A stretch of DNA of 64,000 nt from Granulibacter bethesdensis (GTDB taxonomy: Bacteria > Pseudomonadota > Alphaproteobacteria > Acetobacterales > Acetobacteraceae). The stretch lies in the NCBI RefSeq assembly GCF_001889545.1, contig NZ_CP018194.1:1710501-1774500 (forward strand), given 5' to 3'. The notes below the pieces were generated by a model. The model made no database searches and was not told where the DNA came from. It saw only the letters and a list, made by a program, of their open reading frames with translations. Below, piece by piece: positions 1-64,000 of this stretch; the first letter of the stretch is position 1, and each line of letters starts with the position of its first letter. Both the position numbers and the translations under genes were made by a program.

Positions 1-984
1 CGCCTCCCTCACAAAAGCCAGCGTTTCCTCAAACAATTCATCGGTTTCAGTCGGAAACCCGGCGATGACATCGGCACCGATGGCAATGCCGGGCCGGAGA
101 CGGCGCGCCCGGGCCACGGTCTCCAGCGCTCCAGCGCGGGAATGACGTCGCTTCATACGCTTCAGGATCATGTCGGAACCGGCCTGAAGGCTGAGATGCA
201 GATGCGGCATCAGGCGTGGCTCCTCGGCAATCAGCTGCCACAAATCCTCGTCGATCTCCTCCGGATCCAGCGAGGACAGCCGCAGCCTCGGCAGCTCCGG
301 CACCAGCGCCAACAGGCGGCGCATCATCTGCCCCAGCCCCGGCGCCCCCGGAAGATCAGGGCCGTAGCTGGTGATGTCCACGCCGGTCAGCACGACTTCC
401 TGATACCCGCGCTGTACCAACAGGCGCACCTGATCAACAATGGCGCCGATCGGCACGGAACGGCTCGGGCCACGACCAAACGGGATAATACAAAAGGTAC
501 AACGATGGTCGCACCCTTGCTGGACCTGCACGAAAGCACGGGCACGGCCTGCAAATTCCGTCACCAGATGCGCGGCTGTTTCCTTGGCCTGCATGATGTC
601 GGAGACGGCAGAAGGCGCATCCGGTGCCCAGCTTTCCGGCTTCAGCTTGTCCTCATTCCCCAGCACTCTCGTAACACCGGGCAGAGCAGCCCAGCGTGCC
701 GGATCGAGCTGCGCAGCACAGCCGGTTACCACAATCTGCGCCTCGGGACGTTCACGATGCGCCCGGCGAATGGCCTGCCGCGCCTGACGCTCTGCCTCAC
801 CGGTCACGGCACAGGTATTGACGATGATCGTGTCGCTGAGGGCAATCGCATGCCCCCGCATAACCTCGCTCTCATAGCTGTTGAGGCGACAGCCGAAGGT
901 CAGGATATTGACGCCTGCCGCCTCAGAGGCCGACACGGGAGTCGTGGAAATATCCTGCACCACTTCGTCAGCATCATGGCTCAT
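1..984 (-). CDS. mtaB: tRNA methylthiotransferase MtaB, 3' end outside the window
   Basis: This is the N-terminal 328 residues of a MiaB-family radical SAM enzyme. It would convert t6A37 to ms2t6A37 in tRNAs. The N-terminal methylthiotransferase domain shows [12 protein letters not shown] and later NTCAVT and TGCAAQ, which carry the three auxiliary-cluster cysteines. The radical SAM motif CDHRCTFC (CX3CX2C) lies near residue 155. LQAGSD and RRRHSR-like segments typical of the family follow. The start ATG overlaps the stop of dapF (ATGA at 981-984), so the two genes are translationally coupled. The assignment to MtaB rather than MiaB or RimO rests on the motif context and is fairly sure. The C-terminal TRAM region lies beyond the window. 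Confidence 0.9.
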
Positions 985-1808
985 CCGGCGATGCTTTCCA
1001 GCGCAATGCGGCCATGAAACACTGTCGCGGCCGGGCCAGTCATCAGCACGTGCCCATCCTGTTCCCGCCAGTGGATCCGCAATTGGCCACCATCCAGCTC
1101 CACCACAGCCTCCCGCTCCGCCAGACCGCGCCGGACTGCGTTCACCAACGTGGCGCAGGCTCCGGTACCGCATGCCAGAGTAAGCCCGGCACCGCGTTCC
1201 CATACCCGTAACCGGATATGAGAGCGGGATAGCATTTGTGCATGGCCGATATTCGCCCGCTCCGGAAACAACGGATCATGCTCCAGCATTGGTCCGGTCG
1301 CCGGAATATCCAACGCTGCCAGATCGGCTACAAAGAAGGTCGCATGGGGATTTCCCATGGAACAGGCAGCCGGCATCTTCAAACCAGGCGCTTCCAACGG
1401 GAGGAACAGCGTATCCATCTCCCGCGCCAATGGCACATCGCGCCAGCCCAGCCCTGGCTGCCCCATGTCGATGCAGATGCCATCACCGGTGATTTCTGCC
1501 CGCAGGAGACCGGCAACGGTTTCCATGCTGGGCGCGGCGATACCATCCCGATGCAGCAGATCCGCTATACAGCGCGTAGCATTACCGCAAGCACCGGACT
1601 CGCTACCATCGGGATTGTAGATGCGCATAAAGGCATCCGCCACCGAGGATGGCTCCAGCACGATCAACTGGTCACAGCCCACCCCGGTACGGCGATCAGC
1701 GATCGCTGCGGCCTGAGAGCCGGAAAGAGCGAGCTTGCGCCCTTTCCGTGCGTCAAAGACAACGAAATCGTTCCCAAGCCCGTGCATCTTGATGAAATCG
1801 GTCAACAT
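981..1808 (-). CDS. dapF: diaminopimelate epimerase
   Basis: DapF interconverts LL- and meso-diaminopimelate, the last step before lysine and peptidoglycan precursor synthesis. The protein begins [15 protein letters not shown], the standard DapF N-terminus. It carries both catalytic cysteines in [10 protein letters not shown] and in ACGTGACA. At 275 residues it has the usual length. A longer frame extends to 1892, but the ATG at 1808 has an AAGGGCGG ribosome site and matches family starts. It is followed by mtaB with a four-base overlap, an arrangement seen in many alphaproteobacteria. Confidence 0.95.
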
Positions 1809-1870
1809 GCCGCCCTTATATAAAGCGTAGGCGTCGGTTAATAGAACAATTTTAGCCTCAGCATACCCAA

Positions 1871-3502
1871 TCAATGATTGGCCAAATTCCACATAGGAAT
1901 CGAAAGCATAGAAAAATATTTCACTTTCAACTGCCCTTCCACGTCTGGCATCTCTTCAGTATTCACATTCTCCAGCAATGATTCTCCAAATACTTCAACC
2001 TGATCCAGAGCTAACCATTCCTCCCTGGGGATCATAATTTTTATAAAGCGGGCTACTATCTGCTCTGTGGGCTGATATCTGAACGGCTCTCCATCAAAAC
2101 CACCTATTTCAGCATCCCCCAATTTACGAGACACAACTTCATCCCATTGCTGTCCATCGATCGACAGCAGCAAACTCATATCCGTTAGTCTCTCCTTCGC
2201 TACGTCGCATCGATTGTAAATTCTGATTTCATTAATGAGGTGCGTGTTCTGCAGATCAAGCTGCCACCAAGGTTTGTCCTGTCGAGTGGTCTGGCACTGA
2301 TATATGCCTGTCAGCTTGCCGCTTATAGCACCTTCAGGCGTGTTGTTGTGATGCGCGTTATCAGTGTAAATTGAGCTTTGGGTTGCTACTCCCTTGATGG
2401 CCACGTTTTCCCCGAAAGGCTCATCGTTCAAAGCGAGAGGCGATACAGACCTTGGTTGATCAGGAAAATACTGAGCCTTTGGATGTGAACCTTGGACAAA
2501 GCCATTCAAAATATTCAACAAGTTTTGGCCCATTTCCAAAGGGTTTTTTATCTCCAAAATTTCGTGAAAATTTTCTGTTCTACCTAAATTTCTCAAATCA
2601 TCTTTGGGAAATAAATGCAAATTTCTATTTCCAGTAACCATATCAATCAAAGCCTGATTGCTACTTGCTTTAATACTATGCGATAATGTACAAATTCTTC
2701 TATTATCGGAAAATCCTGTCAAGTGCATTGCAGAACCAGAAAATCCGATAATATTACGGTGTTGTGTTACCAAGCGTATCTGCTCAGCAAAAGGCATCGA
2801 CTCAGTGAAAACTATTTTGATACCATGATTGCTCAAATATGATGTTAAATCATGCTCGTTGATGACTTTACGAACGCCAGACTTCAGGTTTTCTTTGGAA
2901 AAATAAACCGGCTGCTCAGATATTTCATAATCTGGCACGTTACCTTGAATCATATTGGCAATCATTTTGAGCGTTAGAAAATATTCTTCATGTACTGAAT
3001 GATTTTCTATAAAAGACGGCTCCGCAACAGCTATTCTAGGAATGTGCGTACCTTGCTCAGCGACTCTTACAAGCCTTTCTGGAGAAATTCCAAGCGCATT
3101 AAAGCACTCACGAATATGCTCAATTTTAAACAGATCATGTTTGTCCCCCCCTGCATAGGCCAACTGCCACGTAGGGGGAATTGATGACAGCAGAGGCCAT
3201 AGTCGAGCCAATACGCTAACAATAAAATGACCAAAATGGAGATGAATTGGACCAATCCACAGCATGTCTGCGTTTGGCACGTTAGAGCGGCTTGAAAAGG
3301 GGTTGAGCTTTGTAAAAAAGGCAGGCTGAGGGACGCTTTGTAAATTCCCCCCCCTCAAAAAAGAGCTATCAGGAATAACTCTTTGCTGAGAATCATATAA
3401 GGCCCATCCATCAAGCACCACGTTATGATAAATCCTGATATCAGGCGTTTTTTTTACAAAAATCGCCCTCCCATCAACAGAAGGACATTTAACAAAAGAC
3501 AT
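1871..3502 (-). CDS. GT61-like glycosyltransferase with C-terminal F5/8 type C (discoidin) domain
   Basis: The first 330 residues resemble GT61-type capsule or EPS glycosyltransferases: [25 protein letters not shown] early on, and a [12 protein letters not shown] segment where this family has its conserved G-S-A-L/M-H block. Residues of about 365-505 look like an F5/8 type C carbohydrate-binding fold: GVATQSSIY, a conserved [20 protein letters not shown] and a closing VEVFG. Fusion of a transferase to a discoidin-type sugar-binding domain is uncommon. The ATG at 3502 has GGAG five bases upstream; a GTG at 3517 is less likely. Base composition is lower in GC than dapF, so transfer is possible. 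Substrate is unknown. Confidence 0.72.
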
Positions 3503-3820
3503 TAAAGCTCCGCACACAAACCAAATATTGTTACAGTTTATTTTTAAATATAAGCTACGTTAATATTTTTTATAACAACCAATCAATACGTGTTTACAAA
3601 ATTTGTCATCATCCTCTCCCAACCATCATGAAGTGATAGACAAAAATTTCTTCAAGCAAAAATATTTACGTTAGGTTAATTATTAGCAAAACAATGTACT
3701 TTCAATACCAAATACATGAATTTTTCACCGATTTTCAACGCTCAATGATGGTTAAAGATTCTTGCTATCCACCCATCCTCGTCCAAGCCCCCTTCTGCCG
3801 TGAAAGGGGCAAAAATTCCT
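3503..3820. other. AT-rich divergent intergenic region
   Basis: This stretch separates the divergent GT61-like gene from the next glycosyltransferase. It is strongly AT-rich and must contain both promoters. I could not pick out convincing -35/-10 pairs, and I see no reading frame or hairpin worth naming. Confidence 0.5.
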
Positions 3821-4801
3821 ATGGCCCTACCGGATTCCAATTCAGCGCCCTCGTATGACACGTTTAATCAGACGAAGGCACCCCATAAAAGCCATATACC
3901 TCTTGCATCTTTCTTCTCAGACATTAAAATAACAAAAAGCAGGTATAATTCTATTAAAAGTTTTTTAAATTATATGTTTAAAAGTGCAGTCTGTTTAGTT
4001 GTACGGGATGAAGCCCAGGATATACTGGAGTGGGTAGCTTTCCATTCCGCTGTCGGTTTTGACACTCAAATCATATTTGACAATTGTTCGACTGACGAGA
4101 CTCCTAGGCTGCTTCAGGCAATATCAAAAATTGTGGATGTAAGGGTCATTCCTTGGCAAAACAGAGGTGCACTTTATCAGGAAAATGCTTATTTAACGGC
4201 CGCTTCGATATTCAGAAAAGAATTTGAATGGATGGCTTTTATTGATTCTGATGAATTTTTTATTCCTGAATTACCTGTTTCCCTCGAAAAATACTTGCAG
4301 GCATTTCCAAATGCTGGTGGAATTGCCGTTAATTGGGCATTATATGGTTCCAATAATCATCAACAATCACCAGATGGTTTTATAATAAAAAATTTCACTC
4401 GCCGCTCTGAGAGCAGTTTTTTTCCGAATCGGCATATTAAATCACTTGTCCGCCCCGAAAGCATCGTTTCTGCTGGGAATCCCCATTTTTTTAACTTAGA
4501 TGCTCCTTATTTCACTGCATCAGGAGCACCACTCGAGTGGTTTAAAAATGAGCATGGCGTCATGCTTAAAGGTGTCAGTGCCAGTGAGCCTGATTATAAA
4601 GGTGCCCGCATAAATCACTATTTCACTAAATCTTTTGAACACTGGAAAAAGAAGGTAAAAAGAGGATATAATTCCGCAGCCAATTCTCGCAAAATAGAGG
4701 AATTTAGTATCTATGATCAAAATCAAATTGAAGATCTAATTGCTTTTAGATACCTGGCAAAGACTCAAGAAATTTTTGATAGTTTTAAAAATTTAATTTG
4801 A
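3821..4801 (+). CDS. glycosyltransferase, GT2/GT92-like (DUF23-type)
   Basis: The protein has the layout of small bacterial GT92/GT2-like transferases. It begins CLVVRDEAQDILEWVAFHSAVGF, the region that binds the nucleotide sugar. It has a FDNCSTDET segment, then AFIDSDEFF, whose D-S-D is the metal-binding DxD motif. Near the end comes RINHYFTKSFEHWKKKVKRG, the H-Y-x-x-K/R-S block typical of the family. It has no membrane segment. The ATG at 3821 follows an AAGGGG; a GTG at 3800 would add seven residues. It converges with the next gene, only eight bases away. Acceptor and donor cannot be told from sequence. Confidence 0.75.
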   Translation: MALPDSNSAPSYDTFNQTKAPHKSHIPLASFFSDIKITKSRYNSIKSFLNYMFKSAVCLVVRDEAQDILEWVAFHSAVGFDTQIIFDNCSTDETPRLLQAISKIVDVRVIPWQNRGALYQENAYLTAASIFRKEFEWMAFIDSDEFFIPELPVSLEKYLQAFPNAGGIAVNWALYGSNNHQQSPDGFIIKNFTRRSESSFFPNRHIKSLVRPESIVSAGNPHFFNLDAPYFTASGAPLEWFKNEHGVMLKGVSASEPDYKGARINHYFTKSFEHWKKKVKRGYNSAANSRKIEEFSIYDQNQIEDLIAFRYLAKTQEIFDSFKNLI

Positions 4802-4809
4802 GTTAAATT

Positions 4810-5844
4810 TTATTCAACAAAACTAATATCAATATTTTTAACTTTTCTATTTTTTTCATTATACCCACAATAAAGATAATGTACAATTGATTTCGTACCA
4901 GATGCATTCACATCAAAATTATCCTCCAGATATTGATTACTATCAAATATAATTTCTATCCCAGGACATTCCATTACTTCACTTGGCTTGCGAACCCTTA
5001 TATGGTTAGGCTCATTGTATTCTGAAACAAATCCTATAATAGTTGATTCACATCCCAAAACAGACATTAGATTACAAAAATCAGGCAGAAAGACAGTAAT
5101 AAAAACATTAAACTGTTTAATATAATTTTCTTCATTATAAAGCATATTTCTAATAAGATGAACTCCTGGACCTTGATAATTTTTTACCTCTTCATCATTT
5201 TCTATATTTAGCCTATGAGATAATTTCTCTTTGCAATGCTCAATAAATCTTAAAAACGGCTTAAAATGGTAATGGAAATGCGTTAAATTGCTTTCTCTTC
5301 CCCCTTTTTGAGTTTTAAACTCATGAAATCCTCTGTCTATTGATCCATCGAAACAAGATGAGACAAATCCTTTCTTTGCCTCTTGTGGCCAATACCAACC
5401 TTTTCTTGAAGGATCATTATACATACATGTATTGATACGATACCACTCTTCTTTTTTATCAAGAGAACATAAGTATTTATTTATCTCAGACCGATCAACG
5501 GAAATTTTATCATTTTTCCATAAACCAATAAATTCATCACAATCTAATACAAATACAAAATCAAATTTTTCGGTTCTTTTTAATATTTTAATAACATTAC
5601 TAATAATTTCTCCCTTTAATTCAAAATCCACTTTTGTATCAAACTGCCTATAAACTTTTCCGCCAAGTTTTTCTAGTTGCTCCAAAGAGTTTTTAACTTT
5701 TGTTTTGACGGAACCATTGTCCAAGATAATGATATTGTTAAATCCAAACATGTATCCATGATAAACTATCCAAGGCCAAAGGACTATATCCTCATCTTTT
5801 TGCATCATAATACATTTAACAATTTGTATTTTTCTTTTACTCAT
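4810..5844 (-). CDS. glycosyltransferase, GT2/GT92-like, very AT-rich
   Basis: This 344-residue protein starts with KCIMMQKDEDIVLWPWIVYHGYMFG and III­LDNGS, then has FVFVLDCDEF with a D-C-D metal-binding motif. HFHYHFKPFLRFIEHCKEK is the H-Y-x-x-K block. Its C-terminus (FDSNQYLEDNFDV...IVHYLYCGYNEKNR) matches the Y-x(3-5)-[NY]-P/F-D-[VI] ... HY-x-x-x-G repeat found in the large glycosyltransferases further along this window, which links these genes by function. Base composition is strikingly AT-rich compared with the ribosomal protein genes next door, a sign of acquisition by transfer. Acceptor unknown. Confidence 0.73.
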   Translation of the reverse strand: MSKRKIQIVKCIMMQKDEDIVLWPWIVYHGYMFGFNNIIILDNGSVKTKVKNSLEQLEKLGGKVYRQFDTKVDFELKGEIISNVIKILKRTEKFDFVFVLDCDEFIGLWKNDKISVDRSEINKYLCSLDKKEEWYRINTCMYNDPSRKGWYWPQEAKKGFVSSCFDGSIDRGFHEFKTQKGGRESNLTHFHYHFKPFLRFIEHCKEKLSHRLNIENDEEVKNYQGPGVHLIRNMLYNEENYIKQFNVFITVFLPDFCNLMSVLGCESTIIGFVSEYNEPNHIRVRKPSEVMECPGIEIIFDSNQYLEDNFDVNASGTKSIVHYLYCGYNEKNRKVKNIDISFVE

Positions 5845-6213
5845 TTTATAATACTTTTCTTATATTCATAAATATTATAAATAATTAATTTTGACATATT
5901 ATATTCCAAAATGATTTTTAGATTTTACTTCTGATTTATATCATAAGTGCTCTTTATGTGTCATTGTCAACTATATTAAAAATAAAAAAAATATGCTTTT
6001 TTATTTTATTATTGATTATTATCTCACGCAAAGATCGCTACCTGTTTGTAAAATCTTTTATCATACCCCCTTGCCATCGCCACTCTGTCGCGCTAAGTCC
6101 CCGCCCTGTTTGCGCGCCTGGGCCTGTATGGGCATGCCCGGCCGCAGCAACCCGTGGCTCATCCTGAATTCCTAAGGATGGCCAACGGGCTGGATAACGT
6201 AAAGGAGAATCAA
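5845..6213. other. intergenic region with abrupt AT-to-GC switch, upstream of rpmI
   Basis: The left 215 bases are nearly pure AT. From about 6060 the sequence abruptly becomes GC-rich and continues so into rpmI. The rpmI promoter probably lies in the GC-rich part; TTGCCA near 6070 is a possible -35 but I see no strong -10. No infC gene precedes rpmI, unlike the common infC-rpmI-rplT order. No structured ribosomal leader was recognised. Confidence 0.5.
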
Positions 6214-6417
6214 ATGCCCAAGCTGAAGACGAAGTCTTCTGTAAAGAAGCGCTTCAAGATCACGGCCACCGGCAAGGTGCTGGCTGGCCCGGGTAAAAAG
6301 CGTCACAATCTTTCCGCGCGATCCCAGAAGGCAAAGCGCCAGAACCGTGGCAGCCAGGTGCTGACCCATGCTGACGGTCTGACCGTCAAGCAGTGGGCCC
6401 CCTACGGCCTGAACTGA
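6214..6417 (+). CDS. rpmI: 50S ribosomal protein L35
   Basis: A 67-residue basic protein of normal L35 length beginning [14 protein letters not shown] and containing the family's [15 protein letters not shown] stretch. The ATG at 6214 follows a strong AAAGGAG at 6201. It is the first gene of a tight run with rplT (13-base gap) and the phenylalanyl-tRNA synthetase genes, so it is probably cotranscribed at least with rplT. The usual upstream neighbour infC is absent. Confidence 0.97.
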
Positions 6418-6430
6418 GGAGAGCGCATCC

Positions 6431-6790
6431 ATGGCACGTGTCAAACGCGGCGTTACCACGCACGCCCGTCACAAGAAGGTTCTGAAGGCCTCCAAGGGGT
6501 TCTTCGGCCGTTCCTCCACCAACTACCGCATTGCGCTGGAGCGTCTGGAAAAGTCGCTGCAATATGCGTATCGCGACCGCCGGGTGAAGAAGCGTGATTT
6601 CCGCGCTCTCTGGATCCAGCGTATCAACGCTGCCGTGCGTGAGCATGGCATGACCTACAGTGTGTTCATCAACGGTCTGAAGAAGGCCGAGATCGACATG
6701 GACCGTAAGGTTCTGGCCGCCATTGCCTTCGACGATGCCGCTGCTTTCGCGGAAATCGTGAAGAAGGTGCAGGGCGCCCTGGCCGCTTGA
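6431..6790 (+). CDS. rplT: 50S ribosomal protein L20
   Basis: A 119-residue protein, the usual L20 length, starting [18 protein letters not shown] and containing [13 protein letters not shown] and [21 protein letters not shown], both diagnostic for L20. L20 binds 23S rRNA early in 50S assembly. The start has GAGGAGAG at a suitable distance, overlapping the rpmI stop region. Confidence 0.97.
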
Positions 6791-6879
6791 TCGCCCTGAT
6801 AAAGTCATCGAAACAGGCTGGATGATCCTCATCCGGTCTGCTTTGATACCAAAAAGCGACGGGGTTTCGGCCCCGCTGA

Positions 6880-6907
6880 AATCCGGGGCCCTGGCTCCGG
6901 ATTTTTT
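6880..6907 (+). terminator. intrinsic terminator or attenuator before pheS
   Basis: AATCCGG (6880-6886) pairs with CCGGATT (6897-6903), and the right arm runs into a six-T tract. A second small hairpin, CGGGG/CCCCG at 6860-6875, lies just upstream. The position, 16 bases before the pheS start, fits either a terminator for rpmI-rplT or an attenuator controlling pheST. No phenylalanine-rich leader peptide is visible. Confidence 0.7.
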
Positions 6908-6922
6908 GTATGTGGAGTTGCC

Positions 6923-7993
6923 ATGTCGGACGATCTGACCGCCCTGCGAGAAGAAACTGATGCCGCCTTGCGGGACGCCGCCGATCTGCGCGCCTGGGAT
7001 GCCATCCGTGTCGGTGTGCTGGGCAAAAGCGGGAAGCTCACCGCGCTGCTCAAAACGCTTGGGCAGGCGACCCCGGAAGAAAGAAAAGAGCGGGGTGCCG
7101 CGCTGAACCGGCTGAAGGAAGCCCTGAGCGAAGCCATCGAAGCCCGTCGGGTGGAGCTGGAATCCGCCGCCCTGGAAGCCCGGCTGACGGCAGAGCGTAT
7201 CGACATCACCCGCCCACCCCGTCCGCGTATGACCGGCGCGATCCATCCGATCAGCCGCACCATCGAGGAAATGACCGCGATTTTCGGTGCGATGGGGTTC
7301 AGTGTCGCCGAAGGCCCGGATGTGGAAGGCGACTGGCATAATTTCGGCGCTCTGAACATTCCCGCGCATCATCCTGCCCGCGCCGATCACGACACATTTT
7401 ATCTGCCGCCGGAGACAGAAGGTGCCGCCCCCCGCGTGCTGCGCACCCATACCTCCCCGGTCCAGATCCGCACCATGCTGAATGCCGAGCCGCCAATCCG
7501 CATCATCGCGCCGGGCCGTACCTATCGCGCCGATCATGATGCCACGCACAGCCCAATGTTTCATCAGTGTGAGGGGCTGGTCATTGGTCGCGGCATCACG
7601 CTGGGGCATCTGAAAGGCACGCTGATCGACTTCCTGCGTGCTTTCTTCGGCGTGCCTGACCTGCCAGTGCGGTTCCGCGCCAGCTATTTCCCCTTCACCG
7701 AGCCCTCCATGGAGGTGGATATCGGCTGGAACCGCAAGACCGGCGAGTTGGGTGGTGGCGGCGACTGGCTGGAAATTCTCGGCAGCGGCATGGTGCAGCC
7801 GAAAGTGCTGGCGAATTGCGGGATCGACCCGCGCGAGTGGCAGGGCTTTGCCTTCGGCATGGGGGTAGAGCGCGTGACAATGCTGAAGCATGGCATCGCC
7901 GATCTGCGCCCGTTCTATGACAGCGATCTCCGCTGGCTGCGTCATTACGGTTTCAATCCGCTGGCCTCCGTCAGCCTGCATGAAGGGGTGTGA
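6923..7993 (+). CDS. pheS: phenylalanyl-tRNA synthetase alpha subunit
   Basis: PheS is the catalytic alpha chain of the (alpha-beta)2 enzyme that charges tRNA-Phe. The first 90 residues are the helical arm. Class II motifs follow: HPISRTIEEM, GPDVEGDWHNFGALNIPAHHPAR, DTFYL, then THTSPVQIRTM, GRTYRADHDATHSPMFHQCEGL (motif 2) and GFAFGMGVERVTMLKHGI (motif 3). At 356 residues it has normal length. The stop and the pheT start are separated by three bases, so the subunits are made together. Confidence 0.97.
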   Translation: MSDDLTALREETDAALRDAADLRAWDAIRVGVLGKSGKLTALLKTLGQATPEERKERGAALNRLKEALSEAIEARRVELESAALEARLTAERIDITRPPRPRMTGAIHPISRTIEEMTAIFGAMGFSVAEGPDVEGDWHNFGALNIPAHHPARADHDTFYLPPETEGAAPRVLRTHTSPVQIRTMLNAEPPIRIIAPGRTYRADHDATHSPMFHQCEGLVIGRGITLGHLKGTLIDFLRAFFGVPDLPVRFRASYFPFTEPSMEVDIGWNRKTGELGGGGDWLEILGSGMVQPKVLANCGIDPREWQGFAFGMGVERVTMLKHGIADLRPFYDSDLRWLRHYGFNPLASVSLHEGV

Positions 7994-7996
7994 GCC

Positions 7997-10456
7997 ATGA
8001 AATTCACCCTGTCCTGGCTCAAGGACCATCTGGATACCGATGCCTCCCTGTCGCGCATTGCCGAGACTCTGACGGCGATCGGGCTGGAACTGGAAGGCAT
8101 TGAGGATCGTGCCGCCGCGCTGACCGGGTTCAACGTCGCCCGCATCGTGAGCGCGGAGCAGCATCCCAATGCCGATCGGCTGCGCGTCTGTCAGGTAGAG
8201 ACCGGCACGGAGCGTGGCACGATTCAGGTCGTCTGCGGCGCGCCCAATGCCCGCGCCGGTATCGGCGTGGTGCTGGCAACCCCCGGTGCGGTGGTCCCCA
8301 CCAACGGCATGGTCATCAAGGAAGGTGAAATCCGTAGCGTGGCCAGCATGGGCATGATGTGCTCGGCGCGGGAGCTTGGCCTCGGCGAGGATCATGACGG
8401 CATCATCGAATTGTCGCCCGATCTGCCGCTCGGCACCCCCTATGCCGCGCTGGCCGGGCTGGATGATCCGGTGATCGAGATCAGCGTCACACCCAACCGG
8501 GGCGATGCGCTGGGCGTGCGCGGCATTGCCCGCGATCTGGCCGCTGCCGGCCTCGGCACGCTGAAACCGTTTCAGCCGGTTGCGGTCACAGCCTCTGCCC
8601 CCTCTGCCATTCACTGGGCGATTGAGGATCGTGAAGGCTGCCCGTTCATCCTTGGCCGCACGATACGCGGTGTCCGCAACGGGCCGAGTCCGGACTGGCT
8701 GGCAGCACGGCTGAAAGCCATCGGGCTGCGTCCTATCAACACGCTTGTCGACATCACCAATTACTTCAGCTTCGATCTGGGTCGCCCGCTGCATGTGTTC
8801 GATGTCGCACAGGTGCAGGGGGATATGCTCACCGTTCGACGCGGGGCGGGCGAAACCTTCCGCACCCTGAATGGCAAGGACATCACCGTCACGGCGGAAG
8901 ATTGCGTGATCGCCGATGCTTCAGGCGTCGATTCTCTGGCAGGCATCACCGGGGGCGAGCGCACCGGCTGCACCGAGGCCACTACCGATGTCTTTATCGA
9001 ATGCGCCCTGTTCGATCCGGTGCGGATCGCCCGCAGCGGACGTCACCACCAGATCAGTACCGATGCGCGGCAGCGTTTCGAGCGTGGTGTCGACCAGGCG
9101 CTGCTGCCAGCCGCTCTGGAAGCCGCCACCGCCATGATCCTGAGCCTGTGCGGTGGTGAGGCCAGCGCCATCACCAGCGCCGGAGCGGAACCCTCCTGGC
9201 AGCGCGAGGCCACGCTGCGTTTTGCGCGACTGGAGGAGCTCGGCGGTCTGGCGGTGCCTCCGGATGAAGCCGTCTCGGCTCTGGAACGTCTTGGTTTCGG
9301 CATCCTGTCCCGCAATGCGGAGCATGTGACGGTCTCGGTCCCGTCCTGGCGCAATGATATGGCGGCCCGCTCACCGCTCGACCTGCCCGCGACGCTTGAT
9401 GCCGCACGCGCTGCCACGCTGGCAGAGGCCGCCGCCGAAGCCGAACCGGAAGCCGAGCTGATCGAGGAAGTGCTGCGCCTGCGCGGTATGGATGCAATTC
9501 CGGCCTGCTCGCTGCCGGTGGATCATGCCGTACCGGGAGCCTCGCTGTCGCCGCGCCAGACACGCGCGGCGCTGGCCCGGCGCGAACTGGCCGCATCCGG
9601 CCTGATGGAATGCGTCACGTTCAGCTTCGTGGCCCATGAGGTCGCCGCCCGCTTCGGTGGCACGGAGGAGAGCCTGCGCCTGCTCAATCCTATCGCCTCC
9701 GATCTCGATCAACTGCGTCCGACCCCGGTGGCAACGCTGGCGCTGGCGCTGGCTCGCAACGCAGCACGCGGCTTGCCGGAAGCAGCCCTGTTCGAGGTAG
9801 GGCCTGCCTTCTCCGCCAACGGGCAAAGTCAGGTTGCGGCCGCCATCCGCGGCGGTATGACGCCTCGCCACTGGCTGGAACCGGCACGCTCACTGGATGC
9901 GATGGATGCGAAAGGCGATCTGTTCAGCCTGCTGGCAGCGCTGGGCGTGCCGATGGACAGCCTTTCCGTCACCGCCGAAGCGCCTTGCTGGTACCATCCG
10001 GGCCGCTCCGGGGTGGTGCGGCAGGGGCCGAAAACCGTGCTCGGCACGTTCGGGGAATTGCATCCGGCGCTGATCGAGGCGATGGATCTGCCCTCCCCCA
10101 CCATCGCCTTCGAACTGTTTCTGGATGCGGTGCCTGAACCGAAACGCCGCCGCCGGGCCGCACCGACCCTGCCGCCTTTCCAGCCTCTGACGCGCGATTT
10201 CGCGTTTCTGGCCCAGCGCGGCACATCGGCCGATGCCCTGCTGCGGGCTATTCGTGGGGCGGATCGCAGCCTGATCACCCGAGTGTCGCTGTTCGATGTC
10301 TATGACGGCGACAAGCTGCCGGAGGGGATGATCTCGCTGGGGGTGGAAGTGACCCTGCAACCGCAGGAACGCTCCCTGACCGATGCGGAGATCGAGGCAA
10401 TCAGCGCCAAAATCGTCGCCGCCGCCGGAAAAGCAACCGGCGCCACGCTGCGTTAA
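7997..10456 (+). CDS. pheT: phenylalanyl-tRNA synthetase beta subunit
   Basis: PheT supplies tRNA binding and editing. In order: the N-terminal tRNA-binding OB fold (residues of about 40-150, VVCGAPNARAG), the B3/4 editing domain (GVDSLAGITGGERTGCTEATTDVFIE), B5, the catalytic-like core, and a C-terminal FDX-ACB domain (FQPLTRDFAFLAQRGTSADALL...LFDVYDGDKLPEGMISLGVEVTLQ). At 819 residues it is normal size. In the B5 region, between VPSWRNDM and LIEEVLRLRGMD, there is an extra alanine/glutamate-rich segment of about 30 residues (rich in AEAAAEAEPEAE), which most homologues lack as far as I know. A strong terminator follows. Confidence 0.97.
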   Translation: MKFTLSWLKDHLDTDASLSRIAETLTAIGLELEGIEDRAAALTGFNVARIVSAEQHPNADRLRVCQVETGTERGTIQVVCGAPNARAGIGVVLATPGAVVPTNGMVIKEGEIRSVASMGMMCSARELGLGEDHDGIIELSPDLPLGTPYAALAGLDDPVIEISVTPNRGDALGVRGIARDLAAAGLGTLKPFQPVAVTASAPSAIHWAIEDREGCPFILGRTIRGVRNGPSPDWLAARLKAIGLRPINTLVDITNYFSFDLGRPLHVFDVAQVQGDMLTVRRGAGETFRTLNGKDITVTAEDCVIADASGVDSLAGITGGERTGCTEATTDVFIECALFDPVRIARSGRHHQISTDARQRFERGVDQALLPAALEAATAMILSLCGGEASAITSAGAEPSWQREATLRFARLEELGGLAVPPDEAVSALERLGFGILSRNAEHVTVSVPSWRNDMAARSPLDLPATLDAARAATLAEAAAEAEPEAELIEEVLRLRGMDAIPACSLPVDHAVPGASLSPRQTRAALARRELAASGLMECVTFSFVAHEVAARFGGTEESLRLLNPIASDLDQLRPTPVATLALALARNAARGLPEAALFEVGPAFSANGQSQVAAAIRGGMTPRHWLEPARSLDAMDAKGDLFSLLAALGVPMDSLSVTAEAPCWYHPGRSGVVRQGPKTVLGTFGELHPALIEAMDLPSPTIAFELFLDAVPEPKRRRRAAPTLPPFQPLTRDFAFLAQRGTSADALLRAIRGADRSLITRVSLFDVYDGDKLPEGMISLGVEVTLQPQERSLTDAEIEAISAKIVAAAGKATGATLR

Positions 10457-10501
10457 AAACCAGCCGCCCGCATGGGTGGGACAAGCTTTGTTTCCCAGAA
10501 A

Positions 10502-10532
10502 GCCTCGCCGGATGATCCGGCGAGGCTTTTTT
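10502..10532 (+). terminator. intrinsic terminator after pheT
   Basis: A perfect 11-bp stem, GCCTCGCCGGA (10502-10512) with TCCGGCGAGGC (10516-10526), with a three-base loop and six T residues. It ends the rpmI-rplT-pheST transcript. Confidence 0.95.
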
Positions 10533-10623
10533 GTTCTCAACGCATGCTCCCCCTCAAAAATCACCGGGCGGAAAGGCCATATCAGGGCTTCGCGGGACGG
10601 TTTTTTTTGCGTATCAGGCGTCC

Positions 10624-12429
10624 ATGACCGACATTCCCATCGACCGTATCCGCAATTTCTCGATCATCGCCCATATCGACCACGGGAAATCGACCCTTGC
10701 CGACCGTCTGATCCAGTTGACCGGCGCGTTGTCGGACCGCGAAATGACCAACCAGGTCCTGGATAACATGGAGCTGGAGCGGGAGCGCGGCATCACCATC
10801 AAGGCGCAGACCGTGCGCCTGACCTACCGCGCCAAGGACGGGCTGGTCTATGCGCTGAACCTGATGGACACGCCGGGCCATGTCGACTTCGCCTATGAGG
10901 TCAGCCGGTCTCTGGCAGCCTGTGAAGGCTCCCTGCTGGTGGTGGATGCCAGTCAGGGGGTGGAAGCCCAGACACTCGCCAATGTGTATCAGGCGATCGA
11001 TGCCAACCACGAAATCGTGCCGGTGCTGAACAAGGTCGATCTTCCTGCCGCCGAGCCGGACCGGGTGAAGAAACAGATCGAGGATGTAATCGGCCTCGAT
11101 GCCTCCGACGCGCTGATGATCTCGGCCAAGACCGGCCTTGGCGTGGATACGGTGCTGGAGGCGCTGGTCACCCGCCTGCCCGCGCCGAAAGGCAATGCCA
11201 ATAGCGAACTGAAGGCCCTGCTGGTCGATAGCTGGTACGACGCCTATCTGGGCGTCATCATTCTGGTGCGGGTGAAGGATGGCGTGCTGCGGCGCGGCCA
11301 GAAAATCCGCATGATGTCCACCGGCGCGACCTACACGGTGGATCAGGTGGGCGTGTTCAGCCCCCGCATGACGCCGGTGGAGACGCTTAATCCGGGCGAG
11401 ATGGGCTATATCAACGCCGCCATCAAGACCGTGGCCGATACCAATGTCGGTGATACCATCACCGATGACCGCGTGCCGGCGACCGAGCCTCTGCCGGGCT
11501 TCAAGCCCTCCATTCCGGTGGTGTGGTGCGGCCTGTATCCGATCGACGCTGATGATTTCGAAAAGCTGCGGGACAGCCTCGGCAAGCTGCGCCTGAACGA
11601 TGCGAGCTTCCATTTCGAGGCCGAGACCTCTGCCGCTCTGGGCTTCGGGTTCCGCTGCGGCTTCCTCGGCCTGCTGCATCTGGAGATCATTCAGGAACGG
11701 TTGAGCCGCGAGTTCGACCTCGACCTGATCGCAACGGCTCCGTCGGTGGTGTACAAGCTCCACAAGACCAATGGCGAGCATCTGGAGCTGCACAACCCGG
11801 CCGACATGCCCGATGGCAGCGTGATCGAGAAAATCGAGGAACCATGGATCAAGGCCACGATCATGGTGCCGGACGATTATCTGGGCGCGATCCTGACCCT
11901 GTGCAGCGAGCGTCGTGGTCAGCAGGTTGACCTGACTTATGTCGGCAACCGGGCGATGGCCGTGTATCGGCTGCCTTTGAACGAGGTGGTGTTCGATTTC
12001 TACGACCGCCTGAAATCAGTCAGCCGCGGCTATGCCAGCTTCGATTACCAGATGGACGGGTATGAGGAGAGCGATCTGGTCCGCATCTCGATTCTGGTGA
12101 ATGCCGAAGCGGTGGATGCGCTGAGCTTCATCGCGCATCGGAGTGCGGCGGAAAACCGGGGGCGGCAGATCTGCGCCAAGCTGAAGGAGTTGATTCCCCG
12201 GCAGCTGTTCAAGATCGCCATTCAGGCCGCCATCGGCAGCCGCATCATCGCCCGCGAGACGCTGGGCGCGCTGAGCAAGGACGTGACCGCCAAATGCTAT
12301 GGCGGCGATATCAGCCGCAAGCGGAAGCTGCTGGAAAAGCAGAAAGAGGGCAAAAAACGCATGCGTCAGTTCGGCAAGGTGGAGATTCCGCAATCGGCCT
12401 TCCTCGCTGCCCTGAAAATGGACAACTGA
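10624..12429 (+). CDS. lepA: elongation factor 4 (LepA GTPase)
   Basis: A ribosome-associated translational GTPase that affects elongation and 30S maturation under stress. The P-loop region reads [14 protein letters not shown], switch II is DTPGHVDF, and NKVDLP and SAKTG give the guanine specificity motifs. The C-terminal EF4-specific domain shows [28 protein letters not shown], which is diagnostic. The open frame begins at 10531, but family alignment puts the start at ATG 10624 (601 residues). Confidence 0.96.
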
Positions 12430-12482
12430 CCCCCCTTGCATTCCCCCGTCAGGGTAGGTAATAGCACCCCACCCTGGCATCC

Positions 12483-12572
12483 GGAGAGATGGCCGAGCGG
12501 CTTAAGGCGCACGCTTGGAAAGCGTGTGTGCGTGAAAGCGTACCGTGGGTTCGAATCCCACTCTCTCCGCCA
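12483..12572 (+). tRNA. tRNA-Ser (anticodon GGA)
   Basis: A 90-base class II tRNA. The acceptor arm GGAGAGA (12483) pairs with TCTCTCC (12562-12568), and CCA is encoded. The anticodon loop TTGGAAA gives GGA, reading UCC and UCU serine codons. A long variable arm and GTTCGAAT T-loop are present. An accessory patch lies directly downstream, a common situation at tRNA genes. Confidence 0.97.
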
Positions 12573-12646
12573 GTTACATCTTGATTTTATTGATGTTTTT
12601 AACTTGGAGCCCCGGTTCCAGTAGCCGCTCTCCGATAGCCCTTACA

Positions 12647-13046
12647 CTACGCCGCCGCAGTGGATACAGGGTTCTGGCATCCAAAATATTTTTTGATGTG
12701 TCGAGACGTTTGAATCGACGTGCAAATGCCCTTCGTAATACGGAGGAAGGTTTGGCCGTTCATATCTTCTTTGAGGATGAAGCGGTTTTCAGCCACACCC
12801 TTCGTCAATGCAGAGTGCTGAACAAGCTTCGCCTCTCGATAGAGAACATACGATTCCTTAGTAAGGAACGGATGTTCATGCGGCTGCAAGATACATGACG
12901 GATCGCATAAATTGTTGATCCTGGTACAGATCGACACAATCAGTTGGTACCCATCATCGGGATCAGTGCAGACGATGTGAAGGTGCATTCTACCGGGATC
13001 ATAGGTAAGGCCCAGACAGAATCAGGACCGTCCCTTTCTTCTGCAT
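12647..13046 (-). pseudogene. Panacea-partner protein (putative PanT-like toxin), frameshifted by one base
   Basis: The open frame from ATG 12988 gives 113 residues, but there is good coding-like sequence upstream in another frame. Starting at ATG 13046, thirteen bases after the upstream gene's stop, the frame reads MQKKGTVLILSGP. Removing one T from CCTTACC (13004-13010 on the plus strand) joins it to TYDPGRMHLHIVC and the long frame, giving an unbroken protein of about 132 residues. The body has CDPSCILQPHEHPFLTKESYVLYR. From memory, such proteins often lie beside Panacea genes. The gene is therefore either inactivated, read by a downstream start, or affected by a sequencing error. The toxin role is inferred from the neighbour only. 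Confidence 0.6.
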
Positions 13047-13059
13047 CTCTTGCACCAGA

Positions 13060-13620
13060 CTATGCGAGCTTCTGCAGAAGATGTGAAATTTGATTATGTT
13101 CCTCAACGAGAGCGGCCTGAGCGGCAGCGTTTTCAATTCCGACCATGGTCATAATGCGCTCCAGCGGAATGGGCGTCGAGCTTCCCTGAGGATCCTCCCA
13201 CTCGGGCACATTGACCTTTTCATGCGTCCAATCGCGAAGTGTCCATTTCCCCATGTGGCCAAATTTGTCCCACACTGCATCGAGGCATTGAATGTCGGCT
13301 TCGCTCAATTCGTCCAAATCATCATCGCTCACGCCCTCTTTGACGGCTATTTGATGATTTGCCCTGTCCTCAAGATAATCAGACCACCCGCATGCATCGA
13401 GATCATGCTCGCCGTTGATATGCGAATAGGTTTGCGAATTAACGGGACCATGCGGCATCCACACACGCCGCTCGTCCAGGATCGGCGCACCAAATCGCAT
13501 AATACTCTCCCGATCAGCCAGATACACCAGCTTAATCGCCTTGAGCACATCCAGCGTTTTGCTCTGCGCTTTGCAGGCAAGATACGCAATCACTTGCGCA
13601 GCTTTCACCGGATTATACAT
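13060..13620 (-). CDS. Panacea (DUF4065/SocA-like) domain protein, putative antitoxin
   Basis: A 186-residue protein of the Panacea/DUF4065 family, named for antitoxins that neutralise many unrelated toxins and for phage-associated SocA. Visible family features are YNPVKAAQVIAYLA, LKAIKLVYLADRESIMRFGAPI, WMPHGPVNSQTYSHING and the C-terminal DWTHEKVNVPEWEDP. The ATG at 13620 follows GGAGAG; an earlier ATG at 13638 is possible. It is followed in the same direction by the frameshifted partner, the order expected for a PanA-PanT pair. Toxin-antitoxin function is inferred from family and context. Confidence 0.75.
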   Translation of the reverse strand: MYNPVKAAQVIAYLACKAQSKTLDVLKAIKLVYLADRESIMRFGAPILDERRVWMPHGPVNSQTYSHINGEHDLDACGWSDYLEDRANHQIAVKEGVSDDDLDELSEADIQCLDAVWDKFGHMGKWTLRDWTHEKVNVPEWEDPQGSSTPIPLERIMTMVGIENAAAQAALVEEHNQISHLLQKLA

Positions 13621-13796
13621 GCGGCTCTCCATGGGCATGATAAAGCCCTATCCATGATTTCAATATATGCTTTTACCGCTCCACATGCACTACGCGTTGC
13701 AGGATGGCGTACGTACGCAAAAAGTGGGCACCAAGCTCCCAAGCCCATTGTGCACGTTTCAGACAAGTCGCTTGGCCGCCAATGGCTGCCGCGCGG

Positions 13797-13886
13797 AGTG
13801 GCCCGCCGACGGCTTACTGTCAAACCCTCCTCCAGATAGAGGCGCCGCATCTTCTGACGGTTGATTTCCATGCCGTTGCACCGCAT
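13797..13886 (-). pseudogene. IS3-family transposase remnant
   Basis: Read on the minus strand, this encodes MEINRQKMRRLYLEEGLTVSRRR, which matches the helix-turn-helix region of IS407-type IS3 transposase OrfB (family pattern: V-N-x-K-x-x-R-L-Y-x-E-E-G-L-x-V-R-R-R). Similarity stops on both sides and no inverted repeats are visible, so only a scrap remains. The rest of 13621-13964 shows nothing I can name. Confidence 0.55.
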
Positions 13887-13964
13887 CGGCTATTCGCCCG
13901 CTGGATCTGCCGGCCTTGAAAAGTGCGCTCTGATTGATCTGACTTCAGTCGGGCGGACACCACA

Positions 13965-15431
13965 TCACAAGAGCTGCCCGGCTGAAGGGGCGATCCCCTC
14001 ACCCTCCCTCATCTGCCATGCGGTACGGAGATCCTGCTCCAGTTCCAGCCTGGCCTTTTCGCTCTCCCGTGGGTTGGGCAAGCGCAAAATGAAGGATGGA
14101 TGCCAGGAGATCAGGACGGGGCCGCCGTGAAGCCCCCGCTCCACCATGCCTCGCCGCCTTGTCATGGCTGCCCGGTTGCCGGTCAATGCGAAAGCCGCCG
14201 AGGCACCCAGGGCCAGCGTCAAACGGGGACGAACCAGCGATAGCTCCAGATCAAGCCACCAGCGGCATGCCTCTATCTCTTTTCGGTCCGGGCTCTGATG
14301 CAGACGGTGCTTACCGCGGGATAGGAATTTGAAATGCTTGACTGCATTGGTCAGCCAGACTTCCTCCTCCGCCATGCCGACCTTGTCCATCAGGTCACGC
14401 AACATCTGCCCGGCCGGACCGACGAAAGGCCGTCCCTCCAGATCCTCCCGGTCCCCCGGCTGCTCCCCCACGATCATCAATGAAGCATCCGCCTGCCCCT
14501 CGCCCCAGACGGTCTGGGTCGCTGCCTCGCACAGGGAGCAACGACGGCATTGCCGGGCCGCCTGCATCGCCTCATCCAGAGTCTCCGGCGGCGCCTCCGT
14601 GGCGACCGGCATGGAGGCTCGGTAACGGGCCGAAATCGCGGCGGCACCAGGGCGTGGCGCCGTCGTGCCTGCCTCATGCATGCGCTGCACCCGCGCCTCC
14701 GCATCGGCCAGCATATCCGGGATCAGCCTCGTCTCCGGCAGGTTGCGCCAGTATTTCTTTGGCATCTCCGACCTCATCGCAGACAGCTTGATGCGCGCTG
14801 GATTAAAAATGTTGGCGAAATATGTGTCCCACAAGGCCGCCGATGCGTCCTCCGGCAGATCCGGGCGAGGCATGCCAGAGCCAAACTGCAACACCCCCTC
14901 CGTGAAATGCGCCGAGAGATCAGGGGTGGCGATCATCCAGTCCATATCCGCAAAACGCTGGGCAAAAAACGGGCTGGCAGGCTCAAGGGTATGGTGTTCC
15001 GGCTCGAACCACGCCACGAAGCGGCGTCGCGTATTCTCTCCTGCTATCTCACGGAAGCGCACGAAAGCGTGCATTTTGTGAATGTCACGCCTTACCGCCG
15101 ATGCCATCAGCGTCAGCGTGCGCCCCAGCCCGTCGCCTGGGGACAAGGCCGCGAGATCACCCCGGCTGAGCCTCCATAAAGCCTGATACAGCAGCCCTCC
15201 ACGATCCTTTCCCCGGTGCCAGATGACCGTTTCCGCGAGGCTGAGGAAGGCGGCCGGGACGGCGATACGGCGCGGTCCCTTCTCCTCCGGCAAGGGGGTG
15301 GTACCGAACAGGGTTTCCGCCCCGGACCAGTCGATATCCTCTGGCGGTATATCATGGCTGATCGCAAGCTGCGCCGCCTGCCTCCAGGCAGCGAAACACG
15401 CCGTATCAGGCAGGCGCACCGTGTAGGTCAC
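13965..15431 (-). CDS. UdgX-type uracil-DNA glycosylase fused to a TIGR03915/DUF4130-like domain
   Basis: The N-terminal 250 residues match the 'putative DNA metabolism' DUF4130 type (DIHKMHAFVRFRE, FFAQRFADMDWMI, YWRNLPET). The C-terminal 200 are an Fe-S uracil-DNA glycosylase: CRRCSLC cluster cysteines, GEQPGDREDLEGRPFVGPAGQ, TNAVKHFKF, then RGKHRLHQSP, and WHPSFILR. The R-x-H in RGKHRLH corresponds to the UdgX loop whose histidine bonds covalently to the abasic site after uracil release. Here the usual K-R-R-I-H reads K-H-R-L-H. The start overlaps the upstream radical SAM gene by four bases, so they form one operon. Confidence 0.88.
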   Translation of the reverse strand: MTYTVRLPDTACFAAWRQAAQLAISHDIPPEDIDWSGAETLFGTTPLPEEKGPRRIAVPAAFLSLAETVIWHRGKDRGGLLYQALWRLSRGDLAALSPGDGLGRTLTLMASAVRRDIHKMHAFVRFREIAGENTRRRFVAWFEPEHHTLEPASPFFAQRFADMDWMIATPDLSAHFTEGVLQFGSGMPRPDLPEDASAALWDTYFANIFNPARIKLSAMRSEMPKKYWRNLPETRLIPDMLADAEARVQRMHEAGTTAPRPGAAAISARYRASMPVATEAPPETLDEAMQAARQCRRCSLCEAATQTVWGEGQADASLMIVGEQPGDREDLEGRPFVGPAGQMLRDLMDKVGMAEEEVWLTNAVKHFKFLSRGKHRLHQSPDRKEIEACRWWLDLELSLVRPRLTLALGASAAFALTGNRAAMTRRRGMVERGLHGGPVLISWHPSFILRLPNPRESEKARLELEQDLRTAWQMREGEGIAPSAGQLL

Positions 15432-16660
15432 AGCAGTTTCGGCTGCTTCGGAGCAGGCGTGAAGCGGGCACGCAGCAGAGCACTGTCAGTCAGGCCACGC
15501 GGGTTCCAGCCAGGCAGCACAATGAAGGGCTGCGCTTTTTTCATCACCGCCCCCAGCCGGGCGACATCCTCGAAACGCAGCCGGTGCAGGCTGCGCGCGG
15601 CCAGAATCCGGTCCACCGTGCGCGCACCGAATCCCGGTACGCGCAATAGCATCTCCCGGCTGGCACGATTCACATCGAGGGGAAAATCCGCGCGGTTCCG
15701 CAGCGCCCAGGCCAGTTTCGGGTCCAACTGCAGATCGAGATAGCCGCCCTGAGTGCCGGTAGCGATTTCCTCTACGCTGAACCCGTAAAAGCGTAACAAC
15801 CAGTCCGCCTGATACAGACGATGTTCCCTCAAGAGTGGCGGCCGCACCAGAGGCAGAGCTGGAGACGCATCGGGAATAGGAGAAAAGGCGGAATAATAGA
15901 CCCGGCGCAACTGATACCCCGTGTAAAGACGCGAAGAGGTGGCAAGAATGGCCGTATCATCGGCCCCATCCGCACCCACGATCATCTGGGTGCTCTGCCC
16001 GGCCGGCGCAAAACGCGCCGCCTTCCGCCCGGAAAGGGTTTTATCCTGTGCGGCCTCTCCTTCCAGCCGCACCAGCGCCATGGCGCTGCGAATGGTCTCA
16101 GGCCGCTTTTCCGGCGCTAAGACCCGAACACTTTCATCCTGTGGAAGCTCGATATTGATCGAAAGCCGATCCGCCCATAATCCCGCCTCCCTGATCAGGT
16201 CGGGATTGGCATCCGGGATGGTTTTCAGATGGATATACCCCCGAAATCCGTGATCCAGCCGCAGGGTACGGGCAATCCGGACCATCTCCGCCATCGTATG
16301 GTCCGGGGACTGGATGATGCCGGAGGACAGGAACAACCCCTCAATGTAGTTGCGGCGGAAGAATTCCAGCGTCAGCGTCACCACTTCTTCCACCGAGAAT
16401 CGCGCCCGCTCCACATTCGAGCTGACCCGGTTGATGCAGTAGGAGCAGTCAAAAATACAAAAATTGGTCAGCAATATCTTGAGCAGGGAGATACAGCGCC
16501 CATCCGGCGTGTAGGCATGACAGATACCGCGACCGATCGTAGGATCAGCCCCATCGCTGCCCCCGTTGCGCCTGCCACGGCCACTGGATGCGCAGGAGGC
16601 ATCATATTTCGCGGCATCCGACAAAATGGCGAGCTTGTCCTGCAAAGTAATCCGGGCCAT
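15428..16660 (-). CDS. putative DNA modification/repair radical SAM protein (TIGR03916 type)
   Basis: A 410-residue radical SAM enzyme with CIFDCSYC (CX3CX2C) for the S-adenosylmethionine cluster, plus LFLSSGI and NIELP. The C-terminal 60 residues (LDVNRASREMLLRVPGFGARTVDRIL) form a helix-hairpin-helix DNA-binding motif. It is the usual partner of DUF4130-UDG proteins and is translationally coupled to the one downstream. Its reaction is not established. A LexA-type box lies just upstream of the ATG at 16660. I see no clear ribosome site. Confidence 0.88.
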   Translation of the reverse strand: MARITLQDKLAILSDAAKYDASCASSGRGRRNGGSDGADPTIGRGICHAYTPDGRCISLLKILLTNFCIFDCSYCINRVSSNVERARFSVEEVVTLTLEFFRRNYIEGLFLSSGIIQSPDHTMAEMVRIARTLRLDHGFRGYIHLKTIPDANPDLIREAGLWADRLSINIELPQDESVRVLAPEKRPETIRSAMALVRLEGEAAQDKTLSGRKAARFAPAGQSTQMIVGADGADDTAILATSSRLYTGYQLRRVYYSAFSPIPDASPALPLVRPPLLREHRLYQADWLLRFYGFSVEEIATGTQGGYLDLQLDPKLAWALRNRADFPLDVNRASREMLLRVPGFGARTVDRILAARSLHRLRFEDVARLGAVMKKAQPFIVLPGWNPRGLTDSALLRARFTPAPKQPKLL

Positions 16661-16676
16661 GGTAAATACGCTAAAT

Positions 16677-16691
16677 GTTCCCTATTTGTTC
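16677..16691 (-). promoter_or_regulatory. LexA-type operator (GTTC-N7-GTTC)
   Basis: GTTCCCTATTTGTTC on the plus strand exactly fits the GTTC-N7-GTTC direct-repeat box known for alphaproteobacterial LexA. It lies 17-31 bases upstream of the start of the radical SAM gene, where a promoter would be. It suggests SOS control of the radical SAM/UdgX operon. The remaining divergent gap to 16967 shows nothing else I can name. Confidence 0.7.
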
Positions 16692-16967
16692 GTCAAGTGA
16701 TCACAGTATGTCGTCTGAAGCTTCACCATCACCCAACTAAAGATGGCTTATAGGGAGGCAGGGATAGTGGCAAACATTCTATTAATGCTAAAGAAACCCC
16801 ACTAACGCCCGGAGAGCGGAAAGGCTGCATCATGTCAGGACACGCTTGATGAAATATACGCATCCCCAGCGTGCGGGCGATACACGACCCGCATCGACAG
16901 GGTGGCATAGCGATGCAGGCGGACCAGCCCGCTCCTCCCTGTTATTTTTCCATCATCATGCCAGGAA

Positions 16968-17957
16968 ATGACGGCCTTGATTATTCTGACCGGCGGAGCA
17001 GGCTTTATCGGTTCAAACATCGCAGCCGAGCTGAATGGAGCAGGCCATACCGATATCGTTATCATTGACTGGCTCGGCACTGAACGGAAATGGCATAATA
17101 TTGCCAAGCGGCGTTTCGCTGATTTTGTCTTTCCGGAAGAAGTCAACACCTTTCTGGACGGTTTGAAGGGCGCTGATGCCGTTGTGCATATGGGGGCCAA
17201 TTCATCAACCACTGCCACGGATGGTGATGAGATCATCCGCTCCAATTTCCGCCTGTCATGTCGCCTGTGGAACTGGTGTGCTGCCACCGGAACGCCCTTC
17301 ATCTACGCTTCATCCGCCGCGACCTACGGCGATGGCCGTATGGGCTTTGTCGATGACGACAGCGATGCGGGTCTCGACGCCCTGCATCCGCTCAATCTCT
17401 ACGGCTGGTCCAAACATGCTTTCGACAAATGGGCTTTGGAAAGGGCACGTCGCCATGACGCCCCCCCGCAATGGGTCGGCCTGAAATTTTTCAATGTCTA
17501 CGGCCCCAACGAATATCACAAGAAAGACATGATGAGTCTGGTGGCCAAAAATACACCGCTCATCCTGGATGGTCAGACGATCCGCCTGTTCAAGTCCCAC
17601 AGGCCCGAATTCGCGGACGGAGAACAGCTACGCGACTTCATCTATGTCAAGGACTGCGCCTCCGTCGTCACCTGGCTGCTTCAGAACCGCCATGTCAGCG
17701 GATTGTTCAACCTTGGAACCGGGAAAGCCCGCTCCTTCCGGGATCTGATGCTGGCCGTCGGACAGGCTGCGGGAAAAACGACATCCATCGAGTTCGTCGA
17801 TATGCCAGCGTCCATCCGCGATCAGTATCAGTATTTCACAGAAGCCTCCATGCACAAGCTTCGAGCGGCTGGTTACACACAGGATTTTTACACTCTGGAA
17901 GAAGGCGTGCGGGATTATGTGCAGACTTATCTGATCCCGCAGGATCAATACCGCTAA
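16968..17957 (+). CDS. hldD: ADP-L-glycero-D-manno-heptose 6-epimerase
   Basis: A short-chain dehydrogenase/epimerase that makes ADP-L-glycero-beta-D-manno-heptose for the LPS inner core. GGAGFIGSNIA is the NADP-binding motif, SSAATYG and YGWSKHAFD supply the catalytic Ser/Tyr/Lys set, and KFFNVYGPNEYHK is typical of HldD. At 329 residues it is normal length. AGGA precedes the ATG. It lies upstream of a heptosyltransferase-like gene and near gmhA, so this is a heptose locus. Confidence 0.95.
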   Translation: MTALIILTGGAGFIGSNIAAELNGAGHTDIVIIDWLGTERKWHNIAKRRFADFVFPEEVNTFLDGLKGADAVVHMGANSSTTATDGDEIIRSNFRLSCRLWNWCAATGTPFIYASSAATYGDGRMGFVDDDSDAGLDALHPLNLYGWSKHAFDKWALERARRHDAPPQWVGLKFFNVYGPNEYHKKDMMSLVAKNTPLILDGQTIRLFKSHRPEFADGEQLRDFIYVKDCASVVTWLLQNRHVSGLFNLGTGKARSFRDLMLAVGQAAGKTTSIEFVDMPASIRDQYQYFTEASMHKLRAAGYTQDFYTLEEGVRDYVQTYLIPQDQYR

Positions 17958-18011
17958 TTTCAGACGATCCAAGAGCGTTTTTATTGCGTCAACCTTGAAG
18001 ATATCAGATCT

Positions 18012-20852
18012 ATGACCGCTGAGGCCCCACAAGCAATGAAGATCATTATCGGGCTGATTGAACACATTGGTGATATTATTGCCTGTGAGCCTGTCAGCCG
18101 CTATGTCCGGTTTATGTATCCTGAGGCCCATATTTCATGGGCTGTCATCAAACCTTATCGCTCACTGATTGATCAAAACCCGTATATTGATGAAACTATC
18201 ATCCTTGAATGCCTGACTGACTGGATAAAATTAACAAAACATCAGCGTTTCGATCGCATTATCGATCTGCATATCAATCACAGAGTATGCGAGCATTGCC
18301 GGGTTCCCCTGATCAAGGAACATGGAAACGGCTTCGTTAATACCTATGAATGGTTTGATTACGGCAGCATTCTGGAAGCTTTTTCCATAGGTGCCGGGTT
18401 GCCAAAATTATCAGCTGCTCCTGTGGTCTATATTGATCAGGATGCCCGAGAAGCTGTCGATGCACTGGCTCTACCCGATGAATACTGTGTGATTCATCGG
18501 GATTCCAATCTGCCGGTCAAAGACTGGTCCGCTGAGAAATGGGCCGAGGTCATGACCTGGATACAATCCGTCCTTGGCATGACGGTGGTTGAAGTGGGTG
18601 CTTATAAGGGCAGCAGACCCTCTGCGCCACCGGCCAGCGTCATTGATCTGACTAACCGTACATCCCTGCTGGAAACAGCCGAAATCATCCGGCGCGCCCG
18701 TTTCTTCGTGGGTATCGATAGCGGGCCGTCTCATATGGCAAATGCCTGCGGTACACCCGGTGTCGTTTTGCTGGGTCATCTGGGGATATTCAAACACTAT
18801 AATCCCTTCTCCGGCCGCTATGGAACACAGGCGCGCGATATCAAGCTTGTGCGAAATCTCAATGGCCCCGTGCAGGAGATTGAAGTCTCTGAAGTCACCG
18901 AGGCGATTGCCTATATCGCGTCCGTCCATCGCATCACACCACTTGAAGCGTCTTCTGATACCAGCCTATCCAGCATTGGCATTGCTCCGGCTGATCCCAC
19001 TGAACGTGCCCTGATTCTCAAGTCCGGCCTGTTTGATGCTGCCTGGTACAAGCTGCATTACATACCATCAGAGGCTCATGATCCGCTTGATCATTTCATC
19101 GCCATTGGTGGTCATAAAGGTTACAAACCAAGCCCGGCTTTTGACTGCGAACATTATCTGACAACCTATCCCGATATTGGTGCACAACAGATTAATCCTC
19201 TTTTGCATTATCTGCACTGCGGTCAGGCAGAAGGGCGCGCCATATCTGCTGATGTGCTGCCTGAGCTGAAAACATGGGACAATACCGATCGTAGAGCAGA
19301 AGAAGATGCTTTGCGCCTCTTCTCCAATTCTCTGCCACAGACATCATCATCTGAAGAAGTGGTTGATATTCCACGCCTGTTTGCATTCTATCTGCCACAA
19401 TTTCATCCAATTGCTGAAAACAATTTTGCTCACGCTCCGGGCTTTACGGAGTGGACCAATGTCATCAAAGCCGAACCGCTTTTCCGTGGCCACTATCAGC
19501 CACGCCAGCCAGGCGAACTTGGCTACTATGATCTTCGTTCCGTTGATGTCATGCGGAAACAGGTCGATCTTGCCTTGCAACACGGCATTTCCGGATTCTG
19601 TTTTTATTACTATTATTTTGCCGGTAAAAAGCTTCTCTACAAGCCGATTGAAAACTATATCAATTCCGATATCTCAGCTCCGTTCTTCTTTCTCTGGGCC
19701 AACGAGAACTGGAGCAAGAGGTGGGATGGAGGCGACAAGGAAATCATTATCGCGCAGGATCATTCCTCAGAAGATGATCTGATCTTCATTCGTGAACTGC
19801 TGCCGCTTTTTCAGGATCAGCGTTACGTCAAGATCAGCGGCAAGCCGATCCTGATGGTATATAAGGCGCATCTTTTCCCTGACATCTTCCAGACTACCGA
19901 AATCTGGCGGGAAGAAGCGCTCAAACACGGCTTCCCCGGCCTTTACCTGGTCATGGTTGATGACTGGACCGATGAGGAAGTCCAGCCGCGCCTGCGCGGG
20001 TTTGATGCAAGCTATGAAATTCCCTCCAATGTCGTGCCACGCAATGTTCTGAGCGATGAAACAGACGGGCTTGATCTGGGCGATGATTTCGAGGGACGAA
20101 TTGTCGATTATCATAAATTTGCCAGCTATCACATGGGCCGCCCCATGCCGGAATATAGGCGGCATCGTACCGTCATGCTGCCATGGGACAATACCCCGCG
20201 CTATGGCTCCCGCGCCATGGTCCATGTGAATACCAGCAACAATGCCTATCGGACCTGGCTGACACAAGCCATGCTGGATACGCATCGCCGCCACGTTCCA
20301 GAAGAGCGCATTGTTTTCCTGCATTCATGGAATGAATGGTGCGAAGGAACCTATGTGGAACCGGATGGGCGTTACGGGCGTCATTACCTGAACGAAACAC
20401 GTGCAGCCGTTCAGGATGTACGAGATATTCTCTCACTTGGCTACGAGGGCGAAGCTATCAACGCATTGACCAAATTGCAGCATATCGGCCACATCAAGGA
20501 TGAAGGCGCATTTCGCGTTCTTCAAGCCAGCCGTATGTATACGCATTATCTTTATAATGAGATTCTCCGGCTGCGTGATCATGCCCACAATCTTCAGCAG
20601 GCGCTGCAGCATCATCGTGCTGCCCCTCCTGATCTTGTGCAGAAACTGAATGAACAAACCACCCTACTTTCGCAGGAACTGGCTCTGTCTCAGGAGCAAT
20701 CATCTTATCTTCAATCAGAAATTGAGAGAATAAATTCAACCCTATCCTCCCAGATTGAAAATGTAACCACTCAGCTCCATACTGTAGTAACATCGACCTC
20801 CTGGCGTATAACCGCTCCCATACGCTGGATGCGGCGTCTGCTGACGCGCTGA
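18012..20852 (+). CDS. GT9 heptosyltransferase-like / WbsX fusion glycosyltransferase
   Basis: A 946-residue multidomain protein. Residues 1-300 are GT9-like (IEHIGDIIACEPVSRYVR at the N-terminus, HRDSNLPVKDWSAEKW, and FFVGIDSGPSHMANACGTPGVVLLG). Residues of about 330-415 contain tail repeats of the Y-x-x-x-Y-P-D-I ... HYLHCGQAEGR type. Residues 455-790 are a WbsX/GH99-like domain (FAFYLPQFHPI, GFTEWTNV, FFLWANENWSKRWDG, HSWNEWCEGTYVEPD). Then follow a coiled coil and a final TSTSWRITAPIRWMRR motif. It probably adds sugars in LPS or surface polysaccharide. An alternative start is at the ATG of MKIIIGL, eight residues in. Confidence 0.85.
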   Translation: MTAEAPQAMKIIIGLIEHIGDIIACEPVSRYVRFMYPEAHISWAVIKPYRSLIDQNPYIDETIILECLTDWIKLTKHQRFDRIIDLHINHRVCEHCRVPLIKEHGNGFVNTYEWFDYGSILEAFSIGAGLPKLSAAPVVYIDQDAREAVDALALPDEYCVIHRDSNLPVKDWSAEKWAEVMTWIQSVLGMTVVEVGAYKGSRPSAPPASVIDLTNRTSLLETAEIIRRARFFVGIDSGPSHMANACGTPGVVLLGHLGIFKHYNPFSGRYGTQARDIKLVRNLNGPVQEIEVSEVTEAIAYIASVHRITPLEASSDTSLSSIGIAPADPTERALILKSGLFDAAWYKLHYIPSEAHDPLDHFIAIGGHKGYKPSPAFDCEHYLTTYPDIGAQQINPLLHYLHCGQAEGRAISADVLPELKTWDNTDRRAEEDALRLFSNSLPQTSSSEEVVDIPRLFAFYLPQFHPIAENNFAHAPGFTEWTNVIKAEPLFRGHYQPRQPGELGYYDLRSVDVMRKQVDLALQHGISGFCFYYYYFAGKKLLYKPIENYINSDISAPFFFLWANENWSKRWDGGDKEIIIAQDHSSEDDLIFIRELLPLFQDQRYVKISGKPILMVYKAHLFPDIFQTTEIWREEALKHGFPGLYLVMVDDWTDEEVQPRLRGFDASYEIPSNVVPRNVLSDETDGLDLGDDFEGRIVDYHKFASYHMGRPMPEYRRHRTVMLPWDNTPRYGSRAMVHVNTSNNAYRTWLTQAMLDTHRRHVPEERIVFLHSWNEWCEGTYVEPDGRYGRHYLNETRAAVQDVRDILSLGYEGEAINALTKLQHIGHIKDEGAFRVLQASRMYTHYLYNEILRLRDHAHNLQQALQHHRAAPPDLVQKLNEQTTLLSQELALSQEQSSYLQSEIERINSTLSSQIENVTTQLHTVVTSTSWRITAPIRWMRRLLTR

Positions 20853-20933
20853 ATATGACTGATGAACAAAGTTTAAAAAATTTTACCTTCATTGTTTCTG
20901 AACTTTGACGGCTTTCAAGAGCGATATTTACGC

Positions 20934-22514
20934 ATGAACGAGCAACCGGATCATACACTGACTGACTCTGTTCAGGCGCGTTATGGGCGAATGCACTTTT
21001 TTGCCCATGACACCGGGGCATTAAAAACATCGCTTGAGACATATGGTGAATGGGCAGAAAATGAGATCCGCTTTCTGAACAGCTTCATCAGAGAAGGCGA
21101 TACTGTTATCGATGTGGGTGCCTTCATTGGTACGCATGTGCTGGCATTTTCACACGCCGCAGGCACCCATGGACATGTTATCGGCATTGAAGCGCAGGAA
21201 CAGTCTTTCAAACTGCTCTGCAACAATGTTCTTGATAATAACGCCGCCAATGTCCGCTTGGAAAATGCTATTGCCGGGGAAGAGAATCAGGTTCGCCTTA
21301 TCCACGATATAGATATTTCGCACGATGCCAGCTTTGGCAGCACATCCCTGCTGGAAGATTTTTCATCTGCGGGCAATACTGCGCCCAACATGATAGAAGT
21401 TCGGGAAATCACGCTTGATTCCCTTCATTTGGCAACATGCCGACTGGTCAAGATCGACGCAGAAGGGATGGAGCACATTGTACTGAAGGGTGCCACCGAT
21501 CTTCTGTCACGTCTGCAGCCCGTCATTTATGCGGAGTGCAACGCCACTGACAGCGGGCTGAAAACTCTTCATCTCCTGAAAAAACATGGATATCAGACAT
21601 TTGCCCATGTGGTGCCGGCTTTTAATCCTGAGAATTTCTTTGGTGCGCCCAATGATATCTTCTCCGGATCATGTGAAGTCGCTCTGATTGGCATCCCTGA
21701 TGACCTGCTCGGTACGCTTCAATCCTATGTCCTGCATGAGAAAGAGCTGATCCTGCGGATTGAAACCGCTGATGATCTCGCACTGGCCATGCTGCATAAA
21801 CCACAATATCCGGTTGAGATTCTCCGGCCCTGCGCAGCCGCCCATACTGGCGGCACAGCATGGCTTGACTATTACAGCGCCCTCCCCTTGCATGTGGAAG
21901 CGCTGGAGCGGGATGTCGCTTTCCTTTCTCAGTCTCTGCAGACAGAACGCGATGAAAAGCAGGTCATCGTGGCTGATGCGGCAGCGCTGCGTCTCAAAAA
22001 TCAGGAGTTGGAGAGAGATGCCTCCCTGCTGCGGGACGCCATCAGCGCAGAAGAGGATCAACGCAACAAAAGTGAGGCAGAAGCAGCCGCAGCCTCACTG
22101 AGAATTCAGGAACTGGAGAGAGATGTCTCCATCCTCCGCAAGGCCGTCATAACAGAGGCAGAGCATTACAAGGAGGCATCACTCAGGGTACAGGAACTTG
22201 AAAGAGAAATCCCGATCCTGCAACAGTCAGCACGGATCGAGCGTGAGGGGCGTCTTGCTGCGGAGCATACAGCTCTCAATCACAGCGAGACAGCAGCCAA
22301 TCTTCAAGCCATTGCCGATACAGAAAGGCAATTGAGACAGGAGACTGAACACACTCTGACCAATGCCGAAGAGCAATGGAGAAAAGAGCGGGAGGCTTTC
22401 CTGGAAACACAACGCCAGCTGACAAACGAGATATCCAGCCTTCGTTCTTCGACATCCTGGAAGGTTACCGCCCCCCTGAGATATGCGGTCCGGCGTCTGT
22501 TCCGGCGTCACTAA
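20934..22514 (+). CDS. FkbM-family methyltransferase with long coiled coil
   Basis: Residues of about 50-220 are a SAM-dependent FkbM methyltransferase: GDTVIDVGAFIGTHVLAFS (motif I), IGIEAQE, LVKIDAEGMEHIVLKG and VIYAECN. Residues 310-500 are a coiled coil with repeated QELERD/E units about 36 residues apart. The protein ends SSTSWKVTAPLRYAVRRLFRR, the same terminal motif as the upstream gene product. Such proteins methylate hydroxyls on surface glycans. The ATG at 20934 is preferred over an in-frame TTG at 20892 that lacks a ribosome site. Confidence 0.82.
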   Translation: MNEQPDHTLTDSVQARYGRMHFFAHDTGALKTSLETYGEWAENEIRFLNSFIREGDTVIDVGAFIGTHVLAFSHAAGTHGHVIGIEAQEQSFKLLCNNVLDNNAANVRLENAIAGEENQVRLIHDIDISHDASFGSTSLLEDFSSAGNTAPNMIEVREITLDSLHLATCRLVKIDAEGMEHIVLKGATDLLSRLQPVIYAECNATDSGLKTLHLLKKHGYQTFAHVVPAFNPENFFGAPNDIFSGSCEVALIGIPDDLLGTLQSYVLHEKELILRIETADDLALAMLHKPQYPVEILRPCAAAHTGGTAWLDYYSALPLHVEALERDVAFLSQSLQTERDEKQVIVADAAALRLKNQELERDASLLRDAISAEEDQRNKSEAEAAAASLRIQELERDVSILRKAVITEAEHYKEASLRVQELEREIPILQQSARIEREGRLAAEHTALNHSETAANLQAIADTERQLRQETEHTLTNAEEQWRKEREAFLETQRQLTNEISSLRSSTSWKVTAPLRYAVRRLFRRH

Positions 22515-22537
22515 AACACTTACCCGAGCAGGCTATT

Positions 22538-22568
22538 ACCTGCTTCCGAACTCCGGTCGGAAGCAGGT
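22538..22568. terminator. perfect 12-bp inverted repeat between convergent genes
   Basis: ACCTGCTTCCGA (22538-22549) pairs perfectly with TCGGAAGCAGGT (22557-22568) around a seven-base loop. It lies between the converging FkbM and gmhA genes and can serve both, though neither side has a good T tract. Confidence 0.65.
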
Positions 22569-22584
22569 TGCTATTGACACTGCT

Positions 22585-23178
22585 TTACCGCCCCTCGACC
22601 GGAAACAACGTCCGCTCCACCACCGCACAGAGCATATGTGCGGCGGTGATATGAATCTGCTGGATAATGGCCGTCTGGGGTGATGGCGCCAGCAGCAGGC
22701 GGTCACACAGCTCGGTCATGGCGTTACCCGCGACGCCTGTGAAGCCAAAGGTGATGATCCCCTTCTCCCGAGCAGCCTGCAACGCCCGGATGACGTTCGG
22801 TGAGCGACCAGAAGTGCTGATCCCCAGAAACACGTCGCCCTTTTGTCCCAGCCCGGTCACCTGACGCTCAAACACATGCTCATAGCCGTAATCGTTGCCG
22901 ATAGCGGTCAGGGCTGAACTATCCGTCGTCAAGGCCAGGGCAGGCAGCGGCGCACGGTCATACATCAGGCGGGAAACGAACTCGGCGGCAATATGCTGTG
23001 CATCCGCAGCACTGCCGCCATTGCCCGCAATCAGCAGCTTTCCGCCATTGCGGATGGAGGTGCAGACATCCTCACCCATGCGGATGAGGGTCTCGCGAGC
23101 CGCTTCATCTGCCGCAAAGGCGTCCATGGCCTTGCAGGAAGCATCCAGAAAACGGGTCAGAAAATCGCGATGATCCAA
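22585..23178 (-). CDS. gmhA: phosphoheptose isomerase (SIS domain)
   Basis: GmhA converts sedoheptulose 7-phosphate to D-glycero-D-manno-heptose 7-phosphate, the first heptose step. The 197-residue protein has [40 protein letters not shown], and [15 protein letters not shown] (SIS sugar-phosphate site). No in-frame ATG exists upstream; the start is TTG at 23178, with GAAGG about ten bases before it. Together with hldD it shows the cell makes heptose for LPS. Confidence 0.92.
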
Positions 23179-23500
23179 AGCACATATACCTTCATGCAGG
23201 CCAATTCGAGACCCGCAAGCGTCATGCAGCCACGGGTTGGGTTACTCTATCACCTTGCCCGTCACGGTGTAAGCGGTGTGATGCCGGCTGAGACGCTCCC
23301 CGCCAGCAGGCCCCGCCAGCAGGGCCCAAAAATGATAACAAATTTCTATCTATTCATTTAAGTTACAACTCATATACCGCATTGTCCATTGTGGCGCACC
23401 ATGCGGGGCAGCACTTTCCCGCTTCGAGCGAGGCGCTCTTTCCATCCCCCCTGCCTCACCCGACAAAAACAGCAGCCCGATCCAAGGAGCCGAAACGTCC
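23179..23500. other. divergent intergenic region, gmhA / aldehyde dehydrogenase
   Basis: This gap separates two divergent genes and must hold both promoters. Near 23295-23330 there is a short GC-rich direct repeat (CCCGCCAGCAGG, twice, offset by about 14 bases). No reading frame or riboswitch was recognised. Confidence 0.4.
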
Positions 23501-24892
23501 ATGCGCTACGCGACGATCAATCCCTATAATGGGGAAGTCCTCAAACAATTCCCTGAAGCCACGGATGCGGATATTGCCCGGGCGATCACCGATGCGCATG
23601 CAGCGTTTCAGTCCTGGCGTTACGAACCCTTTGCCGAGCGGGCCAAGGTTATGCGCAGCGCCGCCGCAATCCTGCGGAGCGATCTGGACGGCTACGCCCG
23701 CCTGCTGACCCTGGAAATGGGGAAGCTGTTCACCGAGGCCAAGCTGGAAGTCGAGTTGTCGGCAAAAATTTTCGAATACTACGCTGACAATGCCGAACAC
23801 CTGCTGGAGCCTGAGATCCTGCCAGTCGCCGATCCCGCCGAGGGCAAGGCGATGATCGTGCATGAGCCGCTGGGCGTCATTATGGCGATCGAACCGTGGA
23901 ATTTCCCCTACTACCAGATTGCCCGCATCATCGCGCCGCAGCTTTCCGCCGGGAACACCGTGCTGCTGAAACATGCTCAGAACGTGCCGCAATGCGCCGA
24001 GGCCTTCGAAGCGCTGATGCTGAAGGCCGGCCTGCCGTATGGGGCCTTCCTCAACCTGTTTGCCTCCCGCGATCAGATCACCACCATCCTGCATGATCCC
24101 CGTGTCTGTGGCGTGGCCCTGACCGGGTCGGAACGCGCAGGCTCCGCCGTGGCTGCCACCGCCGGAGCAGCGCTGAAAAAATCCATGATGGAGCTGGGCG
24201 GTGCGGATGCCTTCGTTGTGCTGGAAGACGCCGATCTGAAAAAGACCGTCGACTGGGCCGTGTTTGGCCGCCACTGGAATGCCGGCCAGGTCTGCGTATC
24301 CTCCAAGCGCATGATCGTCGTGGACAAGGTTTATGACCAGTTCATGGAAGGCTATGTGAAGGGAGTCGCGGCGCTGCGTGCAGGCAATCCGTTTGATCCC
24401 GAAACCACGCTCGCCCCGCTCTCCTCCCAGGCCGCTGCGGATGGTTTGAAGCAGCAGATTCGTGATGCCGTCGCGCAAGGGGCCAAAGCCACCGAAGTGG
24501 GGGCTCCGGTTCCCAATCAGGGTGCTTTCGTGCAGCCGACGATCCTGACCGACATTAATGGCGACAATCCGGCACGCCATTGGGAATTCTTCGGTCCTGT
24601 CTCCATGATCTTTCGGGCGAAAGATGAGGACGATGCCGTCCGCATCGCCAATGATACCCCATATGGTCTGGGCGGATCGGTTTTTACCGCTGATGAGGAG
24701 CGCGGCAAGCGCGTTGCCCGCCGGATTGAGACCGGGATGGTATTCATCAATCACCCGACCATGGTGAAGGCTGACCTTCCCTTTGGCGGCGTCAAGAACT
24801 CCGGCTATGGCCGCGAGCTGATCGGTCTGGGCATCAAGGAATTCGTGAACCACAAGCTGATCGATGTCGTCGATATAGACGCGCCGTTCTGA
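23501..24892 (+). CDS. NAD(P)-dependent aldehyde dehydrogenase, succinate-semialdehyde type
   Basis: A 463-residue class of aldehyde dehydrogenase closest to NADP-dependent succinate-semialdehyde dehydrogenases. EPWNFPYYQIARIIAPQLSAGNTVLLKHA binds the cofactor; MMELGGADAF contains the general-base glutamate; and NAGQVCVSSKR contains the catalytic cysteine. PFGGVKNSGYGRELG-like sequence closes the fold. AAGGAG precedes the ATG. Substrate cannot be fixed from sequence. A bidirectional hairpin follows, shared with the converging Hint-domain gene. Confidence 0.88.
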   Translation: MRYATINPYNGEVLKQFPEATDADIARAITDAHAAFQSWRYEPFAERAKVMRSAAAILRSDLDGYARLLTLEMGKLFTEAKLEVELSAKIFEYYADNAEHLLEPEILPVADPAEGKAMIVHEPLGVIMAIEPWNFPYYQIARIIAPQLSAGNTVLLKHAQNVPQCAEAFEALMLKAGLPYGAFLNLFASRDQITTILHDPRVCGVALTGSERAGSAVAATAGAALKKSMMELGGADAFVVLEDADLKKTVDWAVFGRHWNAGQVCVSSKRMIVVDKVYDQFMEGYVKGVAALRAGNPFDPETTLAPLSSQAAADGLKQQIRDAVAQGAKATEVGAPVPNQGAFVQPTILTDINGDNPARHWEFFGPVSMIFRAKDEDDAVRIANDTPYGLGGSVFTADEERGKRVARRIETGMVFINHPTMVKADLPFGGVKNSGYGRELIGLGIKEFVNHKLIDVVDIDAPF

Positions 24893-24931
24893 AAAAGACC
24901 GGCTTCCTCTTCCTCCTGGCAGGAGGCGCAA

Positions 24932-24970
24932 AAACAGGCGCTCCGGGGTTTATATCCGGGGCGCCTGTTT
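24932..24970. terminator. bidirectional intrinsic terminator
   Basis: AAACAGGCGC (24932-24941) pairs with GCGCCTGTTT (24961-24970), with further internal pairing (TCCGG/CCGGG-like). A-rich and T-rich flanks on the two sides suit termination of both converging genes. Confidence 0.85.
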
Positions 24971-24996
24971 CATTATCCGTGAGTGGTTCAGGCTGA

Positions 24997-26829
24997 TCAG
25001 GCGGACTGTGCCTCAGGCTCCACCGTGACAGAGGAGCTGACATACGGTCCAGCGGAGAGAATCTGGATCGCCAGCATACCGATACCCTCCTGCGACCGGC
25101 GATCGAGCTTCAACACGGCATTGCCTGCAGTCCAGCGGCCCGCTTCGGCCTCATCACGTGCATTCCAGCCCTCATTGGCCAGATTGAGGCTGATTTCCTG
25201 TGCCAAACCGGCATCAAACAGCACCACCTCGCCAACCAGAACCCCCAGAGTGCGACGATCATCGACAAACGGGCCGAACACATCACAGGGGCGGCTGGCG
25301 CGCGACATGATCCGCACGGTTTCGACTCCGGCCGGGATCATGAACACAACCCTGCCGTTGGTTTCCCGCACCTGACGCAGGATCTGGCCTGCTTCGCTCA
25401 TCAGATGAAGATCAGCATCCGTGGTCAGCTCTGGTCCCACATTATGGCTGCCCGGCATGATGGCCTCGGCCCGTGCAGTAAGAGCGCGGAAAACAGGCTC
25501 GACTACCTCCCGGCTCACAGCCAGCGGGGCGGCAGCATCATGCTGCCAGCTACGTAAATTGCGGTGCCCAATGGAGACGACATTGCCTTCAACCGTTCCG
25601 AAACGGATGCGGTTACCAGTATCGAGATAACTTTCCGTCAGAGCACCGTCCGCCATAATGACGGAGTGATCGCCAGTTTCGATGTGATAATATTCGTAAT
25701 CCGTGATCGACCGGTCATAGATAATGGAGGTGCCATTCACCAGCATGCGGACGGGGATGAATTTCCCATCCAGAAACAGGCAATGCTCCGGAGTGATCAG
25801 CAGATCACGATACGGTACCCCATCTGCCAGCGCATCTTTCAGCACCCGCACCGGATAGCCGGCCATGTCATCCGGCAGACCAACACTCACAGTGGCGTGT
25901 GTGTGACCGGCCCAGGAAACCTTGACCTCATGCGGATCATGGCTGGTGAAAGCAAGGATGCGATCGCCAGGCCTGATCTCCTCCACAGGGCGCTCCCCAT
26001 CCGGTGTGCGAATCATGGAGCCAGCAAGGAAGCAAACACCAACATAGATATTGCCGCCAGAATAGGTAATGGCAAGCGGATTGCTGCCACTGCTTGTCGA
26101 ATACGTTCCGGCATTGAGCGTAACGCCACTGGCAATATTGGCCGTATAATGACCGATCTGCTCCCCATTATCACCGTACAAAGTAACAGTACGGGCGGAC
26201 CCGGATGCGGTAATCGTATAGAAACTGACATGCGTAGTAATATTCTGGAATTCGATCGTATCTTTTGACGGGTTATAATTGTTGATGGAGGTGCTGGACA
26301 GATTGATTGCTGCTCCACCAGCATTCACAATCAGGGTACCACCGCCATTTCCAAAATTGATCGTACTGCCGTTCAACGCAGACGCCAGGGCACTGCCATT
26401 GGAAAATAAGCCGCCATTCGAGATATTGATTGTTGATCCACTGAGAAGACCGATCACATTGCCATTCGTCAGACTTGCCGTTCCGCCATTGACATTCAGC
26501 GTCAGCCCACTCAGAGCTGAAGCAAGAACGTTAAGGTTGACTGTACCACCAATATAGAAAGCGTTATTGGTCAGCGTTGCCACGCTGGCGGCAATCGTGA
26601 GCGTGCCAGAGGCGCCCGGCACTACCACATAGTTTGAACCGGCCAGAAAAGATGCCAGGGTGGAAGAAAATCCATTTGTAGTAAAAAGATTCGAGGGAGA
26701 CACATTATTCAGATTTGTCGTCGTCCCGTCAGGATCCTTGATGACAACCTTGTAGGAAGTCAGCACTCCAAGAAAATAAACTGGGGTAACTGAATAAACA
26801 ACGCCTGAACTCGTTGTATAGTCTGTCAT
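24997..26829 (-). CDS. Hint-domain (Hint_2) surface protein
   Basis: A 610-residue protein with an N-terminal, glycine/asparagine/serine-rich beta-repeat half (NGGTASLTNGN, STINISNGG, STINFGNGGG) like secreted beta-helix proteins. The Hint domain starts near residue 265: CFLAGSMIRTPDGERPVEEIRPGDRIL gives the catalytic-type cysteine and block A. LLITPEHCLFLDGKFIPVRMLV contains the T-x-x-H block B. The remaining 190 residues are the C-terminal region common in Hint_2 proteins of acetic acid bacteria. No classical signal peptide is visible. Whether it self-cleaves is unknown. Confidence 0.82.
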   Translation of the reverse strand: MTDYTTSSGVVYSVTPVYFLGVLTSYKVVIKDPDGTTTNLNNVSPSNLFTTNGFSSTLASFLAGSNYVVVPGASGTLTIAASVATLTNNAFYIGGTVNLNVLASALSGLTLNVNGGTASLTNGNVIGLLSGSTINISNGGLFSNGSALASALNGSTINFGNGGGTLIVNAGGAAINLSSTSINNYNPSKDTIEFQNITTHVSFYTITASGSARTVTLYGDNGEQIGHYTANIASGVTLNAGTYSTSSGSNPLAITYSGGNIYVGVCFLAGSMIRTPDGERPVEEIRPGDRILAFTSHDPHEVKVSWAGHTHATVSVGLPDDMAGYPVRVLKDALADGVPYRDLLITPEHCLFLDGKFIPVRMLVNGTSIIYDRSITDYEYYHIETGDHSVIMADGALTESYLDTGNRIRFGTVEGNVVSIGHRNLRSWQHDAAAPLAVSREVVEPVFRALTARAEAIMPGSHNVGPELTTDADLHLMSEAGQILRQVRETNGRVVFMIPAGVETVRIMSRASRPCDVFGPFVDDRRTLGVLVGEVVLFDAGLAQEISLNLANEGWNARDEAEAGRWTAGNAVLKLDRRSQEGIGMLAIQILSAGPYVSSSVTVEPEAQSA

Positions 26830-27026
26830 GGGACTTACCTACGCATGAACGGGGGGAATGGGGCAGCCTGATAATCTAGCCGAGGAGCAATTTCGTACAT
26901 ATTAGTAATGAATATGATATAGTTTTTCAATAAATACTTTTTGTTTATTATTAATAATTTCGGTTTATTTGACAATTTATTTTCAACTTATTGTTTATTG
27001 ATTTGATTAAATCATTCAGGATCAAA

Positions 27027-29999
27027 TCAACTTACGGTTTCTTCCAGAATGGATTGCAGCCGCTGCTGATAGACCTCGCGCGAATGATCCTGCAAAATAC
27101 GTGCATAAGCTCCGTTGCGGATGCTGTTCCACAAGGTCTCATCCCGGTACAGGGCCAGGATACGATCCGCGAAACGCTGCCGGTCATCATCTCCGCCATC
27201 CGCGATTTCCACCCCGTCTGACCAGCCGAGCTGGCGACACAGCAGAGAGCTGGCCACAACCGGAATCCCGTAAGACGCAGCCTCATGAACCTTGTAGGGT
27301 ATACCGGCAGCAAATCGTGTCGGGGCCACGAAGACACGATGACGGTTATAAAGCGGCGCCAGATCGTCGACCGGCCCTACAAAATTGACGCTGGGCAGGC
27401 TGGCAATGGGCCCTGTATCCGTGCCAGGCGCCACATGGCCGACAAGGGTGATTTTAAGATGCCGCCCCATCGTGTCCTGAACAATCGGCATGATCGCATG
27501 CAGGAACCAGAGCAGGCTGTCATAATTCGGTGACATGGTCCCATGCAGCGCGCCAACGAACAGGATATCCCTGCGATCCTCGTAACCCGGCGTTTCACCG
27601 CGCTGTGGCACATAATGCCCGAGCGTATCAATGGTCGAGTATCCGGCATTGCGGATAATTTCGGCATCAATATCGTTCACGGCGATGATCCGCTGGGCGA
27701 AACGTGCGCAATCCAGCTCCATCTCCACCGTCGGAACGTCCTTGATACTCCGCCCGGTCAACTGGCGATGGGCGATTTCACGGGGCGCCACCACAGCCTC
27801 GGTATCCAGCACGATCGTGCTGCCTGAAACGCTGGAGGCAACAGAGTCCAGAACAGGTGCCAACAGACGCAGATTATGCGTCCGGGCAATCCAGAGAATA
27901 TCGTACATCCCCGGTCTGCTGCCCAGAAAATCCGCAAACCGGTCGAAACGATGATCATGCATCACTTCGACACTGTCAGGAAAATCCATCCGCCAATCGA
28001 GGGCCAGCGTGGCGTCAGGATGCAGCGGAAACACCGTGACGGCATGGCCAAGCGCATCCATGGCCCGGATAATATCATTGGACCGGACATAACCGGACCC
28101 CAGATACCGCATCGGCATTCGATCCTCGACCACCAGGATACGCAATTGACGCCGTCTGGCGCTGCGGGCACGGTGGAAGCTGGTTTCGCTGAAACCATGA
28201 TGAAATCTCAGCACATCCCGGTGCTGACGGCAGAAAATATCCCGCGCCCGCCCAATGGAGCGCGCCGCCCATCCTGCGCTGGATGATCCGTATTCATAAT
28301 GGTGGATCACCACCGATGGATCGTACAACGTGACATAGCCGTGCTTTTTCAGACGCAGGCAGAGATCGGTATCCTCATAATAGGCCGGGCGATAGACCGG
28401 ATCAAAGCCACCCAGCGCCTTGACCTGCTCCGTGCGGGTCAACAGAAAGGCAGCCGAGCAGAAATCCACCTCCCGCACGAAATTGGCTTCCGGCGCATCA
28501 ACCGGATAATCGCGGGCATACCCATTGGTGCGCCCGTCCCGCCACACGATGCAGCCTGCTTCCTGCAAGAGGCCGTTGGTGCGGATGATCTTTCCACCGA
28601 CAGCCCCTGCCTGCGGATTGGCCGCCAGACGCTGGATCGCCCGCTCCAGCGCAAGCGGCCCCAGCACCACATCATTGTTCAGATACAGCGTATAGACGCC
28701 GCAGGCATGCTCCAGCCCGACATTACAACCGGCGATATAGCCGCGGTTGGTAGGAAAATGGATAACCTTCGCACCATGCACATAGCGTTCAATGGCCGTG
28801 GTTTCATCCAGCGATCCTGAATCAACCAGAATCACCTCCAGATCGACTTTCTGCGCCGCAAGCGAAGCCAGTGTCTGCATGGTCAGATGAAACTGGTTAT
28901 GCATCACGATAATGACGGAAACCGTCGGAGGCACGCTGCTGTCACGGGAGAAATCAAGCCCGTGCGGCATCAGACAGGCCAGTATATTGCGTGCCTGCTG
29001 AGCAAACAGGGCGCGCGTCTGGTTTTCAGTCGGGGTTGGCTCCTCTTCCTGTACAAAGCCCTCGATCTGACGGGCAATGTGCAGCGCAAAAGAATCACGG
29101 ATGATGTTGCTGGTCGTATTCAGGGTCGACTGCGCATCTGTTGACGGAGGCTGCCAGTCGTGACGCGGATGGCGCCTCTCTTTGATGCCGAATTCCAGAA
29201 AATGCATATAGCCGTTGCGGAAGCGGCCTTCCTTCAGAAAGCCGGCCAGATCCGGATTACCGGACAGATACTCCTCCTCCGCGAAAAACGGATTGGGATT
29301 GAAAGAATGCGGCGTTTCATTGCCAAGGTAGTGCGCCAGAGGACTGGCCCATCGCCCGGCAGCCACCTCTTCCGCCACCGCCGGATAGTTTTGCAGATAC
29401 CATTCGGCATCGAAATACCAGGACGAGCGCGGATAAAGCCCCTGCCCGGCCAGATCGAATACATCCTCGATCAGGCTGCGGTCTTCCTTTCTTGGCGGCA
29501 CATGGGCAGGCCTGAACATGTTCCACAGATCAGGATCCAGAAACAGACTCGGCTGCCGCCCTTCCGCAGCCCCTTCGCGCAGATAGTGATCAAACCCGTT
29601 GACAAAATCCCCTCTGCCGACCGGCCCGTCAAAGCGGAACAGATCGGGATAGGTCCGCTGATACCACGCCTCATCGAACAACCAGTTGGGAGAACGGATT
29701 TTATGGCCGACCAGGAAATAATGATCGTAGCCACAGGTGAATACACCCTGCTCTATTGCAGTCCGCACATCAGGGTTGGCATTCACATACCATTGTTCGT
29801 CAAACAGTGCATTGGGGCAAAAACCTGACTGATGGCCTTCATCCCGATAATGATGCCAGCCATCCTGCTTGCCATATTTGACTGTGTACCAGTCAGCATC
29901 GAAAAACAGCCAGGATGGAACTGTTTTTTTCCACGGCACACATGGCAATGCAGCAGAAGAGTCCTGGTCAATCTTGCCATGAAGAAGCTCATGAAGCAT
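27027..29999 (-). CDS. two-domain glycosyltransferase (GT2 + GT4) with N-terminal tail repeats
   Basis: A 990-residue protein. Residues of about 25-330 contain at least five copies of a unit of the form F-D-x-x-W-Y ... P-D ... HY/F-x-x-x-G. Residues 359-600 are a GT2 domain: VSVIIVMHNQF, EVILVDSGSLDET, NRGYIAGCNVGLEHACG, YLNNDVVL, and YYEDTDLCLRLKKHGY. Residues 620-985 are GT4-like: DILFVGALHGTMSPNYDSLLWF and FVAPTRFAAGIPYKVHEAASYGIPVVAS. It probably extends a surface glycan in two steps. A 27-26.8 kb AT-rich gap (26830-27026) separates it from the Hint gene and holds only that gene's promoter. Confidence 0.88.
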   Translation of the reverse strand: MLHELLHGKIDQDSSAALPCVPWKKTVPSWLFFDADWYTVKYGKQDGWHHYRDEGHQSGFCPNALFDEQWYVNANPDVRTAIEQGVFTCGYDHYFLVGHKIRSPNWLFDEAWYQRTYPDLFRFDGPVGRGDFVNGFDHYLREGAAEGRQPSLFLDPDLWNMFRPAHVPPRKEDRSLIEDVFDLAGQGLYPRSSWYFDAEWYLQNYPAVAEEVAAGRWASPLAHYLGNETPHSFNPNPFFAEEEYLSGNPDLAGFLKEGRFRNGYMHFLEFGIKERRHPRHDWQPPSTDAQSTLNTTSNIIRDSFALHIARQIEGFVQEEEPTPTENQTRALFAQQARNILACLMPHGLDFSRDSSVPPTVSVIIVMHNQFHLTMQTLASLAAQKVDLEVILVDSGSLDETTAIERYVHGAKVIHFPTNRGYIAGCNVGLEHACGVYTLYLNNDVVLGPLALERAIQRLAANPQAGAVGGKIIRTNGLLQEAGCIVWRDGRTNGYARDYPVDAPEANFVREVDFCSAAFLLTRTEQVKALGGFDPVYRPAYYEDTDLCLRLKKHGYVTLYDPSVVIHHYEYGSSSAGWAARSIGRARDIFCRQHRDVLRFHHGFSETSFHRARSARRRQLRILVVEDRMPMRYLGSGYVRSNDIIRAMDALGHAVTVFPLHPDATLALDWRMDFPDSVEVMHDHRFDRFADFLGSRPGMYDILWIARTHNLRLLAPVLDSVASSVSGSTIVLDTEAVVAPREIAHRQLTGRSIKDVPTVEMELDCARFAQRIIAVNDIDAEIIRNAGYSTIDTLGHYVPQRGETPGYEDRRDILFVGALHGTMSPNYDSLLWFLHAIMPIVQDTMGRHLKITLVGHVAPGTDTGPIASLPSVNFVGPVDDLAPLYNRHRVFVAPTRFAAGIPYKVHEAASYGIPVVASSLLCRQLGWSDGVEIADGGDDDRQRFADRILALYRDETLWNSIRNGAYARILQDHSREVYQQRLQSILEETVS

Positions 30000-30366
30000 C
30001 GGTGTTGTATGCCCAAAATCATGGATGTTCCTGCATAGATCACAGAAAACAGCCTGGTTCTTTCCGGAATAAAAGATCAGCTATCAAATAAACCTGCGGT
30101 TGCATGAACAGTGTTCAGCCGTCACAACAACTGATCTTTTCAACCATGTCGCCGAAAAACACTCTTTTTATCCTGACTGGTTTGACCGCACCATTTTTCA
30201 ATCTTAACTTTTTCATCTCAAAAATACAGCATCGCCGCAGGCAAAGAAAATGGTTGTTTTGATAAAATGAGTATTTTTATGGTGAGCATTGAATACAAAA
30301 ACGCGCCGATCAATACCGGCGCGTTTATTATAGGCTCTCTTATCAATCAGAAGTTTTATGATGGTC
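30000..30366. other. intergenic region
   Basis: Apart from the terminator at 30297-30326, this stretch contains no gene I can support. The promoter of the 990-residue glycosyltransferase gene should lie at its left end, but no clear -35/-10 pair stands out. Confidence 0.45.
30297..30326 (-). terminator. intrinsic terminator of the efflux/crcB operon
   Basis: AAACGCGCCG (30299-30308) pairs perfectly with CGGCGCGTTT (30317-30326) around an eight-base loop. Read on the minus strand, the stem runs into a T tract (plus-strand AAAA at 30297-30300), just past the crcB stop. Confidence 0.9.
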
Positions 30367-30747
30367 TTATCCCCGTATGAATGTTCTCACCAGATGCAAT
30401 GCGAGAAACAGTGCGCCCACTGACAAAGTGACTGACGCCACCACATAGGAAGCGGCGAGAAACACCTTGCCGCGCTCATAAAGCAGCGCCGTTTCCAGCG
30501 AAAAAGCTGAGAATGTGGTGAACCCGCCGAGAATACCGGTGGTCAGAAACAGCCGCCAGTGCTGCGGCAACCCGGCCTTGAGGGCAAATGTCTCCGCCAC
30601 CGCACCGATCAGGAACGAGCCAAGCATATTGATGAACAGCGTGCCGAACGGAAATTCCGTCAGCCCCCAGCGCATCGCGGTCAGATTGAGCATATGCCGC
30701 GCCATACCGCCAATCCCGGCACCGAAAAAGACGATCAGATAGCTCAT
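30367..30747 (-). CDS. crcB: fluoride exporter CrcB/FluC
   Basis: A 126-residue, four-helix membrane protein that forms dual-topology fluoride channels. The first helix carries FFGAGIGGMARH, then GTLFINMLGSFLIG (family-conserved N) and TTGILGGFTTFSAFSLE (the T-F-S-x-F motif that lines the pore). It is the last gene after the RND permease, 43 bases away, so probably cotranscribed with the pump. No fluoride riboswitch is visible upstream, as there is no room for one. Confidence 0.93.
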   Translation of the reverse strand: MSYLIVFFGAGIGGMARHMLNLTAMRWGLTEFPFGTLFINMLGSFLIGAVAETFALKAGLPQHWRLFLTTGILGGFTTFSAFSLETALLYERGKVFLAASYVVASVTLSVGALFLALHLVRTFIRG

Positions 30748-30766
30748 TGGTCAGCCCCGCTTCATC

Positions 30767-30794
30767 ATGATCCGTGAGACTTTACACGGATCAT
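30767..30794 (-). other. intercistronic hairpin between RND permease and crcB
   Basis: ATGATCCGTG (30767-30776) pairs perfectly with CACGGATCAT (30785-30794). The stem overlaps the permease stop codon and has no T tract. It may stabilise the upstream mRNA or affect crcB translation. Confidence 0.6.
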
Positions 30795-33700
30795 GACGGC
30801 CGGCCACGCTGGCGGCCAATCCGGGCAACCAGCGTATAGAAAGACGGGGTCAGCAACAGGCCGAAACCGGTAACACCCAGCATGCCCGCGAACACGGTGG
30901 TGCCAAGAGACTGCCGCATCTCCGCCCCCGCCCCGGTCGCGACAACCAGTGGCAGCACGCCCAGAATAAAGGCCAGAGAGGTCATGAGAATGGGACGCAG
31001 ACGGGTACGGGCGGCATGCTCGGCAGCGGCGGCAGGATTCGCCCCCTCATCCTCGGCCTGACGGGCGAACTCCACGATCAGGATAGCGTTCTTCGCAGCC
31101 AGACCGACCAGCACCACAAAGCCGATCTGCGCCAGAATATCGATGGCCATGCCACGCCATAACAGGCCGGTCACCGCCGCCAGCAGACACATCGGCACGA
31201 TCAGCACCACCGCCAGCGGCAGTTTCCAGCTTTCATACTGCGCCGCCAGCACCAGAAACACGAACAGCGCCGCCGCACCGAACACCAGCAGGGTCGGGGT
31301 TCCCTTCATCTGCTGCTGATAGGCAAGCTCGGTCCATTCCACGCCAAACCCATGCGGCAGAACCTGCTCCGCCAGCCGCTCCATATGCGCCAGCGCGGTG
31401 CCGGAAGACACGCCGGGGGCAGCACCCCCCATGATCTCGGCCGAGGGATACAGGTTATAGCGCGGCATCCGATAAGGCGACGTGGTATCGGCAAAACGCG
31501 CCACCGTGCCGATGGGAACCATATGACCGCTGGCATTACGCGCCTTCAGCCGTCCGATATCGTCGGAAGTACGGCGGAACGGCCCATCCGCCTGCGCCAC
31601 AACCTGATAGGTGCGGCCCAGATAGTTGAAGTCATTGATATAGGTCGAGCCAAGATAAAGCTGCATTGCTCCGAACACATCGCCCGGCGTCATCCCGACC
31701 TTTTCCGCCTTCTGACGGTCGATATCAGCGTAAACCGAGGGTGTACCCGTGTTGAACAGCATGAAAATCCCGGCCAGAGCGGGGTCTTTCCGGGCTGCGG
31801 CAACCAGTTGCTGCGCCGCCTGCTCCAGCTCCTTCGCACTGACGCCGGTGCGGTCCTGCACCATCAGCTTGAAACCACCCGCCTCGCCAATGCCTTCCAC
31901 CGGCGGCGGCGCAACGGTCAGCACAAAGGCATCCTTCACCACGGAAAGCCGCCGCTGCATATCTTTCAGGATCACCGGAGCCGAAAGACCTTTTTTCTCG
32001 CGCTCGTCGAAATCCCTCAGGGTGGAAAACACCGTCGCCGCGTTGGAGGCATTGGTGCTGCTGGCAATATCAAGCCCGGCGAACGGCACCGCATGAGAGA
32101 CACCGGGTGTCTCCAGGATAATTTTGGTGACCTCCCTCACCGCCTGCTTGGTGCGATCCAGCGAAGCTCCGGGAGGAAGCTGGATCAAAGTGACCAGATA
32201 GCTTTTATCCTGATCCGGGATGAAGCCGGTGGGCGCGCGGGAGAACTGAAAGCCGGTCAGCGCGATCAGCCCGGCATAGACCAGCATGACCAGCCCCACC
32301 CCGCGCAACAGCACCCGCGTCAGCCGGCCATAACGATCCGACAACCAGTCGAAGCCCCGGTTGAACAGTGCGAAGCCCCGCCCCACCAGCCGGGAGAAGA
32401 TGGTCCCCCGCGGCGTGTGATGATCATGAGGGCGGAACAGCACCGCGCATAAAGCCGGGCTGAGCGTCAGCGAGACAATCGCCGAAATCACCGTGGAAGC
32501 CGCAATGGTCACCGCGAACTGACGGAAGAAGGCTCCGGTGATGCCGGACAGGAATGCCGACGGTACGAACACCGCGCATAAGGTCAGCGCAATGGCGATC
32601 AATGCGCCGCCGACCTCATCCATCGTGCGATGCGCAGCTTCAGAGGGAGACATGCCGGCCCGGAGGTTCCGCTCCACATTCTCCACCACCACGATGGCGT
32701 CATCGACCACAATGCCTACCGCCAGCACCAGGCCGAACAGGGACAGATTGTTCAGCGTGATGCCAAACAATGCCAGCACAGTGAACGTACCGATCAGAGA
32801 GACCGGAATGGCAATCACCGGCACCAGCGAGGCGCGCCATGTCTGAAGGAACAGGATCACCACCCCGACCACCAGAAGAATGGCGATCAGGATCGTATCC
32901 TCCACCTCATGCACGGATTTGGAGATGAACTCGGTGGGGTCATACTGGATGGTGTAGGCAATACCGGGCGGAAAATCCTTCGACAGGATTTTCATCGCCT
33001 CCTTCACCTCCTCATCCACGGTCAGTGAATTCGCGCCCGGCTGGGCGTAGATTGCCAGCGGAATGGCTTCACCGAGATCGAGATAAGCGGCCGAGCTGTA
33101 ATCCTGCGAGCCGACTTCAGCCCGGCCAATATCGCGGATACGGACGATATGACCCTGCCGGTCATTCTTCACGATGATGTCGGCGAATTCCTCAGCGGTA
33201 TGCAGCCGCCCCAGCGTCTGCACGTTCAGCTCATACGCTGCCGCGGAGGGGGTTGGCTGCTGGTTCAGCACACCGGCCGAGACCTGAATATTCTGCGCCC
33301 GCAAGGCAGAAACGATTTCCTCTGCCGTCACATCATGCGCCGCCGCCTTGTCGGGATCGAGCCAGATGCGCATCGCATAATCCCGGCCACCGAAAAGCTG
33401 TACATTCCCCACCCCCGGCAGACGCGCCAGCACATCCTTCACATGCAAGGTGGCATAGTTGGACAGATAAAGCTGATCCCGTGACTCATCCGGCGAGACC
33501 AGATGCACCACCAGCAGGATGCTCGGTGTCACTTTCTGCACGGTCACGCCCAGACGCTGCACCTGATCCGGCAGACGCGGCAGAGCCTGCGTCACACGGT
33601 TCTGCGTCAGCACCTGCGCCATGTTCAGATCAGTACCAAGACGGAACGTCACCGTCAGGCTGAGCTTGCCGTCCCCGGTGGACTGGCTGCTCATATACAG

Positions 33701-33931
33701 CATGTTCTCCACACCGTTGATCTGCTGCTGCAACGGCGTCGCGACGGACTGGTCCACCACCTCCGCCGAGGCGCCGGGATAGGAGGTGGAGATCTGTACC
33801 GTGGGCGGCACGATGTCGGGATATTGCTCGACCGGCAGCGCGAACAGGGCACCAAGGCCGATCAACGTGATAAAAATGCTGACCACCGAGGCAAGGATCG
33901 GCCGGTCAATAAAAGTATGGGAGAAGCGCAT
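30791..33931 (-). CDS. RND efflux pump inner-membrane permease (HAE1/AcrB type)
   Basis: A 1046-residue proton-driven multidrug exporter of normal AcrB/MexB length. It starts MRFSHTFIDRPILASVVSIF; GTG 33994 in the longer frame is unlikely because AGGGAC precedes the ATG at 33931. PVEQYPDIVPPTVQI is the porter entry; GIVVDDAIVVVENVER in TM4 has the two aspartates of the proton relay. FPPGIAYTIQYDPTEFI and the C-terminal GLAAKNAILIVEFA are standard. It follows the adaptor gene by 19 bases and would work with it and an outer-membrane channel not in this window. Confidence 0.95.
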   Translation of the reverse strand: MRFSHTFIDRPILASVVSIFITLIGLGALFALPVEQYPDIVPPTVQISTSYPGASAEVVDQSVATPLQQQINGVENMLYMSSQSTGDGKLSLTVTFRLGTDLNMAQVLTQNRVTQALPRLPDQVQRLGVTVQKVTPSILLVVHLVSPDESRDQLYLSNYATLHVKDVLARLPGVGNVQLFGGRDYAMRIWLDPDKAAAHDVTAEEIVSALRAQNIQVSAGVLNQQPTPSAAAYELNVQTLGRLHTAEEFADIIVKNDRQGHIVRIRDIGRAEVGSQDYSSAAYLDLGEAIPLAIYAQPGANSLTVDEEVKEAMKILSKDFPPGIAYTIQYDPTEFISKSVHEVEDTILIAILLVVGVVILFLQTWRASLVPVIAIPVSLIGTFTVLALFGITLNNLSLFGLVLAVGIVVDDAIVVVENVERNLRAGMSPSEAAHRTMDEVGGALIAIALTLCAVFVPSAFLSGITGAFFRQFAVTIAASTVISAIVSLTLSPALCAVLFRPHDHHTPRGTIFSRLVGRGFALFNRGFDWLSDRYGRLTRVLLRGVGLVMLVYAGLIALTGFQFSRAPTGFIPDQDKSYLVTLIQLPPGASLDRTKQAVREVTKIILETPGVSHAVPFAGLDIASSTNASNAATVFSTLRDFDEREKKGLSAPVILKDMQRRLSVVKDAFVLTVAPPPVEGIGEAGGFKLMVQDRTGVSAKELEQAAQQLVAAARKDPALAGIFMLFNTGTPSVYADIDRQKAEKVGMTPGDVFGAMQLYLGSTYINDFNYLGRTYQVVAQADGPFRRTSDDIGRLKARNASGHMVPIGTVARFADTTSPYRMPRYNLYPSAEIMGGAAPGVSSGTALAHMERLAEQVLPHGFGVEWTELAYQQQMKGTPTLLVFGAAALFVFLVLAAQYESWKLPLAVVLIVPMCLLAAVTGLLWRGMAIDILAQIGFVVLVGLAAKNAILIVEFARQAEDEGANPAAAAEHAARTRLRPILMTSLAFILGVLPLVVATGAGAEMRQSLGTTVFAGMLGVTGFGLLLTPSFYTLVARIGRQRGRPS

Positions 33932-33950
33932 GATGTCCCTGCTTCCCCGA

Positions 33951-35246
33951 TCAGTGCGTGCTGGCCGGGACGCTGGAAACCAGGCGTATCTCACCCGGCT
34001 TCGCCGAGACTTTCACACCCGGCTGCGCCCGCATGATCCCATCAATCACCACGCGATCCTGCGGAGAAAGACCGGAGCGGATCACACGCAGCCCCTGCTC
34101 CAGCGGGCCGATCTCCACAGGCTTGGGACGCACCGTGCCATCCGCCGTCACGGTCATGACGATATGATGGGTCTGGTCCTGCATCACTGAGGCAGCCGGC
34201 ACCAGCAGCACGGGCGCAGGCGGTGTCACTGTCAAACGCAGCCGCGCAAATGCGCCCGGTACCAGAAACAGATCCGCATTTGGTACGGTGGCACGGGCAT
34301 GCATGGTGCCGCTGCCGCGATCCATTGCATTGTCGATGAAATCGAGCCTGCCATGTCGGGAGACAGCCCCCTCATCACCCAGCATGATCTCCACCTGATC
34401 GAGCGAGGACGCTTCTCCGGTCGAAGCAGCGCCATTGCTCCGGTGCTGTCTGGCACGCGCATAGGCGAGGTAGTCGGACTCGCTCATATCGAAATCCAGA
34501 TAGACCGGATCGAGCGACACCAGCGTGGCCATCAGGGTGGAGGATGCCCCTCCGCCCCGGCTGCCGCTGACCAGACTGCCCACAGAGACCAGATGCGCGC
34601 CGATCCGCCCGGTGAAGGGGGCGACAACATGGGTGAACTCCAGATCGAGTTTCGCATCACGGATAGCTGCTTTCGCCTGATCCAGATCCGCGAGGGCGGC
34701 ATTCACATCGGCGGTGCGCTGATCCACCGTCTGTGCAGTACCAAAATCAGTGTGCCGCAATTGCTGGGCACGCCAGAGCTGGACTTTTGCCAGCGTCACA
34801 CGGGCCTCGGCGCTTTGATACTGTGCGTTGGCCTGCGCCAGTTTGATCTCGTAAGGACGTGGATCAATCACGAACAGCAGATCACCCTTATGGACGATCT
34901 GGCCATCGGTGAAATGAATCTCCTGAAGCTGGCCGCCAACCTGCGCCCGTAACTCCACCTTGTCCCGGGCGGAAAACTGGCCGAGAAACCCTGCATATCC
35001 CGCTACATTCCGCTTCAGCGGCGTGCTGACGATGACCTCCGGGGCGGGCATTGCAGCAGGATGGGACGCTTTGTCCGATGAAAACCGCGCCAGAAGAGGC
35101 GTCAGAGCCCCCTGCTTCCAGGCATAGCCTCCCCCGGCCAGCAGCAGGATCAGAACCGCCAGATTGCGCCATGTCCGTGCTTCCCGCCGCCCCGTGCCGC
35201 CTGAAGCCGGCCTGCTGATCCCCTGAGCCTCACCTGTCCGCTGCAT
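33951..35246 (-). CDS. RND efflux periplasmic adaptor (membrane fusion protein)
   Basis: A 431-residue AcrA/MexA-type adaptor. One membrane segment (NLAVLILLLAGGGYAW) near residue 30 anchors it. The lipoyl half-motifs are VELRAQVGGQLQEIHFTDGQIVHKGDLLFVIDPRPYEI and FTHVVAPFTGRIGAHLVSVGSLV, flanking the alpha-hairpin. A beta-barrel and membrane-proximal domain (PLEQGLRVIRSGLSPQDRVVIDG) end the protein. The operon is divergent from a TetR gene, which is the usual control. Confidence 0.93.
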   Translation of the reverse strand: MQRTGEAQGISRPASGGTGRREARTWRNLAVLILLLAGGGYAWKQGALTPLLARFSSDKASHPAAMPAPEVIVSTPLKRNVAGYAGFLGQFSARDKVELRAQVGGQLQEIHFTDGQIVHKGDLLFVIDPRPYEIKLAQANAQYQSAEARVTLAKVQLWRAQQLRHTDFGTAQTVDQRTADVNAALADLDQAKAAIRDAKLDLEFTHVVAPFTGRIGAHLVSVGSLVSGSRGGGASSTLMATLVSLDPVYLDFDMSESDYLAYARARQHRSNGAASTGEASSLDQVEIMLGDEGAVSRHGRLDFIDNAMDRGSGTMHARATVPNADLFLVPGAFARLRLTVTPPAPVLLVPAASVMQDQTHHIVMTVTADGTVRPKPVEIGPLEQGLRVIRSGLSPQDRVVIDGIMRAQPGVKVSAKPGEIRLVSSVPASTH

Positions 35247-35302
35247 CACGTCTTCCGTCCCCCCAAATTCGGCAGATCATCCCCAAATGATCGTAGAATA
35301 TC

Positions 35303-35336
35303 ATACCGAACGATACTATATCGGTAGGTATGGTAT
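35303..35336. promoter_or_regulatory. probable TetR operator in the divergent promoter region
   Basis: TACCGA (35304-35309) and TCGGTA (35321-35326) form an inverted repeat, and the longer arms ATACC/GGTAT extend it. The GGTAT half is repeated once more at 35332-35336. The position between the divergent adaptor and tetR genes fits an autoregulated repressor site. Confidence 0.6.
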
Positions 35337-35381
35337 CCGGGAAACCGGTTTTCAACCAGAGGTAAGGATTGTAAACACAAT

Positions 35382-35969
35382 ATGGGACGTCATCGCGCTT
35401 TTGATGCCGACTCTGCCCTGCTCGCCGCGCTGCATGTTTTCTGGCGCAACGGGTTCGAAGGCGCGTCCCTGTCTGACCTCACCGAGGCCATGGGGATCAC
35501 CCGGCCGAGCCTGTATGCCACATACGGTAACAAGGAAGCGCTGTTTCACAAAGCGCTGGATAAGTACGAGGCGCTGTATCTCTCGTTTTTCACCCGTGCG
35601 CTGGAAGCAGGGTCTGCACGCGATGTCGTATCGCAGGTGCTGACAGGATTCGCCGATCTTCAGGCCCCGCTGGACCATCCACCCGGCTGCATGGACACCA
35701 ATTGCGCTCTGGTCTGCTCGGAAGCCGCTGAGCCTATCCGGCGGGAGCTGATCCGCCGTCGCAAAATGGATGAAGACCGCCTGTGTGAGCGACTGGAACG
35801 GGCACAGGCGGAAGGCGATCTGCCGCCTTCCGCCTGCCCGGCCACACTGGCCCGTTTCGTGATGGCCGTAGCACAGGGAATGTCAGTGCAGGCGGCATCT
35901 GGTGTGGACCATGCCGCCCTGCTCCAGATTGTACAAACGGCGTTACAGGCTTTTCCTGCCCACGCCTGA
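35382..35969 (+). CDS. TetR-family transcriptional regulator
   Basis: A 195-residue one-component repressor. Residues of about 10-55 are the helix-turn-helix: ALHVFWRNGFEGASLSDLTEAMGITRPSLYATYGNKEALF. The rest is an all-helical ligand domain with several cysteines (GCMDTNCALVC). It is transcribed away from the RND adaptor gene and probably represses that operon in response to a pump substrate. Confidence 0.9.
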   Translation: MGRHRAFDADSALLAALHVFWRNGFEGASLSDLTEAMGITRPSLYATYGNKEALFHKALDKYEALYLSFFTRALEAGSARDVVSQVLTGFADLQAPLDHPPGCMDTNCALVCSEAAEPIRRELIRRRKMDEDRLCERLERAQAEGDLPPSACPATLARFVMAVAQGMSVQAASGVDHAALLQIVQTALQAFPAHA

Positions 35970-35991
35970 CTATTGGCAAACAGGCCATGAA

Positions 35992-37245
35992 TCACGCCGC
36001 TTCCCGCCGCCAGGCCGGGAACGGATCCGGAAGACGCGTCCAGAGGGAGGGCGTGAACGGCCCGGCCTCGCTTTCGCCCACCAGGCAGGCATCGAGCGCG
36101 GCACGGATCGCAGCCTCGTCCATCTCCGCGCCGATGAACACCAGTTCCTGCCGCCGGTCACCGAAAACATCGTTCCAGTTCGCATTCAGCATGCGCCGCC
36201 ATTCGGCATGATCCGGCCAGCGTGCCTCGGGAATGGCGGCCCACCATAATCCCATCGCCTGATGCCGCATCAGCGCCCCGGCCTGACTCATTTCACCCAC
36301 CCAGTCAGGCCGGGTCGCCAGCCAGAAATGCCCCTTCGCCCGCACCACGCCCGGCCAGGACGTGTTCAGGAATGCATGGAACTTCGCCGGATGAAACGGG
36401 CGGCGCGCGCGGTAGGTGAAGCTGCGGATACCATATTCCTCGGTCTCCGGCTTGTGCTCTGTATAGCCGTACAGCTCCTTGTACCACAGCGGATGAGTCT
36501 GGGCCTTCTCGTAATCGAAACGCCCGGTCTTCAGCACACGGTGAAGATCGACACGGCTCATGCTGGCCTCGACCAGATCAGCCTCCGGATTCAGGGAGCG
36601 GATGATAGTGCGCGCCGCCGATAATTGCTGCGGCGTCGCGGCGTCGATTTTGTTGAGGATCACCACATCGGCGAACTCGATCTGCTGGACCAGAAGGTCG
36701 ACCAGCGTGCGCTCATCCTCCTCCCCAAGGGATTCTCCACGATCACGCAGGAAATCGGCAGAGGAATAGTCATTGAGCAGATTGGCGGCATCCACAACCG
36801 TGACCATCGTATCCAGCCGGGCAATGTCACCCAGGCTGACACCGTTTTCATCGCGAAAATCGAACGTTGCCGCCACAGGCAGAGGCTCGGAAATGCCAGT
36901 GGATTCAATCAGCAAGTAGTCGAACCGCCCGACTTCGGCCAGCCTGCGGACCTCGATCAGCAGATCATCCCGCAAGGTGCAGCAGATGCAGCCATTGCTC
37001 ATCTCCACCAGCGTTTCCTGCGTGCGGGCCACAGCGCTGCCCGTTCCGTCACTTGCGGTATCGGCCCGGATCAGATCGGCATCAATATTCACCTCGCTCA
37101 TGTCATTGACGATCACCGCGACACGCAGTCCATCCCGGTTATGCAGGACATGGTTCATCAGCGTCGTTTTACCGGCCCCCAGAAAGCCGGAGAGAACGGT
37201 TACAGGCAGGCGGCGGTCCTGGGCGGGGGGAGCGGTTTGAGCCAT
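35992..37245 (-). CDS. CobW/COG0523-family GTPase, probable zinc metallochaperone
   Basis: A 417-residue G3E GTPase. [15 protein letters not shown] is the P-loop, [16 protein letters not shown] contains the CXCC metal site, [12 protein letters not shown] and NKID supply nucleotide contacts, and a CobW C-terminal domain follows ([17 protein letters not shown]). A perfect 18-bp Zur-like palindrome 34 bases upstream points to zinc starvation, so a role in handing zinc to proteins under limitation is likely. Cobalamin or nitrile hydratase partners are absent. Confidence 0.9.
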
Positions 37246-37278
37246 TCTGGTGGTCCTTGGAAAAACAGGCGCATAAAT

Positions 37279-37296
37279 GTTATGTTATAACATAAC
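37279..37296. promoter_or_regulatory. Zur-type operator
   Basis: GTTATGTTATAACATAAC is a perfect palindrome and matches the Zur consensus core TGTTATAACA. It lies 34 bases upstream of the CobW GTPase start. Under zinc sufficiency Zur would block the promoter. The rest of 37246-37507 must also hold the promoter of the divergent calpain-like gene. Confidence 0.85.
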
Positions 37297-37507
37297 TTTC
37301 TTGATCCGCTTGTTCAAGACAGGGCATCCCCCTCCATCAGAGAAAATGCATTGGGCTGACGGCTGCCTTATAAATTTAAAGTTGTTAAATTCTTAATTTT
37401 ATTGCGTTTTAGTTCATTCCGTGAAACGCTCGAAAACTGTTCGAGACCCGTATCATCTTTTTTATTCCTGCCTTTTTATCAGCCCCATCCCAAGGGATTT
37501 CCCTCGC

Positions 37508-39553
37508 ATGAGCCTCAAAAAAGATACCGGCGCACAAGGTCCTTTAGGGCAGGGCTGGAAGCCTTTCACATACAGCTATCGGTACGGTGACAGCGATCCG
37601 CTATCGAGCCAGGTAACCTACACCTATTCCAAACAGGCCCTGTATCTGACCGAGCCGGGAGACAGTACAGCCATCAGCTATACCGATATCCATCAGGGCC
37701 AGATCGGTGACTGCTACGCCCTTTCCTCCATCGGCGAACTGGCGATGTGGTATCCCGGCGCTATTGAACGAATGATCACCAGGAATGCCGATGGCAGCGA
37801 GTCCGTCACACTCTATATGTCGGCCAGTGGAACCATTCCCGCTTATGGGGAAACCAGCTTTGTGGCGACCACAGTCACGGTCACCAATACCTTTCTCAGC
37901 TCCGGTGTCAATAATGGTTCCAACCAGAATGTCGTCGATGGGACCAAGGAAATCTGGCCGCAGGTTCTGGAAAAAGCGATCGCCACTCTGGGTGGGGGAT
38001 ATTCCTCGATCGCTTATGGCGGCAATCCAACCACCACGCTGATGATGCTGACCGGGCAGACGGCACAGGCTTACTATCCGTATATGGATGCAGCCACGCT
38101 TTCAGGCTTCATGGCGGCAAAAAGCCTGATCGTGATGGATACCGGCACGTCATCGCTCAGCTACGGGCTTGTGGGGAGCCACGCCTATATGCTGACCGGC
38201 CTTTCCTATGTGAATGGTGAGGCTTACGTGCATCTGGCCAATCCATGGGGCTTCAACAATCCGGCCCCGATCCCATTGTCCCAGCTCGCCAATGCGGGCA
38301 TCGTCGAGATTGATGTCGGCCATTACGTTCCCGCAGCCATCACGAATATCGTCTCCATCTCTGGTACGGTGGGCAATCAGGCAGTCAATGACAATGCCTC
38401 GCTGAACCCGTTTGCGAACGTGCAGATCGCAGATACGGGTATCAATGAGACGGAAACAGTCACAATCACCCAATCCGCGCTGAACGGACACCTGACATCT
38501 CTGGGCAGTGGCAGCTATAATGCCGCAAGAGGCATTTATACAGTGACTGGCTCTGTCGACAGTGTGAATGCGGCGCTGCGTAATCTGGTGTTTGTACCCA
38601 ATGCGCATCAGGTGACACCCGGCAGCACTGTCACCACCGGCTTCAGGATCAATGTCACCGATCAGGATGGTGTGAGCGCCAGCGACAGCACCACCTCGGT
38701 CATTACCACCGCTATCAACAATGCGCCGATCATTACAGGACTTTCCAGCTCCAGCCTGAAAATACTGGATGTTGGCCATGTTTCTCCCTTCGCCAGCACT
38801 GTCATCTCGGAGCCGGATGTCGGGCAGACCGAAACCGCTGTCGTCAAACTGTCAAACGCCAGCAATGGCTCTCTCTCCAACCTGTCTGGCGGTACCTATG
38901 ATGCCACGAAGGGCATCTATCAGGTGGCTGGAACAGCAAATCAGGTCTCGCAGGCCCTGAAAGGGCTGGTGTTTAACCCCACCCCGCATCATGCAGCGAC
39001 TGATACACAGGAAACCACGGGATTGACGCTGACCGTCACGGATTCCGGGGGTGCCAGCACCTCGGCCACCACAAGCGTGGTTGCGACCGAAACAGCGCCC
39101 AGTACACCATTCAACGGCACCATCAATATAGGTACCTTCGCCACGAAGGTGATCTCCCAGCCTGTTGATGCCTCCAGCACCGGCACGTTCAGGCTGAATA
39201 TGCTTTCCACAGTTGAATTTTCATCGACAGTCAGTGGTCAACCCAAAATAGACTTCAAAGGTTTCGCCTCACAGCTCGTGATCGACAATGCATCAACCTT
39301 CGGAAACAATGTCGGTACGGCATCCTATACAGGCCCGCTGCTGCAAGATTTCGGCAGGATGGAATTCATTGATATTCACGGGCTGTCAGCATGGAATCTG
39401 AAATCTGATTACTCCGCAAGCACCGGCCTGTTGCAGCTGACCGCGCAAAACGGTGCAAAGGCAACACTGGATTTTGACCCCGGTTCTCTGAAGGGCCGGG
39501 CCTTCGCCTTTTTCTCGGATGGGCAAGACGGAACCGTGATTACACGCTTCTGA
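37508..39553 (+). CDS. calpain-like (C2) cysteine protease with cadherin-like repeats
   Basis: A 681-residue protein with a complete papain/calpain-type triad: GQIGDCYALSSIG gives Cys69, GSHAYMLTGL gives His225 and ANPWGFNNP gives Asn245. From about residue 280 to 540 come two or three beta-repeats (ETETVTITQ... and ...TETAVVKLS, each with A-x-x-G-x-Y-x-V-x-G-x-x) of the cadherin-like kind seen in secreted repeat proteins. The C-terminal 150 residues have no assignment. No signal peptide; a C-terminal export signal is possible. The ATG at 37508 fits better than earlier GTG 37421. Confidence 0.8.
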   Translation: MSLKKDTGAQGPLGQGWKPFTYSYRYGDSDPLSSQVTYTYSKQALYLTEPGDSTAISYTDIHQGQIGDCYALSSIGELAMWYPGAIERMITRNADGSESVTLYMSASGTIPAYGETSFVATTVTVTNTFLSSGVNNGSNQNVVDGTKEIWPQVLEKAIATLGGGYSSIAYGGNPTTTLMMLTGQTAQAYYPYMDAATLSGFMAAKSLIVMDTGTSSLSYGLVGSHAYMLTGLSYVNGEAYVHLANPWGFNNPAPIPLSQLANAGIVEIDVGHYVPAAITNIVSISGTVGNQAVNDNASLNPFANVQIADTGINETETVTITQSALNGHLTSLGSGSYNAARGIYTVTGSVDSVNAALRNLVFVPNAHQVTPGSTVTTGFRINVTDQDGVSASDSTTSVITTAINNAPIITGLSSSSLKILDVGHVSPFASTVISEPDVGQTETAVVKLSNASNGSLSNLSGGTYDATKGIYQVAGTANQVSQALKGLVFNPTPHHAATDTQETTGLTLTVTDSGGASTSATTSVVATETAPSTPFNGTINIGTFATKVISQPVDASSTGTFRLNMLSTVEFSSTVSGQPKIDFKGFASQLVIDNASTFGNNVGTASYTGPLLQDFGRMEFIDIHGLSAWNLKSDYSASTGLLQLTAQNGAKATLDFDPGSLKGRAFAFFSDGQDGTVITRF

Positions 39554-39592
39554 TCCGACAGAAGCGTTCTGCCGGCTTGAATACAGATGGAT

Positions 39593-39631
39593 GGGATGGA
39601 GGACAGCGCAATCTGTCCTCCATTCCTTTTT
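39593..39631 (+). terminator. intrinsic terminator after the calpain-like gene
   Basis: A 14-base arm GGGATGGAGGACAG (39593-39606) pairs with CTGTCCTCCATTCC (39613-39626) with a six-base loop (one G-T pair) and five T residues. It marks the chromosome side of the prophage. Confidence 0.92.
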
Positions 39632-39655
39632 GTTCTTAACAGATGCCAATGCCAT

Positions 39656-40042
39656 TCAATGGAGTTGCGCGGCTCCGCCATTGACTGCCCCAACAGTTGG
39701 ATCACGCGCCAGCAGAGTACCGAGACCGGCCTCCACCGCCGCCATGGCCGCGGCTTCCGTTGTGATGCCCTGTGCATGTAGCATCGTCGGTCTGGCACGC
39801 TGGCGCAAATACTCCACCCCCGCCGACAGGGCCGCCGCACGGGCAGAAGGGTCCGTCACAGGTCGACCACTGGCAACCGCCGCAGCATAGGCAGCTCCGG
39901 CAGCCTGCTGGATCGTGCCACTCCATTCGGCATTGATGTTCCAGCGCCGAGCCGCCCAGGCCAACACACCCGGCACCAGAACAGTCGTGGCGATATAGGC
40001 ACCGGCTTGTGCCACAGCATCAATCAAAGGGGACCAGTTCAT
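39656..40042 (-). CDS. putative phage holin
   Basis: A 128-residue protein with one membrane segment near residues 12-32 (AGAYIATTVLVPGVLAWAARRW) followed by an amphipathic, alanine-rich domain. This layout resembles LLH-type phage holins. It is the last gene of the phage late run and follows the endolysin gene by 33 bases, which supports a lysis role. Family assignment is by layout only. Confidence 0.55.
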   Translation of the reverse strand: MNWSPLIDAVAQAGAYIATTVLVPGVLAWAARRWNINAEWSGTIQQAAGAAYAAAVASGRPVTDPSARAAALSAGVEYLRQRARPTMLHAQGITTEAAAMAAVEAGLGTLLARDPTVGAVNGGAAQLH

Positions 40043-40075
40043 GGATCTGTCTCCATTTATGATAAGGGGGATGTG

Positions 40076-40621
40076 TCAGGTAAAAGCGGCCGTTGCCGCG
40101 ACCACGCGCATCAGGCGCCGCATCCAGCCCTTGCCGAAGCGCGACCAGTCTGATGAGGCGCGGTAACGTTCAGCACGCAGTCTTGCGATATCAGCATGCA
40201 GATCGGCCTGATCGGCATCGTTCAGAGCCGCCAGCGTCACCGGTCCGATCTCGCCATCCTGACGGACCTGCGCAGCCTGCTGCACCATCAGGGCAGTCAT
40301 GGCTGGCCCCTGATTGACTGCCGCATCGAAAACCAGTCCGCCGACGGGGCCGGACATATGGTCACAGCATAAAGGCCGCCAGTAACGCTGCTCATAAATC
40401 GCGGCTGCCTGATCGCGGTTCAGTCCGATCATGTCGGCTCTGGTGGCCTCTCTGCCCAGCCACGCACCAAGGACCGGGGCGCTGATACCGAACTGCGTCC
40501 CGACCAGACGACCCGCGTTGACCCTGCCGCCCGTCCAGTTGCCCGCATCGGAGGCGAGGCTGGTATAGCCGCCCTCCACGCCCCGGCTCATGACCAGAGC
40601 CAGGGCCTGTTCCAAACTCAT
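40076..40621 (-). CDS. endolysin, GH108 family with C-terminal peptidoglycan-binding domain
   Basis: A 181-residue muramidase. The N-terminal half has VMSRGVEGGYTSLASDAGNWTGG, whose E-G-G-Y motif holds the catalytic glutamate of GH108, and YWRPLCCDHM. The second half (FDAAVNQGPAMTALMVQQAAQVRQDGEIGPVTLAAL) is a PG_binding_3-like domain. It lacks a signal peptide, so it would need the neighbouring holin to reach the wall. Confidence 0.88.
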   Translation of the reverse strand: MSLEQALALVMSRGVEGGYTSLASDAGNWTGGRVNAGRLVGTQFGISAPVLGAWLGREATRADMIGLNRDQAAAIYEQRYWRPLCCDHMSGPVGGLVFDAAVNQGPAMTALMVQQAAQVRQDGEIGPVTLAALNDADQADLHADIARLRAERYRASSDWSRFGKGWMRRLMRVVAATAAFT

Positions 40622-40653
40622 GAGATTTTTCCTGCGTTTTGCGCGAGCTGTGA

Positions 40654-40977
40654 TCAGCGCCAGCTCAGATGATCGCGGACGTAATCACCGCATAGCGTCC
40701 AGACCGTGCCGATAGCGCTTACGGCAAGACTGCCGCTGATCACCAGCCCGCCAATACGGCTGCGCAGATGGCGGAACTCAGCCACCGGACCTTCCAGCGC
40801 CTCCACCCGCCGCTCCACGCCGTAAACCCGGTCGACAATGCGGGAGGAACCGGCACGCAGAACGTGCAACTCCTCCCGCAACTGATCGAAGCGTTCCTCG
40901 CTCCGCTCCTGCCCGCGCTGGACATCCTGCCGCAGATCGCGCAGCAGTTCCGCCAGCATCTCCGGTTGATGGATCAT
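40654..40977 (-). CDS. small phage protein with coiled coil and C-terminal membrane segment
   Basis: A 107-residue protein whose first 60 residues are charged and heptad-like (LAELLRDLRQDVQRGQERSEERFDQLREEL) and whose C-terminus has one hydrophobic segment (LVISGSLAVSAIGTVWTL). The start ATG at 40977 overlaps the stop of the upstream gene by four bases. Position next to the endolysin suggests a part in lysis, such as a spanin-like factor; this is a guess from context. Confidence 0.6.
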   Translation of the reverse strand: MIHQPEMLAELLRDLRQDVQRGQERSEERFDQLREELHVLRAGSSRIVDRVYGVERRVEALEGPVAEFRHLRSRIGGLVISGSLAVSAIGTVWTLCGDYVRDHLSWR

Positions 40978-41216
40978 GAGGCACCTTCCTGCGTTGGCCT
41001 TACCGGATGATAGAGGGCCTGCCCCTGATCCGGCTGCCATTCGGTGGTGGCGTCTCGGGCGGGAGGCTTGATCCAGACGGCACGGTTGAGCACAGTCCCG
41101 GCTGGCTGTGTGGTCCCATCCTGCGCCACACATGGCGCGGTGCAGATCTGCACATAGGAAGCGGGAGCGGCTGCCCCGAGCAAGAGAGAGGCTGCTGTCA
41201 TTATGGCCTTGCGCAT
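40974..41216 (-). CDS. small exported phage protein, unknown function
   Basis: An 80-residue protein with an N-terminal signal-like segment (RKAIMTAASLLLGAAAPA) and two cysteines (ICTAPCV). It overlaps the glycine-rich gene upstream by 16 bases and the next gene by four, so the three are coupled. In the lysis neighbourhood an Rz1/o-spanin-like role is possible, but no lipobox is visible. Confidence 0.55.
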   Translation of the reverse strand: MRKAIMTAASLLLGAAAPASYVQICTAPCVAQDGTTQPAGTVLNRAVWIKPPARDATTEWQPDQGQALYHPVRPTQEGAS

Positions 41217-42193
41217 ATCACCACACCTCCTGCCTGACCGGACGCCCCCAGCCCATATTGCCGCCCCGTGATCGTGGAACCGCCTCCGCCGCCGCCCGCA
41301 CCGAAACCAGCGCCGGGACTGCCATTGCCGCCATCAGTGCTCGCATTACCGCCCGCACCACCTGCGCCACCGATCGATTCCTGCCCGGGCTGGGTGCGGG
41401 CAGTGATGACGCCACCACTGCCGCCGGGAGCGGTCCCACCGACAATACTGCCCATCGGGTAGCTGTCAGCAGTGATGCCTGACGCGCCACCGGCTTTCCC
41501 GGCCCCGTTGCTGTCCACGCCGCCACCAGCCCCGGCCCCGGCTGTAGATGCCACAGTAACACCAGCCCCCCCACCAGCCGCACCCGGCGCACCACTGCCG
41601 CCGGATGCTCCGAAACCAGGCATCGTCAAATTCAGACCTGACTGACCATTGGTCATACCGCCAATGCCAAACGGGTACCCATTGCCCGGTGTAGCCCCTG
41701 AGGCGGGACCGCCATTAATCAGAAAGCTACCGCTGCCACCGCTGGCAGAGGCAGCCGTTGATCCACCTGCCGAAGCACCACCACCACCGGCACGAACATT
41801 GAGCGCGCCACCAACGATATCGGTCTCACCACCACCGATACCGACAGCTCCGGCCCCGGATGGCTGACCGCCACCCGATCCCACCACGACAGCGAAAGAT
41901 GAAGCACCTAGCCCGGCCACACGCACACCAGACATACGAGCATGATACCCTGGCGACCCGCCGGCCCCACCACTGGTGGCCGTGCCGGAGGCTGCGACGG
42001 TACCATTACCGCCAGAGGAGCCACCGCCCCATGCATCAATATCCAACGTTACGGCCCATGGTGGCACTGTGTATGTGCCACCTGCCGTCATGACGGTACA
42101 GACGCTGGAGCGCATCGGTGGAAGCGTAACTGTCTGGGCCGAAGCGATACCCGGCAGCAGACAGGCCGCGAGCAAAAAAATACGATGCATCAT
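41201..42193 (-). CDS. exported glycine-rich protein related to the tail-fibre tip domain
   Basis: A 330-residue protein with a clear signal peptide (HRIFLLAACLLPGIASA) then a domain opening TAGGTYTVPPWAVTLDIDAWGGGSSGG and filled with glycine-rich turns to its end (GLGASGQAGGVVICARP). The opening and closing blocks match the C-terminal domain of the tail fibre at 42970-44214 (TTTWSVPSGVTRIKARVWGGGGG ... GAAGLVILEY). Tail fibres are not normally given signal peptides, so this looks like a separate, exported version. Function unknown. Confidence 0.75.
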   Translation of the reverse strand: MMHRIFLLAACLLPGIASAQTVTLPPMRSSVCTVMTAGGTYTVPPWAVTLDIDAWGGGSSGGNGTVAASGTATSGGAGGSPGYHARMSGVRVAGLGASSFAVVVGSGGGQPSGAGAVGIGGGETDIVGGALNVRAGGGGASAGGSTAASASGGSGSFLINGGPASGATPGNGYPFGIGGMTNGQSGLNLTMPGFGASGGSGAPGAAGGGAGVTVASTAGAGAGGGVDSNGAGKAGGASGITADSYPMGSIVGGTAPGGSGGVITARTQPGQESIGGAGGAGGNASTDGGNGSPGAGFGAGGGGGGSTITGRQYGLGASGQAGGVVICARP

Positions 42194-42194
42194 C

Positions 42195-42674
42195 TCACCA
42201 CCTCAGCGCGTTGAAGCTGAGTGGGCTGGCGGAGAACACTGTCACGGCCCCGGTCGGCACGAAATCGCAGCGCACCGATGCGCCCGGCGTGACCTCCACC
42301 GAGGTAGACACACGGGAGGAGCCAGTGGCTCCGGTGAAGTCTACCCAAAGCGACACAGTATTGCTGGCGGGGTTCTGCACACTGCATCCGCGCGTAATCG
42401 AGCCTGCGGCAAACACGGTCTGATAAGACCCCGCCGCGATTGATGACGATGCGGCGGCAGAGCCTGTTGCAGAGACAGGCACCCCAGCCACAGGCAAAGG
42501 CGATGCAGAGGACAGCGCAACAGGACGCCCGGTCACAGCATCAATCATACCCACGACCTGTGCTCCAATACTCGCAGCGCAGGAAGCATCAGCACAATAA
42601 GAAGGACGCAACGCCTGCGCCTGTGCGTGAGACATAAAAAAAGGCGCCAGAAGCGCCACACAAAAACGTTTCAT
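42195..42674 (-). CDS. exported phage-associated protein, unknown function
   Basis: A 159-residue protein with a signal peptide (KRFCVALLAPFFMSHAQAQA) and four cysteines (SYCADASCAAS early, GCSV and VRCDF later). The rest is a serine/alanine-rich beta-like domain ending SPLSFNALRW. It sits between the fibre gene and the exported glycine-rich gene. No family recognised. Confidence 0.6.
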   Translation of the reverse strand: MKRFCVALLAPFFMSHAQAQALRPSYCADASCAASIGAQVVGMIDAVTGRPVALSSASPLPVAGVPVSATGSAAASSSIAAGSYQTVFAAGSITRGCSVQNPASNTVSLWVDFTGATGSSRVSTSVEVTPGASVRCDFVPTGAVTVFSASPLSFNALRW

Positions 42675-42690
42675 GTTGTCCTACCCTGTT

Positions 42691-42966
42691 CTATTCGTGC
42701 GCTTCGCTATACAGAGGCCGCCCGTCATCGGGGACCAGAATGTATTGAGTCGACGGCTTCGTTTTTACGTGGCCGTTTTCATCGCGCTCCGGTTCCCCGT
42801 TTTCATTCAGGATCACATCCAGAAATTGAAACTCTGGATTACCGTCATGATCAACATCACACACAATCCTGTTAATGACTGTATCAGAAGGATGATGCGA
42901 CCCATCCAGTGCCGCGCATCCATCGGGACCACATAAAACAAGGAAAACTGCTGTTTGATCAGCCAT
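42691..42966 (-). CDS. small phage protein, unknown function
   Basis: A 91-residue acidic protein (VDHDGNPEFQFLDVILNENGEPERDENGHVKTKP) without signal or membrane segment. It lies directly after the tail fibre gene, a place where fibre chaperones or fibre-tip adaptor proteins are common. No family recognised. Confidence 0.5.
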   Translation of the reverse strand: MADQTAVFLVLCGPDGCAALDGSHHPSDTVINRIVCDVDHDGNPEFQFLDVILNENGEPERDENGHVKTKPSTQYILVPDDGRPLYSEAHE

Positions 42967-42969
42967 TGT

Positions 42970-44214
42970 TTAATACTCCAAAATGACGAGACCCGCTGCG
43001 CCGGGCGAGCCATATTGTTGGGAGTGAGCAGAGCCACCAGCACCACCACCTGGGTAAACGCCACTCGGACCCGCCACAGATTGCGTGCCTGCGTATGCTA
43101 TCCGCTGTGTCCATCCACCCCAGAAAACGCCACCACCAGCAGAGCACACCAGCAGGTAGGTCGATCCACTCTGCCCCATGAGAATAGCAATCCCGCTGGA
43201 ATCTCCGGTTCTGCTCAGGCTGCCAGAGGGCGCTACCGGCACATCACCGCCAGCACCTCCACCGACCATAATTCCTGACCCTGACCCGCCCTGTCCCCCT
43301 CCACCACCGTGGACATAGATGAAAGTAGTGCCATTTTTTGAGATTGCGCTGTCACCTCCGGTAACACCGTAATTGCCAGGTGCTCCACCGCTACCGCCCC
43401 CACCTACAACAATGGAAAGGCTGTCGCCCGGCACTACCGAGAAATAGCATTCGACATAGCCACCGCCACCGCCGCCGCGTGCTGCATCATTGGTTTGGCC
43501 AGTACCACCGCTGCCTCCACCGCCGCCCCATACACGGGCCTTGATCCGCGTCACACCTGAAGGAACGGACCAGGTCGTTGTGGCACCCAGGACCAATTCG
43601 CGAGTAAGGCCACCCGGCTGCTTGCCGTCAGTATATGTATTTGCTGATGATACAGCCGAAGATATAGCTGAAGATACACGCGATTGTACAAAAGCTGTTG
43701 TGGCAGCTCGGTTACCATTATCCACGTTTGACTGAATCGTCGGGACGAAAACATCAGAGCAATAAAAGCTGATACCAGCACTTCCGATCTGTCCGGGCGA
43801 CCCACCTAAAGCAATAATTCGGGCATTATAATCTGTGTTTGTTCCATCGGTATGAAAATCAATATATGCAACGGATGAAACTGACTGGGATCCCAACTCC
43901 AGAGAACCCAGCATAGTGGTTGTGCCAAGAATCGTTGGATTGCGAATGGGCAGAAACCAGTTTTTCAGCACCCCTCCAGCTTTGCCTGTTTCTGTCTCAC
44001 TCGGCTGGCTGCCATCGAGGCCTATGACAGAGGAAATCTGCTGGTACAGCCACTTTATTTTCCAGTCTCTTTCCTGAAACATCCCGTTGAAGAGCTCCAC
44101 ACTGGGTGGAATTTGTCCCAGATAGGAAAAACCCTGATCTGACTGTGTATCGCTCGGCGGGGATACCGTTCCTTTTGAGGCCCACAGACTGCTGAAACGG
44201 TTAAAAAACGACAT
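42970..44214 (-). CDS. tail fibre protein with glycine-rich C-terminal tip
   Basis: A 414-residue protein. The first 100 residues contain FNGMFQERDWKIKWLYQQI, typical of fibre attachment regions; the middle includes NRAATTAFVQSRV, a common tail-fibre motif. The last 180 residues begin ATTTWSVPSGVTRIKARVWGGGGG and continue as glycine loops to GAAGLVILEY, a receptor-binding tip fold of the polyglycine type. It should set host specificity. Confidence 0.8.
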   Translation of the reverse strand: MSFFNRFSSLWASKGTVSPPSDTQSDQGFSYLGQIPPSVELFNGMFQERDWKIKWLYQQISSVIGLDGSQPSETETGKAGGVLKNWFLPIRNPTILGTTTMLGSLELGSQSVSSVAYIDFHTDGTNTDYNARIIALGGSPGQIGSAGISFYCSDVFVPTIQSNVDNGNRAATTAFVQSRVSSAISSAVSSANTYTDGKQPGGLTRELVLGATTTWSVPSGVTRIKARVWGGGGGSGGTGQTNDAARGGGGGGYVECYFSVVPGDSLSIVVGGGGSGGAPGNYGVTGGDSAISKNGTTFIYVHGGGGGQGGSGSGIMVGGGAGGDVPVAPSGSLSRTGDSSGIAILMGQSGSTYLLVCSAGGGVFWGGWTQRIAYAGTQSVAGPSGVYPGGGAGGSAHSQQYGSPGAAGLVILEY

Positions 44215-44270
44215 GTTTTTTCCTGTCAGTGTTCAGTTAAGCAAACCCTCTTGATCAGAGGAAAGAAAAG

Positions 44271-45584
44271 TCAGGCAATGATGTTATCGAGCGCGCGCGC
44301 CATGCAGCCCGATCCGAACCCCATGTAGCTCTGCTGCTGAAATCCGAATGGTTTTGCCGGATCGTACTGCATCTGGATCAGACCAACACCAGCGGGTTTT
44401 GGAAAACCCTTTATGGAACGTGCGAAAGCAAGATCATCGGCACTGATAAACCGCCCCACCACTGCGGTCAGGCTGGCATCACCGTTATCCTGGATCAGTG
44501 TGCTGTCTGCATTGAACAAAGCACAGAAAGCGGCTCTCAGATCCTCGGTTGTGCCATGCGCATTGTTCAGCAGGATTTTCAGCTTCAACAACCGCCGATA
44601 CTGATCGTCCTCCAGCTTTGTCGCATTTGCCGGACCAACCATCCGTGACTGGCCGAGAATATCACCAATGCCATCCAGTTGATCCCCGGTTGCCTGATCC
44701 AGCACGCGATTATTCATCATCGCCTGCAAAGCCGTATCCAGCGTGGTGCAGGCCGGATAAAGCGCCTGCACCAGAGACTGCAGATCAGAACTGGCCGCAA
44801 ACTGGGCCAGCATATGCTCCCACGCCACGACCCCGTGATCACGCCCGAAGACCATATTGGTGGCATCAGGCACCTGCCCGTTACCGGGGTCAGCATCGGG
44901 AATATAGAAAACGCGATCAGACACGCGGGAGGCAGGACCGGTGCTGGTTGGAATAAAGCTGGTAACACGCTTTTTTTCCAGTTGAGGGGCGGAGAACAGC
45001 ATCGAAACAGCACTGCTTCCAGTTGCTCCGTTCGCAACCAGAGAGGCAGAAACAGCATTCTGTCCGGCCGGAACCTGCAGACTGATCCTGATCCTCACCA
45101 GCCTGCCTGAAGCAGTGCCGGAAGGAAATGCCTGCATCACTTTTGCAGAACCTGATGCAAGGCACAGAGAGACAAGCGGTGCAGTCGCCGAGGAGCCAAG
45201 CATCAGCCCCCATGCACTGAGCCACCATGTCTCCCCCGCCTGTGCCGAAACCGGATCACCTAAACTCATCTGAGCGGAGGCAGACGTGTTGAGCGCAGGA
45301 AAATCAGATTGGAGGCAGGAAAAGCCATCTTTCATCAGGCCACTGATGGTGATGGCAGGAAAGTTGCCAGACCAGCTTTTTCCATCCGGTGTCAGCATTG
45401 AATCAGGCAGATAGTTGGTGGAGGCTCCCTCGGTCAACGCCCCCAGATAGCTGCCATCATCGGCATAGGATGGTCTCAGAACATTCGGCCCGACAATAAC
45501 AAGTTTGCCATCGGCCGTGATATAACTGGCAGCGGTTTCCCGCTTGGTACCGAACGCGGTATTCAACTCATTTGCAGCGATCAT
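44271..45584 (-). CDS. DUF2612-type baseplate/tail protein with N-terminal fibre-like domain
   Basis: A 437-residue protein. The C-terminal 150 residues fit DUF2612: VLDQATGDQLDGIGDILGQSR ... YRRLLKLKILLNNAHGTTEDLRAAFCALF. These proteins join wedge to fibre. The N-terminal 230 residues (YADDGSYLGALTEGASTNYLPD) resemble carbohydrate-binding head-spike or fibre sequences, so it may also bind the cell. The start is uncertain: ATG 45584 or GTG/ATG up to 45638. The 240-base gap to the spike gene holds no supported gene. Confidence 0.75.
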   Translation of the reverse strand: MIAANELNTAFGTKRETAASYITADGKLVIVGPNVLRPSYADDGSYLGALTEGASTNYLPDSMLTPDGKSWSGNFPAITISGLMKDGFSCLQSDFPALNTSASAQMSLGDPVSAQAGETWWLSAWGLMLGSSATAPLVSLCLASGSAKVMQAFPSGTASGRLVRIRISLQVPAGQNAVSASLVANGATGSSAVSMLFSAPQLEKKRVTSFIPTSTGPASRVSDRVFYIPDADPGNGQVPDATNMVFGRDHGVVAWEHMLAQFAASSDLQSLVQALYPACTTLDTALQAMMNNRVLDQATGDQLDGIGDILGQSRMVGPANATKLEDDQYRRLLKLKILLNNAHGTTEDLRAAFCALFNADSTLIQDNGDASLTAVVGRFISADDLAFARSIKGFPKPAGVGLIQMQYDPAKPFGFQQQSYMGFGSGCMARALDNIIA

Positions 45585-45825
45585 ATGACAATGCCCGGAG
45601 CAGTCCGAAGCTGCGGACGCGCAAAAGCCGGCATGCATGACACATACCGGATCACAACATCCGCAGATCAGGAGAAAATGGTAGCAGACGCTTCAGCTTT
45701 CTCAAAAAGCCTGAAGCACGCATCCCCGCAGAATCGTTTGAGGAGGAATGCTTTTATATATCCAGTGTGGCAGACAATAAGAAATTATCTTCCCCTTGTC
45801 TACCGTTTTATTCAGCCTGTCGTAC

Positions 45826-46428
45826 TTATCCGGCTGAAGGCGGGCCGGAGCGTCCGGAACCGGGCTGCACACCGGTATGGGCATGTGTCTTGACCGAAAT
45901 ACCGCCAAAGACCGCATCCTGATCACCGGATACCGCGCCTTTGATTGTAAAGCCACCCGGCGCATTCAGCACGATGCCACCGGAAGGGGTGAGTTCCAGA
46001 GAGGCAGAGCCGAACGCAATCACCATATTTTCGGCGTGGGCCGGAGCTGTGGCTTTACTGTGCGCGAGGCCCGGCACGGCAATGGCGTCCGTGATGTTGG
46101 TCTGGCGGAAATTATCGACAATATCACTGCCGGCATCTTTCCAGTTTTCCAGCGAACGCTGGCAGAAATGCAGCATGACACCATCACCGGGATGCAATGG
46201 CCAGGTGATGCCGACAGTGCCGACAGAGGGAAACACGACAGGCACATCGACAATACGCGGGGCTTTTATAATCTCCGCATCGGGCGAGGTTTTGGACAGG
46301 GAAAGCTGCACCACAGCGCGGCGTGTGGTGGTGTCATACGACACAATGGTGCCCGGCATCGTCGTATTGATACGATCACAATGTGAGGCAATCAGGTTTT
46401 TCAGAATCTGTTTGATGTTATCAGACAT
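45826..46428 (-). CDS. baseplate central spike protein (Gp138-N type), copy 2
   Basis: A 200-residue spike with an OB-type N-terminal domain (INTTMPGTIVSYDTTTRRAVVQLSL, WPLHPGDGVMLHFCQRS) and C-terminal THAHTGVQPGSGRSGPP, the H-x-H tip that binds a metal ion in such spikes. It is roughly three-quarters identical to the copy at 52509-53108. It follows hub copy A by 21 bases. Most phages of this kind carry one spike gene. Confidence 0.85.
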   Translation of the reverse strand: MSDNIKQILKNLIASHCDRINTTMPGTIVSYDTTTRRAVVQLSLSKTSPDAEIIKAPRIVDVPVVFPSVGTVGITWPLHPGDGVMLHFCQRSLENWKDAGSDIVDNFRQTNITDAIAVPGLAHSKATAPAHAENMVIAFGSASLELTPSGGIVLNAPGGFTIKGAVSGDQDAVFGGISVKTHAHTGVQPGSGRSGPPSAG

Positions 46429-46449
46429 GGTGAGAATCCTTCATCGATA

Positions 46450-47475
46450 TCAGTAATATTTGTAGCCAAACTTGTTTATCTCTTCCTGACGCTTTTTCTC
46501 GGCCTGAATGGCATTTTTCAGGGAAGACAAGCCATCCTGCGCTTCCTTGCCCACCGCTGCAGAAAAGAATTCGAGGGAGACAAGGTTGATCGTCGATGTC
46601 CATGTTCCCACCTCAGCATTCTGATCCGGCATTGTATCGCCATTATGCTCGATAGTATCGACACGGAATTCCTTGTAAGCCTTAGCCTGCTGAAGCAATA
46701 CTCGATCACCCGGGTTGAGATCAGGCCGCATCAGCGAATACACCTGCACACCTTCCACAGGCCCAACACCGGAGACCAGTTCCTTGAGGTACGGGTTATC
46801 CGCGGGATTCAAATCTCTTATGATAGCAGAACTCCGTGGCCCCTGGACGGTTTTTTCTATATAACGGATCAGCCCTGTTTCCATGCTCAGAAGGACAGGA
46901 GGACGAGTGGTCGTCTCCCCATTTCTGGTCACCTGAATCGTTTTGTTCTGAACAGAATATTGCAAGCCGACAGAATGGCAGATGCCCTCGAGCATATCTT
47001 TTGCCGATCCGTAAAAGCTGAAGCCGCTTTTCAGACGTCTGTCGCCAATGCCATCTGCCATGTTCAATGTCATTTTGGCGTTTCTGGCCGCTGCTTCAAT
47101 GATGTCCCTGACCGCAATTCCTTTTTCCCCTGTAAAGCTTATCAGCGATCTGGATAAAAGGTCAGAGCCATCGAAGCCTATAACGGTAACAATATAGTCG
47201 GCGTTTCTGTGGGAGCTTTTTATTGTGTATGGGGAACCAGAGAAAGCCAGACTAAACGGTCCGGATTCATAACCACAATATACTTCCATATCTTGAGAAT
47301 TTTCTATAATACGCAATGATTGTTGTGATAAATTATACAAATCTATTTTGATACTATTTCCTGAATTATTATACATTCTTTTGATATTTATTTTAGATTT
47401 TATGTTTGTGTATTTCACAACTCCTTGTTTAGACGTAAAAATAATTTCGTATTTTCTATTGTTTAGAGAAATCAT
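46450..47475 (-). CDS. baseplate hub protein, copy A (full length)
   Basis: A 341-residue gpD/gp27-like hub. Family-like segments are ADYIVTVIGFDGSDLL, VRDIIEAAARNAKMTLNM, FSFYGSAKDMLEGICHSVGLQYSVQN and PVEGVQVYSLMRPDLNPGDRVLL. The start ATG overlaps the stop of the exported-protein gene upstream (ATGA). The N-terminal 60 residues differ from copy B far more than the next 120, which are nearly identical in DNA. The closest relatives in this window are copies B (48075-48632) and C (50914-51834). Confidence 0.8.
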   Translation of the reverse strand: MISLNNRKYEIIFTSKQGVVKYTNIKSKINIKRMYNNSGNSIKIDLYNLSQQSLRIIENSQDMEVYCGYESGPFSLAFSGSPYTIKSSHRNADYIVTVIGFDGSDLLSRSLISFTGEKGIAVRDIIEAAARNAKMTLNMADGIGDRRLKSGFSFYGSAKDMLEGICHSVGLQYSVQNKTIQVTRNGETTTRPPVLLSMETGLIRYIEKTVQGPRSSAIIRDLNPADNPYLKELVSGVGPVEGVQVYSLMRPDLNPGDRVLLQQAKAYKEFRVDTIEHNGDTMPDQNAEVGTWTSTINLVSLEFFSAAVGKEAQDGLSSLKNAIQAEKKRQEEINKFGYKYY

Positions 47476-48036
47476 TCTACCACTTCCCCATCTGAATGAC
47501 ATGTTTTATGAAATATTTCCTTCAAAAATGTACCTGCAACCTCTTCGCCATACAATGTCCATCCTCGACTTGATTTGATAGCAAATTCTCTTCTTGGTAT
47601 ATCATTATTTAATATTTCTTCCGTTGTCATGCATACAAACCAATCTCCTTGTTCGTTAATAGTGACATGCGACTCTGACCAATAAATCTTTGGATTTCTT
47701 TTCTTAAGTTCATCCCAAAAAGACTGTGTAAAAAGATTTTCTTTTTCTCCACGATAAAGATGATATGGACCGGGCGGCACGTCATATTTTTGGCGCAGTT
47801 TTCCCAGTATTTCCGGGGTCAGCTTGCTTTCTATAGCCTCGTTCTTTTTTTCCCGACGCTCTATTTCCTCCTGCAGGCCCTTCTGTAATCTGTTCAGTAG
47901 CTTCGGGTCCCACACATCCGCAACAGCGATGCCACAGGATAAGCTGCTACCTAAAAGAACCGCGGCAAAAACAAGGTTTTTGTATTTCATTGTCTGATAC
48001 ACTCCATTTTATTGCTCTCATCTCCTTTGCTATCAT
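46936..48036. repeat. direct repeat, copy A (about 1.1 kb)
   Basis: This stretch matches 48093-49193 at a constant offset of 1157 bases, over its whole length. The two ends (46936-47285 and 47600-48036) are nearly identical; the centre (about 47290-47590) has diverged to roughly three-quarters identity. Confidence 0.9.
47472..47990 (-). CDS. exported V-P-x-G-P-Y family protein, copy A
   Basis: A 172-residue protein with a signal peptide (KYKNLVFAAVLLGSSLSCGIAVA) and a mature domain having KLTPEILGKLRQKYDVPPGPYHLYRGE, then GDWFVC and, near the end, KTCHSDGEVVE. The two mature cysteines could form a disulphide in the periplasm. No known family recognised. Three more paralogues lie in this prophage (48629, 51831, 53150). 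It overlaps the hub A start by four bases, so the pair is made together. The GTG at 48002 is a less likely start. Confidence 0.7.
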   Translation of the reverse strand: MKYKNLVFAAVLLGSSLSCGIAVADVWDPKLLNRLQKGLQEEIERREKKNEAIESKLTPEILGKLRQKYDVPPGPYHLYRGEKENLFTQSFWDELKKRNPKIYWSESHVTINEQGDWFVCMTTEEILNNDIPRREFAIKSSRGWTLYGEEVAGTFLKEIFHKTCHSDGEVVE

Positions 48037-48038
48037 AC

Positions 48039-48076
48039 AGAAAGCGCACCACACCATCCGGTGTAATGCGCTTTCT
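48039..48076. other. composite hairpin between the two repeat copies
   Basis: AGAAAGCGCA (48039-48048) pairs with TGCGCTTTCT (48067-48076), with an inner perfect stem ACACC/GGTGT and a four-base loop. The truncated hub B ends inside it. It separates cassette B from exported protein A. Confidence 0.75.
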
Positions 48077-48632
48077 ATATGATAATCGTGTCAATCGTTT
48101 TGTTCTGAACGGAATATTGCAAGCCGACATGGTGGCAGATGCCTTCGAGCATATCTTTTGCCGATCCGTAAAAGCTGAAGCCGCTTTTCAGACGTCTGTC
48201 GCCAATGCCATCTGCCATGTTCAATGTCATTTTGGCGTTTCTGGCCGCTGCTTCAATGATGTCCCTGACCGCAATTCCTTTTTCCCCTGTAAAGCTTATC
48301 AGCGATCTGGATAAAAGGTCAGAGCCATCGAAGCCTATAACGGTAACAATATAGTCGGCGTTTCTGTGGGAGCTTTTTATTGTGTATGGGGAACCAGAGA
48401 AAGCCAGACTAAACGGTCCGGATTCATAACCACAATAGACTTCCATATCTTTAGATTTTTCTATTATACCTAATGATTTTTCTGATATATTATATAAATC
48501 TATTTTGATACTATTGCCTGAATTATTATACATTCTTTTGATATTTATTTTTGCTTTTATATTTTTATATTTTACCACTCTTTCGTCAGACGCAAAAATA
48601 AATTCATATTTTCGATCTTGTAAAGAATTCAT
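48075..48632 (-). pseudogene. baseplate hub protein, copy B, truncated
   Basis: A 185-residue frame equal to the first half of hub A. It matches copy A up to VGLQYSVQNKT and then ends IDTIII within nine codons, because the 1.1-kb duplication stops there (48093). The C-terminal half needed for a working hub is missing. Its own N-terminal region (NSLQDRKYEFIFASDERVV) differs from copy A. It overlaps the upstream exported-protein gene by four bases. Confidence 0.8.
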
Positions 48633-49193
48633 TCTACCACCTCCCCGTCCAAATCACATGCTTTATCAAATATTTGCATCAAAAATTTACCTCCAAACTC
48701 TTCATCATACAAAGTCCATCCCTGACTTGATTTGATAGAAAGTGCTCTTCTTGGTATATCATTATTTAATATTTCTTCCGTTGTCATGCATACAAACCAA
48801 TCTCCTTGTTCGTTAATAGTGACATGCGACTCTGACCAATAAATCTTTGGATTTCTTCTCTTAAGTTCATCCCAAAAAGACTGTGTAAAAAGATTTTCTT
48901 TTTCTCCACGATAAAGATGATATGGACCGGGCGGCACATAATATTTTTGGCGCAGTTTTTCCAGTATTTCCGGGGTCAGCTTGCTTTCTATAGCCTCGTT
49001 CTTTTTTTCCCGACGCTCTATCTCCTCCGCCAGCCCCTTCTGTAATCTGTGCAGTAGCGCCGGGTCCCACACATCCGCAACAGCGATGCCACACGATAAG
49101 CTGCTACCTAAAAGAACCGCAGCAAAAACAAGATTTTTATATTTCATTGTCTGATATACTCCATTTTATTGCTCTCATCTCCTTTGCTATCAT
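48093..49193. repeat. direct repeat, copy B (about 1.1 kb)
   Basis: Second copy of the tandem duplication at 46936-48036, separated by a 56-base spacer with a hairpin. It carries the first half of a hub and a full exported-protein gene. Confidence 0.9.
48629..49147 (-). CDS. exported V-P-x-G-P-Y family protein, copy B
   Basis: A 172-residue paralogue of copy A, nearly identical for the first 130 residues and then different (RRALSIKSSQGWTLYDEEFGGKFLMQIFDKACDLDGEVVE against copy A's RREFAIKSSRGW...). The signal peptide, PPGPY and GDWFVC are kept. It overlaps the truncated hub B by four bases. The gene itself is intact. Confidence 0.7.
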   Translation of the reverse strand: MKYKNLVFAAVLLGSSLSCGIAVADVWDPALLHRLQKGLAEEIERREKKNEAIESKLTPEILEKLRQKYYVPPGPYHLYRGEKENLFTQSFWDELKRRNPKIYWSESHVTINEQGDWFVCMTTEEILNNDIPRRALSIKSSQGWTLYDEEFGGKFLMQIFDKACDLDGEVVE

Positions 49194-49285
49194 CAAGCGT
49201 CGAGGCCAGTGCTCCACACATGATCAACAATGTGCAGCACAGATATGAACGCCTCACCTCCACTCCCTTCCGCCTGTTGATCGTT

Positions 49286-49319
49286 CCACGGATGATGCAG
49301 AGTATGCATCATCCTGTGG
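49286..49319. terminator. hairpin between the J gene and exported-protein copy B
   Basis: CCACGGATGATGCA (49286-49299) pairs with TGCATCATCCTGTGG (49305-49319), 10 perfect bp plus an outer CCAC/GTGG. It lies 36 bases past the J gene stop; no strong T tract. The rest of 49194-49354 shows nothing else. Confidence 0.65.
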
Positions 49320-49354
49320 CACAATTATGATCCTCCGATCTCTGCTATTTCGAA

Positions 49355-50818
49355 TCACGAAACATAGATACGTGTGGTATCGAAGATTGCACGCTCACGG
49401 GCGCCGATGGAGATATTGGCCTGCGTATAGGCTCCGCTGGCTGGCATTGTTGCAGGGTCGTTGCTGACGGCAAGGCTGAGCGTGAGGGATGCAATGCCGC
49501 TGACTGTTTCGTAAATCGGGCCAAGGAAACGCTGCACTATCACATCCTCGGCAATATCGAGCGTAGCCCCGGTATCATTCAGGGATTGCTGGATACGCAG
49601 CAGACCATCAGCGGGAAATGTTTCCTCGCTCAATGTCGTCACCTTGCAGGTGATCCAGATATAGCGCCGCACCGGCCTGGTGAAGCCTATGTTGCACCAT
49701 TCCGCGCCGTTGCGTACGCCGGTGCTGATCTGCACGATCTGGCTGTTGAGGCCGTATGCGGTGATACCGGCTGGCTTCACGGCCTGAATCTGCGCAGCGA
49801 CGGCGGCGTCTTCTCCGCCCTCGACAATGCATTCAACGCTGTGCGGGGGGCGTCCGTCGGCATCGACGGAGGCTGTATCGTTTTCGATCACCATCGCCGT
49901 GGTGACACCTTGCACATTCTGAAGCAGGCTGGCCCGGATAGAGGGCAACGTCCCTGCCCCCAACCGATAGACGCCGCGCGCATAACGTGCCCGCAAGGCT
50001 GAATCGGTCTCATAAAGCCGGCCCGGCGTGGCATCCTGAAGATTAAGAAGACGTTTGAGGCCGGAGATCGTGTTGCTGATCGTGGTGATGGAGTTTGCAG
50101 GCGCGGTATAAGGCCCGTAATCACGCGCAATAAACAGACCGGGGGTTCCCATCTCCGTCATGATCAACAGGGAGGATGTGGCAACGCTGATTGTCCTGCG
50201 TCCATCGGTAACCATACGCAGAACTGCGCTGCCGCCACTTCCCTGCACACTGGCATTGTATCCGGCAGCAGAGACAGCAGCCACGAGCTGCGCCAGAATG
50301 GCCGGGGCATTGGCCGAGGCTGCGGTGATGCTGAAACTGACAGAGTTCAGCACAATAGAGTAGCTTTGCCCCGCCACAGCGCTGCTGACGCCGATGGAGA
50401 CATCGGCCAGAGTATCAGGGCTGATTTCCGTATCAGCGGCGAGCAGAAAACGCGTCAGCCCGGCCTGCTGAGGGGCTGCTGTTCCGGCGGGCACCAATGT
50501 ACCTGCATCGCCGTACAACACGCAGTATACCTGCGAGCGCGTGGCCTGAAGCCGGGTGACACCGGTGAAGGAAACGGCCTTGTCCAGATTGCTGCCGCTG
50601 GCGGTGGCTGGATACATGGCGTTATAGACGCCCTCGGCCATTTCCCACAGCGCAGCCTCTCTCTCCGCAAAGGTGGCGACGATCTGACCGAGGACGGTAT
50701 CAGGCTGGGTTGCGATCTCCGCCCCGAATGCATTTTGCAGGGTGGTGATGATCTCCGCCCCGATATCGCTCATGCGGCGCTTGATGAAACCGGACGGGGT
50801 GATGCCATAGCTGGTCAT
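49355..50818 (-). CDS. baseplate J-like protein
   Basis: A 487-residue gpJ-type wedge protein. The N-terminus has FIKRRMSDIGAEIITTLQNAFGAEIATQPDTVLGQIVATFAEREAALWEMAE, the hallmark of the family, followed by YPATASGSNLDKAVSFTGVTRLQAT and TSVAVSG-type beta domains. GRLYETDSALRARYARGVYRLGAG is the conserved baseplate_J core. The ATG at 50818 has AAAGGAAAAAG upstream; a GTG at 50848 lies inside the terminator repeat and is unlikely. Confidence 0.9.
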   Translation of the reverse strand: MTSYGITPSGFIKRRMSDIGAEIITTLQNAFGAEIATQPDTVLGQIVATFAEREAALWEMAEGVYNAMYPATASGSNLDKAVSFTGVTRLQATRSQVYCVLYGDAGTLVPAGTAAPQQAGLTRFLLAADTEISPDTLADVSIGVSSAVAGQSYSIVLNSVSFSITAASANAPAILAQLVAAVSAAGYNASVQGSGGSAVLRMVTDGRRTISVATSSLLIMTEMGTPGLFIARDYGPYTAPANSITTISNTISGLKRLLNLQDATPGRLYETDSALRARYARGVYRLGAGTLPSIRASLLQNVQGVTTAMVIENDTASVDADGRPPHSVECIVEGGEDAAVAAQIQAVKPAGITAYGLNSQIVQISTGVRNGAEWCNIGFTRPVRRYIWITCKVTTLSEETFPADGLLRIQQSLNDTGATLDIAEDVIVQRFLGPIYETVSGIASLTLSLAVSNDPATMPASGAYTQANISIGARERAIFDTTRIYVS

Positions 50819-50842
50819 GAAACTTTTTCCTTTCAGGAAAAC

Positions 50843-50880
50843 AGACACAAAAAAAGCCGCATCCGGTGACGGAGGCAGCT
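50843..50880 (-). terminator. 38-bp direct repeat, copy 1, an intrinsic terminator
   Basis: Identical over 38 bases to 52441-52478. On the minus strand it reads as an imperfect GC-rich hairpin (GCTGCCTCCG / CGGATGCGGC) and then seven T. It lies between the hub C stop and the J start, 25 bases before the J ATG. Confidence 0.85.
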
Positions 50881-50913
50881 GCGAAGAAAGACGGTGGATG
50901 GTGGGGAGGAGAG

Positions 50914-51834
50914 CTATTCAACTAGAGTGATCGTTGATGTCCATGTTCCAAGTTCTGTTTCTTTTACCGGCATGCTGTCACCATTATGTTCAATCGTATC
51001 AATACGGTATCGTTTAGTTCCGGTGTTGGGATTCTGGATCCTGACCATATCGCCTGGCATTAGATCCGGTCGCATTAATGAGTAAATTTTTAAGCCTTGC
51101 TCCGGAGCATCGGCCGAAACAATATTTTTTATATAAGGATTATTTGTTGGATTAATTCCCCTCGTAAAAACAGAAGCTCTGGGTGTTTTATAAATCATGT
51201 CAATATAGCGGATTAAACCATTTTCCATTGTTAACAACGTATCCACAGTAGAAGAACTGTTGTTTTTTTTACTGATCTGAATAACCCCATTCTGAACAGA
51301 GTATTGAAGTCCTTCCGCCTTACAGGCATCATCAAGCATATCTTTGGATGAACCATAGAAACTATATCCATGTTTCCAAGCACGCCGTCCAATATCTGGG
51401 GCCATTTTCAGATTTAAACGTGCATCTCGTGCAGCAGCCTCAATAATATCCCTCACATAAACCCCATTTTCCCCTGTATAACTAGATAGTGAGTGAGATA
51501 AAATATCATTTCCATCAAATGCTACAATAGAAGTTATATAATCAGCATTAATATGATAAGTCTTTAGAGAATCAACTCTCCCTAAAAAGGCAAGAAAAAT
51601 TCTCTCTTCGTAACCTATATATAATTCCATCTTATTTGATTTTAAAATAAAATTTAAACTCAAATTATCAATGTTACAAATATTTAATTCTATATTATTT
51701 CCACTATTACTATATTTTCTCTTTATATTAAAAAATACTCTTAGTTTTTCAATAATTAATACATCATTATTTGTAGAATAAAATTTTACTATTATTTTTC
51801 TTTCTGATAAATTCATTTTTTGTAAGTATTTCAT
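50914..51834 (-). CDS. baseplate hub protein, copy C
   Basis: A 306-residue paralogue of hub A, quite divergent in sequence and very AT-rich. It keeps ADYITSIVAFDGNDILSHSL, VRDIIEAAARDARLNLKM, YSFYGSSKDMLDDACKAEGLQYSVQNGVIQI, APEQGLKIYSLMRPDLMPGDMVRI and ends at GTWTSTITLVE; hub A continues 35 residues further with a lysine-rich tail. Its start overlaps the exported-protein C stop by four bases. The pair is bounded by two copies of a terminator repeat. Confidence 0.8.
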   Translation of the reverse strand: MKYLQKMNLSERKIIVKFYSTNNDVLIIEKLRVFFNIKRKYSNSGNNIELNICNIDNLSLNFILKSNKMELYIGYEERIFLAFLGRVDSLKTYHINADYITSIVAFDGNDILSHSLSSYTGENGVYVRDIIEAAARDARLNLKMAPDIGRRAWKHGYSFYGSSKDMLDDACKAEGLQYSVQNGVIQISKKNNSSSTVDTLLTMENGLIRYIDMIYKTPRASVFTRGINPTNNPYIKNIVSADAPEQGLKIYSLMRPDLMPGDMVRIQNPNTGTKRYRIDTIEHNGDSMPVKETELGTWTSTITLVE

Positions 51835-52355
51835 TCTATAATCTCCCCATCAGCACGGCAAGCTTGCAGCATAATTGGCATATAAATTTTATCTCCAACC
51901 TCATTTGAATATAAAATCCATCCATTACTAGATTTTATTGCATTTATCCAATATTTTGCTCCGCTTTTTAGAATCTTTTCAATATTAATGCAAGAAAACC
52001 AGTCCCCACTATCATTAATGGTTGCATAAAATAGAACTGTATGGAAGTCTGGATATTTTCTCTGGATCTCCTCCCAAAAATCATTATTTATTTTTTCTGC
52101 AATTTTTCCCCTAAAATTATGATATGGACCTGCAGGGACACTATATTCCCTTTTCATCCTTTCAATCATTTCCGGTGTCTGCTTATTTTCTATTTCCTGA
52201 TTATGAAGCCTTTCTTTTTCTTTTTGGATAAAAAAATCACGTTCATATCTTTCTAAATCTTTCTGATCCGCGACATCCGCTAACGCGGGTATTGAGACAC
52301 ACGATGTAGAAAATACTAGCAACGCAGTGCATAGATGTTTAGCATTTACCATCAT
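51831..52355 (-). CDS. exported V-P-x-G-P-Y family protein, copy C
   Basis: A 174-residue, AT-rich paralogue. Signal peptide (KHLCTALLVFSTSCVSIPALA), then KQTPEMIERMKREYSVPAGPYHNFRGK, GDWFSC and a terminal QACRADGEIIE. AAAGGAG lies five bases before the ATG. It overlaps hub C. Same two cysteine positions as the other copies. Role unknown; proposed as a partner of the adjacent hub. Confidence 0.7.
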   Translation of the reverse strand: MMVNAKHLCTALLVFSTSCVSIPALADVADQKDLERYERDFFIQKEKERLHNQEIENKQTPEMIERMKREYSVPAGPYHNFRGKIAEKINNDFWEEIQRKYPDFHTVLFYATINDSGDWFSCINIEKILKSGAKYWINAIKSSNGWILYSNEVGDKIYMPIMLQACRADGEIIE

Positions 52356-52440
52356 TGAAACTCCTTTTGATCTTTTGACCTACGATACCGATTATGCACC
52401 CTCTTATGGCAGGATTATGCTCCGGGATCGAGACGAACGA

Positions 52441-52478
52441 AGACACAAAAAAAGCCGCATCCGGTGACGGAGGCAGCT
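52441..52478 (-). terminator. 38-bp direct repeat, copy 2, an intrinsic terminator
   Basis: Perfect copy of the repeat at 50843-50880, here between the spike 1 stop and exported-protein C. The two copies bracket cassette C (exported protein plus hub) exactly. Confidence 0.85.
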
Positions 52479-52508
52479 TACAAAAGCCCTGACAGAATCA
52501 GATAAAAA

Positions 52509-53108
52509 CTATGCAGAAGGTGGCCCGGATCGTCCGGAGCCAGGCTGAACACCGGTATGGGTATGGGTGCTGGTCGAAATGCTGTTAAACACCGCATCCT
52601 GATCACCCGTCACCTTTCCCTTGATGCTCAATCCACCGGGTGCATTCAGCACAATGCCGCCGGAGGGCGTAATTTCCATGGAGGCAGAGCCGAACGCAAT
52701 CACCATATTCTCTGCATGCGCCGGATCTGTCGCAGCCCCGTGATTCAAACCCGGCACCGCAATAGCGTCAGAGATGTTGCTTTGCCGGAAATCATCAACG
52801 ACATCATCACCGCGATCCAGCCAGTTTTCCAAAGATCGCTGACAGAAATGCAGCATGACTCCATCCCCCGGATGCAGCGGCCAGGTGATCGCAACGCCGC
52901 CCCCAGTCGGAAACACCACCGGCACAGACACCACGCGCGGTGCTTTCAGAACGATCCCCTCCGGCGAGGTTTTGGACAGGGAAAGCTGCACCACCGCCCG
53001 TCGCGTTGCCGGATTATAGGAAACAATCGTCCCAGGCATTGTCGTGTTGATCCGATCGCAATGCAATGCAATCATGTTTTTAAAAATTTGTTTGATATCT
53101 ACAGTCAT
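52509..53108 (-). CDS. baseplate central spike protein (Gp138-N type), copy 1
   Basis: A 199-residue spike paralogous to 45826-46428, with INTTMPGTIVSY, WPLHPGDGVMLHFCQRSLENW and the H-x-H-T-G-V-Q-P-G-S-G tip (THTHTG). GAGGAG precedes the ATG at 53108. It follows exported-protein D by 41 bases. Confidence 0.85.
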   Translation of the reverse strand: MTVDIKQIFKNMIALHCDRINTTMPGTIVSYNPATRRAVVQLSLSKTSPEGIVLKAPRVVSVPVVFPTGGGVAITWPLHPGDGVMLHFCQRSLENWLDRGDDVVDDFRQSNISDAIAVPGLNHGAATDPAHAENMVIAFGSASMEITPSGGIVLNAPGGLSIKGKVTGDQDAVFNSISTSTHTHTGVQPGSGRSGPPSA

Positions 53109-53149
53109 AATCAAAACTCCTCACAACGATTTTTGATAGTTAACACTGA

Positions 53150-53824
53150 CTATTCAGCAATTTCGCCATTTGAATAACAGGCCTTTTTCTCTATCTCGTT
53201 GAAAAAGCTTCTTCCAACCTGAAAATTATCAATCATCCATCCTTCGCTTGACATAATCCAATCGTGCCGCTGTTGGTAGCCATTCTTCAGGTTGAGCCAG
53301 GCAGAATAACAGACAAACCATTGCCCATTGTCATTGATACTGATGTGACCAGATGGCTTCATAAGATCATTACCTTCAAAGCTGATAGCCAATTTATCCT
53401 CGAATTTTTTGAATAGTTTTTCTTTTTCTTTCCCTCTGTATTCATAATAGGGGCCAGGTGGAACGACGCATTGTTTTCTTAACTCTTCAAGCTCTTCTGG
53501 TGTCCGATTTTTTTCAATCGTTTCCAAATATTTTTCATCACGCAGATATTGCCTATAATTGATTTCATTCTGGATCAGCCTTCGCTCTCTTTCTGATTTT
53601 GTTTCAGGGATCTCAGTACAACGCTTGGTGACATCGGTGTATTGGTTTTGATAAAAACATTCCCCGTATACTTCACAAAATCTGTGAATATCACCGGGTG
53701 TATCTTTATCCATGTCGATGACGCGGCTGCTTCTCTCGACACAAATTTTTTCGGCCAAAGCAGGAAAACAAGTCAGGCCCACGCATAGCATCACCGCCAG
53801 ACCGGCAAGATTTTGATGTTTCAT
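53150..53824 (-). CDS. exported V-P-x-G-P-Y family protein, copy D (extended)
   Basis: A 224-residue member with a signal peptide (HQNLAGLAVMLCVGLTCFPALA) and an extra cysteine-rich N-terminal stretch (KICVERSSR, HRFCEVYGECFYQNQ, KRCTE) missing from the other copies. It keeps RTPEELEELRKQCVVPPGPYYEYRGK, GQWFVC and a terminal KACYSNGEIAE. Unlike A-C it precedes a spike, not a hub. Function unknown. Confidence 0.65.
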   Translation of the reverse strand: MKHQNLAGLAVMLCVGLTCFPALAEKICVERSSRVIDMDKDTPGDIHRFCEVYGECFYQNQYTDVTKRCTEIPETKSERERRLIQNEINYRQYLRDEKYLETIEKNRTPEELEELRKQCVVPPGPYYEYRGKEKEKLFKKFEDKLAISFEGNDLMKPSGHISINDNGQWFVCYSAWLNLKNGYQQRHDWIMSSEGWMIDNFQVGRSFFNEIEKKACYSNGEIAE

Positions 53825-53893
53825 CGTCATAACCTCTTCACTGAAATCCCGGATCGAGCCCCATGAACGCGTCCTGTCTCCCGACGCATCCCT

Positions 53894-53940
53894 GGGAGAG
53901 AGAGGGGGGGGGAATAGCTTTACTCTCCCCCCCCACTCCC
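53894..53940. terminator. G-run/C-run hairpin before exported-protein D
   Basis: Eight or nine G (53904-53912) face eight C (53927-53934) across a 14-base loop, with an outer GGGAG/CTCCC. It lies between the wedge gene stop and exported-protein D. Such a run may also vary in length by slippage. Confidence 0.6.
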
Positions 53941-53945
53941 CCTTC

Positions 53946-54320
53946 TCATGCCCCCCCGATGCCGAGCGGGATGATGTCCGACACCATCCCGAACCGGGTG
54001 CGGGCAGAGAACACGATGGACAGGGTTCGGCTCGGACGATCCAGAGTCGCGGTCAGGCTTTCGATCGCCTCCACATCCGGAACGGAGGTGATCGCCGCCG
54101 CAAAAATGGACTGCAAAACGACCCGCTGAGGCTCCTTGACCAGCACATTTTGCAGGTAAGGTATTCCGAAATCGAGGTCCAAAAACCACTCTCCACGCCA
54201 TGCCCGGAGGGTGATTCCGATCTCCTGACGTACTCTGGCCAACCCATCGGAGAGAATCAGGTCTCCATTGGTCAAAACAACGTCCCGAGTCGCATTCGAC
54301 AGGAGGATATCGTAGCCCAT
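53946..54320 (-). CDS. baseplate wedge protein, gp25/gpW type
   Basis: A 124-residue protein with GLARVRQEIGITLRAWRGEWFLDLDFGIPYLQNVL, the conserved gp25-like core, and VPDVEAIESLTATLD. It joins the wedge to the sheath end. AAAGGA precedes the ATG at 54320. A hairpin and an exported-protein gene follow, interrupting what is usually a wedge-J run. Confidence 0.85.
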   Translation of the reverse strand: MGYDILLSNATRDVVLTNGDLILSDGLARVRQEIGITLRAWRGEWFLDLDFGIPYLQNVLVKEPQRVVLQSIFAAAITSVPDVEAIESLTATLDRPSRTLSIVFSARTRFGMVSDIIPLGIGGA

Positions 54321-54362
54321 GCTAAATCCTTTCATATTTTACGTTAAAAGCCCTCCGCCTGC

Positions 54363-55055
54363 TCATTGCCCGGCTCTCTTTCCACCAGCAGAAACCGGGG
54401 GCAGAGCAGGAGGCGAAACAGCAGAAGGAGGGTTATGAGGTGCGTTTTCCGGGGAGCAGACATGCGCCCAGGTCCACCCAAAATCGGCGTGTCGATCGCT
54501 TTCCAGCAGCAATGCACCCGATGAAGCCGCCACGAATCGGCCCGAGTCGTGCCCTGCCGATTCGACCGCTCCATCCCCCGATCGGGTCACGGAACCGCAT
54601 ATATACCATTGCGATTCGCCCCCCTTCCCTTCCCCGACTCGGGCTGCATGGGCATCAGAAATGCTGATTCCACGACCCAGTTTTGCTTCCAGCGCAGCCT
54701 CAGCAGAGCGTCTCATGCCCGCCGACTCGCTGTCCGGCACGTGCTGCACGGGTTGCTGACTCACGCGAATCGGCGGCGCGGCAGCCGCACCAGGGGCTTC
54801 ATGAGCGCGGGCATGCAGCTCCGCCCGTTGTACCGCGCCGATACTGGCCAAAGCAGGGGCAGGATGAGGGGCCACATCCCGCGTCTGGGCCATGGCAGGG
54901 GCCAGAATCAGCACCGACATGGCCAGTGCAATGCCGCATAGGGCGCTACAGCGGGCACCCTTCCGCTCCCTCCGCCGCTCCTGCCATTGGGCAACATCGC
55001 GGAAACGCAATGAAATCAGTCTGGAAGCAGGGCAGAAGGGGCGTGTTTTCGGCAT
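54363..55055 (-). CDS. exported protein of unknown function inserted in the baseplate region
   Basis: A 230-residue frame with a basic stretch and hydrophobic segment (CGIALAMSVLILAPAMAQ) ending in a plausible signal cleavage site, then an alanine/proline-rich mature part. The late part has QWYICGSV ... RFVAASSGALLLES ... WTWAHVC. The order W-[YF]-x-C, a short strand, then a last cysteine recalls the V-P-x-G-P-Y proteins, so it may be a remote relative, but the P-G-P-Y block is missing. The true start is uncertain. Not a standard baseplate gene. Confidence 0.5.
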   Translation of the reverse strand: MPKTRPFCPASRLISLRFRDVAQWQERRRERKGARCSALCGIALAMSVLILAPAMAQTRDVAPHPAPALASIGAVQRAELHARAHEAPGAAAAPPIRVSQQPVQHVPDSESAGMRRSAEAALEAKLGRGISISDAHAARVGEGKGGESQWYICGSVTRSGDGAVESAGHDSGRFVAASSGALLLESDRHADFGWTWAHVCSPENAPHNPPSAVSPPALPPVSAGGKRAGQ

Positions 55056-55254
55056 GGGAACGGACCGCTCGATACAGGGACAGGCAGAGATGAGGCGGAG
55101 GCCGGGGCGGAAAAGCGCCTCTCGGCTTCTGCCTCATCAACCGCTGTTCAACGGGCGGAAATAAGGCCGAACAAAAGCAAAACAGTGGCGTCACCACGCG
55201 GCTTTGTACTGGATCAGCCAGCGCCGGAACCTCAGATCAGGGCCGAAACGCAGA

Positions 55255-55290
55255 AAGGGGGGAGGCAGCCTTACGGCTCCCTCCCCCCTT
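55255..55290. terminator. strong hairpin before the 230-residue gene
   Basis: AAGGGGGGAGG (55255-55265) pairs with CCTCCCCCCTT (55280-55290), with an inner GCC/GGC and TTAC loop. It lies between the plug gene and the 230-residue gene. The rest of 55056-55368 shows nothing I can name. Confidence 0.75.
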
Positions 55291-55368
55291 CTCTGTAGGC
55301 TGCATTGGTTGGTGCAGGCCCTTTCTAATGTTTTCCGGCGGCGTTTGCCAAGCATTTATGGCGTTCCG

Positions 55369-55728
55369 TCATGCCGCCCCTTCCAGGGAGGCGGCCATTT
55401 CTGCGGCGGAGACATAAACCAGCGACGCCCCGCCCTCACCCGGCAGATCGGCCCGGCCGATGCGTTCCTGCCCGATTTCCAGCGCGGTATCAGGCGGAAT
55501 AGCGACGAGTTCTCCTTGCGGCATGGCCTCGGTGCGGTAACGCCCGATCAGGGGCGTGTTGCCCAGCACCGGCAGCCCCTCCAACAGAGTGGTGCGGGTG
55601 GCATCCTGAAGCCCGATGGTCCAGAATCCGGCCTCGCTGTTCCAGGACAGATGCAGGAAGAAGGTCTGGCCATCCAGCTCCGCCTCCATCACGCTGTCAT
55701 TCAGATCGGGCACGGAAATCAGTTGCAT
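55369..55728 (-). CDS. baseplate plug protein (DUF6983/Pam3 gp18 type)
   Basis: A 119-residue protein with ELDGQTFFLHLSWNSEAGFWTIGLQDATRTTLLEGLPVLGNTPLIGRYR, the pattern of small baseplate plug proteins of Pam3-like contractile tails. It lies between the Dit-like gene and the wedge, as expected. Confidence 0.75.
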   Translation of the reverse strand: MQLISVPDLNDSVMEAELDGQTFFLHLSWNSEAGFWTIGLQDATRTTLLEGLPVLGNTPLIGRYRTEAMPQGELVAIPPDTALEIGQERIGRADLPGEGGASLVYVSAAEMAASLEGAA

Positions 55729-55746
55729 ATCCGGTTTCCTTTACAG

Positions 55747-56448
55747 TCAGGCCGTCAGGCCAAGCGCGGTTGCAACCCGCGTGATCAGGCTTGGGGGTGG
55801 GGTGGCGGATTGCGCCTTTCCTGAAGGAATGGCGGAGGATCCGGTCTTGCCGCTGACCTCGGCGGCGGTATTGCCGCTGACCGCCACATCGGCCTGCACG
55901 ATGCGTATCTGAAGAAAATCGAGCTTGATCTTCAGGGTGCGGCTCTGGGATTCGCCATCTTTGGAGATACCGCGCGTGATATCGCAACCGGTCATGGCCA
56001 TGTTCGGGTAGACATGCAGCCCGGTCACCACCGTGACGGGAAGATGGGCGGTGTGGATATTCTCCAGCAGTTTGACGGTATCCTCCAGCCGGGAAATGCC
56101 GCGCAGGCCGAGATTCCATGGCTGGAACAGCGTGGCATTGGCTGAGGACACCGCCCCCGTTATCGTCAGCCGCGCCGATTGCGGGATGATGCCGTCGGAA
56201 ATCGGCATGCCCTGCTCCACCGGATATTGTGTGGCGAGGGAAGGCAGCTGGTAGGTCTCCATACTCAGCAGATCCAGATGCAGCGCCCCCTTTGTCGCCG
56301 GCACAATGCCGGGTCTGGCTTGTTCCACATTGGCAGCCTCTCCTCCGCCTTTATGCTCGGGCGAAGGCGTGATGCGCCTGGGAGTCGCCTGATATTCCAG
56401 ATAGGTCTGGCCGGAGGCGCCAAAAATCAGATCCAGCGTGTTCAGCAT
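55747..56448 (-). CDS. Dit-like distal tail/baseplate protein
   Basis: A 233-residue protein with LSMETYQLPSLATQYPVEQGMPISDGIIPQSARLTITGAVS, the N-terminal segment of Dit-like tail proteins, then YPNMAMTGCDITRGISKDGESQSRTLKIKLDFLQIRIV. It would close the tube end and hold the hub. It follows the 162-residue gene and precedes the plug by 18 bases. Confidence 0.72.
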   Translation of the reverse strand: MLNTLDLIFGASGQTYLEYQATPRRITPSPEHKGGGEAANVEQARPGIVPATKGALHLDLLSMETYQLPSLATQYPVEQGMPISDGIIPQSARLTITGAVSSANATLFQPWNLGLRGISRLEDTVKLLENIHTAHLPVTVVTGLHVYPNMAMTGCDITRGISKDGESQSRTLKIKLDFLQIRIVQADVAVSGNTAAEVSGKTGSSAIPSGKAQSATPPPSLITRVATALGLTA

Positions 56449-56549
56449 GGGGGAAGCCTCATGGGAAAAATGATCCTCCGCCCTGCTTCCCGCAGGAAAC
56501 AGGGAGGGGGAGAGATCAGGGCGGAGGGATCGTACTCAGGCAGTGTTGA

Positions 56550-57038
56550 TCAGCCGGGCGCCTCCTCCGGTGAGGCAGAGCCAGCCCTGGCAAGCGGCTG
56601 ACGCAGCGCATCGCTCAGCACGGTGGCCATACCGGCCAGCAGACCGCCATCACGATGGATATCGCCATGGCGCAGCAGGTCATGCAGCAGGAAAGCCAGC
56701 ACATGGCTCGGCCCTTCCGGCTCGGCCCGCAGCGTCGCAAGCAATGCCTGACCATAGGCCGCCCCCAGCCCGCAATCGGTCAGGTAATCGCCGCTTGGCT
56801 CCGGCGCCCAGAACTGCGTGCCACTGCCATCCCCGGCCACCCGCACGAAGGGCAGAGTGTGCAGACCCTGCGCAACAGCCTGATCGGCCTGAGACACCCC
56901 CAGCGCCACACAGGGCGGCGTCCATGCCGCAAAAGGCGGCCTGGGCTGCCGGCGTGGTGTGGGATCATTCTCTGCTTCGCCTCCTGCCTCGGCAGAAAGC
57001 GAGGACAGTTGTTTTTTCCTGTCAGTCTTTTTGGCCAT
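56550..57038 (-). CDS. phage protein of unknown function downstream of the tape measure
   Basis: A 162-residue protein with a lysine-rich start (AKKTDRKKQ) and an alanine/leucine-rich body (VLAFLLHDLLRHGDIHRDGG). No family recognised. A ribosome site AAGGGG precedes the ATG. Position suggests a tail accessory protein. Confidence 0.55.
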   Translation of the reverse strand: MAKKTDRKKQLSSLSAEAGGEAENDPTPRRQPRPPFAAWTPPCVALGVSQADQAVAQGLHTLPFVRVAGDGSGTQFWAPEPSGDYLTDCGLGAAYGQALLATLRAEPEGPSHVLAFLLHDLLRHGDIHRDGGLLAGMATVLSDALRQPLARAGSASPEEAPG

Positions 57039-57215
57039 GAGCGGCCCCTTCTTGATCGCTGCTCTGAACGGTTGTGGGTTCGTTCAATGCAGCCAGTTGC
57101 AGCATGTCGGTCGGTGTCATCACCCATGGCGCGAAATGAACCATAGGCTTTTTTACCTTAGCGTTATTTTATGAAAATAAAGCGTATGTTTTATTTTTCT
57201 CTTTTTTTATACAAT

Positions 57216-58931
57216 TTAACCTTCTGACCGCTTGTCCCCGCTATTGGTCTGCCGGGCGAAGCTGTCAGCGCTGCCTTCCAGACTGTCGGACACACCCTGT
57301 GCAGCGAGGGCTGCGATGGTGTCGGCATCCCCGGATGGAGCAGTGATGGAAATGGAGGGCGCACCAACCGACACATTGGTGACGTAGCTGACCGCCCCTC
57401 CGGCGCGGCCAATGCTGTCTGGCTCTGCCGCACCATGCAGTGGATCGCGCAGCAGGCTGACCGGTGGCAGCATGTCGCCGAGCACCTGCCTCAGCGCCGC
57501 AAGACCGGGCAAAGGCGCTGGCGGAAGTGCCAGAGACGCGGGGGGCACAGCAATTGGCACAGCGTCAGCCTCCATGGAGAAGGCTCCTTCCCTGCCGGCG
57601 CTCTGCTGGCTGGAAGAAAGGGGTTCTGACGCTTCCCTGTGCTCATTTCCCTCCCCTCCGGCACGGTTTTCTCCGGAAGCAGAAAGCGAGGATGGCAGCA
57701 GCGCCGCCCGCAAAGCCGTCAGACCGGACAGCAGGGAGGACGCCTCCTCCGCCATGGCCGAGCCAGACCGATGCCTGCCCTGCGCCTCGGCTGAGACCCA
57801 TTCATCATCTGTCGCAGGAGAAGAGGGAGCCGCCTTGTCCGGATGCGCCGTGACGGGCAGCAGGGAGGTCAGAAGAAGCGGCAGGGACAAAGCAGTCTCA
57901 TGTCCGTCCGGGCTGATACCTGCCCCGGCCTGAGAAGATTTCAGCGCCAGTACCAAATCAGAAAAAATGTCAAGCTCTGACTGCGTAGTATTACCCGGCC
58001 TGATGCCATCAGACATCTGGGAAAGAGAGGCATCCCCTGGCCTCACGGCCCATGCCTGCATGGCTTCGCGCAACGCGCCGGTCAGGTCGATCCCGCGCTC
58101 TGCCACGGCAGGCTCCGTGAGCTGCACGGCTGGCAGCGGCCCCGCAGAAAGGCCGGACGATGCTCCGGCAGTTGCAACTGCCCCCTCCAGCATCTCCTGC
58201 CGCAAGGAAGCACGGAAAGCGGAAGCCGGATCATCACCCGCCCCCTGCGCTATGGAGGGTTCCCCTGCCGTCCGCTCCGGCGAGGAGGAGACGGGTGGCA
58301 GTTGCGGCAACAGCAGGGTCTCCGCCTGCCGCATGATCCGCTCGGTCAGCGAGGTCTCCGGTACCGTCTCCTGTGATGCAGAAGCTGGCTGAAGCGCCGA
58401 CAGCATCCTGTGCAGGGGGGACATCTCTCCCTCAGCAGAGGAAACCTGCTCGGCAGAAGAAAGACCGGGAGGGGCAGAAAAGCCGGGAGGGGTAGAAAAA
58501 CCGGAAGCAGTTGCAAACTGCCCCATCATCGCCAGCGAGGCGGCTGGCACAAGCTGCATCAACGCCCCCCGCATTGTCTGCGCCATGGCAGACAGGGAGG
58601 CAGCCCCGACATCAGCCGTCCCGCTGCTCCCTGCGGCCGCCGAAGCAGCGGTATTACCCGGTGTATCGGCAGCCCCCCGCAACAGGGCCAGCATTGTCTG
58701 GGACATGGACTGCACCACCGACAGGCCGGACAGAAGTGTTCCGGAAGCAGCATCCGGCTGTCCTGCGGAACCGGTGCCGGGATTACTGCCCGAACCACCC
58801 AGTTTCGTAGCCATGGCGGCGGTGCGTTCCATCTCCTCGCGCAGACGCATCGTTTCGGCACGCGCCTCATCGATGCCGCTGCGGTCGAACTGAAACCGGA
58901 TCAGCGTGACCAGTTCACGCAGAATGGCCAT
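57216..58931 (-). CDS. tail tape measure protein (short)
   Basis: A 571-residue protein with a charged helical start (AILRELVTLIRFQFDRSGIDEARAETMRLREEMERTAAMATKLG), typical of tape measures, followed by long serine/alanine/glycine-rich low-complexity sequence. It lies right after the tail assembly chaperone pair. AAGGAG precedes ATG 58931; the longer frame to 59015 is not needed. Since tape length sets tail length, this implies a short tail. Composition is unusual for a tape measure, so confidence rests mainly on position. Confidence 0.72.
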   Translation of the reverse strand: MAILRELVTLIRFQFDRSGIDEARAETMRLREEMERTAAMATKLGGSGSNPGTGSAGQPDAASGTLLSGLSVVQSMSQTMLALLRGAADTPGNTAASAAAGSSGTADVGAASLSAMAQTMRGALMQLVPAASLAMMGQFATASGFSTPPGFSAPPGLSSAEQVSSAEGEMSPLHRMLSALQPASASQETVPETSLTERIMRQAETLLLPQLPPVSSSPERTAGEPSIAQGAGDDPASAFRASLRQEMLEGAVATAGASSGLSAGPLPAVQLTEPAVAERGIDLTGALREAMQAWAVRPGDASLSQMSDGIRPGNTTQSELDIFSDLVLALKSSQAGAGISPDGHETALSLPLLLTSLLPVTAHPDKAAPSSPATDDEWVSAEAQGRHRSGSAMAEEASSLLSGLTALRAALLPSSLSASGENRAGGEGNEHREASEPLSSSQQSAGREGAFSMEADAVPIAVPPASLALPPAPLPGLAALRQVLGDMLPPVSLLRDPLHGAAEPDSIGRAGGAVSYVTNVSVGAPSISITAPSGDADTIAALAAQGVSDSLEGSADSFARQTNSGDKRSEG

Positions 58932-58935
58932 TTCC

Positions 58936-59277
58936 CTATCTCCTTCTTGCCGTTCCGTCTGTCTGGTAACGCCCCATCTGGTCCCGCCCCATCTGGTCCC
59001 GTCTGGCCGCCGCATGCTGCTGCGCGCGCATGTCCAGCAATGCGTTCAGCTTCAGCAGGTCATCCAGCGTCACCACGCCGCCGCGCAGCTCGCCCAGCGA
59101 GACATGCCCGGCCAGCAGGGGACGCCAGATCAGCAGTTCTGACCTCAGTTCTTCAGAGAGCTGTCCACCGTTTCCGCTGCCGCTTTGCGGTTCATCCCAC
59201 TCGGCAGAACCTGTCCAATGAGGGTTCTGCCGCGCTCGAAAAAACCCGCGTAGTTGATCCTCACCACTTCCATGCAC
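58936..59277 (-). CDS. tail assembly chaperone, C-terminal extension made by -1 frameshift
   Basis: The frame GFFRARQNPHWTGSAEW ... SEELRSELLIWRPLLAGHVSLGELRGGVVTLDDLLKLNALLDMRAQQ lies in the -1 frame relative to the chaperone gene at 59145-59639 and overlaps it. It has no convincing start of its own (GTG 59277 lacks context). It ends four bases before the tape measure start. The fusion product would be about 234 residues, like lambda gpG-T. Confidence 0.82.
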   Translation of the reverse strand: MHGSGEDQLRGFFRARQNPHWTGSAEWDEPQSGSGNGGQLSEELRSELLIWRPLLAGHVSLGELRGGVVTLDDLLKLNALLDMRAQQHAAARRDQMGRDQMGRYQTDGTARRR

Positions 59278-59639
59278 AGCTCGATGGCCTCCGACACGTC
59301 GGAGAACACCGAACCGGCCATGGCATGGCTCAGACGACGCGCCGTGGCGGGATCATCCCCCACCGCGATGCAGTCAGGGTCGAGCAGAAGACGCGCCAGT
59401 TTTTCCAGCGCATCTCCATCAAGCCCGCGCGACAGATCGCGCAGGCCCTGCATGATGGCTTCCTCTCCACGCGCCGTATCCATCAGCGCGGCAAAGGGTG
59501 CCAGCAACACCCCCTGCAACGAGCCGAGAATACGCAGCGCACGGAACGGATCGAACCGCTTGATGTGATAAACCTGCGCCCCGATCGTGACGCTCTCGCG
59601 CCCTTCCTGAATTGATCCGCCTTGTAACATGGCTTTCAT
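59145..59639 (-). CDS. tail assembly chaperone (short form)
   Basis: A 164-residue protein between tube and tape measure genes, where gpG-like chaperones lie. It includes FDPFRALRILGSLQG and SDVSEAIELCMEVVRINYAGFF, the last at the frameshift site. About a few per cent of ribosomes would be expected to shift into the overlapping frame, based on other phages. It coats the tape measure during tail assembly. Confidence 0.8.
   Translation of the reverse strand: MKAMLQGGSIQEGRESVTIGAQVYHIKRFDPFRALRILGSLQGVLLAPFAALMDTARGEEAIMQGLRDLSRGLDGDALEKLARLLLDPDCIAVGDDPATARRLSHAMAGSVFSDVSEAIELCMEVVRINYAGFFERGRTLIGQVLPSGMNRKAAAETVDSSLKN
59202..59244 (-). promoter_or_regulatory. programmed -1 ribosomal frameshift signal
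   Basis: On the minus strand the chaperone frame reads GGT TTT TTC: the slippery heptamer T-TTT-TTC at 59244-59238. Five bases later a perfect 10-bp stem begins, CGGCAGAACC (59232-59223) with GGTTCTGCCG (59211-59202), loop 11 bases. Heptamer, spacing and stem all fit the classical -1 signal. Confidence 0.9.
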
Positions 59640-59644
59640 GACCT

Positions 59645-60082
59645 TCAGGATTTACGGAAGGCGGTGGCAAGCTGCGGGGATACAGCCGTGATGCTCCATA
59701 CCCGCGTGGATCCCTTCGCGCTGCGCTCATGACCGGCACGGCCATTGATCCAGCAGGTACCGGCGGAGAACAGCAGGCCACCCCCCAGATCCTCGATCAG
59801 GATCGGCACCGGAATACTGCCATTCGACAGACGATCCGCTGTATACAGTGCATCAAGATGTTCGTTGCTCGGGCTGCTTTGCAGCAGTGTCAGCGTGATC
59901 TTGACCCGCGGATCAACACTGAAGCTGCGCATGACTTCTCCATCAGCACCGACGCTGGAGTCGAAGCCGGTGCTCTGTTCATCCACCGTGATGAACTTGT
60001 CGCTGGAAAATCCGCTGATCGCCACTCCCCCGATCACGACGTACACATTGGACGGAGAATAATTATAGACATTGCCTGCCAT
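59645..60082 (-). CDS. tail tube protein (DUF3277 type)
   Basis: A 145-residue protein (MAGNVYNYSPSNVYVVIGGVAISGFSSDKFITVDEQSTGFDSSVGADGEVMRS, ITLTLLQSSPSNEHLDALYTADR) matching the DUF3277 tail tube family of small myoviruses. The third ATG, at 60082, has GAGGA at good distance. It directly follows the sheath gene. Confidence 0.85.
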   Translation of the reverse strand: MAGNVYNYSPSNVYVVIGGVAISGFSSDKFITVDEQSTGFDSSVGADGEVMRSFSVDPRVKITLTLLQSSPSNEHLDALYTADRLSNGSIPVPILIEDLGGGLLFSAGTCWINGRAGHERSAKGSTRVWSITAVSPQLATAFRKS

Positions 60083-60117
60083 GATCATCATTCCTCAAAA
60101 AATAGAAATTTCTGCGC

Positions 60118-61194
60118 TCAGATTGTGTAGGACAGCGTGCCGTTGATCTGGACCAGATGCACCGCACCGGCCAGACGCGCCCGGAAACTGATGTCACGCA
60201 GCACACGGCTGGCTTTGGTATTGGCGGAAATATTGGCGGAAAGCGGAACGGAAATTGTGTAGGAAGGAATTGGATTGTTATCACCATCCAGCTCCGGCGG
60301 CGCGATCCCACCCCGACGGACACCCAGATCGAGCGCCGCCTGCACCTTGCTTTTCACCATCAGAATACCCTGATCGGTATAGGGAATGCGGTTATCGACC
60401 ATCAGCTGGAACACGCTGGTCTTGATCTCTTCCTGCAACCAGTCACGGAAGCGGATGACATCTATCCACTCTCCACCTGTCGTTTTTCCGCCCTGCGTGA
60501 TGGTAACGTTCCGGAAACTCTCGAACGTATTGCCATTTTTGCCGCGTACGGCGCTGCTTTGTCCTTCACCAAGCGTATCGGCACTGACACCAGGCAGCGT
60601 GCAGTTGGCCCAGCTTTCCTGACCCGGATAGAGGGTGAACATCTTCGACATCACCGCCGCATCCGGGAAGTCGGTCGCCGCAGCCGCGTGATAGAAGCAG
60701 AAGGTGCGGAAGTAATTTCCAGCCTTCAGCAGGGACAGCGTATCGGTGGTCTTGCTGGAATCCAGCGCATCGGTTTCCGCAATCGCTGTGCCAAAGAGCT
60801 TACCGTTGGCTTCGGTCCATGCGGCAGCTTCCAGAATAGTGTTTTTATCACGGCTCGGCAGGATCAGGCCGTACCAGCTATTATCACTGGTCTTCATGGC
60901 CGAGAGTGCGGTCGTCAGTGTTTCATTCTGGCTGCTGCCATCCCAGAAGCCGATATAAATCTGCGAGACATGCGGTGTCACGCTGAACGCATCCGCGGCG
61001 GCAAGATAGGCCGGATGCGTGGCGGTCAGGCTGTACGGAGCAGACAGCAGGTCACTGGCAGAGGTAATAATACCCGTACGCGGCAAAGAGGTTGTGCTTT
61101 TCAGAACGATCAGCATGTCGCTGAAGCCCTGCGTATTCACGGAAGCAGATTGCAGCGCGATATTGACCGTGACGAGGCGATCGAGATTAGCCAT
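60118..61194 (-). CDS. contractile tail sheath protein (DUF3383 type)
   Basis: A 358-residue protein with VTVNIALQSASVNTQGFSDMLIV, WYGLILPSRDKNTILEAAAWTEANGKLFGTAI, and the late RFRDWLQEEIKTSVFQLMVDNRIPYTDQG. These are the marks of DUF3383 sheath proteins. Its presence shows the tail is contractile. Confidence 0.88.
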   Translation of the reverse strand: MANLDRLVTVNIALQSASVNTQGFSDMLIVLKSTTSLPRTGIITSASDLLSAPYSLTATHPAYLAAADAFSVTPHVSQIYIGFWDGSSQNETLTTALSAMKTSDNSWYGLILPSRDKNTILEAAAWTEANGKLFGTAIAETDALDSSKTTDTLSLLKAGNYFRTFCFYHAAAATDFPDAAVMSKMFTLYPGQESWANCTLPGVSADTLGEGQSSAVRGKNGNTFESFRNVTITQGGKTTGGEWIDVIRFRDWLQEEIKTSVFQLMVDNRIPYTDQGILMVKSKVQAALDLGVRRGGIAPPELDGDNNPIPSYTISVPLSANISANTKASRVLRDISFRARLAGAVHLVQINGTLSYTI

Positions 61195-61720
61195 GCGGCG
61201 TCTCCATTTCGATGTTCAGGGAAAGGGGGACTGGCGCACCGCCCCCCGGCAATGTTCCGGCGGCCTGAACCTTTTCGATCAGGCCGACCTTATCCGTGCC
61301 ACGCGTGACATGACCGAGCGTCAGCTCCATGGCTGCCCGCTCCTCCCATGTCGTCTCCAGCAAGGCGGAGATATTGAGGACAGGGCCACAGGACAGCACG
61401 GCAATACCGTGCAGAAAGGCACTGTCCTGCGTGGTGGGAAAACCCAGTTTCTGACGCAGTGTATCCAGAATATTGAGTGCAGATGGGCCGAAAACCTGAA
61501 TTTCCAGCGTGTCCTGCATGGGTGTTTCCACCATCATCAGCCCATCCGCATCGACGGCGCCATACCATGGTCGTGCGATGGGTCTGCCCCCCTCCTCACT
61601 GCGCAGCCAGCGCAGGGTGGCGTAGGGAAAATCCGGGCGGGGTGCATTCTGCTCCGCCCAGATCAGCGCGCAGTCAAGCATCGGCTGCACGAAACCGTGC
61701 ACCGTGCCATCATCCAGCAT
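61187..61720 (-). CDS. phage neck/tail terminator protein
   Basis: A 177-residue protein upstream of the sheath gene and overlapping it by eight bases. FPYATLRWL and YGAVDADGLMMVETPMQDTLEIQVFGPSALNILDTLRQKL match the LIC_12616/gp12-like neck terminator pattern. It caps the tail at the head side. Confidence 0.72.
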   Translation of the reverse strand: MLDDGTVHGFVQPMLDCALIWAEQNAPRPDFPYATLRWLRSEEGGRPIARPWYGAVDADGLMMVETPMQDTLEIQVFGPSALNILDTLRQKLGFPTTQDSAFLHGIAVLSCGPVLNISALLETTWEERAAMELTLGHVTRGTDKVGLIEKVQAAGTLPGGGAPVPLSLNIEMETPHG

Positions 61721-61732
61721 GATAGAACTCCC

Positions 61733-62098
61733 TTACGGTTCGAGCGAGGCGAGGTAACGGTGATGATCCACCCGCATCCCGGCATCCCAGGATTGCCGCG
61801 CGATAATGCGATAGCGGCGCGGAGCGGTGTCTCCGGCAGTGGTATACAGCACGCAATCTCCGCGCTGACCGGATGCATTGCCAATACCCAGCACGGCATC
61901 GGTATAAATCCGGATCAGCGCAGTGATCGCCTGACCACCGGGCAGAGGTTGTACCTGCTCCGCATCACTGACAGAGGCAGGCTGGACCGTGGCAGAGATG
62001 GTCTGCGTCACCGGGGAGGCCGGAACGAAGCGGCCGGCAACATAGCTGCCCGCTCCTTCCCTCAACACCGTCATGGACTGGCGGAAGATGGTTTTCAT
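61733..62098 (-). CDS. phage neck (head-tail joining) protein
   Basis: A 121-residue protein (FRQSMTVLREGAGSYVAGRFVPASPVTQTISATVQPASVSDAEQVQPLPGGQ ... YRIIARQSWDAGMRVDHHRYLA) with the length and position of a head-closure or joining protein. No single diagnostic motif seen. Confidence 0.62.
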   Translation of the reverse strand: MKTIFRQSMTVLREGAGSYVAGRFVPASPVTQTISATVQPASVSDAEQVQPLPGGQAITALIRIYTDAVLGIGNASGQRGDCVLYTTAGDTAPRRYRIIARQSWDAGMRVDHHRYLASLEP

Positions 62099-62101
62099 GC
62101 C

Positions 62102-62407
62102 TCATTCCCCCATACTGACGGGAAACCGGCCATCGACCATGGCCGAGATCTGATCCAGCAACCATTCATCCGGCTCACCCCCCGCCAGCGCGAGGGCGGC
62201 GGCCTCCGCACAGGCATCGGCGATGCTGTCGGCCTGCGCATCGGTGAAGGCGCGCAGATAGGGGCGTGGGCCCATGGTGCCGGAACCGAACTCCGCCGCC
62301 ACGGCTGCGGCGACATCCGCGGTTTGCTCACCCTGCCTTTCTCTGGGGCCGATGTACAGGCGCAGCCCCTCCAGACGGGATAAAGCGCTGGTGAGAGTGT
62401 CCATCAT
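62102..62407 (-). CDS. phage neck-region protein, unknown
   Basis: A 101-residue protein (LEGLRLYIGPRERQGEQTADVAAAVAAEFGSG) in the neck cluster. Its start overlaps the stop of the preceding gene. Position implies a head-completion function. No family recognised. Confidence 0.6.
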   Translation of the reverse strand: MMDTLTSALSRLEGLRLYIGPRERQGEQTADVAAAVAAEFGSGTMGPRPYLRAFTDAQADSIADACAEAAALALAGGEPDEWLLDQISAMVDGRFPVSMGE

Positions 62408-62796
62408 CCCGGCTCCCCGGTCAGAACCGCACCGGTCGACAGAGAACGCAGCAGCGCCTCATACCGCGCCCTGTAATTGCCTGCTGCCTCGGCTTCGGCG
62501 CCAGTCAGGGCGCGCGGGAGATATTCAATCTCCAGATCGCCTTCCCTTTCCCGCCGCAGCGCCTGCCCCGCCCCGGCTGCACCGCCACCGGAGAGGGAGG
62601 ACGCCCGCAGACTCAGCAGCCATGCCGCATACAGCGCCATGGCCTCCTGCCTGCGACCGGGGGAAAGCGTGGTGGGGCAATGTGCCGCCGCCACGCCCAG
62701 CGCATCCGTCACCGCCTGCGCCGGGACGTCGGCGAATTCCGGTGCCAGAATGGCCAGCAGCACCGGAGCCGGATAAGGCGCTGATGCGTCACCCAT
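62404..62796 (-). CDS. head-tail connector protein (DUF4054 type)
   Basis: A 130-residue protein with VLLAILAPEFADVPAQAVTDALGVAAAHCP and AMALYAAWLLSL, the pattern of DUF4054 and gp6-like connector proteins. It lies three bases past the major capsid gene. Confidence 0.72.
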   Translation of the reverse strand: MGDASAPYPAPVLLAILAPEFADVPAQAVTDALGVAAAHCPTTLSPGRRQEAMALYAAWLLSLRASSLSGGGAAGAGQALRREREGDLEIEYLPRALTGAEAEAAGNYRARYEALLRSLSTGAVLTGEPG

Positions 62797-62799
62797 CGC

Positions 62800-63750
62800 C
62801 TACACCCCATCCAGATAGCGGATTGCACCCGGCTTGCGGATATCGACCCCGCCGAGACGGAAAATCCCCGGTACCTCGAACCGCATCGGCCCGCTCTGCC
62901 AGGGGGCAAGGAACTGAAGCGGCATGGGGATATGCAGCTTCATCACATCCGGCGCCCGGCGATAGACGATCATGCGGCCAACACCGGAGGCTCCGGCGCT
63001 TTCCAGACCGGGAATACCGCGCACAGTCAGCGGCAGGCCGGTGGTCAGCGTGTAGATATTGGTACGAGCGAGGAAGCTCAGCGCGGTCTCGCTGGTGGCG
63101 GGAATGCGCGTCTGGGAGAGCTTCAGCCAGCGATCCACCGGCAGCAGCACGGTATCGGCCATCTCCACCCGCAGCGATGCGGTCTGGATACCGGTCAGGG
63201 CCGCGTTCACATCGTCGATGATTTCATCAACGGTTTTATGCGCCCAGTCCGGATTGCCGGAGGCTCCATTGGCCACCGTACCTGCCGTCACCGCCGGATG
63301 GGACAGCAAACCGCTGAACCCGCGCGCTGCATCGCCACGCAGCACGATGTCATCGACGAATTCCTCATAGGCACGGCGTGCGGCCTCGGCTTTTTCCGGA
63401 CCGAGATCAATGCCGTACTGACGCGCATGCTCCAGCTCGGCCAGATCATAGCCATAGCCGATCGCGGCCATGGACACGGTGACGCGCAGCCTGTCGCACA
63501 CGATATCGGCACGCGGCACATCCTGCGCCTGACCGTTGAACCACTGGGCGCGGCCCACCGTGTCAGCGGAGACATATTCCACCACCTGGATCCATTCCGG
63601 CGCGGTGGTATCCACCGGGATCAGGGACGGATACAGAATATCGGCATATTGAATACGATAGATTTCGGCTTCCAGCGCGGCGGCCTGACTGACCAGAAAG
63701 CTCAGGCCGGTCTGCGCATCGAAGCGGGCATGCTGAAGGGGGCTGTTCAT
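62800..63750 (-). CDS. major capsid protein (DUF2184 type)
   Basis: A 316-residue protein with FLVSQAAALEAEIYRIQYADILYPSLIPVDTTAPEW, YGYDLAELEHARQYGIDLGPEKAEAARRAYEEFVDDIVLRGD and GLLSHPAV, diagnostic of DUF2184 capsid proteins with the HK97 fold. Normal length for the family. Confidence 0.88.
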   Translation of the reverse strand: MNSPLQHARFDAQTGLSFLVSQAAALEAEIYRIQYADILYPSLIPVDTTAPEWIQVVEYVSADTVGRAQWFNGQAQDVPRADIVCDRLRVTVSMAAIGYGYDLAELEHARQYGIDLGPEKAEAARRAYEEFVDDIVLRGDAARGFSGLLSHPAVTAGTVANGASGNPDWAHKTVDEIIDDVNAALTGIQTASLRVEMADTVLLPVDRWLKLSQTRIPATSETALSFLARTNIYTLTTGLPLTVRGIPGLESAGASGVGRMIVYRRAPDVMKLHIPMPLQFLAPWQSGPMRFEVPGIFRLGGVDIRKPGAIRYLDGV

Positions 63751-63774
63751 TCTTCCAAAACTTTCTTGTATGGA

Positions 63775-64000
63775 TCAGGACAGACGCAGACGGGCCAGAC
63801 CGCCCGCCGGTGCGCTGGTGTCAAAGGTCGCATTCGGAATAGCGGTATTGCCGGAGGACGAAGCCGTGATCGCCCCGGCAGAGGTCAGATAGGCGGCCGC
63901 ACCGGCGCTGACGCTGGCGGCGACACGCACCCAGATCACGCCCTTGTTGAGCACGGAGAGCGGTGATCCGGCAGGATAGGTATCCACCGCCTGCCCCATC
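63775..64000 (-). CDS. capsid cement/decoration protein, 5' end outside the window
   Basis: The visible 74 residues (VIWVRVAASVSAGAAAYLTSAGAITASSSGNTAIPNATFDTSAPAGGLARLRLS) match the C-terminal half of structural cement proteins of the DUF2190/Gp24 kind, which lie upstream of DUF2184 capsid genes. The methionine at 63999 is probably internal, as these proteins are usually about 130-150 residues. Confidence 0.65.
   Translation of the reverse strand, partial: MGQAVDTYPAGSPLSVLNKGVIWVRVAASVSAGAAAYLTSAGAITASSSGNTAIPNATFDTSAPAGGLARLRLS

Follow-up and report, generated by a model that had tools for sequence, protein, structure and literature searches.

Predicted exported proteins encoded next to the baseplate hub of a Granulibacter phage-like element: candidate hub-matched factors and their orphan copies

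Gene content of the baseplate region

Four genes of one paralogous family, here called E1 to E4, are located on the minus strand, among the baseplate genes of a prophage with a contractile tail, within the window, that is, the whole 64,000-nt stretch of Granulibacter bethesdensis DNA analyzed in this work. The genes and repeats of the region are as follows.

45826..46428, minus: spike1, with PF18352 and an Apex motif
46450..47475, minus: hub1, full baseplate hub (PHROG 196) with AT-rich variable residues 1-65
46936..47235, minus: 300-nt direct repeat within hub1, 98% identical to its second copy at 48093-48392
47472..47990, minus: E1, predicted exported protein, adjoining the full hub1
48038..48075, minus: inverted repeat AGAAAGCGCA..TGCGCTTTCT, found by eye between the hub remnant and E1
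48075..48632, minus: hub2 remnant of 185 aa, about 180 hub residues followed by an unrelated frame
48093..48392, minus: 300-nt direct repeat inside the hub2 remnant
48629..49147, minus: E2, predicted exported protein, orphan copy with the hub remnant next to it
49355..50818, minus: J-like wedge gene of the baseplate, separating the two groups of E and hub genes
50843..50880, minus: 38-nt terminator-like repeat 3' of hub3
50914..51834, minus: hub3, full baseplate hub (PHROG 196)
51831..52355, minus: E3, predicted exported protein, adjoining the full hub3
52441..52478, minus: second, identical copy of the 38-nt repeat, located between spike2 and E3 and terminator-like on visual inspection
52509..53114, minus: spike2, with PF18352 and an Apex motif
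53150..53830, minus: E4, longer predicted exported paralogue with a Cys-rich insert, spike2 next
53946..54335, minus: gp25-like wedge gene

The four open reading frames, their paralogy and their signal-like N-termini had been proposed in an earlier note and are confirmed here: by simple hydropathy, the N-terminus of all four is hydrophobic and carries an Ala-rich cleavage-like site, with no further stretch of transmembrane strength beyond it. Signal-peptide-like hydropathy and cleavage-like sites are seen in all 16 copies of the family in three genomes (see below), for which export is predicted, and the G-P-Y motif, G-x-W-F-x-C and the last cysteine are invariant across these copies. The motif [GD]-W-F-x-C given earlier misses E4, which has G-Q-W-F-V-C, and should be widened to G-[DNQ]-W-F-x-C. 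The E proteins were rejected as lipoproteins: there is no conserved lipobox cysteine, several E3-type copies lacking the one in the hydrophobic region. The ORF at 54363-55055, considered as a fifth E gene, is not supported (hhalign probability 0.4%).

E1, E2 and E3 overlap the following hub frame by ATGA and E4 precedes a spike, as described previously, with a gap of 35 nt between the end of E4 and the listed start of the spike at 52509-53114. Overlaps of 4 nt are common in operons of this kind; phage PAK_P2 has one between a small, unrelated gene and the hub, and another between the hub and the spike. Some starts were reassigned: E1 starts from ATG at 47990 (the listed GTG ORF, 47472-48002, starts at 48002); the listed start of hub1 (47502) falls within E1, and ATG at 47475 yields the ATGA overlap; ATG at 50818 is the likely start of the J-like gene, the listed GTG at 50848 lying inside the terminator-like repeat.

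The hub ORFs match PHROG 196 (baseplate hub) with E-values of 3e-24 to 5e-46; by sequence, the hubs are homologues of the Phi92 gp137 / Pam3 gp19 type, and the spikes, of the Pam3 gp20 type. Searches of the hub and spike ORFs with Pfam and PHROGs revealed no toxic or lysozyme domain. The count of three hubs and two spikes holds for the spikes, but the hub ORF at 48075-48632 is a remnant, and hence the window contains two full hubs and two spikes. The GC content is 22.6% in the region encoding hub1 residues 1-65, 15% in that of the first 71 residues of hub3, and 59% in the J-like gene. The terminator scan listed one copy of the 38-nt repeat (50843..50880), the other (52441..52478) being absent from the list.

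Distribution of the family

No known family was identified for E among Pfam, PHROGs and PDB sequences, in agreement with the earlier note; the best Pfam or PHROG match has an E-value no better than 0.03, and the best PDB sequence match, no better than 0.056. E-to-E matches in sister genomes reach 9.6e-84, so that the family is not a chance construct. No full-length match was observed in 394 other genomes of the bacterial family, nor in 384 other genomes of a class sample overlapping with it, nor, outside the genus, in INPHARED or the genome-contig collection; IMG/VR contains one contig with E (16,516 nt identical to the window). Six partial matches outside the genus (36-93 residues, E-values 0.0018-0.0097, frames of 324-854 aa) were discarded as chance. 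Thus, among the collections searched, some of which may leave out records close to the window's genome, the family is seen in this genus only, and a wide occurrence of E without hubs, proposed earlier as evidence against a link to the hub, is not observed.

For comparison, we considered 19 hub relatives selected among the matches listed: 17 phage records, picked by eye among those listed (50 of 427, 60 of 333 and 30 of 333), G148 and a Criblamydia plasmid. Each has one hub in the stretch examined and none has an exported-looking gene just upstream of it, which distinguishes these relatives from the arrangement described here.

Arrays in three sister species

A phage-like element occupies the same locus in three sister species (genomes G000, that of the window, G001 and G002), with four E copies in G000, five in one of its sisters and seven in the other, 16 in total, all of which retain an open reading frame. 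A recent one-off repeat of the cassette is ruled out, because the sister genomes hold five and seven copies at the same locus. Three copies are of the E4 type; out of the remaining 13, six precede a full hub and seven overlap, by ATGA, with what is left of a broken hub start, so that the ATGA overlap with a hub or hub start is present in 13 of 13 (one start being weakly supported). Six of the broken starts encode 185, 87, 17, 17, 15 and 6 aa, and in the seventh a 65-nt start is joined to hub nt 455-514. Four of the seven remnants are very short. A usable hub N-terminus is retained in two (185 and 87 aa), the other five keeping no more than about 22 codons of the hub start.

The hub-start match of each orphan was compared with 500 shuffles: it was reached by none of them in five orphans, by two in G1_b and by 22 in G1_f, and is therefore well above the shuffles in six of seven, and weak in G1_f. 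The same comparison detects no hub-start match after the three E4-type copies. By eye, the inverted repeat next to the hub2 remnant is also found in the sisters, 3' of their four orphan remnants of the E1 type.

In the tree of E1-type copies, which is largely unresolved, the first copies, G1_b and G2_d, group together across species (99/98), and the orphan G1_f, whose frame is open, has a long branch (1.05 changes per column). The E1 and E2 cassettes of G000 are 93% identical over 1.1 kb, and plain duplication or conversion fits this pair. In another pair (L022:8186 and L022:8843), the remnant and the C-terminus are common, and the rest of E differs.

Divergence of E and hub

Between G000 and its sisters, dS is 1.08-1.32 for E3, hub3 and E4 and 0.62-0.74 for E1 and hub1, compared to 0.24-0.30 for the J-like gene, gp25 and both spikes. 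The excess of dS over neighboring tail genes is thus common to E and hub; for E4 (1.3) it is not accompanied by excess divergence of the spike gene (spike2, 0.29). As such an excess means divergence in blocks, linkage may suffice to explain it. All 28 E1-type pairs, including ten orphan-orphan pairs, have dN/dS of 0.21-0.69, and positive selection on the E1-type copies as a whole is not supported. The E4 pair of G001 and G002 yields dN/dS of 1.27, a raw value based on a small number of changes; in E and hub, pN exceeds pS in single windows, again as raw values.

Five close cassette pairs were compared around the E/hub junction: three are strongly divergent on both of its sides, and two on one side only. 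In the former, the identity of E from residue 126 to the end and of hub residues 1-65 is 70/75, 68/68 and 83/77%, compared to 91-100% for hub residues 66-170. The latter are G2c3/G2c3p, with identical hub N-termini and E second halves at 89 and 83%, and G1c3/G2c3p, with E second halves at 98 and 96% and hub N-termini at 77%.

In all six ortholog pairs, hub residues 1-65 are more divergent than residues 66-290, by a factor of 1.34-17.3. This factor exceeds all 22 control pairs (0.90-1.96) in three of six; for the other three (1.34, 1.35 and 1.78), within the control range, the fast N-terminus may be an ordinary hub trait.

These data bear on an earlier suggestion. That the exported factor is matched to the hub is indirectly supported by the ATGA coupling of all 13 non-E4 copies and by the common excess of dS. 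However, there is not one E for each working hub: seven copies have only a broken hub start, and the E4 type goes with a spike. The match is also broken in two of the five close cassette pairs.

Possible role of the exported proteins

Outside the tail-tip region, the element is syntenic across the species at 88-90% DNA identity, flanks included, and the capsid gene (mcp) has dN/dS of 0.02-0.03. Such conservation of capsid and tail genes at a single locus in several species, under purifying selection, is what is looked for in a gene transfer agent (GTA). No integrase family was found among the element genes scanned; the nearest PF00589 match is about 0.44 Mb away in G000, 0.43 Mb in G001 and about 51 kb in G002.

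We tentatively consider E to be exported and to serve in exclusion or immunity as an allele-matched factor directed at the hub, old E genes being kept after the pair has been replaced; this is the likeliest of the readings considered, though not more likely than not. In the periplasm, E would target the hub, which leads the tail tube after sheath contraction. Whether as superinfection exclusion or as kin immunity, this would shield the carrier lineage from particles with a matching hub; export would separate E from baseplate assembly in the cytoplasm, so that one cell could make both hub and anti-hub. New alleles of E and the hub N-terminus might be brought in through recombination in the conserved hub core. 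The older pair would be displaced upstream, where its hub fragment would decay, and its E gene would be retained for the protection it still gives from particles that carry the old hub. Export itself is predicted from hydropathy, and the binding of the hub, protection and the order of displacement are inferred. Against this reading, E is located in the tail gene cluster, as opposed to the early gene for Spackle (see below), and may not be expressed in the uninduced cell. The E4 type not being tied to a hub, the two mismatched cassette pairs, the differing E proteins of L022:8186 and L022:8843, the three hub ratios within the control range, the near-copies E1 and E2 of G000, the shortness of four remnants and the failure to find a toxic or lysozyme domain in hub or spike also speak against it, and linkage and recombination could account for a part of the pattern.

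The array looks like immunity genes retained after the loss of their partner. In T6SS, sequential effector displacement has been described to leave orphan immunity arrays (PMC5361080). As in that description, intact candidate immunity genes lie beside remnants of partner genes, and array length varies; in the present arrays, all seven non-E4 copies lacking a full hub start a broken hub frame at the ATGA. The partner here differs in being a structural PHROG 196 hub with no toxin family match, and, since its variable part is the N-terminus and E is encoded upstream of it, polarity is reversed relative to the T6SS arrays described. Displaced ends of Rhs tips are likewise reported to build up in arrays (PMC2935791), with a constant core and a variable end, which in the Rhs account is the C-terminus, and here, the N-terminus of a phage hub. 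Spackle of T4 (gp61.3), as described, is a helical early-gene product and periplasmic inhibitor of the tail-spike gp5 lysozyme, with the lysozyme domain as its target (PMC7677548). Action of an exported phage protein on the tail tip, from within the periplasm, is thus reported for Spackle and proposed for E, which is also small, with signal-peptide-like hydropathy in 16 of 16 copies; however, E is multi-copy, variable and located in the tail cluster, and Pfam and PHROGs reveal no lysozyme domain in its hub and spike neighbors. E also resembles superinfection-exclusion lipoproteins of the T5 Llp and Ltp type, which are phage-encoded, exported and act in the cell envelope, in being phage-encoded and (as predicted) exported, but its copies have no conserved lipobox cysteine.

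In a wider and more doubtful form, the hub N-terminus would be the allelic determinant and the upstream exported protein its cognate periplasmic neutralizer, displaced pairs forming a growing archive of orphan neutralizers in a phage that is domesticated and passed on vertically. Were this so, matched immunity would be directed at tail hubs as well as at toxins, and phages could exclude relatives at the puncture step with their own assembly unharmed. An exported gene before a hub, together with broken hub starts between exported paralogues, would then be a homology-free signature for exclusion genes, and the element, a test bed for the role of a domesticated contractile particle in this genus.

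Alternatively, E may be an exported envelope protein of the moron type whose function has nothing to do with the hub (e.g., surface change or stress), inserted once before the hub and then tandemly duplicated with hub 5' ends as passengers. Gene order by itself would lead to joint duplication of E and the hub 5' end, the AT richness of E and of the hub N-terminus fits imported DNA, the 38-nt repeats lie on both sides of E3-hub3, and E-hub matching is broken in two close cassette pairs; still, we regard this as rather unlikely, as it leaves unexplained both the excess of dS common to E and hub and the fast hub N-terminus in three of six ortholog pairs. It seems improbable that the arrays act as silent cassettes from which the hub N-terminus is switched. 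Recombination between the 98% identical 300-nt repeats of hub1 and hub2 (positions 46936 and 48093, a distance of 1157 nt) would remove 1157 nt and create a working pair of E2 and the hub2 N-terminus, but only two of seven remnants retain a usable N-terminus, and the E frames of the other five are nevertheless open. There is similarly little to suggest that E is an entry partner, acting in the recipient periplasm to let kin particles of a domesticated GTA-like element deliver DNA. The single locus in three species, the capsid dN/dS and the lack of an integrase family among the element genes scanned and of PF00589 within about 0.44 Mb in G000 are compatible with it, but the PF00589 match of G002 is much closer, and divergent E copies kept after hub loss suit defence better than uptake. 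The least probable explanation, a recombination hotspot with neutral decay, where E copies are intact merely through young duplications, fits the near-copies E1 and E2 of G000, but not the long-branch yet open orphan G1_f, the grouping of G1_b with G2_d across species, or dN/dS below one in 28 of 28 E1-type pairs.

Element composition and gene order

A contractile-tailed phage-like gene cluster lies on the minus strand from approximately 39.6 kb to past the right end of the window, comprising genes for a GH108 endolysin, fibre, I-position protein, spike, hub, J, gp25, sheath and capsid, and runs on in its continuation, L026, with protease, portal and terminase genes. In the reading direction, the baseplate genes are a PHROG 817 gene, a PHROG 349 gene, an exported-looking ORF, gp25, E4, spike2, a 38-nt repeat, E3, hub3, a 38-nt repeat, J, E2, the hub2 remnant, E1, hub1, spike1 and the I-position gene. 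Here E1–E4 are four paralogous genes for predicted exported proteins, hub1 and hub3 are full baseplate hubs (PHROG 196), and the repeats on both sides of E3–hub3 are terminator-like. Other features of the window and of L026 are as follows.

27292–27383 (+): tRNA-Pro predicted by ARAGORN, antisense inside a 990-aa ORF (27027–29999, –); possibly a false call
37421–39553 (+): calpain-family cysteine protease gene (PF00648), directly adjoining the element
42970–44214 (–): tail fibre gene; its match to the sister genomes is limited to residues 1–148, which suggests replacement of the C-terminal part
54363–55055 (–): the exported-looking ORF, carrying a W-Y-[IM]-C motif and, late in the sequence, a Cys; 72–73% identical to both sisters and without a family match; profile comparison does not support kinship with E
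57216–59015 (–): 599-aa ORF in the tape-measure position, 69–73% identity in the sisters, no family match
L026 4970–7377 (–): genes for a cytochrome c domain protein and a BBP2 porin, flanked on one side by the terminase genes and on the other by a replication-like gene and an S24 repressor

The element occupies one shared locus in the window's genome (G000) and two sister-species genomes (G001 and G002). DNA identity to the sisters is 88–90% in long blocks on either side, flanking genes included, and 75–82% in the tail-tip blocks; dN/dS of the major capsid protein is 0.02–0.03. No integrase family was detected among the scanned element genes, the nearest PF00589 match being at approximately 0.44 Mb (G000), 0.43 Mb (G001) and 51 kb (G002).

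The exported family and its junctions with hubs

The E family has four copies in G000, five in G001 and seven in G002, all at the element locus, and all 16 have open frames and, judged by hydropathy, signal-peptide-like N-termini. In the tree, the E1 (eight copies) and E4 (three) types form strongly supported clades, and E3 (five), a weaker one. Searches of Pfam, PHROGs and PDB sequences gave the family no match; in the genome and phage collections covered, it turned up only in these three genomes and in one IMG/VR contig whose available bases are all identical to those of the window. All 28 E1-type pairs have dN/dS of 0.21–0.69, ten of them pairing two orphans (copies without a full hub), and part of this constraint may be older than the hub loss.

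The earlier note had seen three of the four E genes overlap a hub gene by ATGA, with the fourth ahead of a spike. Over the three genomes, the 13 non-E4 copies all have a hub ATG overlapping the E stop as ATGA, followed by a full hub in six cases and a broken hub start (remnant) in seven. The three E4-type copies sit ahead of spike2 without an ATGA start; hence, the family is not always hub-tied. The overlap alone is weak evidence in an operon of this type.

Hub remnants downstream of E genes
G000: 185 aa
G001: 15 aa; 6 aa
G002: 87 aa; 17 aa; 17 aa; 65-nt start joined to hub nt 455–514

Among the short remnants, the 6-aa one has no BLAST match and three others have weak matches. When the hub-start match of each remnant was compared with 500 shuffles, no shuffle equalled it for five of the seven, two did for G1_b and 22 for G1_f (both E copies with a broken hub start in G001). 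Both 17-aa remnants probably stem from one event.

Hub relatives were compared in 17 phage records, genome G148 and one Criblamydia plasmid. None of these 19 has an exported-looking gene upstream of the hub: scoring 12-residue stretches near the N-terminus for hydropathy gives maxima of 0.15–1.33 for the upstream genes and 2.04–2.98 for the 16 E copies. Among the matches listed, there is one hub place per record; 15 of the 17 phage records annotate the gene after the hub as a spike or a baseplate protein, and the plasmid has a 73-aa gene between hub and spike.

Divergence across E and hub

Comparing G000 with its sisters gives dS of 0.24–0.30 for J, gp25, spike1 and spike2, 0.53 for the I-position gene, 0.62–0.74 for E1 and hub1, and 1.08–1.32 for E3, hub3 and E4; E4 thus has the excess and spike2 does not. 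Since the values agree within E3 and hub3, and within E1 and hub1, the excess is common to each pair, a pattern compatible with diverged cassettes having replaced both genes together. As high dS comes in blocks, linkage and recombination alone can suffice for joint divergence.

Hub residues 1–65 are more divergent than 66–290 in all six ortholog pairs (factors 1.34, 1.35, 1.78, 2.25, 4.04 and 17.3); three pairs stand out, as 22 control pairs from other phages range from 0.90 to 1.96. The hub N-terminus is very AT-rich: residues 1–65 of hub1 have a GC content of 22.6%, and the initial 71 residues of hub3, 15%.

Identity in the five E–hub cassette pairs close enough to show a pattern (E 126–end; hub 1–65)
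G0c1/G0c2: 70%; 75%
G1c1/G2c1: 68% (E 81–125 likewise 69%); 68%
G1c3/G2c3: 83%; 77%
G2c3/G2c3p: 83%; 100%
G1c3/G2c3p: 96%; 77%

The further suggestion that each E is matched to its own hub fares unevenly: in the first three pairs both sides have diverged, with hub 66–170 at 91–100% identity, but in the last two the sides disagree. Moreover, E copies L022:8186 and L022:8843 have the remnant and C-terminus in common and differ in the rest of E, which counts against strict pairing.

Possible mechanism and known parallels

In contractile tails, the hub lies within the baseplate before contraction, and then at the front of the tube entering the periplasm. A periplasmic E could encounter the hub there, away from cytoplasmic assembly. 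A new allele of E and the hub N-terminus would recombine onto the conserved hub core, displacing the old E and hub start upstream, where the old hub fragment would decay and the old E be retained, still protective. We give this displacement model with retained protective genes slightly less than an even chance. One weak point is that the E genes, lying within the tail cluster, would have to be expressed in the uninduced cell, though E3–hub3 has a terminator-like 38-nt repeat on either side. Another is a hub in which no harmful domain was found, so that exclusion would have to block puncture or DNA entry.

Judged by titles and abstract openings, no paper in the literature considered, mostly outside subscription journals, describes the element or a pairing of exported proteins with alleles of a hub. 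The E arrays would be related to superinfection exclusion and orphan immunity arrays, both known, and a bolder reading is possible. T4 Spackle, which a phage encodes and which acts from the periplasm on a component of the tail tip, offers a precedent for the proposed action of E (PMC7677548), and the array resembles the displacement models of T6SS immunity arrays (PMC5361080) and Rhs tips (PMC2935791), where the variable end and partner gene are, however, on the 3′ side, and in the element, on the 5′ side.
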